Positions 1 to 64,000 of a stretch of 64,000 nucleotides of DNA are shown here, one piece after another. The position numbers and the translations under genes were made by a program. Position 1 is the stretch's first letter; every line of letters starts with the position of its first letter. The notes beneath the pieces are model-generated. The model was not told the DNA's origin. It saw only the letters and a program-made list of their open reading frames with translations, and searched no databases. The stretch is from Saccharomycodes ludwigii (Eukaryota; Ascomycota; Saccharomycetes; Saccharomycodales; Saccharomycodaceae), in contig NC_060205.1 of the NCBI RefSeq assembly GCF_020623625.1, forward strand, positions 1-64,000, in the 5' to 3' direction.

Positions 1-200
1 ACCCACACCACCCACACCCACACCACCCCACACCCACACCCCCACACCCACACACCCACACCCACACACACCCACACACACCCACACCCACACCCACACA
101 CCCCACACACCCACACCCACACCCACACAACCACACCACCCACACACCACACCACACCCACACACCCCACACCCCACACACACCCCACACCCACACACAC
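1..200. repeat. Telomeric repeat tract (C-strand)
   Basis: Irregular CCCACACA/CCACACC units run from the first base to about position 200 with almost no G on the + strand. This is the C1-3A strand of a Saccharomyces-type heterogeneous telomere, read 5'->3' from the chromosome end inward. The repeats are irregular, unlike the long uniform telomere units of Kluyveromyces or Candida. The window therefore starts at, or very near, a physical chromosome end. Confidence 0.95.
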
Positions 201-232
201 TTAGTCACCAATTCGACTCCCCACCTTCACAC

Positions 233-885
233 AAATATTATACTCCGAACACTTCATAATCCGACCAAAATATTTATCCGAATATATTTAACCCGAACAC
301 TTTGTAATCCGACTGAATTATTTATCCGAATATTATAACCCGAACACTTTGTGATCCGACTCAAATATTTATCCGAATATTATAATCCGAATACTTCATC
401 ATCCGACCAATTTATTTATCCGAATATTATAACCCGAATACTTCATAATCCGACCAATTTATTTATCCGAATATTATAACCCGAATACTTCATAATCCGA
501 CCAATTTATTTATCCGAATATTATAACCCGAATACTTCACAATCCGACCAATTTATTTATCCGAATATTACAATCCGAATACTTTGTAATCCGACCAATT
601 TATTTATCCGAATACTATAACCCGAATACTTCATAATCCGACCAATTTATTTATCCGAATATTATAACCCGAATACTTCATAATCCGACCGAATTATTTA
701 TCCGAATATTATAACCCGAATACTTCATCATCCGACTCAAATATTTATCCGAATATTATAACCCGAATACTTCATCATCCGACCAATTTATTTATCCGAG
801 TGTATATAACCCGAGTATCGTGTAAGCCGACTCAATTATTTATTCGAATACATATAACCCGAGTAATGGCTAATCCGACTATATT
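233..885. repeat. Subtelomeric 47-bp tandem satellite
   Basis: About 13-14 head-to-tail copies of a 47-bp unit lie directly inside the telomere tract. The central copies (about 420-700) are almost identical and the edge copies are more diverged. Each unit carries three CCGA cores spaced 14-17 bp apart, which suggests the unit grew from a shorter repeat of about 16 bp. No reading frame is present. I know no named element with this unit, and it differs from the S. cerevisiae X and Y' elements. Confidence 0.9.
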
Positions 886-1470
886 TATATTCACCATATC
901 CTAATTATCCCAATATATTTCTACCACAAATGCTTTCTAATCTCTCCAATATATATTTATACCTACACCCAATCTCTTTTAACCCTGCCCATATATTTCT
1001 AATCCAAGCTCATTATACTCTCACCAATATATTTATCCCACATCCATTATAATCAAAATATACAAATTATCCCCAATATCTTCTAATTCCATCTCAATTA
1101 TTCATCCAAATATACTCCCACTTATACCACCTTGCTAATCCCAATCATTTTCCACTTCTAATCTCATTAAGCATCTTTATATTAAATATATACCACATAT
1201 ATGAACTAATATATTAATAATTACAATAATATTATTATACTACATATATGAATTAATATATTTATAATCTCAACATTATTATAATACCACATATATTCAT
1301 AACTACAATAATATTATTATACTACATATATGAACTAATATATTAGTAACTACAATAATATTATTATACTAAATATATTTATAATCTCAACATTATTATT
1401 ATACTACATATATAACAATCATCTTACTCTCATATTCATAATAATCATATTAATACTAATCCATATATAA

Positions 1471-1870
1471 TAATAATATCTTTATAATAATCATCTTGTT
1501 CTAATATTCATAATACCAACACTATTCTTATACTACATATATTTATAAGCTCAACAGTATTCTAATATTAAATATATAATAATTAGCTTACTCTCATATT
1601 CATACTAATCATCTTAATTCCATATTCATACTAATCATCTTACTCTCATATTCATAATAATCATCTTACTCTCATATTCATAATCTCAACATTATTATTA
1701 TACTGCATATATAATAATCATTTTACCCTCATATTCATAATAATAATATCTTTATAATAATCATCTTGTTCTAGTATTCATAATACCAACACTATTATTA
1801 TACTACATATATTTATAAGCTCAACAGTATTCTAATATTAAATATATAATAATCATCTTACTCTCATATT
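1471..1870 (+). repeat. Direct duplication of about 130 bp
   Basis: The stretch starting at 1471 (TAATAATATCTTTATAATAA) recurs at 1741, and the two copies stay nearly identical for about 130 bp (to about 1602 and about 1870). The offset is 270 bp. The copies differ by only a few substitutions, so this is a local duplication inside the degenerate tract and not mere composition. A shorter pair, starting TAATGACAGTAATCC, occurs at about 2169 and 2233. Confidence 0.75.
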
Positions 1871-4059
1871 CATAATTATCATCTTAATTCCATATTCATA
1901 ATCTCAATAATAATCTTATACTAAAGATATAATTATAATCTTAATTCCATATTCATAATAGTAATAATAATCATCTTACCCTCATATTTATACTAATTAT
2001 AATATCACTATAATTATAATATTATTCCAATATCCATAATCCCAGCAATATTCTTATAATATTAATAATACCATTATAATAATCATCTTACCCTCATATT
2101 CATAATAATAATAATATCTTAATAACTATAATCTTCTTTTAATATTCATAACACCAACAATATTCCAATAATGACAGTAATCCATATATAATTATCATCT
2201 TACTTTTATATTTATAATCTCAATAATATTCTAATAATGACAGTAATCCATATATAATTATCATCTTAATTCCATATTATCATTATAATTATAATAGCAA
2301 TCCATATATAATAATAATCTTACCCTCATATTCATAATTACCCCAATAACATTATTATAATAATATCCTTCTTCTAGTTATAATACCAACAATATCTTTA
2401 TAATAATCTTACTCTCACATTCATAATAGCAATCCATATACAATAATCATCTTACCCTCATATTCATAATAATAATAATATTATCATAATAATACTAATT
2501 TCATATTCATTATACCAACAATATTATTATATTAATACTAATCCATATATAATAATCATCTTACTCTCTTGTTCATAATAATAGTAATATCTTTGTTATA
2601 ATAATTTTAATTTCATATCTATACTATTAATAATATCATTATACTAATAATCTTAATTCCATATTAATAATACCAACAATATTATAATAATCATCTTCCT
2701 TTTATAGTTATACTCACAACTATATCCTTATAATAATTCACATACTAATTCTAATCCATATATAATACTCATCTTACTCTTATACTTATAATCTCAATAA
2801 TATTCTTATACTCATTATATAATAATTATTCATAATATATTTATAATACTAATAATATTATTATAATAATACTATTTCATATTTATAACAATAATAATAA
2901 TATCATTATAATTATAATCTTCTTCCAATATCCATAATCACAATAATACTAATCCATATCTAACCATCTTATTCTAATACTTGTAATCCCAATAATATTC
3001 TTATACTATATATATTCTTCCAATATCATTATAGTAATAATATCCTATATATAATACTTATCAATCAACTGTTATTATCCATACATCATAATTATTAATT
3101 CATACTTATACTCTCAATAATATTTCCAGTTTCAATATTATAAATATCTTATTATACTTATAATATTAACAAGTTATTTATATTATATCTATAATAGTTA
3201 TCCCTACTATATTTATAATTCATATATAATAATTATTCAATTATACTACTTATATATTATGATTATAATATACTTATACTACTTATATATAATAATTATT
3301 CAATTATACTACTTATATATTTATAACTATAATTTACTTATACCACTTATATATTTATAATTATAATATACTACTTATATATTTATAACCATAAGATACT
3401 TATACTTATATATTTATAACTATAATTATACAACTCATATATTTATTATCTTACTATACTTTGATTATAATATACTTATACAACTCATATATTTATTATC
3501 TTACTATACTTTGATTATAATATTTCTATACTATATATATTTATAATTCATATGTACTTACATTACTTGGTTATTTATAATATAAATACATAATTATAAT
3601 ATACTTATACTCATAATATAATAATTATTCCTACTATATTTATAATTCATATATACTTATACCACTCATCATATAATAATTATTCCTAATATATTCATAT
3701 TCCACATATATTTATAATCTAAATATATCAATTATAGTCACATACTTATATTATCAATCAAATAACTATCCCAATTCACTCATAGTCCTTATATATCAGT
3801 GATTCAAATCAACTAATAACTTATCAACATCCATCCATTCATACTAATAATCTAAATAAATAATAATCCCACTAATCTTATAATAATAATATGTTTGTTA
3901 TATTCATATCCTCATACCATATATATATATATATATTGGTAATCTCAATCAAATAATCCCCAATTTATATTTATAATAATCACACATTCATATTCATACA
4001 CTCAATAACATCTACAATCATATCATAATAATTATCCATCCATCTTCACAATCAAAATA

Positions 4060-4560
4060 AATTCTCATAACTATAATACTCTGAATGTCTCAATATAATT
4101 ATCCTCCATATATATTTATTGTATCACTCCAATAATCATTCTACTAATCATATCCCCAATTTATATTTATAATACTCATCCATTAATATTCATAATCATA
4201 CTCTCAATAACATCTACAATCATATCATAATAACTATCCATTCATCTTTATAATCAAAATAAATTCTCATAACTATAATACTCTAGATATCTCAATATAA
4301 TTATCCTCCATATATATTTATTGTCTCACTCCAATAATTATTCTACTATATTTATAATAACAATATCATACTCCCAATAGCATTTATAATCATATCATAA
4401 TAACGATCCATCCATCCTTATAACCAAAATAAATCCTCATAACTATAATACTCTGAATGTCTCAGTATAGTTATCCTCCATATATATTTATTGTATCACT
4501 CCAATAATCATTCTACTAATCATATCCCCAATTTGTATTTATAATAATCATTCATATTCA
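4060..4560 (+). repeat. Three direct copies of a segment of about 100 bp
   Basis: The phrase CTCATAACTATAATACTC begins near 4064, 4266 and 4436. Each occurrence is followed by closely matching sequence (ATTATCCTCCATATATATTT, then CACTCCAATAAT) for about 90-110 bp. The preceding CATATCATAATAA stretch and the phrase ATCCCCAATTT also recur. The spacing of 202 and 170 bp shows a direct triplication with indels between copies. Confidence 0.75.
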
Positions 4561-5779
4561 TATTCATATTCATAATTTCAATAACATTTATACTCATGCC
4601 TCACCACTCTTATACTCTATATCCTAGTCGTCTCATTCTACATTTATAATCATATCCAATACTTATCCTCCAAATATCTTTATTGTCTAACTCCACTTCT
4701 ATTCCATCTATATCAATAGTTATACCAATCTACTTGTCACCTTAATATACTAATTATTCAAATATATTCATAATCCCAATCTAATAATTATCTCATTAGA
4801 ATAACTATTCTAATATACTTATACTATCCGTATAATAATTATCCAAATTTATCAATAATCCTTGTATCATGGTCAATATGTTTTTATAATCTCAATATCC
4901 AATAACTCCACACTATCTATAATCCAATTCCAATTATACTAATAATATATCAATAACTCAAACATACTTCTAATCATACTCCATCTAGAATCCCTCATCA
5001 TATTCAATCCAAATATCTCCAATATATAATTTTTATTTCATTCATAATCCTAACATACCCACATCTCCCAATACACAATCCCAACTCACTTATCATCTAA
5101 ATACATTTCTAATTCAAATGTATAAATCTTCACAACTCACTTGTAATCTAAGTACAGTAGTAATCATAATATAACTAATAATCTCACCCTATCTATAATT
5201 CAATAAATAAATAATCCCAATACTCTAGTAATTCCATCTCAATTCTGATCCTATTATACTAATCTCGTCTTCATATCTATAAATATACTAATACTCCCAT
5301 CATAATTATAATCCTAACTCTAATCCCATCATACTTTTGATACTATTTCTAATCCCAGCATTCATAATAATTGCATCTATTAAATATATCATCTATCAAA
5401 ATAACTCTTTCAAAATATCTCATCACCTAACAAAATAAAAAGAATAATAATAATAAATCCTACTTTCTCCACAACTCAACTCAATTATCCACCACTATAA
5501 CTCCAACCTGTTTGTCAAACACTCCACTTATCCTCTCAATATAACTATCACTAATAATATTATCATATCCTTGTCTCTTTGTTTGTTTTTTTTACCCAAT
5601 GTGTTCTTGTATCTTGTATATTATCCAATTCATTCCTCATATCATATGACTTTTAATTAAAGAATCAGCCATATCAATGATAATCACTAGCTCTAATATA
5701 AACCTGTAAATTTATATTGCAAGCATAATCCATACAACTCAACTCATCATTTCTTAACAACTCTACTAACTTATCAACC

Positions 5780-6873
5780 AAAGAAAAAAAAATTATTTTT
5801 TTTAACAAATCTTACACGTGCAAAAAAACATAACTTGTTATCCGACAAAAAAAAAAAAATTTTTTTTAACAAATCTGATCCGCGCAAAAAGCACAACGTG
5901 ATCAAAGAATAACACACACGAACTAAGCTACAACAGTCACATGATTATTTTCATAAATTATCGACGAACAGAGAGAAAAAAAAAAAAAGAAAAAAAGAAA
6001 AAAGAAAAAAAGAAAAAAGAAAAAAAGAAAAAAATTTTTTTTAAGAAATCACACCCGCACAGAAAACCATTAAACATAATCAACCAAATACAACCCAACT
6101 CAAAACTCAAATATCCTAATAATTACAACAAATAAAATAAAATCTAAAACAAAATATCTACTACAATCACTCACTTACTCACTTATTCGAATAAATCCTG
6201 ACTAAATTTAAAAAAAAAAAAATTAAAAAAATGTGATCTTTCCTTCTTCTTTCAAACACTCTCCATAATGTAATCCACCTATCAACCCTGTCTTTTTTAT
6301 TTTAAATTGTTGTAAACTCTAATAATCTTCTTGGTTCATGTTAATTTACTTGTTATTCTGTGTATTTTACTTGTTTCTTATTACATATACACTTTGTATA
6401 ATGAATGTAATCAATGTAATCAAGTTGTGTAATGTGCTAATTGAAATACAACTTTTTCTTTATTTGCCACCCGCTTCTTTTACATCGTGAAAATATTTGG
6501 TGCCCAATCCAATCTCGTATAAATAACTCGCTTTTTTTTTTATTTGGTAGTTGTACGCCTTCTCAATGCGTCGCTTTCTGTGAGATCAATTAATATTTTT
6601 TTTCGCGTTTATTACTGTGTCGTATATTTTCTTCTTGATTGTATTTGTTTGCTTGTTATATGTTCATTATGCAGCAGTAGCAATCTAATCCCATCGCGTG
6701 TATCTCCCAATAAATAATTTCAAAAAGTAAATATTAATTTTTAATGAAACAAAATTTCTTTTTTAGTATAATCCACGTGATCCTATTTTCCCAATCTATA
6801 AATTACTAAACGAGAAATAAAAACAAAAATATTATTTTTTTTTTAACAAATCCGATCAGCGCGGTAAACACAA
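5780..6873 (+). repeat. Four dispersed copies of an A-run/T-run module
   Basis: A run of A is followed by eight or more T, then AACAAATC (AAGAAATC in one copy), then a short CG-containing box and an A/C-rich tail ending ACA-AC. Copies lie at about 5780-5834, 5845-5899, 6025-6068 and 6811-6873. The boxes read ACACGTGCAAA, CCGCGCAAA, CCCGCACAGAAA and CAGCGCGGTAAA. The shared order of parts argues for a common origin. Function is unknown; poly(dA:dT) next to a GC-containing box would suit a nucleosome-free protein-binding site. Confidence 0.5.
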
Positions 6874-7239
6874 CTAACTAAGAAGAAGGAACACTGCTAC
6901 AGCTCTAACACACAAATAACCCCCATTAATAATTTAATAAATCCTACTCGCCCAAAAAAAAAAGTTACCTTCTTGAATAAAAATTAAATTAAATAAAAAT
7001 AATCATACACTGTGTCCAACAATAACTCACTCACATAAATTTTAATTAAATAATTTATTTTTATTTTTTTACCAAATAGATTGTATTTAGTGCATATATG
7101 TGTAACAACTATCGTAATATAATTTTATTTATCCAATTTACAATCCAGCCTCCTTGTACAACTAAAATATCAGTTACACTAATATGAAGCGCTCGCTTTT
7201 TTTTTTTTTTTTTTTTTTTGACATCAAATATATCACGTG
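5936..7239. promoter_or_regulatory. Three Cbf1/CDEI-type octamers
   Basis: RTCACRTG octamers occur as GTCACATG at 5936-5943 (+), as ATCACGTG on the minus strand at 6774-6781, and as ATCACGTG at 7232-7239 (+). A fourth lies at 12489-12496 (minus). RTCACRTG is the known Cbf1 site found in yeast methionine promoters and as centromere element I. Three in 1.3 kb of very AT-rich DNA is denser than I would expect by chance, but binding is inferred from sequence only. Confidence 0.35.
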
Positions 7240-7725
7240 GTTAAAAAAGACGATTCGCTTTCATTTCTAGTTATATTTTTCTTTTTTTAAATCTTCGCCC
7301 GAGACAAAACACGCCTCGATTTCTTATCATGTGCGACTCGACGCGTTACATTCTGATATATTCGTCATCTCGTTTATTTCTATTTTCCTTTTTTTTATCC
7401 TAAATTCTATACGCGCAAAAAAATAAAATAAAAAAAATATATATCACAATTAAGTACAAATCTTATCTTTAGGAATAAACCATTTACATAATTGTTTTTT
7501 ACTTTTTTCATTTTTTTCATTTTTTTCATTTTTTTTATTTTTTTTATTTTTTTTTTTTTTTTTTTTTTTTTTATTATTTTTTTACTTAATTATTATGTAT
7601 AAAATAGCAAATAAACACTATAAGACACAGAGTTATTCCCAATAATGCCTAAACCATCAATTGGGATGTAAGTAACACTAGTACATGTTTTTTCTTGTAA
7701 TTAATTTAAAGCATGTTTTATAATA

Positions 7726-9138
7726 ATGACTCCTACTGATAAAAAGTCCTACGTTTTCCAATGCAAAATTAACAAAAAACCTGCCCAAGCTATAGCCGGT
7801 AAAGGCACTCGTATCACCATTGAAAAGGATGGTAAAATATATAGTGATATTATTGATGCCGTTACTGGTGCTGCTGTTGGTGCTTTGGGATGGGGTGATG
7901 AAGACATCGTCGATATTATCACTGAAGCAGCCAAGACCTCTACCTATTCTTTCCCATCTTTGATTGGTAACAAACAATCCGAAGAACTGGCTAAATTTTA
8001 CATCGACAATTCCCCAAAGGATGCATTTGCTTCTGCTTTATGGTGTTGCTCTGGTTCGGAAGCTAATGAAAGTTGTATGAAAATCATGTACCAGTACTGG
8101 TTAGAACGTGGCAAGACAAAAAAAACAAAATTTATTTCTAGAAAGAGCTCTTATCATGGATTTACTATTGGTTCTCTATCTATTGCTGACAATGCTCGTA
8201 TGGTTGCCCTTAGGGATATCTTATTGCCAGAAACTCAATGTCTAAAGATGCCGGTTTGCTACCCATACAGATTCCAAAAGAAGGGCCAAACCGAAGCTGA
8301 ATATGTCCAAGAATTACTAGGTAACTTGGAAAAGTTGATTGTTGATAATGATCCCGAAACTATTATTTCTGTTACTCTCGAAACATTGCCAGGCTCATCC
8401 ATAGGCACTGTTCCGCCACCAAACGGATACCTACCAGGTATTCGTGCCTTGTGCAACAAATACGATATCTTGATGCACTTGGATGAAGTCATGTGTAGCA
8501 CTGGTAGATCGAATCCAAACGGTGGATTGAATTGCTGGGAAAACTTCATGCCATTGAACCAAGGTCCAGATTTGCAATCAGTTGGTAAGGCTTTGGGATC
8601 TGGCTATGTCACTATTGCTGGTGTTTTTATCAGTCCAAAGGTTAAAGATGCATATGTTAATGGCAGTAACAGCGTCGTTGGTTCACACACCTATGCCTCC
8701 CATGCATTTAACTGTAGTGTTGCGTTAGGTATCCAAAAAAAAATCATTGAAAAAGGTTTGACTAAGAACATCTTCAAAATGGGCAACTTGATGGGTGAAA
8801 CTTTGAAGAAGAAGTTACTAGCTAACGATAACATTGTTGGTGATGTCAGAGGTATTGGTGGGTTTTAGTCGTTGGAATTTGTTAGGGACAGAAAGGGAAA
8901 GATTAGCTTTGCTCCCAAATTAGATGTTGGCCACAGATTTCAAGCTGTGTGTTTTGAAAATGGCATAAATGTCATGGGTATGACTGGCACCTATGATTAT
9001 ACTACAGGGGAAGGTGATGTTGCACTGTTGGCGCCATCATTTATCATTACTGAGAACGATGTCGAGGAAATTGTTGAGAGAGTTGTTAAATCAGTCGATG
9101 AGTTGACTGCTGTTTTGAAAAGGGAAGGTGAATTTTAA
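7726..9138 (+). pseudogene. Class III PLP aminotransferase gene with one in-frame TAG
   Basis: The ATG at 7726 opens 380 codons and ends at TAG 8866-8868; the same frame then continues without interruption to TAA at 9136-9138 (470 sense positions in all, normal for the family). Class III pyridoxal-phosphate aminotransferase features are clear: SGSEANE (residues 109-115), YHG (143-145), the cofactor-binding Asp in LDEV (D253) and the Schiff-base lysine in VGKALGSGY (K288). The 89 codons after the TAG hold the normal C-terminal domain (LEFVRDRKGK onward). The stop falls where many relatives have a bulky residue after GGF, and one base change from TGG would create it. The gene is not one of the S. 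cerevisiae members ARG8, CAR2, UGA1 or BIO3 as far as I can tell, and its substrate is unknown. Recent inactivation is the simplest reading; stop read-through or a sequencing error are alternatives. Confidence 0.85.
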
Positions 9139-9283
9139 GAAATAAGATCTGAATGTTTGTTTTTTTTGTTATTTTTTTTGTTTTTTTTTTTTTGTTATTT
9201 TTTTTGTTTGGAATTATTATTATTAGCTTGTTCTAAGCTGATATTTATTGGCATCTTGGTTTATTTTTTGTTGGAACTAAATC

Positions 9284-9576
9284 TGTTGGAACCATATTCC
9301 AATGGAAAGTAAATTAAGCAATGAATTTTGAAACATGTTTCATATTTTAGGAGGCGCAGTCAAATTTTGGTGGCGCGATTCAGGATTTAAGGTGACAATG
9401 AAGATAGAGCGAACAACGAATCGGAAAATATAATTTATGATATATAAAGGACACAAAAAATGAAGATTGAAAATAGAACAAATAAAATACATCTTATATA
9501 TTTTATATAATTATAAATAATAGAAGAGAACACTCAGTAATAATACTATAATCAAGTATATACATTTACTACAACA
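9284..9576 (+). mobile_element. LTR of a Ty1/copia-like retrotransposon fossil (upstream copy)
   Basis: This segment of about 293 bp starts TGTTGGAAC and ends ACTACAACA, giving the inverted TGTTG...CAACA termini typical of yeast Ty LTRs. It lies just upstream of the gag-like frame, as a 5' LTR should. A related but clearly diverged copy starts at 11238, with similarity by eye of roughly three quarters. That divergence indicates an old insertion or two separate insertions. Confidence 0.7.
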
Positions 9577-9604
9577 TAACAGTTTCACAATTAATCTACA
9601 AAGA

Positions 9605-11098
9605 ATGTCCCATCCCTACAATTCCAACAATAATAATACTTCAGATCAGGTTTCATCTGAACATGGCACTCACACTGGGGGGAATTCAGTTATGCTTTCT
9701 AAGGACGATGTACTCGACAAGTTCAATAATTTGATACTCTCTTTTGATAATAAGGGTATGGACAAGAGTAACTTCGTTCCTGGTATGAAAATGTTTATAT
9801 TTAGAATGAAACGTGATGGTTTAGGTTGTTTGCTTGAAAATGATGCTGTATCCGTCCTTGGTCCGGAGACGTTAAAAATGGCAGGTGAATTTTTTTTGTA
9901 TTTTAAAAAATATTTTCCAGATGGATTTGATTCAAGCAATGGTTTGCAAATTCTGATTGATATCAATGCTGGTATTTATGATAAAACAAAAACATCAATT
10001 GTGAGAGAAATTTTGCAGGAATGGTCCAACTTGTATTATGATGGTAACGTTAGTGCAGCAAACTACATAACTAAGGTGAAAAATTTGATAGCTAAAACTA
10101 AGAATTACCATTGTGAAATGAGTGAATACGAGATGAAAAGGAGAATTATCGCATCTGTTAATGAGCATTATCCCGATTTTAAAAACATTATTTTGTACCA
10201 AAACAGTGGTAAGTTAAATGTTGACTTCGAAAAAATCTATGAAGTTATCATAAATTTATATGAAGAAAAAGAATGGAAACCAATCAAGGCAAAATTGGTA
10301 CCGGGTATTAAACAGTACAAAGAATTTAAGTTTGAATATGGGGGTACCAAGTACATGCTCGTCAATAAACGAACAATCAGTGATGAAGAAATCCAAATGA
10401 ACTCATTAACCGATTCGACTACGTTAAAACAACAAGTTTTGAAAAATGAAAATTTTAAAAATTTTGCTGTTGATGTTTTGAAGTTTGTCACAGTTTCTAC
10501 CTCCTCTAGAGTCAAAAATGAATTTGTTGAGACTTTTTCAAAAACTCTTGACAATATCCATCAGGTATCAAGATTTATTTATGAACATAAAGACAAGAAA
10601 ACTGTTGCTGTTTCTTTTGAAGAATCCAAATTACGTCACTATCTTTCTGAATGGAAATTAGATTTATTAAGAAGCCATAAAAATAAGGATGGTTATGTTC
10701 AAATCGGCTATGATCAACTGATTGCTCTTTTGCGTGCTACAGTTAAGTCTGTTAGTAAACAACGTCAACAGAAAGAAGAGGCCGCTCGTAAGTTAATGGA
10801 AGAAACTATTTCAGCTGCTGTTACAGAACATGAACAATTGGTTTCGGATCTTGCTCCTTTTCATACTATTCTACAATTGAATGGATCTTACCTCAAACAA
10901 TCTAGCGTCGTTCAAGCTAAAGCGAAAGACGAATGGCTCAAGCAACCTAGAGATGCGAGAAAAGAAAGGTTTGATGCATGGGCTCAGGCATGGTGGTGTA
11001 AAAATAAAGCAGATGCTATTATGATCGAGTTCGACAAATTAGCTAAAGATTCGACATTAGGTGCGTTTCTTGCAAAACAAAATGCGTTTCAAGAGTAA
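9605..11098 (+). CDS. Gag-like protein of an LTR retrotransposon fossil (frame looks whole)
   Basis: A 497-codon frame starts 28 bp after the LTR end. Residues 130-215 resemble the Ty1 Gag capsid core in layout: a hydrophobic helix with LYYDGNVSAANYITKVKN, the same type of phrase as the NGSTPADAFETKV region of Ty1 Gag, followed by a helix ending NLYEE. The N-terminus is polar and Asn-rich, also as in Ty Gag. The last 230 residues (an EEAARKLMEE helix, then WAQAWWCKNKAD) match no Gag part I know. No pol region is visible next to it. The reading frame looks whole although the flanking LTRs are diverged, so either a younger element donated it or it is being kept by selection. The family assignment rests on LTR termini, position and this weak capsid resemblance. 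Confidence 0.6.
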   Translation: MSHPYNSNNNNTSDQVSSEHGTHTGGNSVMLSKDDVLDKFNNLILSFDNKGMDKSNFVPGMKMFIFRMKRDGLGCLLENDAVSVLGPETLKMAGEFFLYFKKYFPDGFDSSNGLQILIDINAGIYDKTKTSIVREILQEWSNLYYDGNVSAANYITKVKNLIAKTKNYHCEMSEYEMKRRIIASVNEHYPDFKNIILYQNSGKLNVDFEKIYEVIINLYEEKEWKPIKAKLVPGIKQYKEFKFEYGGTKYMLVNKRTISDEEIQMNSLTDSTTLKQQVLKNENFKNFAVDVLKFVTVSTSSRVKNEFVETFSKTLDNIHQVSRFIYEHKDKKTVAVSFEESKLRHYLSEWKLDLLRSHKNKDGYVQIGYDQLIALLRATVKSVSKQRQQKEEAARKLMEETISAAVTEHEQLVSDLAPFHTILQLNGSYLKQSSVVQAKAKDEWLKQPRDARKERFDAWAQAWWCKNKADAIMIEFDKLAKDSTLGAFLAKQNAFQE

Positions 11099-11237
11099 CC
11101 ATCTATTGTGGTTTTTTAAATATAAACCAGCAATTGCTTGTTATGGTTGTAGTTTCAATAAAGAAAAGAAAAAAAAATATAAAAGAAAAAAAATATAAAA
11201 ATTAAAAATAATACAAAAAAAAAATAAAACATACTCC

Positions 11238-11626
11238 TGTTGGAACCATATTTCAATAGGGAATTTAATTAAGCAACTAAGTTTTTCAGGCACGCTTCAT
11301 GTTTTGAGGCGCATGTTTAGGAGGCACAGTCAAGTTTGGTGGAGCATTTCAGGATTTAAGATGGCAATAAAAAGAGAGCGAACGCTAAATTGGAACATCT
11401 AATTTGTGATATGTGAATTAAGGTTAAGAAGAAAATGAAAAAAGAATAGTTCTTATATAATTATGTAGCTATAAATAAGAGAAGAGATTACTCAGTAAAA
11501 ATACTATAATCAAGTATATAAATTTACTAAACACACAGATTTATAGTTGATATACAAAGATTGTCCCATCCCTATAATTCCAATAATAATAATAATAACA
11601 CTTCAGATCCGGTTTCATCTGAATAC
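11238..11626 (+). mobile_element. Second LTR plus gag 5' stub of the same family
   Basis: A copy of the LTR starts with TGTTGGAACCATATTTC at 11238 and runs to about 11533. It is followed by sequence matching the leader and the beginning of the gag frame at 9605 (CCCATCCCTATAATTCCAAT onward) until about 11626, where similarity stops. The piece is therefore a broken remnant of another family member in the same orientation, placed about 140 bp after the first gag frame. It is not a simple 3' LTR, because gag sequence follows it. Confidence 0.7.
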
Positions 11627-11901
11627 AAATATTTGTTATTTTTGACTTCAAGAGATGATTGGATTGTACGAGTATAGAAAGCAAGACTTGTCTAAAAACA
11701 CTATTAAGTACCTATATAATAGTAAAAAAAAAAATGAAAGATTGACTTTTTATAAATTTTAAATCGTAATATGTTTATGTAAATATGGTTGTTATTAGTT
11801 GTGTGCAGGTTTGATTTTTACAAGCACAATGTTAAAATCTTATAACTGAAAATAAATAAATAAATTTACTCATTTTATACGATTTGTTATTAAAAAAGTG
11901 A

Positions 11902-12097
11902 AGCCCTAAAACGTAAAAGTCATAGAAAAACAGAGTCAAACAATTGGAGGTTAAGAAATGGGATCAAAAAAATAGTGTCCAGATGTTAGGGTCAAACATT
12001 TAAAGCCCTAAAAAATTAAAATCCAAAAAATAAAATCCAAAACATATAATCCAAAACATATAATCCAAAACATATAATCCAAAAAATAAAGCCCTAA
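11902..12097. promoter_or_regulatory. Cluster of four Tbf1-type (RCCCTAA/TTAGGG) motifs
   Basis: AGCCCTAA occurs at 11902-11909, 12004-12011 and 12090-12097, and the reverse-oriented TTAGGG at 11986-11991. ARCCCTAA is the known binding site of the yeast telomere-repeat-like factor Tbf1, which acts in subtelomeric anti-silencing regions and at snoRNA promoters. Four cores in 196 bp of AT-rich DNA, between the retroelement remnants and the adhesin gene, suggest a subtelomeric insulator-like element. Binding is inferred from sequence. Confidence 0.5.
12037..12086 (+). repeat. 14-bp tandem repeat (CCAAAACATATAAT)
   Basis: Three perfect copies start at 12037, 12051 and 12065, with a partial fourth at 12079. 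The array sits between the third and fourth Tbf1-type motifs and ends just before the fourth. Confidence 0.85.
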
Positions 12098-12265
12098 AAA
12101 AAACATCAGAAAAAGTGAAATCATGCAGTCCGAAAATAACATATATCCCGATATGCCATCACTGCCATTCGAAGCTTAACCCGAGTTTCATCCTTATCTT
12201 ATCTCAAAAAAAAATTAAAAAAAAAAAAATCTAATCTTTCATTCAATCTTTTCCATCCCCACTTT

Positions 12266-12292
12266 CAACAACAACAACAACAACAACAACAA
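12266..12292 (+). repeat. CAA trinucleotide microsatellite
   Basis: Nine consecutive CAA units in a non-coding stretch. Confidence 0.9.
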
Positions 12293-15200
12293 CCAAGATA
12301 AACTACAATAACTCTGCCAAACAACTTTTAACTTTTGTGCAATCCTATATTCTGTATGTCCTGACTATCTAAATTACAGTTCCAATTTAATATTAAATCA
12401 GAATAACACAAATCTATATACACTTTGCTATGTCTATACAACCTTATCGATAAACAATTTACTCCTTTTTTTTTATTTTTATCAATAGCACGTGATTGAC
12501 AACGTAACTACTTTTTTTTTATTTTTTTTTTTTTGGTTGCATAAACGCATCTTCCATTTCGAGTTGCTACCACCACTACTACTGCAAAAAAAAGAAACAG
12601 TATCAATCATTTGAACAGAAAAAAAAAAAAAAAAAAAAAACAACCCTTTACACAATTACTTTAATTCATACACACATACTTTTTATATCGAATAACCTAT
12701 ACAAAAAAAAAAATATACAAAGTGCCTGTGTAACAAATTCCAAATTCTTTGATGGAGATTTATGGCGGTCTGCCAATTTTTTGAACATATAGTTGATCTG
12801 AGTGTTCTGTATTTTGTGAGCGTATGCATATTAAATCCATTCCAATCCTCAATATCACACACCAAATTTACTCCCAGCATCAGAATGTAGAAATATAAAT
12901 TGATAATACAAGCATTTAACCAATGGAAATTTTCACAAGTTTTTTAATGGAATTTACGTTTCTAGCTTGTGTTTAGATTAATACAAAGAAAATTATATTC
13001 CTCATGCTTCAGGAGTAATACTATACTTGTATCTAGGTTTGTGTTATATATCCAAGTCTCTTTAGGGGGAAAAAAGTTATTTGTTCATGGCTTTGGCATA
13101 ACAGTAATTGTACTCAAAATAATAAAATTAGCTGCATTTGAACAGTCTGAAAAGTGTTCTACCGAAATATCAAATAAACTGGGCTATGCACTTAAGTGTT
13201 GTGTATATTATCACAAAATATGTTGTTTTTTTTTACGGAATATGGAGCTTTTTTTTTTTATACATTGTCTCAAAGTCTTTTATTAGTCCACTGAACAATC
13301 ATATAAATATTGCCATATTACTATATTGTTTTTGGATCACTAATATGCCCCAATCTCAATTATTTACTCTACAGGTTCGGATACTTTTCAAGTTGGTAAA
13401 AATGTTACCAAGCAAGATTTACATTTCACCCAAGAATTTGTAATCCAAGAGCGTAAAATAGATTGTACACTACATATTATTGGTCTACGCTTTGTTAGAT
13501 CTTATTTAACACCTAAAGTTTTATTTTTTTACTTGTCTGTTCAAACCATCACAAAAGAGATTATTCTTATAGCATCAACAAATAAGTGGTAACTTATGCC
13601 TCCTCGTATCAAAGCAGCTGTTCACAAACTATTCTATATAGCACATCTTTCTTTTGTTGTTTCCTTATTTCAGATGTTTTGATGTTATGATAAGTGATAA
13701 AATATTTTAAAGTTTGAAACACAGAAATGTGAATGTTGTAATTCGCCAAAAGCTATGATAGTTGAATGATCTATTATTTCTGATTTATACTTGTAGTAAT
13801 GACGATGTGTTTCGTAAAGAGATATGAAACAAAACTCTCTGCCTCTTTTCATGTGATAAGTTCTCAAAAACAATCTCTAAATCAGTATTGTTATCTCCAC
13901 TAACAATTTAAAATTTTTGACAATAATCCTGTCTAGCTTATAAAGCATGTGTGTGTAAAAATTACAGGAAATACTAAAAAGATACATCCACGTTCCTGTT
14001 TTACCAACAAATATAAAATGTTACTACACTTGATCTGTTTACAAAAATCATCTACCTTGATCTCAGTTCAAAATGTCATTAAAAACTAGAATTACATGGT
14101 AGTCAAGTGTTTTGCTGATTTGGATTGATTGCTGCTATTCCACAAAAATACATTTAGAATATTGATCAATAGCAATAATAATCGTGCTCCAAATACAATC
14201 TTCTTTTATTTTCCTGTAAATATTATTCACAAAATAATGTACGTGGTGAAAAAAGAAAATGAAGGAAATTGGTATCACAAATACACATCCCAGTTTTGTA
14301 TAAGTTTTTCAACAACTGCTATGTAACAAGATCACTACTGCGTTTCCACAATTGGATGATCTTATTAATTTCAAATGATTGAATTGGTAACATATAAAAC
14401 AAAATAGACTGTAATTATTAATTAAGATTCAGTACTGTGAAGTGCCTAAAAATGTAACAAAATATATGTTTCATTATATTATTTGCAATGTCCTTGCTTT
14501 TAATCAAAATAAATATCCTTCTCTTTCTAATAGCAAGCCATTTCTTACCAACTCATGTTAGTCACACAATAAATCACAAATAAACTAGTTACTTACTCAG
14601 TTGTCCATTTAAACATATCTCCCAATATATTGATACAATATTCCATAGTAATACTTGTGTTACTCCTGTAATTAGGGGGGGAAAAAAAAAAGAAGCTCAT
14701 TTCAAACTAAATCAGAATTTCAAATTCCATACTAATCATATAATGTCATTTTGTAATAAACCTTTTTTTGATGAATATAATATCTAAATTGACATGCACA
14801 TTCAGATTTTATGTATGCAATAGCTGGTCTTCATAAATATCATTGAATCTTTGAATAATCTTAAATATAGTAATGTTTGGTCTACACTTAGTAGATATAA
14901 ACCGAGCATGTGTGTTGTCAGTTCTAGATCTAGTAGGATATTAGAATAAAAAGAAAAGCCTTATTACTAACCCACTTTTTTAAAATAATAATTAGAAACG
15001 AAGTTATAAGTGGTAATACCAATGGTTTACATGTCCACAGTATTAGAATGAAAAACTAAATATAACAAAAGTACTCGGGTATCAGATCGCAGAGTATAAC
15101 CTTATTTGTTATTTGATTGATTTGTGAATTGATACTTTAATAAATAGGCACTTTTTGTGTTTTCAATGTATCTTTTCTTTTTAAACTTTTATCATGCTTA

Positions 15201-16941
15201 ATCAGTTATACACCACTTATATTTTGGATGACATGTGAATATTGATGTGTGCTTATTAGTAGCAATATGGTCCTTCACTCCAGTACAGTCATTATGATTC
15301 CAACAAACACGCAATGGTTATCCACTAGAATAACAAAATAATAATAAACAGCCCCTTTATAGTGTTGTTTTTCTTCACTCCAATCAGTATATATCCAGTT
15401 GAAACATTCTTTAAAAGTGTAAATCTGATTTCGTATTTTGATATGTTTTATAAATACTACCTGAATATCTGTTTTTTGATCAAAAACTTTTCTAATTTCT
15501 TGTAAGTTGTTGTACATTGTGTAAAATACTTGTTTTGTTTTGTTTTGTTATTTCTGATAATCAACAAACTGTTTTTTTTTAACTTTGTTGGTAATTCACA
15601 GCTTAAAAATATTTAGCATTTTTTACGAAAAAAATCTTTTTTTTTTTTTTTGCAGCCAAAGAAACAATTTTTTTTTTCGTTCGCTCAAAAATATCCTCTA
15701 AATTCACAATGTTATTTTATCAATAAAACTTTAATAAATGTTGTCTAATATGAAATATAGAAAGTGAAATTGCATTTGAACACCAGTTATTTCAAGAGTT
15801 ATGGAGAGTTAGAAATGCACCAAGTTTTCACCCAATATATTTTATAAATTCACCAGAGAAACTATGCCATTGTAACTATCAAGACCATAAATAATTTCAA
15901 GCATTCAGATAACATATGAAGCAACAAGAATTAAAAACTAAGTGGTTTAATATTACATATTGCAACAAGAACAGTAGATCTGATAAAACCCAATGAATAA
16001 ACTTAAGACTAGTTTTCAATAACAAGTTTGTTTTGTTTTATGGATTGTGTTACAATTCATTATATGTAAAGAATAAAGTTTATTTTTGTTAATTAACACC
16101 AAATAGCAGCAAACTTAAAATGAATGAATCACAACATCTCAATTGAACATACACAATGAATCAAATACCATTCAATATTGTTTCCAAATTTCTATCTATA
16201 TTACAAGATCTCTACTTGTATGTTTTTTCTTTTAATATACGCTAAAGTTGATGAAATATGACAAGTACTCCGTTGACAAGGAATGCATATTGCTGCATAT
16301 TCACACTCGTCTTTCGATATAAGCTTATGATTATACATTGTAATAAAGCAAGCACTTATATGAACTAATTATTAACAAACACTTGACTTATGGAATAATA
16401 AAAAAATAGAGCTTGTTAACTAAAGAATAATATATATATGAAGGGAAAGTTGATCACCAATCATGTTACAAATAAACATCGATTTTATAGAATCTAAGCA
16501 GACTTATAAGTTTGGAATTATTGGTTTAAAATACGCAACATAACTTATCTCATTGATCGAGTATTTATTTCCAAAAGAATAGATCTATCTTATTCTTCAT
16601 AGTTTAAGACACTTCTTTTTACTGTTATTATTAAACTTTTGAACTCAGCAATAGAAGAATTAAAATAAAAAATTAGTATGAGAAACAAGAAAGAAAATAG
16701 TATTCCAATGATACCAAAAAAAATCAGAAAAAAAAAATTTATTAGAAATAAAAACAACTTACAGTATGAAAAACTAAATTGATTTAATGGTATTAAAATA
16801 ACGAACTAAAAAATAACACAAAAAACACAAAATACGAAATCTGAACAAAATAAATACAAAAAAAACTGACGAACTTAAAAAAAAAAAATAAACTAAATAT
16901 ATCAGATACTATTCGAAAAATAAATTTTCACAAGAGTAATC

Positions 16942-19900
16942 TTAAAATAAATTGAAAAACAAAACAAATAAAGTAAAGAACATCTTGAAGGTAGATATTC
17001 TGTTTGAAACAGCACCAGCTTGGTAAATAGAAATTAATCCACTAGATGCTGGTTGAGATTGAATACTTTGAACCTCAATAGCAGCTGTGCTAGAAACAGT
17101 TTCTGATTGAATAGTGGTGGTGCTAACTTTGCCACCAGATGTGGTCTTGGTAATAACATTGTCGGAATTACCAGAGTTACCATTGGCACTCTTGGTAACA
17201 GTGGTATAAACAGAACCAGAAGAAATAGTCTCAACATATTCACTAGCATTGCCTGAAGAACCTGATCCATTTTCATTATTATTGTTTGGAACAATAGTAG
17301 ATGTAATAACAGAAGTGATAGTACTACCTGATGTAGTGTACACACTAGTCTTAGTAACAGTAACTGGTGTATTAGCAGTTTCGGAACTACCAGATCCACC
17401 ATTGTTGTTGTTGTTATTTGGAACAATAGTGGATGTGATAGTAGCAGTAATGATACTACCAGATGTGGTAAACACACTAGTCTTAGTAACAGTAACTGGT
17501 GTATTAGCAGTTTCGGAACTACCAGATCCACCGTTGTTGTTGTTGTTATTTGGAACAATAGTGGATGTGATAGTGGCAGTAATGGTGCTACCAGATGTGG
17601 TAAACACACTAGTCTTAGTAACAGTAACTGGTGTATTAGCAGTTTCGGAATTACCAGATCCACCGTTGTTGTTGTTGTTTGGAACAATAGTAGATGTAAT
17701 AACAGATGTGATAGTACTACCCGAAGTAGTGAATACACTAGTCTTAGTAACAGTAACTGGTGTATTAGCAGTTTCGGAATTACCAGATCCACCGTTGTTG
17801 TTGTTGTTATTTGGAACAATAGTAGAGGTGATAGTAGCAGTAATGGTACTACCAGATGTAGTGAATACACTAGTCTTGGTAACAGTGACTGGTGTATTAC
17901 CAGTTTCAGAACTACCAGATCCACCGTTGTTGTTGTTGTTATTTGGAACAATAGTGGAGGTGATAGTAGCAGTAATGGTACTACCAGATGTAGTGAATAC
18001 ACTAGTCTTAGTAACAGTAACTGGTGTATTGGAAGTCTCAGAACTAACAGAATAAACCTCGGAACCGGAATTGTTAGAACCACCATTATTGTTGTTGTTG
18101 TTGTTTGGAATAGTGGTGGTAGTAGCATCGCATGTGACTATAGTCGAGGTTATGGTTCTGCCAGATGTAACAATCACAGTAGTTCTTGTAACACTAGAAG
18201 GCAATCCAGATGTCTCAGTAGTTGGATTAACTGGAGAAACAGTTTCAGAAGTGGAGGTAGTACCTGGAGCTGAATTAGTAAAGGTTTCTGAAGTGGAGCT
18301 ACCTTTGCTTGGGTTTGTAAATGGCTCAGTGTTAGTGGTACCTGGAATAGAAGTCAATGGTAAAGATTTAGAACTGGTAGTGTTGAAATAACCAAATCCT
18401 GGTGTTTCAACGTAAATAATAGTGGAAGTGGTAAACAATCCATTAGAGCCAGTAACAGTGAAAATGTTAGTGGAATACGTCGAAGTGTAAGCACCACCCC
18501 AAGATGTGAATGTAGTACTAATGTCATAATTGGCTGGTGTTTCAACTGTGTATATGGTGGAAGTGGATGGTTTACCATCAGTACCAGTAGTAGTGATAAC
18601 ACTAGTACCAATAGTAGATGTAACAGATCCAGTCCATGGTGTGTACGTGGTGGTAACATCGTTGTTGGTTGGTGTTTCCACTGTGTAGATGGTGGAAGTG
18701 GTTGGTTTACCATCAGTACCAGTAGTAGTGATAACACTAGTACCAACAGTAGATGTAACAGATCCAGTCCATGGTGTGTACGTGGTGGTAACACCGTTGT
18801 TGGTTGGTGTTTCAACTGTGTAGATGGTAGATGTGGTTGGTTTACCATCAGTACCGGTAGTAGTGAAAATCGAAGTACCAACAGTAGTAGTAACGGATCC
18901 AGTCCATGGAACATTAGTAGTTGAAGCACCATGGTTAGCTGGTGTTTCAACGGTGTAAATGGTAGATGTAGTTGGAATACCATCAGTACCAGTAGTAGTT
19001 ATAACGCTAGTACCAATAGTAGATGTAACAGATCCAGTCCATGGTGTGTACGTGGTGGTAACACCGTTGTTGGTTGGGGTTTCAACTGTGTAGATGGTAG
19101 ATGTGGTTGGTTTACCATCAGTACCAGTAGTAGTGAAAATCGAAGTACCAACAGTAGTAGTAACGGATCCAGTCCATGGAACATTAGTAGTAGAAGCACC
19201 GTGGTTTTCTGGAGTTTCAACTGTGTAGACTGTAGAGGTAGTTGGTTTGCCATCAGTACCAGTGGTAGTAAATACAGTAGTACCAATGGTAGAAGTAACA
19301 GATCCAGTCCATGGGGTGTAAGTGGTAGTAACACCGTGGTTTTCTGGGGTTTCAACTGTGTAGACTGTAGAGGTAGTTGGTTTGCCATCAGTACCAGTGG
19401 TAGTAAATACAGTAGTACCAATGGTAGAAGTAACAGATCCAGTCCATGGGGTGTAAGTGGTAGTAACACCGTGGTTTTCTGGAGTTTCAACTGTGTAGGC
19501 TGTAGAGGTAGTTGGTTTGCCATCAGTACCAGTGGTAGTAAATACAGTAGTACCAATGGTAGAAGTAACAGATCCAGTCCATGGGGTGTAAGTGGTAGTA
19601 ACACCTTGATTTTCTGGAGTTTCAACTGTGTAGACTGTAGAGGTAGTTGGTTTTCCATCAGTACCAGTGGTAGTAAATATAGTAGTACCAATGGTAGATG
19701 TGTATGTACCGGTCCATGGAACATTAGTGGTAGAAGCACCGTAGTTTTCTGGAGTTTCAACTGTGTAGACTGTAGAGGTAGTTGGTTTGCCATCAGTACC
19801 AGTGGTAGTAAATACAGTAGTACCAATGGTAGTAGTATATATACCAGTCCAAGCTTCATATGTAGTACTACCAGCTGGAATCATTGGAATTTCAACTGTG

Positions 19901-22900
19901 TAAGTGGTAGATGTAGTTGGAATACCGTCTGATCCAATGCTGGTAGTAACACTAGTACCAATGGTAGAAGTAAATGTACCAGTCCATGGTGTGTAGGTGG
20001 TTGTAACACCTTCAGCTTCTGGAGTTTCCACAGTGTAGATAGTGGAGGTAGTTGGAATACCATCTGATCCAATGCTGGTAGTAACACTAGTACCAATGGT
20101 GGTAGCGTATGTACCAGTCCATGTGGTGTAAGTAGTGCTAACATGATCGGTTGGAGTTTCAACTGTGTAGATGGTAGAAGTAGTTGGAATACCATCAGAA
20201 CCTGTAGTAGTAGTAATACCAGTACCAACGGTGGTAGCGTATGTACCAGTCCATGTGGTGTAAGTAGTACTAACATGATCGGTTGGAGTTTCAACTGTGT
20301 AGATGGTAGAGGTAGTTGGAATACCATCAGAACCTGTAGTGGTAGTAATACCAATACCAACAGTGGTAGCGTATGTACCAGTCCATGTGGTGTAAGTAGT
20401 GCTAACATGATCGGTTGGAGTTTCAACTGTGTAGATGGTAGAAGTAGTTGGAATACCATCAGAACCTGTAGTGGTAATCACATTTGTACCAACGGTGGTA
20501 GCGTATGTACCAGTCCATGTGGTGTAAGTAGTGCTAACATGATCGGTTGGAGTTTCAACTGTGTAGATGGTAGAAGTAGTTGGAATACCATCAGAACCTG
20601 TAGTGGTAGTAATACCAGTACCAACGGTGGTAGCGTATGTACCAGTCCATGTGGTGTAAGTAGTGCTAACATGATCGGTAGGAGTTTCAACTGTGTAGAT
20701 GGTAGAGGTAGTTGGAATACCATCAGAACCTGTAGTGGTAGTAATACCAGTACCAACGGTGGTAGCGTATGTACCAGTCCATGTGGTGTAAGTAGTGCTA
20801 ACATGATCGGTTGGAGTTTCAACTGTGTAGATGGTAGAAGTAGTTGGAATACCATCAGAACCTGTAGTGGTAATCACATTTGTACCAACGGTGGTAGCGT
20901 ATGTACCAGTCCATGTGGTGTAAGTAGTGCTAACATGATCGGTTGGAGTTTCAACTGTGTAGATGGTAGAAGTAGTTGGAATACCATCAGAACCTGTAGT
21001 GGTAGTAATACCAGTACCAACGGTGGTAGCGTATGTACCAGTCCATGTGGTGTAAGTAGTACTAACATGATCGGTTGGAGTTTCAACTGTGTAGATGGTA
21101 GAGGTAGTTGGAATACCATCAGAACCTGTAGTGGTAGTAATACCAGTACCAACAGTGGTAGCGTATGTACCAGTCCATGTGGTGTAAGTAGTGCTAACAT
21201 GATCGGTTGGAGTTTCAACTGTGTAGATGGTAGAAGTAGTTGGAATACCATCAGAACCTGTAGTGGTAATCACATTTGTACCAACGGTGGTAGCGTATGT
21301 ACCAGTCCATGTGGTGTAAGTAGTGCTAACATGATCGGTTGGAGTTTCAACTGTGTAGATGGTAGAAGTAGTTGGAATACCATCAGAACCTGTAGTGGTA
21401 GTAATACCAGTACCAACGGTGGTAGCGTATGTACCAGTCCATGTGGTGTAAGTAGTGCTAACATGATCGGTTGGAGTTTCAACTGTGTAGATGGTAGAAG
21501 TAGTTGGAATACCATCAGAACCTGTAGTAGTAATCACATTTGTACCAACGGTGGTAGTAACGGATCCAGTCCATGGAACATTAGTAGTTGAAGCACCATG
21601 GTTAGCTGGTGTTTCAACAGTGTAGATGGTAGACGTAGTTGGAATACCATCAGTACCAGTAGTAGTTATAACGCTAGTACCAATAGTAGATGTAACAGAT
21701 CCAGTCCATGGTGTGTATGTGGTGGTAACACCGTTGTTAGCTGGTGTTTCAACTGTGTAAATGGTAGATGTAGTTGGTTTACCATCAGTACCGGTAGTAG
21801 TTATAACGCTAGTACCAATAGTAGATGTAACAGATCCAGTCCATGGTGTGTACGTGGTGGTAACACCGTTGTTGGTTGGGGTTTCAACTGTGTAGATGGT
21901 AGATGTGGTTGGTTTACCATCAGTACCAGTAGTAGTGAAAATCGAAGTACCAACAGTAGTAGTAACGGATCCAGTCCATGGAACATTAGTAGTAGAAGCA
22001 CCGTGGTTTTCTGGAGTTTCAACTGTGTAGACTGTAGAGGTAGTTGGTTTTCCATCAGTACCAGTGGTAGTAAATATAGTAGTACCAATGGTAGATGTGT
22101 ATGTACCGGTCCATGGAACATTAGTGGTAGAAGCACCGTAGTTTTCTGGAGTTTCAACTGTGTAGACTGTAGAGGTAGTTGGTTTGCCATCAGTACCAGT
22201 GGTAGTAAATACAGTAGTACCAATGGTAGTAGTATATATACCAGTCCAAGCTTCATATGTAGTACTACCAGCTGGAATCATTGGAATTTCAACTGTGTAA
22301 GTGGTAGATGTAGTTGGAATACCATCTGTACCAGTTGTAGTAACTACAGTAGTACCAATGGTGGATGTGTACGTACCGGTCCATGATGTGTAAGTGGTAG
22401 TAACACCTTCAGCTTCTGGAGTTTCAACTGTGTAGATAGTGGAGGTAGTTGGAATACCGTCTGATCCAATGCTGGTAGTAACACTAGTACCAATGGTAGA
22501 AGTAAATTTACCAGTCCATGGTGTGTAGGTGGTTGTAACACCTTCAGCTTCTGGAGTTTCCACAGTGTAGATAGTGGAGGTAGTTGGAATACCATCTGAT
22601 CCAATGCTGGTAGTAACACTAGTACCAATGGTGGTAGCGTATGTACCAGTCCATGTGGTGTAAGTAGTGCTAACATGATCGGTTGGAGTTTCAACTGTGT
22701 AGATGGTAGAAGTAGTTGGAATACCATCAGAACCTGTAGTGGTAGTAATACCAGTACCAACAGTGGTAGCGTATGTACCAGTCCATGTGGTGTAAGTAGT
22801 ACTAACATGATCGGTTGGAGTTTCAACTGTGTAGATGGTAGAAGTAGTTGGAATACCATCAGAACCTGTAGTAGTAATCACATTTGTACCAACGGTGGTA

Positions 22901-25900
22901 GCGTATGTACCAGTCCATGTGGTGTAAGTAGTGCTAACATGATCGGTTGGAGTTTCAACTGTGTAGATGGTAGAAGTAGTTGGAATACCATCAGAACCTG
23001 TAGTAGTAGTAATACCAGTACCAACGGTGGTAGCGTATGTACCAGTCCATGTGGTGTAAGTAGTACTAACATGATCGGTTGGAGTTTCAACTGTGTAGAT
23101 GGTAGAGGTAGTTGGAATACCATCAGAACCTGTAGTGGTAGTAATACCAATACCAACAGTGGTAGCGTATGTACCAGTCCATGTGGTGTAAGTAGTACTA
23201 ACATGATCGGTTGGAGTTTCAACTGTGTAGATGGTAGAGGTAGTTGGAATACCATCAGAACCTGTAGTGGTAGTAATACCAGTACCAACAGTGGTAGCGT
23301 ATGTACCAGTCCATGTGGTGTAAGTAGTGCTAACATGATCGGTAGGAGTTTCAACTGTGTAGATGGTAGAAGTAGTTGGAATACCATCAGAACCTGTAGT
23401 GGTAATCACATTTGTACCAACGGTGGTAGCGTATGTACCAGTCCATGTGGTGTAAGTAGTGCTAACATGATCGGTTGGAGTTTCAACTGTGTAGATGGTA
23501 GAGGTAGTTGGAATACCATCAGAACCTGTAGTAGTAATCACATTTGTACCAACGGTGGTAGCGTAGGTACCAGTCCATGTGGTGTAAGTAGTGCTAACAT
23601 GATCGGTTGGAGTTTCAACTGTGTAGATGGTAGAGGTAGTTGGAATACCATCAGAACCTGTAGTAGTAATCACATTTGTACCAACGGTGGTAGCGTATGT
23701 ACCAGTCCATGTGGTGTAAGTAGTGCTAACATGATCGGTAGGAGTTTCAACTGTGTAGATGGTAGAAGTAGTTGGAATACCATCAGAACCTGTAGTGGTA
23801 GTAATACCAGTACCAACGGTGGTAGCGTATGTACCAGTCCATGTGGTGTAAGTAGTGCTAACATGATCGGTAGGAGTTTCAACTGTGTAGATGGTAGAGG
23901 TAGTTGGAATACCATCAGAACCTGTAGTGGTAGTAATACCAGTACCAACAGTGGTAGCGTATGTACCAGTCCATGTGGTGTAAGTAGTGCTAACATGATC
24001 GGTTGGAGTTTCAACTGTGTAGATGGTAGAGGTAGTTGGAATACCATCAGAACCTGTAGTGGTAGTAATACCAGTACCAACGGTGGTAGCGTATGTACCA
24101 GTCCATGTGGTGTAAGTAGTGCTAACATGATCGGTTGGAGTTTCAACTGTGTAGATGGTAGAGGTAGTTGGAATACCATCAGAACCTGTAGTAGTAATCA
24201 CATTTGTACCAACGGTGGTAGCGTAGGTACCAGTCCATGTGGTGTAAGTAGTGCTAACATGATCGGTTGGAGTTTCAACTGTGTAGATGGTAGAAGTAGT
24301 TGGAATACCATCAGAACCTGTAGTAGTAATCACATTTGTACCAACGGTGGTAGCGTATGTACCAGTCCATGTGGTGTAAGTAGTGCTAACATGATCGGTT
24401 GGTGTTTCAACAGTGTAGATGGTAGACGTAGTTGGAATACCATCAGTACCAGTAGTAGTTATAACGCTAGTACCAATAGTAGATGTAACAGATCCAGTCC
24501 ATGGTGTGTATGTGGTGGTAACACCGTTGTTAGCTGGTGTTTCAACAGTGTAGATGGTAGATGTAGTTGGAATACCATCAGTACCAGTAGTAGTTATAAC
24601 GCTAGTACCAATAGTAGATGTAACAGATCCAGTCCATGGTGTGTATGTGGTGGTAACACCGTTGTTAGCTGGTGTTTCAACTGTGTAAATGGTAGATGTA
24701 GTTGGTTTACCATCAGTACCGGTAGTAGTTATAACGCTAGTACCAATAGTAGATGTAACAGATCCAGTCCATGGTGTGTACGTGGTGGTAACACCGTTGT
24801 TGGTTGGGGTTTCAACTGTGTAGATGGTAGATGTGGTTGGTTTACCATCAGTACCAGTAGTAGTGAAAATCGAAGTACCAACAGTAGTAGTAACGGATCC
24901 AGTCCATGGAACATTAGTAGTAGAAGCACCGTGGTTTTCTGGAGTTTCAACTGTGTAGACTGTAGAGGTAGTTGGTTTGCCATCAGTACCAGTGGTAGTA
25001 AATATAGTAGTACCAATGGTAGATGTGTATGTACCGGTCCATGGAACATTAGTGGTAGAAGCACCGTAGTTTTCTGGAGTTTCAACTGTGTAGACTGTAG
25101 AGGTAGTTGGTTTGCCATCAGTACCAGTGGTAGTAAATACAGTAGTACCAATGGTAGTAGTATATATACCAGTCCAAGCTTCATATGTAGTACTACCAGC
25201 TGGAATCATTGGAATTTCAACTGTGTAAGTGGTAGATGTAGTTGGAATACCATCTGTACCAGTTGTAGTAACTACAGTAGTACCAATGGTGGATGTGTAC
25301 GTACCGGTCCATGATGTGTAAGTGGTAGTAACACCTTCAGCTTCTGGAGTTTCAACTGTGTAGATAGTGGAGGTAGTTGGAATACCGTCTGATCCAATGC
25401 TGGTAGTAACACTAGTACCAATGGTAGAAGTAAATGTACCAGTCCATGGTGTGTAGGTGGTTGTAACACCTTCAGCTTCTGGAGTTTCCACAGTGTAGAT
25501 AGTGGAGGTAGTTGGAATACCATCTGATCCAATGCTGGTAGTAACACTAGTACCAATGGTGGTAGCGTATGTACCAGTCCATGTGGTGTAAGTAGTGCTA
25601 ACATGATCGGTTGGAGTTTCAACTGTGTAGATGGTAGAAGTAGTTGGAATACCATCAGAACCTGTAGTAGTAGTAATACCAGTACCAACGGTGGTAGCGT
25701 ATGTACCAGTCCATGTGGTGTAAGTAGTACTAACATGATCGGTTGGAGTTTCAACTGTGTAGATGGTAGAGGTAGTTGGAATACCATCAGAACCTGTAGT
25801 AGTAATCACATTTGTACCAACGGTGGTAGCGTATGTACCAGTCCATGTGGTGTAAGTAGTGCTAACATGATCGGTTGGAGTTTCAACTGTGTAGATGGTA

Positions 25901-28900
25901 GAAGTAGTTGGAATACCATCAGAACCTGTAGTAGTAGTAATACCAGTACCAACGGTGGTAGCGTATGTACCAGTCCATGTGGTGTAAGTAGTACTAACAT
26001 GATCGGTTGGAGTTTCAACTGTGTAGATGGTAGAGGTAGTTGGAATACCATCAGAACCTGTAGTGGTAGTAATACCAATACCAACAGTGGTAGCGTATGT
26101 ACCAGTCCATGTGGTGTAAGTAGTACTAACATGATCGGTTGGAGTTTCAACTGTGTAGATGGTAGAGGTAGTTGGAATACCATCAGAACCTGTAGTGGTA
26201 GTAATACCAGTACCAACAGTGGTAGCGTATGTACCAGTCCATGTGGTGTAAGTAGTGCTAACATGATCGGTAGGAGTTTCAACTGTGTAGATGGTAGAAG
26301 TAGTTGGAATACCATCAGAACCTGTAGTGGTAATCACATTTGTACCAACGGTGGTAGCGTATGTACCAGTCCATGTGGTGTAAGTAGTGCTAACATGATC
26401 GGTTGGAGTTTCAACTGTGTAGATGGTAGAGGTAGTTGGAATACCATCAGAACCTGTAGTAGTAATCACATTTGTACCAACGGTGGTAGCGTAGGTACCA
26501 GTCCATGTGGTGTAAGTAGTGCTAACATGATCGGTTGGAGTTTCAACTGTGTAGATGGTAGAGGTAGTTGGAATACCATCAGAACCTGTAGTAGTAATCA
26601 CATTTGTACCAACGGTGGTAGCGTATGTACCAGTCCATGTGGTGTAAGTAGTGCTAACATGATCGGTAGGAGTTTCAACTGTGTAGATGGTAGAAGTAGT
26701 TGGAATACCATCAGAACCTGTAGTGGTAGTAATACCAGTACCAACGGTGGTAGCGTATGTACCAGTCCATGTGGTGTAAGTAGTGCTAACATGATCGGTA
26801 GGAGTTTCAACTGTGTAGATGGTAGAGGTAGTTGGAATACCATCAGAACCTGTAGTGGTAGTAATACCAGTACCAACAGTGGTAGCGTATGTACCAGTCC
26901 ATGTGGTGTAAGTAGTGCTAACATGATCGGTTGGAGTTTCAACTGTGTAGATGGTAGAGGTAGTTGGAATACCATCAGAACCTGTAGTGGTAGTAATACC
27001 AGTACCAACGGTGGTAGCGTATGTACCAGTCCATGTGGTGTAAGTAGTGCTAACATGATCGGTTGGAGTTTCAACTGTGTAGATGGTAGAGGTAGTTGGA
27101 ATACCATCAGAACCTGTAGTAGTAATCACATTTGTACCAACGGTGGTAGCGTAGGTACCAGTCCATGTGGTGTAAGTAGTGCTAACATGATCGGTTGGAG
27201 TTTCAACTGTGTAGATGGTAGAAGTAGTTGGAATACCATCAGAACCTGTAGTAGTAATCACATTTGTACCAACGGTGGTAGCGTATGTACCAGTCCATGT
27301 GGTGTAAGTAGTGCTAACATGATCGGTTGGTGTTTCAACAGTGTAGATGGTAGACGTAGTTGGAATACCATCAGTACCAGTAGTAGTTATAACGCTAGTA
27401 CCAATAGTAGATGTAACAGATCCAGTCCATGGTGTGTATGTGGTGGTAACACCGTTGTTAGCTGGTGTTTCAACAGTGTAGATGGTAGATGTAGTTGGAA
27501 TACCATCAGTACCAGTAGTAGTTATAACGCTAGTACCAATAGTAGATGTAACAGATCCAGTCCATGGTGTGTATGTGGTGGTAACACCGTTGTTAGCTGG
27601 TGTTTCAACTGTGTAAATGGTAGATGTAGTTGGTTTACCATCAGTACCGGTAGTAGTTATAACGCTAGTACCAATAGTAGATGTAACAGATCCAGTCCAT
27701 GGTGTGTACGTGGTGGTAACACCGTTGTTGGTTGGGGTTTCAACTGTGTAGATGGTAGATGTGGTTGGTTTACCATCAGTACCAGTAGTAGTGAAAATCG
27801 AAGTACCAACAGTAGTAGTAACGGATCCAGTCCATGGAACATTAGTAGTAGAAGCACCGTGGTTTTCTGGAGTTTCAACTGTGTAGACTGTAGAGGTAGT
27901 TGGTTTGCCATCAGTACCAGTGGTAGTAAATATAGTAGTACCAATGGTAGATGTGTATGTACCGGTCCATGGAACATTAGTGGTAGAAGCACCGTAGTTT
28001 TCTGGAGTTTCAACTGTGTAGACTGTAGAGGTAGTTGGTTTGCCATCAGTACCAGTGGTAGTAAATACAGTAGTACCAATGGTAGTAGTATATATACCAG
28101 TCCAAGCTTCATATGTAGTACTACCAGCTGGAATCATTGGAATTTCAACTGTGTAAGTGGTAGATGTAGTTGGAATACCATCTGTACCAGTTGTAGTAAC
28201 TACAGTAGTACCAATGGTGGATGTGTACGTACCGGTCCATGATGTGTAAGTGGTAGTAACACCTTCAGCTTCTGGAGTTTCAACTGTGTAGATAGTGGAG
28301 GTAGTTGGAATACCGTCTGATCCAATGCTGGTAGTAACACTAGTACCAATGGTAGAAGTAAATGTACCAGTCCATGGTGTGTAGGTGGTTGTAACACCTT
28401 CAGCTTCTGGAGTTTCCACAGTGTAGATAGTGGAGGTAGTTGGAATACCATCTGATCCAATGCTGGTAGTAACACTAGTACCAATGGTGGTAGCGTATGT
28501 ACCAGTCCATGTGGTGTAAGTAGTGCTAACATGATCGGTTGGAGTTTCAACTGTGTAGATGGTAGAAGTAGTTGGAATACCATCAGAACCTGTAGTAGTA
28601 GTAATACCAGTACCAACGGTGGTAGCGTATGTACCAGTCCATGTGGTGTAAGTAGTACTAACATGATCGGTTGGAGTTTCAACTGTGTAGATGGTAGAGG
28701 TAGTTGGAATACCATCAGAACCTGTAGTGGTAGTAATACCAATACCAACAGTGGTAGCGTATGTACCAGTCCATGTGGTGTAAGTAGTGCTAACATGATC
28801 GGTTGGAGTTTCAACTGTGTAGATGGTAGAAGTAGTTGGAATACCATCAGAACCTGTAGTGGTAATCACATTTGTACCAACGGTGGTAGCGTATGTACCA

Positions 28901-31900
28901 GTCCATGTGGTGTAAGTAGTGCTAACATGATCGGTTGGAGTTTCAACTGTGTAGATGGTAGAAGTAGTTGGAATACCATCAGAACCTGTAGTGGTAGTAA
29001 TACCAGTACCAACGGTGGTAGCGTATGTACCAGTCCATGTGGTGTAAGTAGTACTAACATGATCGGTTGGAGTTTCAACTGTGTAGATGGTAGAGGTAGT
29101 TGGAATACCATCAGAACCTGTAGTGGTAGTAATACCAGTACCAACAGTGGTAGCGTATGTACCAGTCCATGTGGTGTAAGTAGTGCTAACATGATCGGTT
29201 GGAGTTTCAACTGTGTAGATGGTAGAAGTAGTTGGAATACCATCAGAACCTGTAGTGGTAATCACATTTGTACCAACGGTGGTAGCGTATGTACCAGTCC
29301 ATGTGGTGTAAGTAGTGCTAACATGATCGGTTGGAGTTTCAACTGTGTAGATGGTAGAAGTAGTTGGAATACCATCAGAACCTGTAGTGGTAGTAATACC
29401 AGTACCAACGGTGGTAGCGTATGTACCAGTCCATGTGGTGTAAGTAGTGCTAACATGATCGGTTGGAGTTTCAACTGTGTAGATGGTAGAAGTAGTTGGA
29501 ATACCATCAGAACCTGTAGTAGTAATCACATTTGTACCAACGGTGGTAGTAACGGATCCAGTCCATGGAACATTAGTAGTTGAAGCACCATGGTTAGCTG
29601 GTGTTTCAACAGTGTAGATGGTAGACGTAGTTGGAATACCATCAGTACCAGTAGTAGTTATAACGCTAGTACCAATAGTAGATGTAACAGATCCAGTCCA
29701 TGGTGTGTATGTGGTGGTAACACCGTTGTTAGCTGGTGTTTCAACTGTGTAAATGGTAGATGTAGTTGGTTTACCATCAGTACCGGTAGTAGTTATAACG
29801 CTAGTACCAATAGTAGATGTAACAGATCCAGTCCATGGTGTGTACGTGGTGGTAACACCGTTGTTGGTTGGGGTTTCAACTGTGTAGATGGTAGATGTGG
29901 TTGGTTTACCATCAGTACCAGTAGTAGTGAAAATCGAAGTACCAACAGTAGTAGTAACGGATCCAGTCCATGGAACATTAGTAGTAGAAGCACCGTGGTT
30001 TTCTGGAGTTTCAACTGTGTAGACTGTAGAGGTAGTTGGTTTTCCATCAGTACCAGTGGTAGTAAATATAGTAGTACCAATGGTAGATGTGTATGTACCG
30101 GTCCATGGAACATTAGTGGTAGAAGCACCGTAGTTTTCTGGAGTTTCAACTGTGTAGACTGTAGAGGTAGTTGGTTTGCCATCAGTACCAGTGGTAGTAA
30201 ATACAGTAGTACCAATGGTAGTAGTATATATACCAGTCCAAGCTTCATATGTAGTACTACCAGCTGGAATCATTGGAATTTCAACTGTGTAAGTGGTAGA
30301 TGTAGTTGGAATACCATCTGTACCAGTTGTAGTAACTACAGTAGTACCAATGGTGGATGTGTACGTACCGGTCCATGATGTGTAAGTGGTAGTAACACCT
30401 TCAGCTTCTGGAGTTTCAACTGTGTAGATAGTGGAGGTAGTTGGAATACCGTCTGATCCAATGCTGGTAGTAACACTAGTACCAATGGTAGAAGTAAATT
30501 TACCAGTCCATGGTGTGTAGGTGGTTGTAACACCTTCAGCTTCTGGAGTTTCCACAGTGTAGATAGTGGAGGTAGTTGGAATACCATCTGATCCAATGCT
30601 GGTAGTAACACTAGTACCAATGGTGGTAGCGTATGTACCAGTCCATGTGGTGTAAGTAGTGCTAACATGATCGGTTGGAGTTTCAACTGTGTAGATGGTA
30701 GAGGTAGTTGGAATACCATCAGAACCTGTAGTGGTAGTAATACCAGTACCAACGGTGGTAGCGTATGTACCAGTCCATGTGGTGTAAGTAGTGCTAACAT
30801 GATCGGTTGGAGTTTCAACTGTGTAGATGGTAGAAGTAGTTGGAATACCATCAGAACCTGTAGTGGTAGTAATACCAGTACCAACGGTGGTAGCGTATGT
30901 ACCAGTCCATGTGGTGTAAGTAGTGCTAACATGATCGGTAGGAGTTTCAACTGTGTAGATGGTAGAAGTAGTTGGAATACCATCAGAACCTGTAGTGGTA
31001 GTAATACCAGTACCAACGGTGGTAGCGTATGTACCAGTCCATGTGGTGTAAGTAGTGCTAACATGATCGGTTGGAGTTTCAACTGTGTAGATGGTAGAGG
31101 TAGTTGGAATACCGTCAGAACCTGTAGTAGTAATCACATTTGTATCAACGGTGGTAGCGTAGGTACCAGTCCATGTGGTGTAAGTAGTGCTAACATGATC
31201 GGTTGGAGTTTCAACTGTGTAGATGGTAGAAGTAGTTGGAATACCATCAGAACCTGTAGTAGTAATCACATTTGTACCAACGGTGGTAGCGTATGTACCA
31301 GTCCATGTGGTGTAAGTAGTGCTAACATGATCGGTTGGAGTTTCAACTGTGTAGATGGTAGAAGTAGTTGGAATACCATCAGAACCTGTAGTAGTAATCA
31401 CATTTGTACCAACGGTGGTAGCGTATGTACCAGTCCATGTGGTGTAAGTAGTGCTAACATGATCGGTTGGAGTTTCAACTGTGTAGATGGTAGAAGTAGT
31501 TGGAATACCATCAGAACCTGTAGTGGTAGTAATACCAGTACCAACGGTGGTAGCGTATGTACCAGTCCATGTGGTGTAAGTAGTGCTAACATGATCGGTA
31601 GGAGTTTCAACTGTGTAGATGGTAGAGGTAGTTGGAATACCATCAGAACCTGTAGTGGTAGTAATACCAGTACCAACAGTGGTAGCGTATGTACCAGTCC
31701 ATGTGGTGTAAGTAGTGCTAACATGATCGGTTGGAGTTTCAACTGTGTAGATGGTAGAAGTAGTTGGAATACCATCAGAACCTGTAGTAGTAATCACATT
31801 TGTACCAACGGTGGTAGCGTATGTACCAGTCCATGTGGCGTAAGTAGTGCTAACATGATCGGTAGGAGTTTCAACTGTGTAGATGGTAGAAGTAGTTGGA

Positions 31901-34900
31901 ATACCATCAGAACCTGTAGTGGTAGTAATACCAGTACCAACGGTGGTAGCGTATGTACCAGTCCATGTGGTGTAAGTAGTGCTAACATGATCGGTTGGAG
32001 TTTCAACTGTGTAGATGGTAGAAGTAGTTGGAATACCATCAGAACCTGTAGTGGTAGTAATACCAGTACCAACGGTGGTAGCGTATGTACCAGTCCATGT
32101 GGTGTAAGTAGTGCTAACATGATCGGTAGGAGTTTCAACTGTGTAGATGGTAGAGGTAGTTGGAATACCATCAGAACCTGTAGTGGTAGTAATACCAGTA
32201 CCAACAGTGGTAGCGTATGTACCAGTCCATGTGGTGTAAGTAGTGCTAACATGATCGGTAGGAGTTTCAACTGTGTAGATGGTAGAAGTAGTTGGAATAC
32301 CATCAGAACCTGTAGTAGTAATCACATTTGTACCAACGGTGGTAGCGTATGTACCAGTCCATGTGGTGTAAGTAGTGCTAACATGATCGGTAGGAGTTTC
32401 AACTGTGTAGATGGTAGAAGTAGTTGGAATACCATCAGAACCTGTAGTGGTAGTAATACCAGTACCAACGGTGGTAGCGTATGTACCAGTCCATGTGGTG
32501 TAAGTAGTGCTAACATGATCGGTAGGAGTTTCAACTGTGTAGATGGTAGAGGTAGTTGGAATACCATCAGAACCTGTAGTGGTAGTAATACCAGTACCAA
32601 CGGTGGTAGCGTATGTACCAGTCCATGTGGTGTAAGTAGTGCTAACATGATCGGTTGGAGTTTCAACTGTGTAGATGGTAGAGGTAGTTGGAATACCGTC
32701 AGAACCTGTAGTAGTAATCACATTTGTATCAACGGTGGTAGCGTAGGTACCAGTCCATGTGGTGTAAGTAGTGCTAACATGATCGGTTGGAGTTTCAACT
32801 GTGTAGATGGTAGAAGTAGTTGGAATACCATCAGAACCTGTAGTAGTAATCACATTTGTACCAACGGTGGTAGCGTATGTACCAGTCCATGTGGTGTAAG
32901 TAGTGCTAACATGATCGGTAGGAGTTTCAACTGTGTAGATGGTAGAGGTAGTTGGAATACCATCAGAACCTGTAGTGGTAGTAATACCAGTACCAACAGT
33001 GGTAGCGTATGTACCAGTCCATGTGGTGTAAGTAGTGCTAACATGATCGGTAGGAGTTTCAACTGTGTAGATGGTAGAGGTAGTTGGAATACCATCAGAA
33101 CCTGTAGTAGTAATCACATTTGTACCAACGGTGGTAGCGTATGTACCAGTCCATGTGGTGTAAGTAGTGCTAACATGATCGGTTGGAGTTTCAACTGTGT
33201 AGATGGTAGAAGTAGTTGGAATACCATCAGAACCTGTAGTGGTAATCACATTTGTACCAACGGTGGTAGCGTATGTACCAGTCCATGTGGTGTAAGTAGT
33301 GCTAACATGATCGGTTGGAGTTTCAACTGTGTAGATGGTAGAAGTAGTTGGAATACCATCAGAACCTGTAGTGGTAGTAATACCAGTACCAACGGTGGTA
33401 GCGTATGTACCAGTCCATGTGGTGTAAGTAGTGCTAACATGATCGGTAGGAGTTTCAACTGTGTAGATGGTAGAGGTAGTTGGAATACCATCAGAACCTG
33501 TAGTGGTAGTAATACCAGTACCAACAGTGGTAGCGTATGTACCAGTCCATGTGGTGTAAGTAGTGCTAACATGATCGGTTGGAGTTTCAACTGTGTAGAT
33601 GGTAGAGGTAGTTGGAATACCATCAGAACCTGTAGTAGTAATCACATTTGTACCAACGGTGGTAGCGTATGTACCAGTCCATGTGGTGTAAGTAGTGCTA
33701 ACATGATCGGTTGGAGTTTCAACTGTGTAGATGGTAGAGGTAGTTGGAATACCATCAGAACCTGTAGTAGTAATCACATTTGTACCAACGGTGGTAGCGT
33801 ATGTACCAGTCCATGTGGTGTAAGTAGTGCTAACATGATCGGTTGGAGTTTCAACTGTGTAGATGGTAGACGTAGTTGGAATACCATCAGTACCAGTAGT
33901 AGTGATAACACTAGTACCAATAGTAGATGTAACAGATCCAGTCCATGGTGTGTACGTGGTGGTAACACCGTTGTTGGTTGGTGTTTCAACTGTGTAGATG
34001 GTAGATGTAGTTGGTTTACCATCTGATCCAATACTGGTAGTAACACTAGTACCAATGGTAGAAGTAAATGTACCAGTCCATGGTGTGTAAGTGGTAGTAA
34101 CACCTTCAGCTTCTGGAGTTTCAACTGTGTAGATAGTAGAGGTAGTTGGAATACCATCTGATCCAACACTGGTGGTAACACTGGTACCAATGGTAGAAGT
34201 AAATGTACCAGTCCATGGAGTGTAGGTGGTAGTAACAGCATCAGCTTCTGGAGTTTCAACTGTGTAGATAGTGGAGGTAGTTGGAATACCGTCTGATCCA
34301 ATGCTGGTAGTAACACTAGTACCAATGGTAGAAGTAAATGTACCAGTCCATGGTGTGTAAGTGGTAGTAACACCTTCAGCTTCTGGAGTTTCAACTGTGT
34401 AGATAGTGGAGGTAGTTGGAATACCATCTGATCCAATACTGGTAGTAACACTAGTACCAATGGTAGAAGTAAATGTACCAGTCCATGGTGTGTAAGTGGT
34501 AGTAACACCTTCAGCTTCTGGAGTTTCACCTGTGTAGATAGTGGAGGTAGTTGGAATACCATCTGATCCAATACTGGTAGTAACACTAGTACCAATGGTA
34601 GAAGTATATGTACCAGTCCATGGAGTGTAGGTGGTAGTAACAGCATCAGCTTCTGGAGTTTCAACTGTGTAGATAGTGGAGGTAGTTGGAATACCATCTG
34701 ATCCAATACTGGTAGTAACACTAGTACCAATGGTAGAAGTAAATGTACCAGTCCATGGTGTGTAAGTGGTAGTAACACCTTCAGCTTCTGGAGTTTCAAC
34801 TGTGTAGATAGTGGAGGTAGTTGGAATACCGTCTGATCCAATGCTGGTAGTAACACTAGTACCAATGGTAGAAGTAAATGTACCAGTCCATGGTGTGTAA

Positions 34901-36669
34901 GTGGTAGTAACACCTTCAGCTTCTGGAGTTTCAACTGTGTAGATAGTGGAGGTAGTTGGAATACCATCTGATCCAATACTGGTAGTAACACTAGTACCAA
35001 TGGTAGAAGTAAATGTACCAGTCCATGGTGTGTAAGTGGTTGTAACACCTTCAGCTTCTGGAGTTTCAACTGTGTAGATAGTGGAGGTAGTTGGAATACC
35101 ATCTGATCCAATACTGGTAGTAACACTAGTACCAATGGTAGAAGTATATGTACCAGTCCATGGTGTGTAAGTAGTAGTAGTACCTTCAACTTCTGGAGTC
35201 TCAACTGTGTAGATAGTAGAGGTTGTTGGAATACCATCTGAACCAACACTGGTGGTAACACTGGTACCAATAGTGGAAGTGTATGTACCAGTCCATGGTG
35301 TGTAGGTGGTAGTAGTATCTTTAGCTTCTGGTGTTTCGATATAGATTAAAGTAGAAGTGGTAGAAAATCCATCAGATCCGACAATAGTGGTAACACCAGT
35401 GGAGTAAGTAGATGTGTAAGTACCAGTCCATTCCATGGTAGTAGTACTGATTTCAGCTGGGGTTTCAATGTAGATCAAAGTAGAAGTGGTGGGCAATCCA
35501 TCAGACCCAACAATAGTGGTAACACCAGTGGAGTAGGTAGATGTGTAAGTACCAGTCCATTCATTGGTAGTAGTACTGATTTCAGCTGGCGTCTCGACAT
35601 AGTATAAAGTAGACAAGGTAGTGAACCCATCAGCCCCGACGTATGTAGTAATACTAGTTGCATAAGTAGTAGTGTACGTTCCGGTCCATTGCTGAGTGGT
35701 GGTTGAACTAACATCAGCATCTGGTGTTTCTATTATAACAATATTTTCTGTAATGGTGGATGATTTTGAAGTGACAACTGTAGTGGTAGTATAAGTGCTT
35801 GTAATGTTTTGAGACCAGCCAACAGTCGTTGTAACTACTGGAGCATCACAGACCTCAGAAGAGTCTGCCATATTAAAAACAATGTCATCCCATTCGTTAT
35901 GGTAAACACCATCTGGGCCTGTATAACCCAATTCTAAACCACCATCGTTGTTGGTATTAACGTAAAACAATCTAATAGGATAATAAACACCTGCAATTAA
36001 ATCAACTTGAATTTGGTTGGTACCACTTGGCCCATTTGCTGTCCATAAAGAGTAAACTTGATATGTTTCTATGGAAATAGAAGTGCCACTTTCCATACAA
36101 CAATCAAAAGCAATACCGGCACCCAAAGAAACGATACCTAAATCATCAACATACTGTAATTGAATGAGATAGGAACCAGAAACTGGTGGGACAAAATAAC
36201 CAGTAGCAACCATAGCCCAATTAGTTAAGAAGAATTCTTCTGTATAACCAAAGCCTGATGGCAAAGTACCTTCAACAGCGATATTAACATAACCAGCTGG
36301 CAACTCAAAAAGATATGTAAGATTGGTGGCATCATTAACTTGTGCAAACATCCCCTGATCAACGTAACCGCCTTCAATATAGGAATCTTCTAAATAAGTT
36401 GTTCTATCAGGAGTCCCGGTAATTGCAGAAATACTGTAGGATAGCCAATTATAATTATAAAACTTAACTTGAAACCCTGACGTACGGCTGGAAATAGCAC
36501 TTGAATCAGGATTACAACCATTAACTGTACCATCAGTTGCAATACCAATTGCAGAAACATAGGAACTAGGTGAAAAATACGAGATATAAAAGTGGAGATA
36601 AACCAAAACTAGTGACAACAAATTTAGGTTTTTGCTGCCCCGTTGGCGAAATATACTGCTCAAAACCAT
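16942..36669 (-). CDS. Giant GPI-anchored flocculin/adhesin with PA14 (GLEYA-like) head
   Basis: A 6,575-residue cell-surface protein. Residues 1-40 are a secretion signal (hydrophobic 17-30, likely cleavage after YVSA). Residues about 51-275 form a Flo/Epa-type PA14 lectin head: Asp-Asp in YVDDLG (D175, D176) matches the calcium-coordinating cis-Asp pair, AFDCC (187-191) is the conserved double Cys, and GLELGY (244-249) matches the GLEYA motif. From about residue 300 to 6080 run about 130 Thr-rich flocculin repeats of 44-45 residues (core WTGTYTTT...VETP). The stalk continues with a Ser/Thr-rich linker, six or seven repeats of about 40 residues (NTPVTVTKTSV with Asn runs), and ends in a hydrophobic tail (KMFFTLFVLFFNLF) typical of a GPI signal. 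Predicted role: sugar-dependent flocculation or adhesion, covalently linked to wall glucan. S. cerevisiae Flo1 is 1,537 residues, so this is over four times longer. The whole frame is open. It is flanked by 5.3 kb (3') and 2.6 kb (5') without genes. Confidence 0.95.
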   Translation of the reverse strand: MVLSSIFRQRGSKNLNLLSLVLVYLHFYISYFSPSSYVSAIGIATDGTVNGCNPDSSAISSRTSGFQVKFYNYNWLSYSISAITGTPDRTTYLEDSYIEGGYVDQGMFAQVNDATNLTYLFELPAGYVNIAVEGTLPSGFGYTEEFFLTNWAMVATGYFVPPVSGSYLIQLQYVDDLGIVSLGAGIAFDCCMESGTSISIETYQVYSLWTANGPSGTNQIQVDLIAGVYYPIRLFYVNTNNDGGLELGYTGPDGVYHNEWDDIVFNMADSSEVCDAPVVTTTVGWSQNITSTYTTTTVVTSKSSTITENIVIIETPDADVSSTTTQQWTGTYTTTYATSITTYVGADGFTTLSTLYYVETPAEISTTTNEWTGTYTSTYSTGVTTIVGSDGLPTTSTLIYIETPAEISTTTMEWTGTYTSTYSTGVTTIVGSDGFSTTSTLIYIETPEAKDTTTTYTPWTGTYTSTIGTSVTTSVGSDGIPTTSTIYTVETPEVEGTTTTYTPWTGTYTSTIGTSVTTSIGSDGIPTTSTIYTVETPEAEGVTTTYTPWTGTFTSTIGTSVTTSIGSDGIPTTSTIYTVETPEAEGVTTTYTPWTGTFTSTIGTSVTTSIGSDGIPTTSTIYTVETPEAEGVTTTYTPWTGTFTSTIGTSVTTSIGSDGIPTTSTIYTVETPEADAVTTTYTPWTGTYTSTIGTSVTTSIGSDGIPTTSTIYTGETPEAEGVTTTYTPWTGTFTSTIGTSVTTSIGSDGIPTTSTIYTVETPEAEGVTTTYTPWTGTFTSTIGTSVTTSIGSDGIPTTSTIYTVETPEADAVTTTYTPWTGTFTSTIGTSVTTSVGSDGIPTTSTIYTVETPEAEGVTTTYTPWTGTFTSTIGTSVTTSIGSDGKPTTSTIYTVETPTNNGVTTTYTPWTGSVTSTIGTSVITTTGTDGIPTTSTIYTVETPTDHVSTTYTTWTGTYATTVGTNVITTTGSDGIPTTSTIYTVETPTDHVSTTYTTWTGTYATTVGTNVITTTGSDGIPTTSTIYTVETPTDHVSTTYTTWTGTYATTVGTGITTTTGSDGIPTTSTIYTVETPTDHVSTTYTTWTGTYATTVGTGITTTTGSDGIPTTSTIYTVETPTDHVSTTYTTWTGTYATTVGTNVITTTGSDGIPTTSTIYTVETPTDHVSTTYTTWTGTYATTVGTNVITTTGSDGIPTTSTIYTVETPTDHVSTTYTTWTGTYATTVGTGITTTTGSDGIPTTSTIYTVETPTDHVSTTYTTWTGTYATTVGTNVITTTGSDGIPTTSTIYTVETPTDHVSTTYTTWTGTYATTVDTNVITTTGSDGIPTTSTIYTVETPTDHVSTTYTTWTGTYATTVGTGITTTTGSDGIPTTSTIYTVETPTDHVSTTYTTWTGTYATTVGTGITTTTGSDGIPTTSTIYTVETPTDHVSTTYTTWTGTYATTVGTNVITTTGSDGIPTTSTIYTVETPTDHVSTTYTTWTGTYATTVGTGITTTTGSDGIPTTSTIYTVETPTDHVSTTYTTWTGTYATTVGTGITTTTGSDGIPTTSTIYTVETPTDHVSTTYTTWTGTYATTVGTGITTTTGSDGIPTTSTIYTVETPTDHVSTTYATWTGTYATTVGTNVITTTGSDGIPTTSTIYTVETPTDHVSTTYTTWTGTYATTVGTGITTTTGSDGIPTTSTIYTVETPTDHVSTTYTTWTGTYATTVGTGITTTTGSDGIPTTSTIYTVETPTDHVSTTYTTWTGTYATTVGTNVITTTGSDGIPTTSTIYTVETPTDHVSTTYTTWTGTYATTVGTNVITTTGSDGIPTTSTIYTVETPTDHVSTTYTTWTGTYATTVDTNVITTTGSDGIPTTSTIYTVETPTDHVSTTYTTWTGTYATTVGTGITTTTGSDGIPTTSTIYTVETPTDHVSTTYTTWTGTYATTVGTGITTTTGSDGIPTTSTIYTVETPTDHVSTTYTTWTGTYATTVGTGITTTTGSDGIPTTSTIYTVETPTDHVSTTYTTWTGTYATTIGTSVTTSIGSDGIPTTSTIYTVETPEAEGVTTTYTPWTGKFTSTIGTSVTTSIGSDGIPTTSTIYTVETPEAEGVTTTYTSWTGTYTSTIGTTVVTTTGTDGIPTTSTTYTVEIPMIPAGSTTYEAWTGIYTTTIGTTVFTTTGTDGKPTTSTVYTVETPENYGASTTNVPWTGTYTSTIGTTIFTTTGTDGKPTTSTVYTVETPENHGASTTNVPWTGSVTTTVGTSIFTTTGTDGKPTTSTIYTVETPTNNGVTTTYTPWTGSVTSTIGTSVITTTGTDGKPTTSTIYTVETPANNGVTTTYTPWTGSVTSTIGTSVITTTGTDGIPTTSTIYTVETPANHGASTTNVPWTGSVTTTVGTNVITTTGSDGIPTTSTIYTVETPTDHVSTTYTTWTGTYATTVGTGITTTTGSDGIPTTSTIYTVETPTDHVSTTYTTWTGTYATTVGTNVITTTGSDGIPTTSTIYTVETPTDHVSTTYTTWTGTYATTVGTGITTTTGSDGIPTTSTIYTVETPTDHVSTTYTTWTGTYATTVGTGITTTTGSDGIPTTSTIYTVETPTDHVSTTYTTWTGTYATTVGTNVITTTGSDGIPTTSTIYTVETPTDHVSTTYTTWTGTYATTVGIGITTTTGSDGIPTTSTIYTVETPTDHVSTTYTTWTGTYATTVGTGITTTTGSDGIPTTSTIYTVETPTDHVSTTYTTWTGTYATTIGTSVTTSIGSDGIPTTSTIYTVETPEAEGVTTTYTPWTGTFTSTIGTSVTTSIGSDGIPTTSTIYTVETPEAEGVTTTYTSWTGTYTSTIGTTVVTTTGTDGIPTTSTTYTVEIPMIPAGSTTYEAWTGIYTTTIGTTVFTTTGTDGKPTTSTVYTVETPENYGASTTNVPWTGTYTSTIGTTIFTTTGTDGKPTTSTVYTVETPENHGASTTNVPWTGSVTTTVGTSIFTTTGTDGKPTTSTIYTVETPTNNGVTTTYTPWTGSVTSTIGTSVITTTGTDGKPTTSTIYTVETPANNGVTTTYTPWTGSVTSTIGTSVITTTGTDGIPTTSTIYTVETPANNGVTTTYTPWTGSVTSTIGTSVITTTGTDGIPTTSTIYTVETPTDHVSTTYTTWTGTYATTVGTNVITTTGSDGIPTTSTIYTVETPTDHVSTTYTTWTGTYATTVGTNVITTTGSDGIPTTSTIYTVETPTDHVSTTYTTWTGTYATTVGTGITTTTGSDGIPTTSTIYTVETPTDHVSTTYTTWTGTYATTVGTGITTTTGSDGIPTTSTIYTVETPTDHVSTTYTTWTGTYATTVGTGITTTTGSDGIPTTSTIYTVETPTDHVSTTYTTWTGTYATTVGTNVITTTGSDGIPTTSTIYTVETPTDHVSTTYTTWTGTYATTVGTNVITTTGSDGIPTTSTIYTVETPTDHVSTTYTTWTGTYATTVGTNVITTTGSDGIPTTSTIYTVETPTDHVSTTYTTWTGTYATTVGTGITTTTGSDGIPTTSTIYTVETPTDHVSTTYTTWTGTYATTVGIGITTTTGSDGIPTTSTIYTVETPTDHVSTTYTTWTGTYATTVGTGITTTTGSDGIPTTSTIYTVETPTDHVSTTYTTWTGTYATTVGTNVITTTGSDGIPTTSTIYTVETPTDHVSTTYTTWTGTYATTVGTGITTTTGSDGIPTTSTIYTVETPTDHVSTTYTTWTGTYATTIGTSVTTSIGSDGIPTTSTIYTVETPEAEGVTTTYTPWTGTFTSTIGTSVTTSIGSDGIPTTSTIYTVETPEAEGVTTTYTSWTGTYTSTIGTTVVTTTGTDGIPTTSTTYTVEIPMIPAGSTTYEAWTGIYTTTIGTTVFTTTGTDGKPTTSTVYTVETPENYGASTTNVPWTGTYTSTIGTTIFTTTGTDGKPTTSTVYTVETPENHGASTTNVPWTGSVTTTVGTSIFTTTGTDGKPTTSTIYTVETPTNNGVTTTYTPWTGSVTSTIGTSVITTTGTDGKPTTSTIYTVETPANNGVTTTYTPWTGSVTSTIGTSVITTTGTDGIPTTSTIYTVETPANNGVTTTYTPWTGSVTSTIGTSVITTTGTDGIPTTSTIYTVETPTDHVSTTYTTWTGTYATTVGTNVITTTGSDGIPTTSTIYTVETPTDHVSTTYTTWTGTYATTVGTNVITTTGSDGIPTTSTIYTVETPTDHVSTTYTTWTGTYATTVGTGITTTTGSDGIPTTSTIYTVETPTDHVSTTYTTWTGTYATTVGTGITTTTGSDGIPTTSTIYTVETPTDHVSTTYTTWTGTYATTVGTGITTTTGSDGIPTTSTIYTVETPTDHVSTTYTTWTGTYATTVGTNVITTTGSDGIPTTSTIYTVETPTDHVSTTYTTWTGTYATTVGTNVITTTGSDGIPTTSTIYTVETPTDHVSTTYTTWTGTYATTVGTNVITTTGSDGIPTTSTIYTVETPTDHVSTTYTTWTGTYATTVGTGITTTTGSDGIPTTSTIYTVETPTDHVSTTYTTWTGTYATTVGIGITTTTGSDGIPTTSTIYTVETPTDHVSTTYTTWTGTYATTVGTGITTTTGSDGIPTTSTIYTVETPTDHVSTTYTTWTGTYATTVGTNVITTTGSDGIPTTSTIYTVETPTDHVSTTYTTWTGTYATTVGTGITTTTGSDGIPTTSTIYTVETPTDHVSTTYTTWTGTYATTIGTSVTTSIGSDGIPTTSTIYTVETPEAEGVTTTYTPWTGKFTSTIGTSVTTSIGSDGIPTTSTIYTVETPEAEGVTTTYTSWTGTYTSTIGTTVVTTTGTDGIPTTSTTYTVEIPMIPAGSTTYEAWTGIYTTTIGTTVFTTTGTDGKPTTSTVYTVETPENYGASTTNVPWTGTYTSTIGTTIFTTTGTDGKPTTSTVYTVETPENHGASTTNVPWTGSVTTTVGTSIFTTTGTDGKPTTSTIYTVETPTNNGVTTTYTPWTGSVTSTIGTSVITTTGTDGKPTTSTIYTVETPANNGVTTTYTPWTGSVTSTIGTSVITTTGTDGIPTTSTIYTVETPANHGASTTNVPWTGSVTTTVGTNVITTTGSDGIPTTSTIYTVETPTDHVSTTYTTWTGTYATTVGTGITTTTGSDGIPTTSTIYTVETPTDHVSTTYTTWTGTYATTVGTNVITTTGSDGIPTTSTIYTVETPTDHVSTTYTTWTGTYATTVGTGITTTTGSDGIPTTSTIYTVETPTDHVSTTYTTWTGTYATTVGTGITTTTGSDGIPTTSTIYTVETPTDHVSTTYTTWTGTYATTVGTNVITTTGSDGIPTTSTIYTVETPTDHVSTTYTTWTGTYATTVGTGITTTTGSDGIPTTSTIYTVETPTDHVSTTYTTWTGTYATTVGTGITTTTGSDGIPTTSTIYTVETPTDHVSTTYTTWTGTYATTVGTNVITTTGSDGIPTTSTIYTVETPTDHVSTTYTTWTGTYATTVGIGITTTTGSDGIPTTSTIYTVETPTDHVSTTYTTWTGTYATTVGTGITTTTGSDGIPTTSTIYTVETPTDHVSTTYTTWTGTYATTIGTSVTTSIGSDGIPTTSTIYTVETPEAEGVTTTYTPWTGTFTSTIGTSVTTSIGSDGIPTTSTTYTVEIPMIPAGSTTYEAWTGIYTTTIGTTVFTTTGTDGKPTTSTVYTVETPENYGASTTNVPWTGTYTSTIGTTIFTTTGTDGKPTTSTVYTVETPENQGVTTTYTPWTGSVTSTIGTTVFTTTGTDGKPTTSTAYTVETPENHGVTTTYTPWTGSVTSTIGTTVFTTTGTDGKPTTSTVYTVETPENHGVTTTYTPWTGSVTSTIGTTVFTTTGTDGKPTTSTVYTVETPENHGASTTNVPWTGSVTTTVGTSIFTTTGTDGKPTTSTIYTVETPTNNGVTTTYTPWTGSVTSTIGTSVITTTGTDGIPTTSTIYTVETPANHGASTTNVPWTGSVTTTVGTSIFTTTGTDGKPTTSTIYTVETPTNNGVTTTYTPWTGSVTSTVGTSVITTTGTDGKPTTSTIYTVETPTNNDVTTTYTPWTGSVTSTIGTSVITTTGTDGKPSTSTIYTVETPANYDISTTFTSWGGAYTSTYSTNIFTVTGSNGLFTTSTIIYVETPGFGYFNTTSSKSLPLTSIPGTTNTEPFTNPSKGSSTSETFTNSAPGTTSTSETVSPVNPTTETSGLPSSVTRTTVIVTSGRTITSTIVTCDATTTTIPNNNNNNNGGSNNSGSEVYSVSSETSNTPVTVTKTSVFTTSGSTITATITSTIVPNNNNNNGGSGSSETGNTPVTVTKTSVFTTSGSTITATITSTIVPNNNNNNGGSGNSETANTPVTVTKTSVFTTSGSTITSVITSTIVPNNNNNGGSGNSETANTPVTVTKTSVFTTSGSTITATITSTIVPNNNNNNGGSGSSETANTPVTVTKTSVFTTSGSIITATITSTIVPNNNNNNGGSGSSETANTPVTVTKTSVYTTSGSTITSVITSTIVPNNNNENGSGSSGNASEYVETISSGSVYTTVTKSANGNSGNSDNVITKTTSGGKVSTTTIQSETVSSTAAIEVQSIQSQPASSGLISIYQAGAVSNRISTFKMFFTLFVLFFNLF
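17240..18060 (-). repeat. Intragenic repeats of about 120-125 bp in the adhesin C-terminal stalk
   Basis: Six close copies, and one more diverged copy further N-terminal, encode units of about 40 residues with NTPVTVTKTSV, TTSGSTIT and an Asn run of five or six residues. The Asn runs are GTT/AAC trinucleotide repeats and vary in length between copies, as expected for slippage. This array lies just before the GPI signal and is unrelated to the 132-bp flocculin repeats. Confidence 0.9.
20143..30666 (-). repeat. Higher-order repeats in the adhesin (A-B-B-A' blocks)
   Basis: The same ordered group of unit types restarts at 20143, 22675, 25603 and 28531, and again at 30667. Two adjacent blocks are exactly 2,928 bp each (22675-25602 and 25603-28530) and are almost identical after their first 100-200 bp. 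The outer blocks (20143-22674, 2,532 bp; 28531-30666, 2,136 bp) resemble each other and differ in length by 396 bp, which is three 132-bp units. This is a recent segmental amplification on top of the basic array. Confidence 0.85.
31141..32734 (-). repeat. Second higher-order period of 1,584 bp in the adhesin
   Basis: A rare unit variant (TGTATCAACG on the + strand, encoding VDTNV instead of VGTNV) occurs at 31141 and again at 32725. The offset of 1,584 bp equals twelve 132-bp units, and neighbouring unit types match over much of the interval. This marks a separate duplication from the 2,928-bp blocks. Confidence 0.7.
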
Positions 36670-36693
36670 TTGAAACTATTTAGATATGGCAGA

Positions 36694-36727
36694 ATATATA
36701 TATATATATATATATGTATGTATATTG
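36694..36727. promoter_or_regulatory. AT dinucleotide tract just upstream of the adhesin start
   Basis: About 11 AT units followed by GTATGTATAT, 25-58 bp 5' of the adhesin ATG on the minus strand. It may serve as a TATA-like or nucleosome-excluding element. The same kind of tract also occurs elsewhere between genes in this window. Confidence 0.35.
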
Positions 36728-38072
36728 GTATATGAAAATAGAGTGTGGTTTCTATGTGGTTGTTTTTGTAACTATATTCTTAATTGGAAGAAACTTTTTA
36801 ACGAGTTAAAAATCAGTATCAAATAGTTAGTAAAAAAAAAAAAACATATAAAAAATTAAAGCTTTCTTTTTTATATACATCAGAATTCTTGAAAAAATAA
36901 GGTTTTTATAAATCCTGAGCAATTACTTCTTCCATTTTTTCTTTTTCCTTCCATGCTGGTATTGTTTTCATTATTATTTAAAATGATCTTTAGGGAATCA
37001 AAGGTCAAACAAAAGTTCTTGTTAACTAAATTGGAAATGATAAGAGAAAATATTGAAATAAAATAGCTATAACAATATAACACAATATAATTTTTCATAA
37101 TGTTTTTTATTCTAGCTATTATATTTTCATTCCGACTCGAAAACCTTCGGAAATTCTTATTCCCTCGTTAAATGGTAAGCTTTAAAAAAAAAAAAAAAAA
37201 AAATTAAAAATAAAAAGTTGGTTTGTTTACCATCCATTTAGCGTTACGAATACTCTATTGATTATTGTTGTAAATAACCTAAAACTTGAATAGTACGAGT
37301 ATATTTCATAGAGCCATATCATGAAAATATCTTTTTTTATTTTTTTACGAAAATAAAAAGGTGTAAAGCAGATGTAAATTAACTGATGTAATAAAAAAAA
37401 AAAAACTTTTTTTTTTACACTATTAGTGTTTAAATCTTAATTTTTTCTATAGTCAGCTTAGAGTTACCTTTTAATAATAATACGTAGCATAATTTGGAAT
37501 ATATATTCCTTAGTTTAAAGCTTAAATATATGTTTAAAACCACATGATGCTTAGAAGTCTCAATGTTGTAAGAGTATTCATTTCAATGATAAAAATGAGT
37601 GATAAAACAAAAGGATGTTTCAGCCATAATAATTAATATTACTAATTTAAATTATTAGAAAAGGTAAACATAGTAATGCAAATTGATATTGATGTAAATT
37701 TTTAAAATTTAATCTTTAAACATATTCGACAATAGAAGGAAATTCAAGCAACAAAAGATTTATTGAAATAGTAACTTCCATGCATTAGCGTAAGTTAATC
37801 CCTCCTCTTTCCTTAAAAGCGACTTTATATTACAATTAATTTCTTCCGTATTGTTAAATATATATATATATTTTTTTTTTATGAATTTTGAATTCTTTTT
37901 AGTATCATGATGAGTTTAAATAAAGAAAATATTTCCATTAGAGATGAATAAATAAATAAATATAATAATCTTTAGTTAAGTTATATGATACTCTTGTTGT
38001 TTTTTATTTTGTGTGTTGTAAAGTACAAAGCAAAAAAAATTTTTTTTTTTTTCTTTTTATATGATAAGTTGT

Positions 38073-38086
38073 ACGGAAAGTTCCGT
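38073..38086. promoter_or_regulatory. CGG-N6-CCG inverted repeat (zinc-cluster type site)
   Basis: ACGGAAAGTTCCGT places CGG and CCG in inverted orientation six bases apart. This is the arrangement bound by Ppr1-type Zn2Cys6 dimers. It lies about 1.4 kb upstream of the adhesin and about 1.2 kb past the end of a Zn2Cys6 gene. The link to that protein is speculation. Confidence 0.3.
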
Positions 38087-39248
38087 GATTACAGGCTCAG
38101 CGAAAAGTATACTTTTTGATCTAAGTTTCGTTAACGTGAAAATTATGTACGAAAAAGTAACAGAAAATCTATAAATAGAAACTAAATCTAGAACATAAAA
38201 ATATAATCTAGAACCATTCGAATTTTTTTTTTTTTTTTTTTTTTTTTACTATACAAAATAAAATTGCCGTGTATTAAAATATCCTTCCGTGATAAATAAT
38301 ATTACACATTCTCTTTCATATTTACTATTTTTTTTTTCCAAATAAAACAAAAAAAATAACTAAATAAAAACTAATAACAGTTAGTAATTCATCCTTATTA
38401 TATCAGAATGTAAGTTATTAACCTTTTTATAAACGGGATTTCACTCTCAGTAAAAACTACCGTTTGGCTAGTTATGAATTTCTACAGGTTAAAATCATTT
38501 AAATATTTATTTAAATACTATATTGCTGTTCGCCTATTGTTATTACGTTCATATAATATGCATACAACTATAGAACAAAAATGTTCTGTGTAAAAACGTT
38601 ATTGGTATTGTCAAAAATATGGATTACAACTTTAGAAAAAATTCAACTTATATGTATAACAGGATCGGTTTAAATTCTATTATTTATTTTGTTACCTTCC
38701 GGGTGAAAAAAACATTTTTTTAAAACTTGTTAGGTATATAGCTCAAAACATATAAAGTATAACACATTCCTTGTTATTTATACATATTTATTTCTTATTT
38801 TTGATTCTTTATAAAATTGAAAATCTGTATGTTTATTTATTTATTACATATTTTTATAACACTTGGGTCTTACTACAGCCAACAGAAATCTGAAAATAGG
38901 TTTGTATCAAATGAAAGAGAGCAAAACCCGCATTCCTGTAAATAACTCTATCTTATTGTTCTCATCTATATTTTTCTTTCCTATTTAATGTAAAGTGTGT
39001 TTGCATTACGTTGTTCTGTGTTTTTTTCTTTTCCTTTTTCCCTCCTACGTATATATATATACATATATATATATAATTTTTATTATCTTTGTTCTTGAAA
39101 AAATGATCAATAAATTAATCTGTAACAACAACAGCAACAAAATCTTTTGAGATGCATGGCTGCATTTTTTCCTCTTGTTTTTTTTTTCTTTTTTTTTTTT
39201 TAATATTATTATTGTCCCTTTTTATGTTTTACTACTAACTCCCTCCCT

Positions 39249-41894
39249 CTACCGTATATGAATGTTATGAATTTCTTCACCTGTATCTTTCGCTTCGTAA
39301 TCCCAAAAATCAAAATATTCATCTAAATCACCCTCCCATAGTTGGGAGACATTATAATCTTCATTTAAAAATTTAGACATCGTATAAGTGTTGTTATCTT
39401 TATCGTTAATAAACTCATCTCTTTTTTCATTAGCCAATATGAATGAAAATCCAACATTCTCAAATATAGCTATTAGTTTACCCACCAAGTTTGCATCAAT
39501 CGTGCCCAAACAATTCATATCAACTAATCTATCTTTAATTTTGGAGGCATCATTTAGATCAAATCTCCATTTCAAATTAGCGTTTCTCTTGATATGAACA
39601 GGTAGAAAATCTTTTAAATTTAAACATCTTTCCATACTCTCCTTTATTTTTCCAATATCTAAAAGATGGGAGATATAGCTAAACACACATGTAGCCTCAT
39701 AGCTGCAAAAATATTTTTTGGCTAGCTTTTCTGAACTCAAATGTACCGTGTATTTCAAAAGTAGGGATAATTTTTGAAGAAGTTGTTGAGTTAATAAAAT
39801 TGTCTGCTCTTGTTTTGGTGCATTTTTCTGTTTATTGTACAAAAAATTCTGCGAATTAAAAATTCTAGTATACGCTTGTTCTGCATACGAAAATCTTAAT
39901 ATAAAAGATACTAAAATCATCCAGCATTTTAATAGAACATTAAAACAATTTTTTTTGATTAAATATGCTTGTTTTTCGGGTATAAATCCTGAATATTGGT
40001 CTTCCAAATATTTGGTTATCAAACTTAATAATTCAATTTCCAACCGAAAAGTCTCTAAAATAAATTTTTCATGTAGTTTTCCATATTCATGTGGTTTTTT
40101 TATTGTTAATTCTTCAAAATAAACCATTAATAAAAACGAAATGTTCAATAAACATAATCTACCCAATAAATTGTTGTTAAATATCTCGGTTGCTTGAATT
40201 TCTGCCAAGTTGAACTGATTACTGTTGCTATTAAAACCGTTGTCGTTAAATTCAAAAGATAAGGGGTAAAGTTGGTCCGAGACTTTTGACATAGCGCATA
40301 ATGGAAAATCATTGGCTAAAACATTTTCACACCTTTCCATTAACTTACAAATTTCTGATAATAAAATTCCTTCTCCCGGCTTATTGCATACACGATTCAA
40401 TTTTAACAACATAGAATACAAATGAAACTTTTTGATAAAGATAATATACAAAGGTGTTTCATAAGCCAACTCCTTGACTGAATCCTCCTCTATATTCCGT
40501 AAAAATTGACTTTCCTCATTTAAAAACACGTCCAACTCTTCCACATCTGTGGCAGAACTGTATCCATCCGTTAATAACCTTGAAAGTCTCCAAGATATAG
40601 AACCTAACCACAACTTTCTCCTGTAATTTCTATAATTAGGCCCTGAATACACTAAATCATCCAATTGTGGATACACACTAGGGTCTCTATGTAATCCCAA
40701 AAACTTTGTAACGTCGTGTATGGCGCTATAAACCAATTGTTGTTTTTGTAACAAACATAGGTTTTCATCCTCCGGGTAATATGTCTCATATACATTTAAA
40801 TATAGTAAAAATGCTAGGCCGTCTTCGTCGGAAGACTCCATAACATTTAACAAAGAATATAGTTTTTGAGCATAAATGACTGTTTTCCGTGAGAAAGATA
40901 AGTCCTTGAAGCGTTCTATATAATCTTTTAATTCAATATGTTCTATAGCATCACCAACCACTATGGAAGTAGATGCTATTTTTAAAATTAATAACAACAA
41001 AGCAACAGTAACAATCTTCTTCCTGATGTTTTTCGTCCCTAGTACAATTTGGTGTCTTGTTGGATCCACCGAGTCTTTAAAAAGAACATTAAAATTATAA
41101 TCAAAGGAAGGAATATCCAAATAAGGATGAATTGGATATATGTTTTGGTAAAAATGATACAGTAATAGCTTGGTTATTTTGCTGTCGGGTAAAATGTGTT
41201 CAATGTCATGCAGAATATTTTGTAAGAATAGTGGCGGTTTATCTTCTATGGTATCCAGTAACTTATAGTCATTCCAAAAAAGTGTATATGGCGTCCACAA
41301 CTCTGGTTTACTTTTGTTGTGAAATTTAGCGTTTCTTTCGATAATTTTTTCAATAAATGCCAAAAAGGGTTTCTCAATCACTTGATTGTTTGAATCTTTT
41401 AATAATATATTTTGCATTACGGACAAAAATTGAGCATCATTCCTTATCTCGTATTGAAAATGGGATATGCAAAATATAGACCCAGAGATAGTTCTTAGAT
41501 ATGCATCTTTCTGACAGATTGCCACAACTGAAAGTGGATTATCCAAATATTTAGTGTTTTCCAAGATCATCATTGTTGGTTCAGGAAAATTTCTTAAATT
41601 AACGGTTGGATCTGCAAAGATATTCTTGGAAGAGGGAGATGATGAAGAAAAAGAAGAAGATAATCCCTTTTTTTCAAAATTTTTTACACTATATGTGTTT
41701 GAGTCGGAACTACTCACACTTAAAGGATCATCAATAATATTTGGTTCGAGAAAAGAAATATCTTGTTCATAAATACAATCAGTCTTGGATTCCACACATC
41801 TGGAACATTGAGGTCTTAGTCTATCACATTTGGATTTTCTTTTTCTACAAGCTCTGCAAACTGTTGGGATTCTACTTCTTTTAGTTTGGACCAT
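39249..41894 (-). CDS. Zn2Cys6 zinc-cluster transcription factor
   Basis: An 881-residue protein with an N-terminal DNA-binding cluster: C13-x2-C16-x6-C23-x6-C30-x2-C33-x6-C40, with the basic loop RKRKSKCDRLRPQC. This binds two zinc ions and normally contacts CGG triplets. The middle (about residues 225-560) looks like a fungal-specific regulatory domain, with HFYQNIYPIHPYLDIPSF and GLHRDPSVYPQLDD resembling the HAP1/RSC3-like group. The C-terminus is acidic (LWEGDLDEYFDFWDYE) and could activate transcription. I cannot assign an orthologue. It is the first gene on the telomere side of the conserved block and is not part of the S. cerevisiae order I recall there, so it may be subtelomeric or a lineage-specific neighbour. 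The ATG at 41894 leaves the cluster close to the N-terminus, as is usual. Confidence 0.9.
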   Translation of the reverse strand: MVQTKRSRIPTVCRACRKRKSKCDRLRPQCSRCVESKTDCIYEQDISFLEPNIIDDPLSVSSSDSNTYSVKNFEKKGLSSSFSSSSPSSKNIFADPTVNLRNFPEPTMMILENTKYLDNPLSVVAICQKDAYLRTISGSIFCISHFQYEIRNDAQFLSVMQNILLKDSNNQVIEKPFLAFIEKIIERNAKFHNKSKPELWTPYTLFWNDYKLLDTIEDKPPLFLQNILHDIEHILPDSKITKLLLYHFYQNIYPIHPYLDIPSFDYNFNVLFKDSVDPTRHQIVLGTKNIRKKIVTVALLLLILKIASTSIVVGDAIEHIELKDYIERFKDLSFSRKTVIYAQKLYSLLNVMESSDEDGLAFLLYLNVYETYYPEDENLCLLQKQQLVYSAIHDVTKFLGLHRDPSVYPQLDDLVYSGPNYRNYRRKLWLGSISWRLSRLLTDGYSSATDVEELDVFLNEESQFLRNIEEDSVKELAYETPLYIIFIKKFHLYSMLLKLNRVCNKPGEGILLSEICKLMERCENVLANDFPLCAMSKVSDQLYPLSFEFNDNGFNSNSNQFNLAEIQATEIFNNNLLGRLCLLNISFLLMVYFEELTIKKPHEYGKLHEKFILETFRLEIELLSLITKYLEDQYSGFIPEKQAYLIKKNCFNVLLKCWMILVSFILRFSYAEQAYTRIFNSQNFLYNKQKNAPKQEQTILLTQQLLQKLSLLLKYTVHLSSEKLAKKYFCSYEATCVFSYISHLLDIGKIKESMERCLNLKDFLPVHIKRNANLKWRFDLNDASKIKDRLVDMNCLGTIDANLVGKLIAIFENVGFSFILANEKRDEFINDKDNNTYTMSKFLNEDYNVSQLWEGDLDEYFDFWDYEAKDTGEEIHNIHIR

Positions 41895-42078
41895 AGTTTG
41901 TTTTTTGTGTTTTATTTACTAGTCACCCTTTTTTGGTACACTTGCGATGAAAACTGTGAAATATACAGGGGGTTGATATGTTTATTTTTATGGGTTTTCA
42001 TTATTTTGAAGATCGTAGTCTCAATGTGATTTATCCAGGTAAAAATATGCGTAGCAATTCAAGTGAAGGGGCAGAGAA

Positions 42079-42114
<36 letters not shown>

Positions 42115-42471
42115 CTCTATATAGAAGTAATATACTGTTAATAATTATTTTATATTTTTATAAATTTATTCTAATATTAGTATAGCCGTTTAGTCGTAAA
42201 AAATTCGTTTTTTTTTCCCCATTAATAATACTTTGTTTACATTTCAATAATACATTTCATAAATTTGAATAAAGAGTTCTTTGGTGAATATTATTAAATT
42301 TTACGGACAATAAATAAACAAAAAAAAAAAATTATATGAATATGTTACACAATGAATATAAAATAAACAGCATATGAAAATAATAACTATAAACACTTAC
42401 ATCGGGAGAGAAAAAAAAAAAAAAAAAAAAAATTAAAATTAAAATTACTCGGCATCTATATAAACGCGGAT
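41895..42471. other. Intergenic region between two minus-strand genes
   Basis: 577 bp holding the promoter of the zinc-cluster gene and the 3' flank of YME2. It includes a T run of about 30 (42085-42114) and an A run of about 22 (42410-42431). No gene is seen. Confidence 0.6.
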
Positions 42472-44892
42472 TTATACCGATTGAGATAATTTTTTAATTT
42501 CATTCTCAGAGTTATCAATAACTTTGTCACTTAAATCAATTTTATTCGACAAATATTCCAATCTACTCTTAAACATTTTTTGATCACTTACTTTACCCAA
42601 CAACCTCAACTCTTCCTCCCACTTTCTAATTCTACCAGTTTCAAAAGCAATGACTCTTAAATAATATCCAGTTTTTAACACAGTCGAAACCTTGGCGTCT
42701 TTAACTAGATTTTGAAAGGATGATTTAAATAACGGTTTGGCTGGCATAATCTTATCTAAAATACCCCTATCTCTAGATACAGTTATTAATCCTTGTTTTT
42801 CTAAATCCAACAAGGCTTCCTCCGGAGCTGCTTTAAACAATGGTTTGAAAACAATCTTATCAAAATCTACATAATAGTTTTCACTCAACAATTCAATCAA
42901 TTCCCAAGCTTGTGCCGCTCTTAAAGGATTTGCTTTGTCGTTCAAAAACATCTGAGTAATTTGTTCAGTAGATTGAATAATCATTTTGTTCAACGCCTCT
43001 TCAGGGCTTTCACCAGACTTAACCCTTCTGACAAATCCTTGCAAGTCCAGCATCCTTCCACCCAAGGGCGCTAGTGAAGTCTCAACTCCTTTCCGTAATT
43101 TTTCATTCTGATACTTTTCATCCAAACGTTCTAAAACATATTTCTCTGAATTTTCTTTGGAAGCATCTGACAAAACCAAGTTTTTGAAAACTTGATTTGG
43201 TAAGGATTCACTCAATAGTTGATTTGGAGAAACTGTTTCCGTTAAAAACACAACATGTGCCATATTCATCTGAACTAAAAGTGCAGCCCAGTCTGCCAAC
43301 TCTTTGTAAACAAAATTATTGATTTCTGATTTATTAGAAAACCTATCAATCACAATGACGGGTTTTTCTTCAGGGTGTTGCTGTAAATAATCCTCTTCTT
43401 TAATACTTACCACGGTACCATCTTCTAGTGTTATCGTTGGCTTATATTTTTGCAAGGCAATTCTCCTAATAGCCATCAAACTTGTCCCCAACATAGTATT
43501 AAATTGTTTTTCCTTAGATTCAGACAATCCAGATTTTTGACCTGTCAATCCTTGAACCCCCAAGTCTACAATACTTGCAATAGAATTAATCCATGGAAAT
43601 ATGGGATAATAGCCCAATTGGGAGGCAGCATTTTTTAAAAATTTAGAATCAATTCTTGTTTTAACCAAATTTTCACAGTCTAAATATAAAACATTATTTC
43701 TATCTTTCAAAGTATAACGCATCACTAATTCATGTTTACCCGAACCTCTGGGTCCTCTTACGATCACGAATGTATTGTTATTTTCTTCTAACCACATTTT
43801 CAAATCATTAGCCTGCTCAACACGTTCTTCCCATAATGATGTTACGTCCGATTGCTGCTTCGAATTGTAACTTCCCAAAAAATTCCTAAAAGAACTCATA
43901 GTTTTATTGGTCCATCTTGCTAAATACTTAATCCAGTAGTTATCCTTTGATAATGAATATTTATGTGTAATCTTTTGTTCAATCATGAATTCTCTTATCG
44001 GATCAAAAATCAACACAGCTAGGATCGAAATAAACGCAAAAAGCAAGGGAACTGCAATTCTGGTATGGTTAACAAAAAAGTCTCTAACATACGTAGAAGA
44101 ACCTTTTTTATCAAATTGAATATGCAATGTGGTGCCATTGACAAAAAGACCATTTATACAATTTTTGGCACAAGTGGCGCCCTTTAAAGACTTGAAGATA
44201 ATGGTAGCTTGTTGCGTCCCACCAGCAATTATCTCTACTATTTGACCGTATCTTCTAAACAAGGCGTAAAGTTCTTCTTCGGTGAAAATATGTTCTCCCT
44301 CAAATTTAACATGAATGATTTTTTTTGGTAGTCTTTTTAAATCTTCTATCCATGGAGTACCTTTCACTGGGAAGGCAGTAACTTTAGTTATAAAAGAGAG
44401 CAAGTTACCTTTGCTAGCTAATTCAGTATTTGATTGGATCTTAGCATTAACCTCAGATAGAGTATAATTTGGTGGAATATAAAACTTAGCAAAACAACCC
44501 CCATCCTTCCTCATTGGAACAAGTGAATTTAGCTCTAATCCATGTATAGGGTTTGCTGGATTATTTGCATATTTCATTATCCTTTGGCTAGTGCTCTTTG
44601 TGGTGGATCTTAATGAAATGAAATCGTACCATTGTAATAAATTAAAAATAGAACCAGCTCTTTGATAAATGTTATCAAAATAAATCAAGGTTTCTCTTTT
44701 AGATTTGTGGATGACACCTGTATTTTCGGTTTTATTGCTCTCGCCAACCTCCTCATCTTTTTTTTGAATATCGTTTTGGGTTGTTGAAACGTTATCTGAG
44801 TTGAATCTTTTTTGTGTAGATAACAACAATCGTGCTGACCTGTTCTTAACTATAATACGGGTCAAAGAAATGTTATTTTTAATTGCTAACAT
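42472..44892 (-). CDS. YME2: Mitochondrial inner-membrane protein Yme2
   Basis: An 806-residue protein (S. cerevisiae Yme2 is 850). The N-terminus is a mitochondrial presequence: basic, hydroxyl-rich, no acidic residue in the first 30. An RNA-recognition-like motif spans about 191-262 (KIIHVKFEGEHIFTEEELYALF...GTTLHIQF). One transmembrane segment follows (about 279-297, VPLLFAFISILAVLIF), and then an AAA-like ATPase part with a Walker A loop GPRGSGKH (380-387) and VIVIDRF as a Walker B-like strand. Yme2 (also Rna12) is an integral inner-membrane protein that affects mitochondrial nucleoid structure and escape of DNA to the nucleus. Gene order supports the call: YMR302C in S. cerevisiae has the same strand relation to UBP15. 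It is divergent from UBP15 across 781 bp. Confidence 0.92.
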   Translation of the reverse strand: MLAIKNNISLTRIIVKNRSARLLLSTQKRFNSDNVSTTQNDIQKKDEEVGESNKTENTGVIHKSKRETLIYFDNIYQRAGSIFNLLQWYDFISLRSTTKSTSQRIMKYANNPANPIHGLELNSLVPMRKDGGCFAKFYIPPNYTLSEVNAKIQSNTELASKGNLLSFITKVTAFPVKGTPWIEDLKRLPKKIIHVKFEGEHIFTEEELYALFRRYGQIVEIIAGGTQQATIIFKSLKGATCAKNCINGLFVNGTTLHIQFDKKGSSTYVRDFFVNHTRIAVPLLFAFISILAVLIFDPIREFMIEQKITHKYSLSKDNYWIKYLARWTNKTMSSFRNFLGSYNSKQQSDVTSLWEERVEQANDLKMWLEENNNTFVIVRGPRGSGKHELVMRYTLKDRNNVLYLDCENLVKTRIDSKFLKNAASQLGYYPIFPWINSIASIVDLGVQGLTGQKSGLSESKEKQFNTMLGTSLMAIRRIALQKYKPTITLEDGTVVSIKEEDYLQQHPEEKPVIVIDRFSNKSEINNFVYKELADWAALLVQMNMAHVVFLTETVSPNQLLSESLPNQVFKNLVLSDASKENSEKYVLERLDEKYQNEKLRKGVETSLAPLGGRMLDLQGFVRRVKSGESPEEALNKMIIQSTEQITQMFLNDKANPLRAAQAWELIELLSENYYVDFDKIVFKPLFKAAPEEALLDLEKQGLITVSRDRGILDKIMPAKPLFKSSFQNLVKDAKVSTVLKTGYYLRVIAFETGRIRKWEEELRLLGKVSDQKMFKSRLEYLSNKIDLSDKVIDNSENEIKKLSQSV

Positions 44893-45673
44893 CGTATTGC
44901 ATCACCTTTCCTTGGAACTTTAAATTATTTTGTTTAATAGAATTGCCAAAAACTTAATAATAGTTATTCCCTTTGATTACTTGACCGATATATTTTTTCT
45001 TGCTTGAGTAAAACAAATCTGGTAAATGTTTTATATAAATTTAGCTAATTTTTCAAGGCGGATTGGAGAGAGAGAAAAAGAGCAATAATTACCAGGGATT
45101 GAAAGGTGCTAAAAAAAGAAAGGAAAGTAATAAATACCCCTTAGAATTATTGTTCTACGACTTTTTTCTTTTCTTTTTTAGGTTAATTTATTATAAACAC
45201 ATAAAGTGAAGGGCACGAAGAAATAGCCACACAACACCAAGTTACATGCTTTTACACTGTACATGTTAGAAGAAGCGCACAAAAAGAAAGAAGAGGAAAA
45301 AAAAAAAAAAAAAAAAAAAAAAAGGAGTGTTTATTTGTTGTACGGATCAATCCAAATAATATACCATTTTACTTTCATAACGTATTTTTTTTTTTTTTTT
45401 TTTTTTTTTTCCTTCAATCTTTTAAACCAAAAGGGAAACTTTTTACAAGTATATACTAAAGAAACAAAAAAAAAAAGGGACAGCGGCAACCTTAAATTAC
45501 CATTAATTAACCAAGTATAATATAAATTTTTTATTTATCTGCAATATAATCTTCCCTCTCTGTCTTTCCCTTGATTTATAAGAACACACATCAATATCTC
45601 TCAGCACCTTATAAAGAGGAAAAAAAAAAAAAAAATAAACTAGAAAAAAGGGTAAAAGTAGCAACAATAAATA
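44893..45673. other. Divergent promoter region YME2/UBP15
   Basis: 781 bp shared by two divergently transcribed genes. It contains an A run at about 45298-45322, a T run at about 45386-45410 and an A run near 45621-45635. In S. cerevisiae ADH2 lies in the matching interval; nothing like it is present here. Frames over these runs are low complexity. Confidence 0.6.
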
Positions 45674-48600
45674 ATGGCTTCTAAAGATGAAGAGAACATC
45701 AATATCCAAACATCAAATGAGAAGATCTGTGATCTTGTTGATCTTGAGAAACCTATTGATCAATATTTTCACCAATTCCAAGATTTAGAAACAGAATTTG
45801 AGGGTGGATTTACATGGGTAATTGATAATTGGAATAATCTAACTTCTCCTAAACACATTTCCCCCTCATACCAACTTGGTGGTTATAATTGGAAAATTCT
45901 TTTTTTTCCCAATGGTAACAGCAACAATCGTAATTTAGCTATTTATTTAGAACCACATCCTGTGGATGATGAAAAAGATCCAGATTGGCATATATGTGCC
46001 CAGTTTAGTATCATAATTTCAAAGCCAGGTGAGGATTCTACCATAAGTCTGAGTAAAACCGCTTATCACAGATTTAGTCCCAATGAAACTGACTGGGGGT
46101 TTTCCGATTTTGTTGATTTAGAAAAATTAAAAACCCGCTATTTATCGCTGAAAAGCAGTGACCAACAGACAGGTTTATTGGGAAATGGAAAAACATTAAA
46201 TGTATCAGTTTTGGTGAGAGGAATTAAGGATCCAACAGGCGTATTGTGGCATAACTTTATCAATTATGACTCCAAAAAGGAGACCGGGTTTGTTGGTCTT
46301 AAAAATCAGGGTGCAACATGTTATTTGAATTCCTTACTGCAATCATATTTTTTCACAAAGGAATTTCGTAAATTGGTGTACGCGATTCCCACAGCCAACG
46401 AAGTTGCTACAAATAGTGTTCCTTTGGCTTTACAAAGAGCATTTTATTTACTACAAACTTCTAACCAACCGCTGGATACTCTGGAGTTAACCAAAAGTTT
46501 TGGATGGGATACTGGCGATGCATTCACACAACATGATGTCCAAGAGTTGAATCGTATTTTAATGGAATGTTTGGAACAAAAAATGAAAGGCACGTCAGTG
46601 GAGGGAAAATTAAACGAGCTTTTTGTGGGTAAAATGAAAAGTTATATCAAGTGTGTTAATGTAGATTATGAATCCAGTAGAGTGGAAGATTTTTGGGATA
46701 TTCAATTGAATGTGAAAGGATTAAAAGGTTTGAAGAACTCTTTTGAAAATTATATTGAAGTGGAAATGCTTGATGGAGAAAATCAATATGCAGCTGAAGG
46801 ATATGGACTACAAGATGCGAAAAAGGGTGTTGTTTTTCAAAGTTTCCCTCCCATCCTACATTTACAATTGAAAAGATTTGAATATGATTTCCAATATGAC
46901 AGATTAATCAAGATTAATGACAAATATGAATTTCCTGATTCTATAGATCTTTCCCCATATTTGGAAAATTCTGAAAAAAGTTGCATTTATGATTTGCATG
47001 GTGTTTTAGTGCATTCAGGAGAAATTGATACTGGTCATTACTATGCTCTTATTAAACCTGGTGTGGAGGATAAATGGTTTAGGTTTGATGACGACAGGGT
47101 TTTGAGGGTTACAAAAAGGGAGGTTTTTGACGAAAATTTTGGATGTGAAAGGTTACCTGATGAGGAAGTTAAAAAGTTTACTAGAGCTAAGTACCAATCT
47201 TATGTATTGTCAAGGCAGACAAGTGCTTATATGTTAGTGTATATTGCAAGATCACAAGAGACTGAAATTTTAAAAAATGTAACTTTGGAGGATGTGCCCT
47301 CTTATGTTATAGAAGAGCTAGACAAGGAAATCAAGGAAAAGGAAAGGAAAAAGAAGGAGCAAGAAGAGTTATATTTATATTATAAATTAAACATACATTC
47401 CCACAGGAATTTTATGAACTATCAAGGCTTTGATTATTCGCCAAATATAAGGAGTAGGTTGTATGACACTGAGTTACACAAGGCTAACGAATATCCTTTA
47501 CAGATGAAAGTTTTGAAGAAATCGAAGTTGTGTGACGTAAGAAAGGGAATATATGAACAGTTCAATATTGTGGACCAAAAACTTGTCAATATTTGGACGG
47601 TTGGGTACAGGAAAAGTTTTACTTTGCGTTTAAACAAAATTTTGCCTTCTGGGTTGGATGAGTCAACGCTGGAAGATGTCTTTGAAAAAATTGGCGCTGT
47701 ACCTGCATTCAATGTTGATTTATATCTTGAAGAATCTTACTTTGATATTCGTTGTATTTCAAAATACCCACCCACCTCTAATTATCTCGAGATATTCAAG
47801 AAGCAAGCTGAAAATGGAGCTTTGGATTATGCGCAAGATTATTTATTTAACGGGGAGCTTCAATACGGAATATTAATTTTTATAAAGATCTTTGACCCGA
47901 ATATTCAAAAATTGCATGGTTTAGCCCATATAGTGACGAGTCAAAAAGATTCTTTAAAAACAGCTTTACAATGTGTTAGTGATTTATATCCGGATATATC
48001 TGATCAAATAGTAGAAGAGGTCCAACCAGGTTTGATTGAGAATATTGACGGCAACAGTACCTATATAGAAAATGAGTTATACAATGGTGATATAATCACA
48101 GTTCAACGCCAATTGAGAAACCTTAATACTGAATTTTACCCATTATACACCAACTCCAAAGATTTTTACTCGTTTTTAAGATTTAGAATTAAAATTAGGT
48201 TTACTAGTTCACAATCTACCGATGAGGAATATGTGATACCAAACAAAACAAAAGATTCTAAAGAATTTAGTCTATGGGTTTCGAGTAAGATTTCATATAA
48301 AGATCTAGCTAAACTTGTTGCTAAAGAATTAAATACTGATTATCGAAAAATAAGAATTAATGCGTGTTACAATAATGTACGTTATCCATTGAAATCAAAT
48401 TCAATTTTGGAGAGTTCCCTACTGAAGAATTTTTCTCAATATGAAATACCACCCTTTGAGTATGAACTGTTGTCTATACCACTTTCTGAGTTGGAAAACT
48501 TAAAGTCAATCAAGATATATTGGATGAAAGATAATTACATACATACCCATGTATATGAGTTTAGTGTTGTAACCTCTTGCAATATTAAAGAATTGAAAGA

Positions 48601-49177
48601 AAAGTTAGTTAGCAGAGTTCCATTAGACAACAAGCTAGCACCTCATTTACTTTTATGGGCTAATATCGATCATTGTTTTTCCAATGTATTTTTTGATGAT
48701 AATTTTGTTGAGGAAATTTCGCCTGAAATGGTTGTATTGGCAAGGGTTTTGCCAGAAGAAGTTGAATTGATCAGGCTGTTGGAGGAATCTGTCGAGGAAG
48801 AATCACAAGATTTAAGCGTTTCAAATTATAAAAAACACGGGAAATTAGTGATTGTTGTTCAATATTTCAAAGATTTAAGTAAAACACATGGTATTTCGTT
48901 TTTGTTTAGAATATTACCAGAGGAAAGCTTATTTTCTATGAAAAACAGGTTGCATGCCTGTTTTGGGTTGGGTCAAAAAGAATTTATGAGAATAAAATTA
49001 GGTATAATCATGCATAGAGATAACAAGCTAATTGATTTAAGTGATAAACCAGATGATGAGATAGATCAAATTACGCCTTATGATATCATGGAACCATTTG
49101 ATTATATTTGTTTGGATCATCCTGATCGTTCGAGACAGCAGTCTACATTTGATAGACCAATTATGATTAAGAATTAA
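45674..49177 (+). CDS. UBP15: Ubiquitin-specific protease Ubp15 (USP7 family)
   Basis: A 1,167-residue deubiquitinase (S. cerevisiae Ubp15 is 1,230). The layout is that of human USP7/HAUSP. An N-terminal MATH/TRAF-like domain (about 40-185) starts GGFTWVIDNWNN. The USP catalytic domain (about 205-525) has the Cys box GLKNQGATCYLNSLLQ (catalytic C216), the QLKRFEYD strand and the His box HSGEIDTGHYYALI (catalytic H455) with WFRFDDDRV supplying the Asp. C-terminal ubiquitin-like folds occupy the remaining 600 residues. It removes ubiquitin from substrates; in S. cerevisiae it acts in cell-cycle progression and peroxisomal export. The CTG in the Cys box encodes the conserved leucine, which fixes the genetic code as standard. 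It is convergent with CAB4 at 107 bp. Confidence 0.96.
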   Translation: MASKDEENINIQTSNEKICDLVDLEKPIDQYFHQFQDLETEFEGGFTWVIDNWNNLTSPKHISPSYQLGGYNWKILFFPNGNSNNRNLAIYLEPHPVDDEKDPDWHICAQFSIIISKPGEDSTISLSKTAYHRFSPNETDWGFSDFVDLEKLKTRYLSLKSSDQQTGLLGNGKTLNVSVLVRGIKDPTGVLWHNFINYDSKKETGFVGLKNQGATCYLNSLLQSYFFTKEFRKLVYAIPTANEVATNSVPLALQRAFYLLQTSNQPLDTLELTKSFGWDTGDAFTQHDVQELNRILMECLEQKMKGTSVEGKLNELFVGKMKSYIKCVNVDYESSRVEDFWDIQLNVKGLKGLKNSFENYIEVEMLDGENQYAAEGYGLQDAKKGVVFQSFPPILHLQLKRFEYDFQYDRLIKINDKYEFPDSIDLSPYLENSEKSCIYDLHGVLVHSGEIDTGHYYALIKPGVEDKWFRFDDDRVLRVTKREVFDENFGCERLPDEEVKKFTRAKYQSYVLSRQTSAYMLVYIARSQETEILKNVTLEDVPSYVIEELDKEIKEKERKKKEQEELYLYYKLNIHSHRNFMNYQGFDYSPNIRSRLYDTELHKANEYPLQMKVLKKSKLCDVRKGIYEQFNIVDQKLVNIWTVGYRKSFTLRLNKILPSGLDESTLEDVFEKIGAVPAFNVDLYLEESYFDIRCISKYPPTSNYLEIFKKQAENGALDYAQDYLFNGELQYGILIFIKIFDPNIQKLHGLAHIVTSQKDSLKTALQCVSDLYPDISDQIVEEVQPGLIENIDGNSTYIENELYNGDIITVQRQLRNLNTEFYPLYTNSKDFYSFLRFRIKIRFTSSQSTDEEYVIPNKTKDSKEFSLWVSSKISYKDLAKLVAKELNTDYRKIRINACYNNVRYPLKSNSILESSLLKNFSQYEIPPFEYELLSIPLSELENLKSIKIYWMKDNYIHTHVYEFSVVTSCNIKELKEKLVSRVPLDNKLAPHLLLWANIDHCFSNVFFDDNFVEEISPEMVVLARVLPEEVELIRLLEESVEEESQDLSVSNYKKHGKLVIVVQYFKDLSKTHGISFLFRILPEESLFSMKNRLHACFGLGQKEFMRIKLGIIMHRDNKLIDLSDKPDDEIDQITPYDIMEPFDYICLDHPDRSRQQSTFDRPIMIKN

Positions 49178-49220
49178 TATTGTATGGTTAAATATTGTTA
49201 TTATAATTTTTATATATCAG

Positions 49221-49252
<32 letters not shown>

Positions 49253-49284
49253 ATTACTATGTATATTTTGAATAATTGTATTTA

Positions 49285-50187
49285 TTATTTGGGATGTAAT
49301 ATTTTGTTGCAGTGATCTTGCTTTAGTTGTTCTAATTCGCGCAAGTGTGTACTGCTAACTTTTTCTTTCCAACCATCTTCTTCTCTGCCACCCAATACGT
49401 TAACGACAAATATTTTTAAAGGACACAATCCATGCGCTTGCCTTGTGTTGTTAACTGTTTCACCCCCCTTGACTGTTTCTCTACTTACCACTAAAGCTTC
49501 AATATCCGGTGCTGTACCTGTTGGACCACAGACATCCTTTATACGAACAAGTTCGATTTTTAGACCTGGTTTTATTAAGTTCAAAAAATTCTTTACATTG
49601 GATTCTCTAACTTCGATTGGCTGAAGAAATTCTTTGTACTTTTTATTCACCAATAATTTATCATGTGTTATACCTATTATAAGCTTTTTGCTTGTCAAAA
49701 ATGCAGCAACACTAAGTAGAATTTTATGGCCATCGTGTATATGGTCAAATGTGCCCCCCAAAGCACTAACTTTGTAAAAATTTTCAGTATATTTTGGTTC
49801 ATCTTTTGAGAAGGTTTCTATTTGTTCAGTACCAGAAAATGAATAAAATTCCACCCTGAGAAACTTTTCCTTAAAAGAATGCTCTAAATCCTTTGGAATA
49901 AAAACACAATCCCAAGTTTGAGTTGTGTAAAAATCTTTTGGTTTATTGAACAAAACATCAACTTTGATTTCAAAATTACCAGAGCTAAGTAATATTTCAC
50001 GAGCTTTACTATATATAAGACCTAAAATGTCATCCAAATGCATTGCGTCGGTAATCCGAGGCAATACGGCGATAGTTAAATAATTAACGTTGGCAAATTG
50101 AAAACAATTTTCATAAAGTTTTGGAAAAAAGGATGATTTTAGATCTGTTGTGTTAACAGTATTGACAAACAGTAATACCCTAGGCAT
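49285..50187 (-). CDS. CAB4: Phosphopantetheine adenylyltransferase Cab4
   Basis: A 300-residue enzyme (S. cerevisiae Cab4 is 305) of the CoA pathway that transfers AMP from ATP to 4'-phosphopantetheine, giving dephospho-CoA. The nucleotidyltransferase domain starts near residue 150: the ATP-binding motif GGTFDHIHDGH matches the T/HxGH signature, ITHDKLL follows, and the second signature reads SSTHLRE near residue 280. The N-terminal 140 residues are the eukaryotic extension of unknown role. It lies convergent to UBP15 (107 bp, including an A run of about 30) and divergent from CWC22 (418 bp). Its orientation relative to CWC22 matches YGR277C/YGR278W. Confidence 0.95.
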   Translation of the reverse strand: MPRVLLFVNTVNTTDLKSSFFPKLYENCFQFANVNYLTIAVLPRITDAMHLDDILGLIYSKAREILLSSGNFEIKVDVLFNKPKDFYTTQTWDCVFIPKDLEHSFKEKFLRVEFYSFSGTEQIETFSKDEPKYTENFYKVSALGGTFDHIHDGHKILLSVAAFLTSKKLIIGITHDKLLVNKKYKEFLQPIEVRESNVKNFLNLIKPGLKIELVRIKDVCGPTGTAPDIEALVVSRETVKGGETVNNTRQAHGLCPLKIFVVNVLGGREEDGWKEKVSSTHLRELEQLKQDHCNKILHPK

Positions 50188-50605
50188 TAGAAAGTGTGTT
50201 TAATTGCTTTTATTTTAGATTATTTATTAATTAATATATCAGAGAATAATTATATGTATAATTCAAAATAAGATAATATTAATATATGTAAATATTATTA
50301 ATAATAATAAAATTATGAGTAATAAATATGTATAAAAATATTGATGATCAAAATTCAATAAACCGTGAACCTATATTGTCCGAAAGGATATTTTTAGGAA
50401 AAAATAAAGTTCGGTATTTTTAAGTAATATCGGATTAAAAAAAAAAGGTTTTACTAATTATTAACCAGCATTAATACAAATCGATTTGGTATACATTTTA
50501 AAATAAATTCCTTAAACGCTATACACACATATATATATATATATAGAAACAAACAAAATAACAAAATCAATATTTAAGGAAAAAAAAAAAAGTGACAACA
50601 GAGGA
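50188..50605. other. Divergent promoter region CAB4/CWC22
   Basis: 418 bp of AT-rich DNA with an AT tract at about 50528-50545, some 60 bp upstream of the CWC22 start, and an A run just before that start. No small gene is seen. Confidence 0.6.
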
Positions 50606-52237
50606 ATGCCGTTAAAATCAAGGGATGAACAGAAAGTAAACTGGAAGGAATTGTCTGACTATATTAAAGACAATATTTCATCACTCGCTACCTCAGATAC
50701 AAAAATAGAATCACCCTTACCTTATTTGAAGTTATTTAAAGTTAATATAGTACGAGGAAAACATCTGGTTTGTAATTACCTCATAACTTATATGAAACAA
50801 CAAAGTTCATTTGGATATCAAAACTTATTGGACTTGATTTGTTACATCAATACTTTAATCGAAGAACTTGGTGCATCAATAGCTACCGGCATTTTAAAAG
50901 AATTTTATGATAATTTAAAAAATAAAGATACAAGTACCTCAACTGATATATTTTTAAGGTATATATGTGCTTTGGTTAGATTAAAAATAATGGACGAAGT
51001 CATTTTATTAGAAATTATTCAAGAGTTCTTAGCGGAAAATAACTATTACTTTGTTTCAAAAGTATTACTATTATGTGGGGATCATATTTTCGATTCAAAT
51101 AAGAGTATCCACGACCTTCTAATAAATAAATTGAATTCCATTTTAAATGAAAATATAGATACAAAGACGAATGAACTAATCATTTCTTTGCTAGACGAGG
51201 CAAAGGTGGATTACAAACATTTACGATTGCAAAAATACGAATGGAAATATTCGATGACCCAACATGTAATAACTCTAGACACTTTAACTTCTTTTAAGTT
51301 TTTAACAGAATTTCAATATGATGAAAATTTTGATCAACTAGAACTGGATTACCAAAAACTGTATCGAGAGAAAATAATACCCTTTTTTGAACAAATAGAT
51401 CCTGACATTAACGAAAAAAAGAATGATGAGAATACTACTTTAATCAAAGTTACTGATATGAGTAACACTGAGACCATTGAGTTTAAAAAGAAAATATATT
51501 TAATAATAAAAGGATCCTTGTCTGGTGACGAAGCTGCACACAAACTACTTAAATTAAGGCTTCCAGATTTTCAAAAACCTTTAGCTGTAGATGTTATTAT
51601 AAAATCTTCATCGCAGGAAACGACATATTCCAAGTTTTACGGCATACTCGCGGAAAAGCTATGCAATACTCATAGTTCATGGCAGAAAGCTTTTAAAGAG
51701 ATATTTATTGAGAATTACAATAATTGTAACGATTATGAACCTAATCAACTAAGAAATATTGGTAAATTTTGGGGTCATTTGCTAGCCACGGATTATGTTG
51801 GTTTTGAGGTTTTCCAGTGCATACATATGAATCAGGAGGAAACGACCCCCGCTGGAAGAGTTTATATCAAGTTTATATTCCAAGAACTAGTGGCAGACTT
51901 GGGCGTTAAGGAGTTAAAAGAAATGTTGGAAGAACCTTACATTCAACCTTACATAAGTAATATGTTTCCTAAAGACGATACGGATCCTGAAAAAATTAGA
52001 TTTTCTATTAATTATTTTACTGCCATTAAATTAGGGATTCTTACTGAACCAATGAGAGAAAAATTATTAAAATTGGAACAAAACAAAAAAGAAATTGAGG
52101 GTGGTTTTGATCATAAAAATGAATTTGTTGAAGCTAATAGAGAAAGAAGGAGAAGAGGAAGAAGAAGGAGATCTTTATCACCAGAAAGGAGAATATCGGC
52201 AAACAAACACTCGTCAAGATATTCAGGCCATCCCTAA
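50606..52237 (+). CDS. CWC22: Pre-mRNA splicing factor Cwc22
   Basis: A 543-residue spliceosome protein (S. cerevisiae Cwc22 is 577). Residues about 30-250 form a HEAT-like MIF4G domain (GKHLVCNYLITYM, LRYICALVRLKI, LLLCGDHIF). Residues about 295-410 form an MA3 domain (FKKKIYLIIKGSLSGDEAAHK). The C-terminus is basic and arginine-rich with serines (RRRRGRRRRSLSPERR), a short RS-like tail. In yeast Cwc22 is needed for the Prp2-dependent remodelling before the first splicing step; in animals it also recruits eIF4A3. It is convergent with the SCW4/10-like gene, as YGR278W is with YGR279C. Confidence 0.94.
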   Translation: MPLKSRDEQKVNWKELSDYIKDNISSLATSDTKIESPLPYLKLFKVNIVRGKHLVCNYLITYMKQQSSFGYQNLLDLICYINTLIEELGASIATGILKEFYDNLKNKDTSTSTDIFLRYICALVRLKIMDEVILLEIIQEFLAENNYYFVSKVLLLCGDHIFDSNKSIHDLLINKLNSILNENIDTKTNELIISLLDEAKVDYKHLRLQKYEWKYSMTQHVITLDTLTSFKFLTEFQYDENFDQLELDYQKLYREKIIPFFEQIDPDINEKKNDENTTLIKVTDMSNTETIEFKKKIYLIIKGSLSGDEAAHKLLKLRLPDFQKPLAVDVIIKSSSQETTYSKFYGILAEKLCNTHSSWQKAFKEIFIENYNNCNDYEPNQLRNIGKFWGHLLATDYVGFEVFQCIHMNQEETTPAGRVYIKFIFQELVADLGVKELKEMLEEPYIQPYISNMFPKDDTDPEKIRFSINYFTAIKLGILTEPMREKLLKLEQNKKEIEGGFDHKNEFVEANRERRRRGRRRRSLSPERRISANKHSSRYSGHP

Positions 52238-52387
52238 CGTGATATAAGGAATTGCAAATTGTATTTAGTTATATATATAAAATACGCCATATCTTAGTAT
52301 GTAGACTGTGTAATAACAAAAAAAAATATAAATTTATTGTACTTTTTACCGGAAGACGGCTCAGAATTTATTATTAATATTTGAAAC

Positions 52388-52424
<37 letters not shown>

Positions 52425-52972
52425 TAGAAATGAATTTGGAGGCGTATTACGTAGATGTTTCATGTTCAATTTACCAGTTTTTTTTTAACAATTAAAAGTT
52501 TAATTTTTAAGGTAAAATTAACTCTATGGTTTATTTAAAATAATGGGCATTCTTCCAAATTCCTTGAAGAACCGTACTTGATACAACAGAATAGGATTAT
52601 ATTTCTATTATTTATTTAAATTAAATAAAAAAGAAAAAAACAATCCTATTATTTAATTTCTTGTAAATGACAAGAATTACATTAGACAACGGTTGTAAAA
52701 TAAAAAAAAATATTCAAGTGTCAGACACTTTGCCATATAAAAAGGATGGTGATAGGAATAAAATAAAATAGAAAAAAAAAAATAAATAAATATTATTATT
52801 CAGGATAAATCTGACAACAATTACAATAATAATAATAATAATAATAATATATATATATTTATATATATATATATATAAAAGGTATCATATAGATATTAAA
52901 ATATAACGTAATAAAAATAATCCTCTATTTTTATTATTGCTTTGAACTAAAACAGCATGTAATAATAATAAT

Positions 52973-53003
<31 letters not shown>

Positions 53004-53058
53004 TCAAAAGCAAATAAAAAAAAAAAAACCTTTTTCCCCTAATTTTAGCTAATATTTT
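52238..53058. other. Convergent intergenic region CWC22/SCW
   Basis: 821 bp between two gene ends. It holds a T run (52390-52419), ATA/AT microsatellites (about 52827-52877), and an A run at about 52980-53003. No reading frame or RNA gene is seen. Confidence 0.6.
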
Positions 53059-53889
53059 TTAACTGGATAAAATACCAAAGTATTTTTCAACACCCCAAGC
53101 ACCATCAGCCTTCCAATAATCATTGAAAGCAGTGAAAAGGATTGTGTCATCACCACAGGTATCCAAAATGGAGCTAATGGCAGCTTCTTGGTTAGACTTG
53201 GATGGAACAGCCTTACCATAAGTTTGACCTTCTGATGGCCAACCAGATTCAGTAATGGTAACCTTCTTGGCACCATTACAAGCACCCCAAACTCTTTCAA
53301 TTTGGTTCATCAACCATGGACCAGCATCTTCAGCGGCAGTGTTATAGTCGAAATAGGCGTGAGCATTAACAGCCATATAATCAGAATATTCACACAAACC
53401 TGGATTGTTTAGAACAGCAGTAAAAGTTTCAACAGAAACAACTGGACCAGTGTAACCAGCAGAAGTCAAAGCAGATCTACCAGTGGAAATATATTCACCA
53501 ACTTGTTCAACAGTAGCTTCATTGCCGTTAACCAATTCGTTACCAATAGAGACAGTGTAAACATCATCCCAAGAACCATAAGTTTCAATAGCAGAACTAA
53601 TGGTTTCAACACCGCCAGAGATATCATCAACGTAGTAAATTCCTAAGAACAACTTTTGGCCAGAAGCCTTGGCTTGCAAAACATTTTCGACTTGGCTACA
53701 ATCAACGCCATATAATCTGATCATTGGATAATCAGTCAGTTGAGCTACATCAGATGCGACTTCAGAAGTGCTCTTACAAGTACCATCAGCATTGTATGGA
53801 GAGTAAGTGATACCCAATGGAGTACTGGAACCAGCTAAAGCAGTGGAAGCTAAAACAGCGGAAGTTAATAAAACAGCGGAGAATTTCAT
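53059..53889 (-). CDS. SCW4/SCW10: GH17 cell-wall glucanase, Scw4/Scw10 type, short form
   Basis: A 276-residue secreted protein. The signal peptide is residues 1-19 (cleavage after STALA). The glycoside hydrolase family 17 domain fills the rest: LGITYSPYNADGTCKS opens the barrel as in Scw4/Scw10, the proton donor is E118 in SIGNELVNG, and the nucleophile is E214 in TITESGWPSEG. It acts on wall beta-1,3-glucan as glucanase or transglycosylase. S. cerevisiae Scw4 and Scw10 are about 386-389 residues with a Ser/Thr-rich N-terminal region; that region is absent here, so the catalytic domain follows the signal directly. Codons are strongly biased to preferred yeast codons, suggesting high expression. 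The position between CWC22 and FKS3 corresponds to both YGR279C (SCW4) and YMR305C (SCW10), as expected for the single pre-duplication gene. Confidence 0.93.
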   Translation of the reverse strand: MKFSAVLLTSAVLASTALAGSSTPLGITYSPYNADGTCKSTSEVASDVAQLTDYPMIRLYGVDCSQVENVLQAKASGQKLFLGIYYVDDISGGVETISSAIETYGSWDDVYTVSIGNELVNGNEATVEQVGEYISTGRSALTSAGYTGPVVSVETFTAVLNNPGLCEYSDYMAVNAHAYFDYNTAAEDAGPWLMNQIERVWGACNGAKKVTITESGWPSEGQTYGKAVPSKSNQEAAISSILDTCGDDTILFTAFNDYWKADGAWGVEKYFGILSS

Positions 53890-54260
53890 TTTTTATTTTT
53901 TTTTTCTAAATTGAGTATTTAACGAGTGGATTTAAGAGTAAATTATTTTAAATTAAAAAAAAATTAGAAAGAGCGAATGGAAGTTAGTTTGGTCTTGGTT
54001 TTTTTTTTTTTTTTTTTTAATCAAGAGTAACTGGTTTCAATAAAAAAAGATTCAAGAAGATGAAAAATGGAGATATTGGAAGGGAAAATGACTTTAATAA
54101 TTATGTGAATATGAATAGACAAGGTCCGCTCAAATGATTATATATATATATATATATGTATATAGGAGCAAATTTTATTAAAAAAAAAAAAAATAAAAAA
54201 TTAAAAAAATAATTAATCTTTGAGATTTAAAAGATTAATAAAAAAAAAAAAAGAAAAAAA

Positions 54261-54338
54261 AAACAAACAAATAAACAAACAAACAAACAAACAAACAAAC
54301 AAACAAACAACAAACAAACAAATAAACAAACAAACAAA
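54261..54338 (+). repeat. AAAC tetranucleotide microsatellite
   Basis: About 19 units of AAAC with a few AAAT variants and one phase slip, in the SCW promoter region. Confidence 0.9.
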
Positions 54339-54951
54339 TGATTAAATTAATTAATGAATATAAAAAAGAAAAGTTAAAAAAGCTACTAAAATGCAAACAA
54401 AGAGCAATGAAGTGAATTTCTCATTAGATATAAATTGAAATAATTTCTTTATACGAGTTTTATTTATGCTCTATAAGTTGTATTATATTTTAATGATAAT
54501 CAAGAGCTCAGGGAAATAGATTAATTAAAGATAATTACTATTATTCCCAATTGCTGCTATTGTGCGTAGAACATATCATATAGAATACATATTTTCCATT
54601 CATTTTACCCACATTAATAAATATCCGGCTTGTGATCCACGACAACAAACAGGGAAAACATCGTACAACCATCATTATTTATGTTTACATAACTTGTGCT
54701 TTTTAATACAGACATAATAAAAATTAATACGTATTAAAATAATATACAATTACTGAGCTAGTTAATTTTTTTTTTTTTTTTTTTTTTTCATTCATCCTAA
54801 AGAAAAATAATAATTTGTGAAATAGCAAATTTGACTTCCCTAATAAGCGCGGTAGTAAGATTGAGTGAACTTAGAAACTAACGTGCTATTCAATCACGGT
54901 TAAAAAAAAAACAGATAGAAATGTTAGAGACACAGGAAGCCAAAAAGAATA

Positions 54952-55031
54952 AAATAGGCGGTATTTTCAACACGGACATTCTATATAGGGTCGGACTAGT
55001 TGTATAACAACAAATATAAAAAGCACGTGCA
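54952..55031 (+). repeat. Inverted repeat, left arm (about 80 bp)
   Basis: Starts AAATAGGCGGTATTTTC and ends AAAAGCACGTGCA. Its reverse complement recurs at 55893-55971 with about 85% identity by eye, including the shared core CGGACATTCTATAT and the inner CACGTG. The arms are separated by 861 bp. Confidence 0.85.
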
Positions 55032-55892
55032 GTATAGATAACCTTTTTTACCGAGAAGCCAACTAAAAAAATAAAAAAAATTGAACATTTGTTTTTTACT
55101 ACAACCTTTTCAAAGATAATGCTGACTTACTTCTTCAAACTTTTTTATTTGTATTAAAAGTTTACATTTTCTCTTGTTGGTGTAACTATTATTAACTACC
55201 CAATAATTGATAACATTCTTTGCAATAAAAGAAAGCTACATTATTAGTACTGATGCAACCGATTATTCAAGCGACTTTATTATTTATTAAAAGCGACATA
55301 TTACTCACAAAGCAGTGAATAAACATGTTAGAAAAAAAATAAAAACAACTATGATTTGTGCTTTGAGAGCACTTAATGAAGAATATCTTATTTTTTTTTG
55401 GGGAGGGGGCACAGAAAACGCCTATAATGAAGCCGTTATACACAGTGACTTTCATTCATACTTTATTCAAACTATCCAACTTTTAGATGCAAATAAATTA
55501 GAAGTACAACATTTGCGGATTATCTAAGTTCAGTTGCGCTTTCCAAAGTAGATTTACAAACAATTTCGAACTTAAATTAGGGGGTGGAAAAAAAAAAACA
55601 ACAATTAATAACAGTGATTACAATAGATGCAAACCTTTGGTAGTTTTTGAAGGCGACAACCTTATAAGGTTCATGTATTTTGCTATGAAACGTTTGTCTC
55701 TATAAATTGTGCCTATATTTATTTTACTTATTATGCACTCGTTAACTTTGTTGATAGAGTTTCACCTTTGTCTCCTAATACTTCTAAATATCCTTAATCA
55801 AGGTACATAAAATTTGAGATATGAAGTGTGTGTTATTTCTAATTCAAAGGGACATTCTACACGGTAAATTGGTGTACTGTAGTAATTTAAAG

Positions 55893-55971
55893 TGCACGTG
55901 ATTTTATATTTGCCGTTTTACAACTGGCCCGATCACATATAGAATGTCCGCGTGGAAAATACCGCCTATTT
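55893..55971 (-). repeat. Inverted repeat, right arm (about 79 bp)
   Basis: The mate of the arm at 54952-55031. On the minus strand it reads AAATAGGCGGTATTTTCC through CGGACATTCTATAT to ATCACGTGCA. The inner end carries a full RTCACRTG (Cbf1-type) octamer. A short partial match (GGACATTCTA) also lies at 55850-55859, just inside the arm. Confidence 0.85.
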
Positions 55972-56186
55972 CCCCAATCCCCGCATCCTTTGTTCCCTGT
56001 ATCTGAAAACCACATATTTTCTTGATCATAAAAAAATATTAAAAAAAATATTAAAAAAAAAAAAAAAAAAAAATTAATAAGTGGGAGGAAAAGATTGTTA
56101 TTGACGCCCTTAACGTTATAGGTGTGCGATAAAAGTTTATTTTTGTGACATATGCCTTTTGGTGGCTTTTAATAGTAACACTAAGA

Positions 56187-56196
56187 TGGGCGGCTA
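56187..56196 (+). promoter_or_regulatory. URS1-like (Ume6) site upstream of FKS3
   Basis: TGGGCGGCTA matches the URS1 consensus TCGGCGGCTA at nine of ten bases and lies 155 bp before the ATG, a usual distance. URS1 sites control early sporulation genes through Ume6. FKS3 acts in spore-wall formation in S. cerevisiae, so the match makes sense, but one imperfect site is weak evidence. Confidence 0.35.
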
Positions 56197-56350
56197 AAAT
56201 TAACAGCTATTATATATGTATTCCATAAACTTTACAGAATTTTTTTTTTTTTTTTTCTTTTTTTTCTTTTTACTAAAGTTCTTCTTAAACATATCATTAA
56301 TGCAGAATTATCAATAAGAAAAAAAAAAAGGAAAAAGTAACAGAATAAAG

Positions 56351-59300
56351 ATGCGATCAGATTTGAATGAACCAAGCTCTGCTTCTGTGTCAGCGGCTTC
56401 TTCTTCTTTATCTATGTTGAGTACTGAGTTTCCAGCATGGTGTAAAGATGATAAAATACCGGTTTCACTTGAAAAGTTGTCTGCTATTTTTGATGATTTA
56501 ACCAATAAGTTTGGTTTTCAAAAAAGTAATAGAGACAATATGTTCCACCATTTATTAGCACAATTAGATTCAAGAGCTAGCAGAACCACGGCAAATATGG
56601 CATTAGTATCTTTACATTCTTCATATATAGGAGGAAATAATGCAAATTATAAAAAATGGTTTTTTGCCTGCCAGTTGGACTTGGATGAAGAAATTGGATT
56701 CAATAATATTACACTTCATGGAAAATCAAATCAAAGGAATAAAGCTTTAGCCAAAAAAAGGGGCGTTAATATCAAAGAACAAATGGAAATATTGGAACAA
56801 AAAGAACAAGAGTTCTTGAATAATAACCATACACAAATATTTATTCCCGATATTTCAAGAACAAATGGTAATTCGATATTTAACAACGTTTCTAATAATT
56901 CTTTGGCAAATAATAAAAACGGAAACGGTATTGACACAATTACCAATGATGTTTTTGAGCTCGATGAAGAAAATTGTAAAAAAAATAAAAAAAAAAGAAA
57001 AAAGGGGAAATATGGGAAATTGAAATATCAAAACTTGGATTATAAATGGACATTGAGAATGAAGCAATTAACTTCAGAAGAGATGGCTAGACAACTAGCC
57101 TTATATCTTTTATGTTGGGGTGAAGCAAACCAAGTGAGGTTTACTCCAGAATGTTTGTGCTTTATATTTAAATGTGCCTTGGATTATGATTTTCATAATT
57201 TATCTCCAGATGAAAACAAAAAACTTATGGATAACCCAATGGAAGAGTTTGACTATTTGGATAATGTTATTACGCCTATTTACAATTTTTTGAGGGACCA
57301 AGTTTACGAAAAGGTTGGTGATAAGTACAATAAAAGGGAAAGGGACCACAAAGATATTATTGGTTATGATGACGCAAATCAATTGTTTTGGTATCCGGAG
57401 GGAATTGAAAGAATCGTTTTGCATAACGGAGATAGATTGGTTGACAAACCTCTACACGAAAGATATTTGTATTTAAGGGATGTTAACTGGTCCAAGGTAT
57501 TCTACAAGACCTATAGAGAAAAAAGAACTTGGTTGCACTGTGCCACTAATTTCAACCGTATTTGGATTATTCATTTCAGCACTTTTTGGTTTTTCACTTC
57601 GTTCAATACTCCTACACTCTATACGAAAAACTATATCCAGTTATTAAACAATCCTCCTACACCTCAGGCTAGGTTCTCAGTTGTAGCGTTTTCTGGTACC
57701 ATTGCCTGCATGGTGCAAATTTTTGCTACCATGGCCGAATGGACCTTTGTTCCTAGGGAATGGCCGGGTGCGCAACACTTATTGAAAAGAATGCTGGGAC
57801 TACTTTTCTGCTTCTTAATTAATTTTGTTCCCTCTATATACACTTTGGGAATGTTTGATTTGGACGTCCATTCACAATCTGCGTATATTATTTCAATTGG
57901 ACAGCTTGTGATCGCAATGATTACCATTGTATTTTTTTCTATAAGACCTTTAGGTGGATTGTTTACCTCTTATTTAAATAAAGGGAAAACAAGAAGAAGA
58001 TACATATCATCTCAAACTTTTACAGCTTCATTTGCGAGATTAACTGGTAGAAGCAAATGGTTTTCCCATGGACTATGGGTTTCTGTTTTTTTTTGCAAGT
58101 TTATCGAATCCTACTTTTTTTTGACGTTGTCGTTGAGAGATCCAATAAGAGTTTTATCAATATTAGACATGAGTAGGTGCAAAGGGGATAAATATTTAAA
58201 TACGCTACTTTGTAAACTGCAGCCTAAAATTACGCTTTTCATCATGCTAATAGCTGACTTGGTGCTTTTTTTTTAGACACCTATTTATGGTATATTGTTT
58301 GTAATTGTGTTTTTTCTATCATACTATCGATTTCGCTAGGCACTTCGATATTGACCCCTTGGAAAAACATATATTCCAGATTGCCCAAAAGGATATACTC
58401 AAAGATATTGGCCACTTCGGAAATGGATGTTCAATATAAACCGAAACTATTAATATCACAGGTATGGAATGCTGTTGTAATTTCCATGTATCGAGAACAC
58501 TTGTTGAGTATTGATCATGTCAGGAGATTACTTTACCAACAGGTGGATTCTGTGATGCCGGGGAAAAAAACTTTGAAATCACCCACTTTTTTTGTGGCAG
58601 AAGATGATTCAACGTTTAAGTCGACCGAATACTTCCAAGAGAATTCCGAAGCACAAAGAAGAGTCTCTTTCTTTGCTCAATCTCTATCAACTCCGATCAC
58701 TGAGCCGATCCCTGTTGAATGCATGCCGAGTTTCACTGTATTAATCCCTCACTATTCAGAAAAAATTGTTCTTAGTTTAAGAGAGATTATTAAGGAAGAA
58801 AATGCCAACACGAAAATCACTTTGCTAGAATATTTGAAACAGTTATATCCGCATGAATGGGAGTGTTTTGTAAGAGATACTAAGCTATTGGCCTTTGAAA
58901 GTGGTTACATATCTTCAGACAAAGCCAAAAGGGGAAATCTTGATCAAGAAGAAAAAGAAGACGATAGCCATGCGAACAACAGTCCAAATCTAACGAACAA
59001 CGATAATGACTACGACTTTATTCAAAATAGAATCAATGATTTGCCATTTTACAGCGTCGGCTTTAATTCTTCTAATGCTGAGTTTACATTGAGAACGCGT
59101 ATATGGGCTTCTTTGAGGACCCAAACTCTTTACAGGACCATTTCTGGCTTTATGAATTATGCTAAAGCCATAAAGTTGTTATATAGGATAGAAAACCCGT
59201 CAATGGTCCAAGTTTATGGGGAAGATCAGGAAGGACTAGATTTAGAATTGGAAGGCATGGCAAATAGAAAGTTTAAAATGGTTGTTTCCATGCAACGTTT

Positions 59301-61884
59301 GGAAAAGTTTACGCCGAATGAACTAGAGGCCACTAATTTTCTTCTAAGAGCATATCCACATTTGAGAATAGCTTACTTGGAAGAAAATAAACAGGACTCA
59401 CATATATATTCATGTTTGATTGATGGCTTCTGCGATATTGATGCAGAAACAGGTAAAAGGATTCCAATGTATAGAGTGAGGTTATCTGGCAACCCGATAT
59501 TGGGCGACGGAAAATCTGACAACCAAAACCACGCAATTATTTTTTATCGTGGCGAGTATATTCAGGTTATTGACGCAAACCAAGACAATTATTTAGAAGA
59601 ATGTTTAAAAATTAGGTCTGTTTTAAGTGAGTTTGAAGAACTAGAGATGGATAACACTTTGCCATATATTCCTGGTGTCGAGTATCATTATGACAAGGCT
59701 CCAGTGGCCATAGTTGGAGCCAGAGAGTATATATTTTCCGAAAACATAGGCGTGTTGGGAGATATAGCTGCTGGTAAAGAGCAAACTTTTGGCACATTGT
59801 TTGCAAGAACATTAGCTGAAATAGGTGCCAAATTGCATTACGGGCACCCTGATTTTATTAACGCGATCTTTATGACTACTAGAGGCGGACTATCAAAATC
59901 ACAGAAAGGATTACATTTGAATGAGGACATATACGCTGGGATGACGGCCATTTGTAGGGGAGGAAGAATTAAACACAGTGATTATTATCAATGTGGCAAA
60001 GGCAGAGACTTAGGATTCTGTCAGATTTTAAATTTCACCACTAAAATTGGTGCTGGCATGGGTGAGCAATTGCTTTCCAGAGAATATTATTATATTGGGA
60101 CTCAAATGCCAATTGATAGGTTTTTATCTTTTTTTTACGCGCATCCTGGGTTCCATTTAAATAATTTATTCATTACCATGTCGGTACAACTATTTTTCTT
60201 ATTGTTATTAAACATAGGGTCTATGAATCATGAGTTGATAAAATGTGTGTACAACAAAGATATTCCGATTACTGATGTGGAAAAACCTATTGGTTGCTAC
60301 AATCTAGAACCTGTTTTACATTGGGTAACAATCTTTGTTTTATCTATATTTATCGTTTTCTTCATTTCTTTTGCACCGTTGTTGATCCAGGAACTATTAG
60401 AAAGAGGAATTTGGAAATCAATATCCAGGTTTTTCCATCACATTTTATCCATGGCCCCATTTTTTGAGGTTTTTGTTTGCCAAATTTATTCAAATTCTTT
60501 GATGTCCGATGTAACGTTTGGTGGTGCCAGATACATTTCAACGGGGCGTGGTTTTGCTGTCACAAGAATTGAATTTTACCAATTATACACCAGATTTAGC
60601 ACAACTTCCATCTATTCAGGATGCAAATTATTTTTAATGTTGTTGTTTTCCATGGTCTCCATGTGGCAACCAGCCCTCTTGTGGTTTTGCATAACCTTGA
60701 TTTCCATGTGCTTGGCCCCCTTTATATTTAATCCCCATCAATTTTCATTTGTTGATTTTTTTGTTGATTACAGAGAGTTGTTGCGCTGGTTTTCTCATGG
60801 ATACGGCGCATATTCACCCAATAGCTGGACCAGCTACACCAAAGTGTCAAGGGCAAGGTACACAGGGTTCAAAAAGAAAATGATAAGTGACGAATCAGAA
60901 AAAAACTTGCCGGATATTAAAAAACCATATTTTAAAAATTTATTTGTGGCTGAGTTTTTGAAACCTGTATTTACTTTTATATTTTCTTTCACTGCTTACA
61001 CATTTATCAATGCGCAAACGGGTGTGAGGATGGTGCAACCAACTAACTCAGTTTTGAGATTGGTAATTGTTGGTTTAATGCCAATCTTGGTAAATCAAAT
61101 TGTGTTGGCGTTTTTATTCGCGGTGGCTTTGTTTACTGGACCAACTACTTCATGTTTTTGTAATAAAACTGGTGATCTAATGGCTGGAATTTCACATACA
61201 GTGTCTGTTTTTATTTATTTGCTAGATTTCCAAGTTATCTGGTTTTTGGAAGGTTGGGATTTTACCAGAACTTTGCTACTGTTGATTGTTATCATAAATT
61301 TACATGATGTAATTTTTAAGTTTATCACTATATTTATGTTGACCAGGGAGTTTAAAAATAACAAGTCCAGTATTGCTTGGTGGTCCGGGAATTGGTATAG
61401 AACGGGTATGGGATGGGCCACTATAACTCAGCCTATGAGAGAATACACTATACAGATAATGGAAAGCAGTTATTTCACTGCTGATTTTTTGTGTAGCCAT
61501 TTACTTTTGTCGCTTCAAGTACCGTTTGTATTTATTCCATTTTTTGATCGCTGCCATTCCATGATTTTATTTTGGTTAAAACCCAATATTTTAAACACTC
61601 AAAAGTTTATCTACACAAAAAAACAATTGATAAGAAGAAAAAAAATTGTCAGAAGATATATCTTTATTTATTTTGTTATTTTAACATCTTTGTTGACATT
61701 TTTGGTTTTACCGATTTTTACGGCAAAATACATTCCTGATATAAGCGGAACGTTAAGCAAAACAACTTTTGAAGGATTAATACAGCCTAAAATGCAACAC
61801 AATAATGATACTGGTGAGAACGCACCCAAAACGTTCTTATTAAAAGCACCAGAACCAGGCCCTATTATCAAAACAGTGAGATAG
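56351..61884 (+). CDS. FKS3: 1,3-beta-glucan synthase catalytic subunit, FKS3 orthologue, in two frames
   Basis: GT48 membrane glucan synthase. The first frame (56351-58276, 641 codons) holds the FKS1 N-terminal domain and the first membrane cluster, including [10 protein letters not shown] (Fks hot-spot 1 region). The homology continues in the -1 frame from GACACC at 58276 ([14 protein letters not shown]) to the stop at 61882-61884, with the GT48 core: [56 protein letters not shown], then the C-terminal membrane segments. With one -1 shift the product would be 1,844 residues (Fks1 1,876; Fks3 1,785). It makes beta-1,3-glucan from UDP-glucose with Rho1. The long Gln/Tyr-rich N-terminus of Fks1 is absent, and the place between SCW and GAS1 matches YMR306W, so FKS3 is chosen. 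The frame change lies in a run of nine T. Sequencing error, recent inactivation, or genuine -1 slippage are all possible. Confidence 0.93.
58265..58278 (+). other. Frame-change point in FKS3 at a T9 run
   Basis: The codons CTT TTT TTT TAG end the first frame. The run contains the heptamer T-TTT-TTT in the right phase for a -1 slip, after which the reading is TTA GAC ACC TAT and matches Fks proteins. One further T in the run would have the same effect. No clear downstream hairpin or pseudoknot was recognised by eye. Confidence 0.85.
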
Positions 61885-61988
61885 TTTTTTTTTTCTTTTT
61901 TTTTTTTTTTTTAAACTTTTAATTCATATTTTTTTTTTTATTTGCATCGTTACATTCACTGATTATTTTTTTGCCACTATTCTTGTCC

Positions 61989-62010
61989 ATACTTCCTAAT
62001 TAGGAAGTAT
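61989..62010. promoter_or_regulatory. Perfect 22-bp palindrome with an Mcm1 P-box core
   Basis: ATACTTCCTAA and its exact reverse complement TTAGGAAGTAT are joined without spacer. The inner 14 bp, TTCCTAATTAGGAA (61993-62006), equal the core of the symmetric Mcm1 binding site (TTTCCTAATTAGGAAA). It lies 105 bp after the FKS3 stop and about 1.27 kb before GAS1, so the target gene is uncertain. Confidence 0.55.
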
Positions 62011-63075
62011 TATTAGAGTGGAGGTACATAATACGGTTAGTTAGGGTGATGCATAATAAAACAAGAGATTTATTTTATTGGGAAGAATTTAGAAAACTAA
62101 ATAATTTTTTTTTGTTTTAAATATAATTTTTGCTTCCTTTTTAAAACTACTTGTAGTTGACCCCTTCTCCCCTCGATTTATTATTATTCAGTAAAAACAT
62201 GATACTAATGCTAATGATAATATAAAATTAATCTATTTTTAAACATTTGGGTTTCTAGACCACTGTTAAAAAAAAAAGAAAAAATATTTTTTTTTTTTGT
62301 CAAGTTGAACATTTCATTTTACAATGCGGGTAAAACTACTTAACCAGTTCAAGTTAATATTAGTGCTAAGATATTGGAGATTTCCCCATATTAGCCATAT
62401 GTTTGATTTCAAAGATATATGTGATATATACATATACTTTTTTTTCTTTTTTTTTTTTCTTGGAAAATAAAATTAAATAAAGCCTTGTTCCTCAAAAACT
62501 ATAAGCAGGACTTATTAAAAAAAAAAAAAAACATTAATTTAGGTGTGTACTTTATCGTTGATGAGGATGGCTTTTAAGTATTGCACTATCCAATTCAAAA
62601 AAATTATTTTTTTTTTGGCTAAGAAATCACACACAAGGAAAAACGTTAAAGATATTCTGCGAAAAAAATAAATTTAGAAATACTTTTTTTTTTCCCGTAA
62701 TTGTGGCTAGATCTTATTGCTGAGAAATGTACGTACAAACAAGAATTTGTTTACATTTCTCGACAGATTTGGAATGTTTCTGACAAAATATAAAAAAAAA
62801 AAGGAGGAGAAATTTCATAATAAAAGGAACAAAAAAGAAAAAAAAGGTTTTAATTAATCACCCGATTCATCATATATAAGTAAATTAAAAATCTGAGATT
62901 TTTCGTGGCTTCGTTTTACATTTTTATTTTTTTTTCTCTTTCTTTCGATCAAAGCTTTTTTTTGTTTAACTCCAACTTATTTTCTTGGTATATTTCAAAA
63001 TTTAGTTTAATCGATAAAACCTTTTATTTTATTTTATTTTTTTTTTTTCTTTTTCTATCTCTGTTTGGCATAATC

Positions 63076-63084
63076 TATATATAT
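63076..63084 (+). promoter_or_regulatory. TATA-like element of GAS1
   Basis: TATATATAC about 200 bp upstream of the GAS1 ATG, followed by CT-rich and A-rich leader sequence that is typical of strong yeast promoters. It is a candidate only, because such AT strings are common here. Confidence 0.35.
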
Positions 63085-63279
63085 ACACTCACACTTTAAA
63101 AGTTCACCGATTTCTTTTTTTTTTTTTTTTTCCTCTTTATTTATCTGTTTTACTTATATCCCTTTCACCGTTTGCTCTTTTCTTTTTTGATATTGTCATT
63201 AGATTTAAAACTTCAAAAAAGGACAAAAAAAAATTACAAAAAAAGTAAAGACATATTTCTTTTTTGTATTACGTTCACT

Positions 63280-64000
63280 ATGTTTTTCAATACAAAAATT
63301 GCATTTGGTTTAGCATCCTTGTTTGCTGGTTACGTCACTGCTGGTAACGATCTTCCATCCATTGAAATAGAAGGTAACAAGTTTTTTTACAGTAACAACG
63401 GTTCCCAATTTTATATAAAGGGTGTTGCTTACCAAGCCAATAGTGCTAACGCAACCGCTGGTGAAACCATTGTTGATCCTTTGGCTGATTATGATTCTTG
63501 TTCAAGAGATATCCCATACTTAGAAAAGTTAACCACAAATGTTATTCGTGTTTATGCTGTCAACACATCATTGGACCACTCCAAATGTATGAGTGCCCTA
63601 AATGATGCTGGTATTTATGTTATTGCTGATTTGTCTGATCCAACATATGCCATTAACAGAGAAAGTCCTGCTTGGACCGTTGACCTATACGATCGTTACA
63701 CATCCGTTATTGACGAATTTGCTAACTACACAAACGTTTTAGGGTTTTTTGCTGGTAACGAAGTTACTAACAACAGTACCAATACAGATGCCTCAACTTT
63801 TGTTAAGGCTGCTGTCAGAGATTCCAAGGCTTATATCAAGAAGCAAGGTTACAGAAGTATTCCAGTTGGTTACTCCTCCAACGATGATGCTGATACCAGA
63901 GTTGCCATGGCCGACTATTTTGCCTGTGGTGATGATGATGACAAAGCTGATTTCTATGGTATTAATATGTATGAATGGTGTGGTCCCAGTACTTATGCTA
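63280..64000 (+). CDS. GAS1: 1,3-beta-glucanosyltransferase Gas1, 5' part (cut by window edge)
   Basis: The ATG at 63280 opens 240 codons without a stop up to the last base of the window. Residues 1-22 are a signal peptide ([16 protein letters not shown]). The glycoside hydrolase family 72 domain starts at about residue 26: [15 protein letters not shown], and the acid/base Glu in FFAGNEVTN, which is E161 exactly as in S. cerevisiae Gas1. Cysteines 74, 103, 216 and 234 also fall at the Gas1 positions, and the segment ends in [15 protein letters not shown]. The nucleophile Glu, the X8 module and the GPI signal would lie beyond the edge. Gas1 is a GPI-anchored enzyme that elongates and remodels wall beta-1,3-glucan. 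Position next to FKS3 matches YMR307W. Codon use is strongly biased, consistent with high expression. Confidence 0.96.

Follow-up and report, generated by a model that had tools for sequence, protein, structure and literature searches.

A Putative Lectin Adhesin Gene of 6,575 Codons with a Private Flocculin Repeat Type at a Chromosome End of Saccharomycodes ludwigii

The number of repeats in a flocculin tunes adhesion. The Saccharomyces proteins Flo1, Flo5, and Flo9 resemble the putative adhesin described here in having a PA14-type head, 45-aa flocculin units (PF00624), and a GPI-type end, the last being predicted in the present protein. Flo1 is 1,537 aa long and has 18 units of 45 aa (PMC3537727; PMC8621652). 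The present protein, at 6,575 aa, has 130 units, and 72 of these belong to a private 44-aa type. Several C. glabrata genes exceed 13 kb, as mentioned in PMC8496292. In the wine yeast Saccharomycodes ludwigii, flocculins have been noted as a group, and the species is reported to flocculate (PMC7903802, which cites a paper titled lectin-mediated flocculation of S. ludwigii). Among the entries listed by literature searches, none describes this gene. The stems "floccul" and "adhes" are absent from the main text of the paper describing the genome (PMC8567612).

The window analyzed here is a stretch of 64,000 nucleotides (NC_060205.1, positions 1 to 64,000) at the left end of contig C6, in a 12.5-Mb genome of 8 contigs. 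On its minus strand, positions 16942–36669 constitute one open reading frame from ATG to TAA, with 6,575 codons and zero internal stops. The predicted mass is 680 kDa before glycosylation. Ser and Thr together account for 3,011 residues (46%), and there are five Cys residues, none of them within the repeat array. From the N-terminus, a hydrophobic start is followed by a lectin head, the 130 flocculin units, a tail carrying an Asn-rich array, and a hydrophobic GPI-like end. Hydrophobic stretches are located at residues 14–30 and 6560–6575, and a signal-peptide-like N-terminus (approximately residues 1–40; 36550–36669, minus strand) and a GPI-like C-terminal signal (the last 30 residues; 16945–17034, minus strand) were read by eye; the same C-terminal ending is seen in many paralogue frames. 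A possible TATA element, TATATAAA, is present approximately 200 bp upstream of the ATG (36870–36877, minus strand). The uninterrupted 19.7-kb frame, the approximately 130 repeats, and the stalk far longer than that of S. cerevisiae Flo1, all claimed in the first-pass annotation, are confirmed. Judged from sequence comparison, the gene product is likely, with a probability of roughly 85%, to be a lectin adhesin of the Flo/Epa kind that depends on calcium, carries a GPI anchor, and has a very long, O-mannosylated stalk. We infer that this protein may act in flocculation.

The lectin head covers approximately residues 41–285 (35815–36549, minus strand). When a 423-aa N-terminal piece was scanned against Pfam, GLEYA (PF10528, E 1.4e-20) scored better than PA14 (PF07691, E 2.3e-12), both above the cut-off. 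PA14 at the head of the gene was also recovered by the genome-wide search (E 4.5e-12). The Pfam scan of the whole 3,288-aa first half listed only Flocculin, neither GLEYA nor PA14, which may be due to the composition filters of HMMER. The comparison with solved structures, which covered 20 distinct chains with E up to 0.01, ranked Epa1 first (8.8e-29), followed by Epa6, Lg-Flo1, Flo5, an Epa9-like chain, Flo1, and Epa9. The chains 4lhk and 4gq7 are Lg-Flo1 according to a table in PMC8621652. A flocculin-type PA14 head with the calcium-site Asp pair had been proposed earlier. The PA14/GLEYA lectin and the Asp pair stand, but both the Pfam scores and the highest-ranking solved relatives place the head nearer to Epa/GLEYA than to Flo1/Flo5.

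The alignment with C. glabrata Epa1 and Epa6 extends over residues 50–276 and keeps the Asp pair, the Cys-Cys, and the loop Asn. Asp175-Asp176 (36142–36147, minus strand) and Asn238 align with the calcium-site positions of Epa1 and Epa6. Asn238 presumably plays a role at the calcium site. Residues 238–243 (NTNNDG; 35941–35958, minus strand) align with the Epa loop at the position of the second carbohydrate-binding loop. The phmmer comparison of the head with 23 fetched loci, 22 of which have a PA14 match, yielded 10 paralogue heads at E up to 1e-5. Asp175 and Asn238 are conserved in all 10 and Asp176 in nine, while positions 239–243 are variable and residue 239 is unlike that of any of the 10. 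Four of the six cysteines of the Epa heads, a trait of the Epa subgroup, are matched (C52, C190, C191, and C274); the other two have no counterpart in the head. Among the paralogue heads, C190 is kept in 8/10 and both C191 and C274 in 10/10; C52 lies inside only four aligned pieces and is kept in all four. The conserved Asp pair and Asn, combined with the variable loop, would be expected of lectins that have a single calcium site in common but bind different ligands. The Asp pair of the calcium site has been named the DcisD motif (PMC8621652).

The main array occupies residues 313–6086 (18412–35733, minus strand). When the sequence is cut at [VIG]E[TI]P, 130 full units result; 72 are 44 aa long, 56 are 45 aa long, and two are 43 aa long. 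Pfam recognizes 67 Flocculin (PF00624) stretches in one half of the protein and 63 in the other. The units comprise 53 DNA types and 32 protein types. Every unit is in frame, and unit lengths vary by whole codons only. The units are rich in Thr and Ser and poor in basic residues, with 29 Lys and Arg against 397 Asp and Glu in the array. The tail contains a second, Asn-rich array of ~44-aa units (17285–18051, minus strand) with a period of 132 bp and 5.8 copies.

The 44-aa unit type is private to this gene within the genome. A 23-base motif of this unit, in a search that covered the two serine codon boxes and tolerated at most two mismatches, has 72 mismatch-free matches in the genome, all inside this gene, where they span 20129–33843 (minus strand) and are broken up by blocks of 45-aa units. 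Elsewhere in the genome, there are three two-mismatch matches, and a reversed-pattern control also gave three, so that no other match rises above the control level. The units were also compared with those of 20 paralogue loci, with gaps allowed (310 distinct unit-locus pairs). The 44-aa units (20 DNA types) show 77.8–85.9% identity to the nearest paralogue unit. Of the 31 types of 45-aa units, 30 show 81.6–98.5% identity and one shows 69.1%. The two 43-aa units show 68.8 and 71.2%. There is no letter-for-letter copy of any unit in the fetched paralogues.

The G+C content is 42–43% across most of the array and 0.295–0.316 in three core stretches of the genome. GC-biased gene conversion as its cause is unsupported; G+C at fourfold sites is 0.194 in the array versus 0.294 in seven pooled neighbour genes. 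Because the fourfold-site value is lower than that of the neighbours, the raised G+C comes from the amino acid composition. Open frames of up to 1,119 aa on the plus strand were considered as a second gene and rejected; they are a by-product of the 132-bp unit, which has a stop-free antisense frame. In the sense direction, the consensus unit has one additional frame free of stops.

Higher-order structure is evident in the array. Exact runs of identical units reach a length of 21, compared with at most four in 200 shuffles. A block of 22 units (2,928 bp) is tandemly duplicated with zero differences across 2,957 bp; the two copies, at 25772–28728 and 22844–25800 (minus strand), are spaced 2,928 bp apart. 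Another exact repeat of 1,952 bp is found at 28751–30702 and 20759–22710 (minus strand), with a spacing of 7,992 bp. The haploid mutation rate of this species is given as 1.2e-10 per site per generation (PMC8567612). With this rate, zero differences over 2 × 2,957 bp place the last copying less than ~4.2 million generations ago at 95%, and with the diploid rate the bound is 8.9 million generations; the age of the duplication could be underestimated by these figures if conversion occurred later. With its 5,774 residues, the stalk would measure ~2.1 micrometres when fully stretched and 1.2–1.4 micrometres in a mucin-like state, under an assumed rise per residue.

The 3' end of the gene points to the telomere. 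A telomere-like irregular C/A repeat forms the chromosome end (1–200), and ~14 copies of a 47-bp AT-rich satellite lie directly inside it (234–888). A 497-aa subtelomeric frame (9605–11098) has no Pfam match at 0.001 and no PDB match at 0.1. The tested portion of the shared subtelomere, directly 3' of the gene (13500–16941), is repeated with 86–97% identity at 13 other chromosome ends, where C8 is counted as the right end of C7. At 14/14 ends, a copy of the tail of this gene adjoins the flank, pointing to the telomere; the right end of C1 has only a 361-bp remnant. Further copies of the tail are found at eight other places, one of which is internal (C4, 742 kb), and the tail is therefore not confined to chromosome ends. 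The upstream region (36670–39200) has no long copy elsewhere in the genome; its non-self matches are short and AT-rich in character. The DNA of the head is at most 70% identical to the fetched paralogues, over 261–549 bp. With the head and the upstream region unique and the tail and the 3' flank shared, the gene therefore straddles the border between the unique arm and the shared subtelomere. Further inside (42472–61884), the gene order, going by the domains found, would be YME2, UBP15, CAB4, CWC22, SCW4/10, and FKS3. This order merges two S. cerevisiae tracks, as expected without genome duplication in the lineage. It has already been stated in PMC8567612 that subtelomere-related sequences and genes are common to all scaffold ends. 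The assembly in that paper has 7 scaffolds. The only MAT-alpha match in the genome lies on the fifth contig, in agreement with its placement on chrE in PMC8567612. The 26-kb contig C8 shares 6.35 kb with the right end of C7 at 96.9% identity (loci C8:16469-26468 and C7:782462-792461), and this overlap extends as far as a flocculin array, so C8 probably supplies the right end that C7 lacks.

PA14 was found at 23 places in the genome. The present gene has the longest open frame (6,577 codons as counted in that search), and the next are 3,085 and 2,934 codons long; the head open frames at the other 22 places range from 209 to 3,085 codons. Many other S. ludwigii flocculins share the tail and the 3' flank of this gene at 86–97%, but none has the private 44-aa unit motif. 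Six flocculin copies at other ends (L012, L014, L015, L017, L024, and L025) have interrupted frames in this assembly, which could be due to decay or to residual sequencing indels. An internal locus (C1:2163500-2172500) has a 1,991-codon frame with ~29 flocculin units and codon habits unlike those of other arrays; the genome-wide search gave no PA14 match there.

The units show a pattern of purifying selection. The pN/pS ratio between units is 0.28 for the 44-aa type (190 pairs) and 0.39 for the 45-aa type (465 pairs). The fraction of optimal codons, as defined from a single reference gene, enolase, is 0.665 in the array, 0.659 in its distinct units, 0.622 in the tail, and 0.507 in the head. 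It is 0.39–0.47 in seven neighbour genes and 0.40–0.64 in nine more frames, each 300 codons or longer, taken from three core stretches. In 100 random draws with the codon use of the neighbours, the array reached 0.40 (maximum 0.415) and the head up to 0.52. The array and the tail thus stand out from the neighbours, while the head is within the random range and some ordinary genes come near the array, which makes the codon signal a weak one. Neither the pN/pS nor the codon figures are independent samples, because the units share ancestry. The codon figures support translation of the array but do not prove it.

Is the length an artifact? That the assembler duplicated blocks and the true array is much shorter appears very improbable, even though the stretches of 2,957 bp and 1,952 bp recur without difference and the assembly breaks within another flocculin array, at the 6.35-kb overlap of C8 and C7. 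The source assembly is based on 193,117 PacBio reads with a mean of 13,041 bp, ~200x (PMC8567612). Under three assumed length distributions, exponential or gamma, 14–41 reads are expected to reach across the gene with 1 kb added, and 71–95 across the tandem block pair. The NBRC 1722 assembly was polished with Quiver and Pilon (PMC8567612). The remaining blocks differ from one another (53 DNA unit types), their length differences are whole codons, and ~5,600 aa would still be left if one exact block were subtracted. Assembly expansion is thus unlikely as the source of the bulk of the length, while one extra 2,928-bp copy is possible; the likeliest error would be one block more or less. A genuinely long gene could still be silent or decaying, its frame kept open through recent amplification rather than through use. 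The subtelomeric location, the young appearance of part of the array, and the interrupted frames of family members at other ends are in line with such a state. It is nevertheless improbable, as the distinct units show the purifying pattern, the head and both ends are intact, a TATA-like element lies upstream, and the codon figures lean, weakly, in the same direction.

Another reading concerns the ligand and is a variant within the preferred reading of a GPI-anchored lectin adhesin. The protein could be an Epa-like adhesin for sugars on hosts or surfaces rather than a flocculin for mannan between cells. Lg-Flo1, Flo5, and Flo1 all rank behind Epa1 and Epa6, the score of GLEYA exceeds that of PA14, and loop residue 239 is unlike that of all 10 paralogue heads found. 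As Epa1 and Epa6 head the list of solved relatives, the ligand may be of the galactose type rather than mannose. However, the structural ranking does not fix the sugar, because Epa9 and further PA14 lectins are interspersed with the Flo proteins or come after them. The species itself is reported to flocculate by lectins (PMC7903802). An Epa-like specificity is a serious possibility, although the less probable of the two.

As a lectin adhesin of the Flo/Epa kind, the protein would be secreted, O-mannosylated, and joined to wall glucan via a GPI remnant. The stalk would keep the lectin at a distance of one to two micrometres from its anchor, and the head would bind sugars of neighbouring cells or surfaces. 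In the history of the gene, the private unit type was probably amplified first, with whole blocks of ~22 units duplicated afterwards, which would account for the length of the stalk. The most likely route of duplication would be mitotic unequal sister exchange, slippage, or break-induced repair. The tail and the 3' flank are probably exchanged among chromosome ends. S. ludwigii is reported to show extreme suppression of meiotic crossing over, with working mitotic recombination (PMC8567612). Given this near-absence of meiotic crossovers, the stalk probably expanded through mitotic exchange or repair. A stronger version, in which blocks of the private unit are amplified by mitotic events alone, so that the stalk keeps growing, and in which its length is itself selected as a micrometre-scale tether, is tentative and rather doubtful. 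If it is true, the 14 chromosome ends would form a mitotic recombination network with junctions inside flocculin genes. A gene of 130 units in a nearly crossover-free yeast bears on how arrays grow without meiotic crossing over, and mutation-accumulation lines of S. ludwigii of ~2,000 generations exist (PMC8567612). The gene also offers a natural test of the maximum length at which a GPI-anchored wall protein is still displayed.

Among known adhesins, the parts of the protein correspond to those of the Flo type. By its head, it appears nearer to the Epa subtype, and by its repeat, it would be classified as a flocculin; the stalk of 130 flocculin units distinguishes it from C. glabrata Epa1 and Epa6. 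A lineage-specific repeat is also described for putative adhesins of Nakaseomyces bracarensis, in which an SDGKTHT motif occurs up to 228 times per protein (PMC11542307). That motif differs from the one in the window and is spread across 31 adhesins, rather than being private to one gene (PMC11542307). Among the closest systems is C. glabrata Awp14, a giant GPI adhesin of adhesin cluster III with more than 110 repeats and its 3' end near the telomere (PMC8634165). The head of Awp14 belongs to another adhesin cluster than the present head, and the repeat cores VSHITT and SFFIT, a trait of Awp cluster III, occur zero times each in the 6,575-aa protein. Because of Awp14, giant telomere-facing adhesins are already known. 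Awp14 is also larger, with a gene of more than 26 kb, a spacer of more than 8,000 aa, and 114 VSHITT cores (PMC8634165), and the extreme length stressed in the first-pass annotation is thereby not without precedent. The S. ludwigii gene belongs to an established kind of adhesin, in which it is an extreme case but not the longest one known, Awp14 exceeding it.
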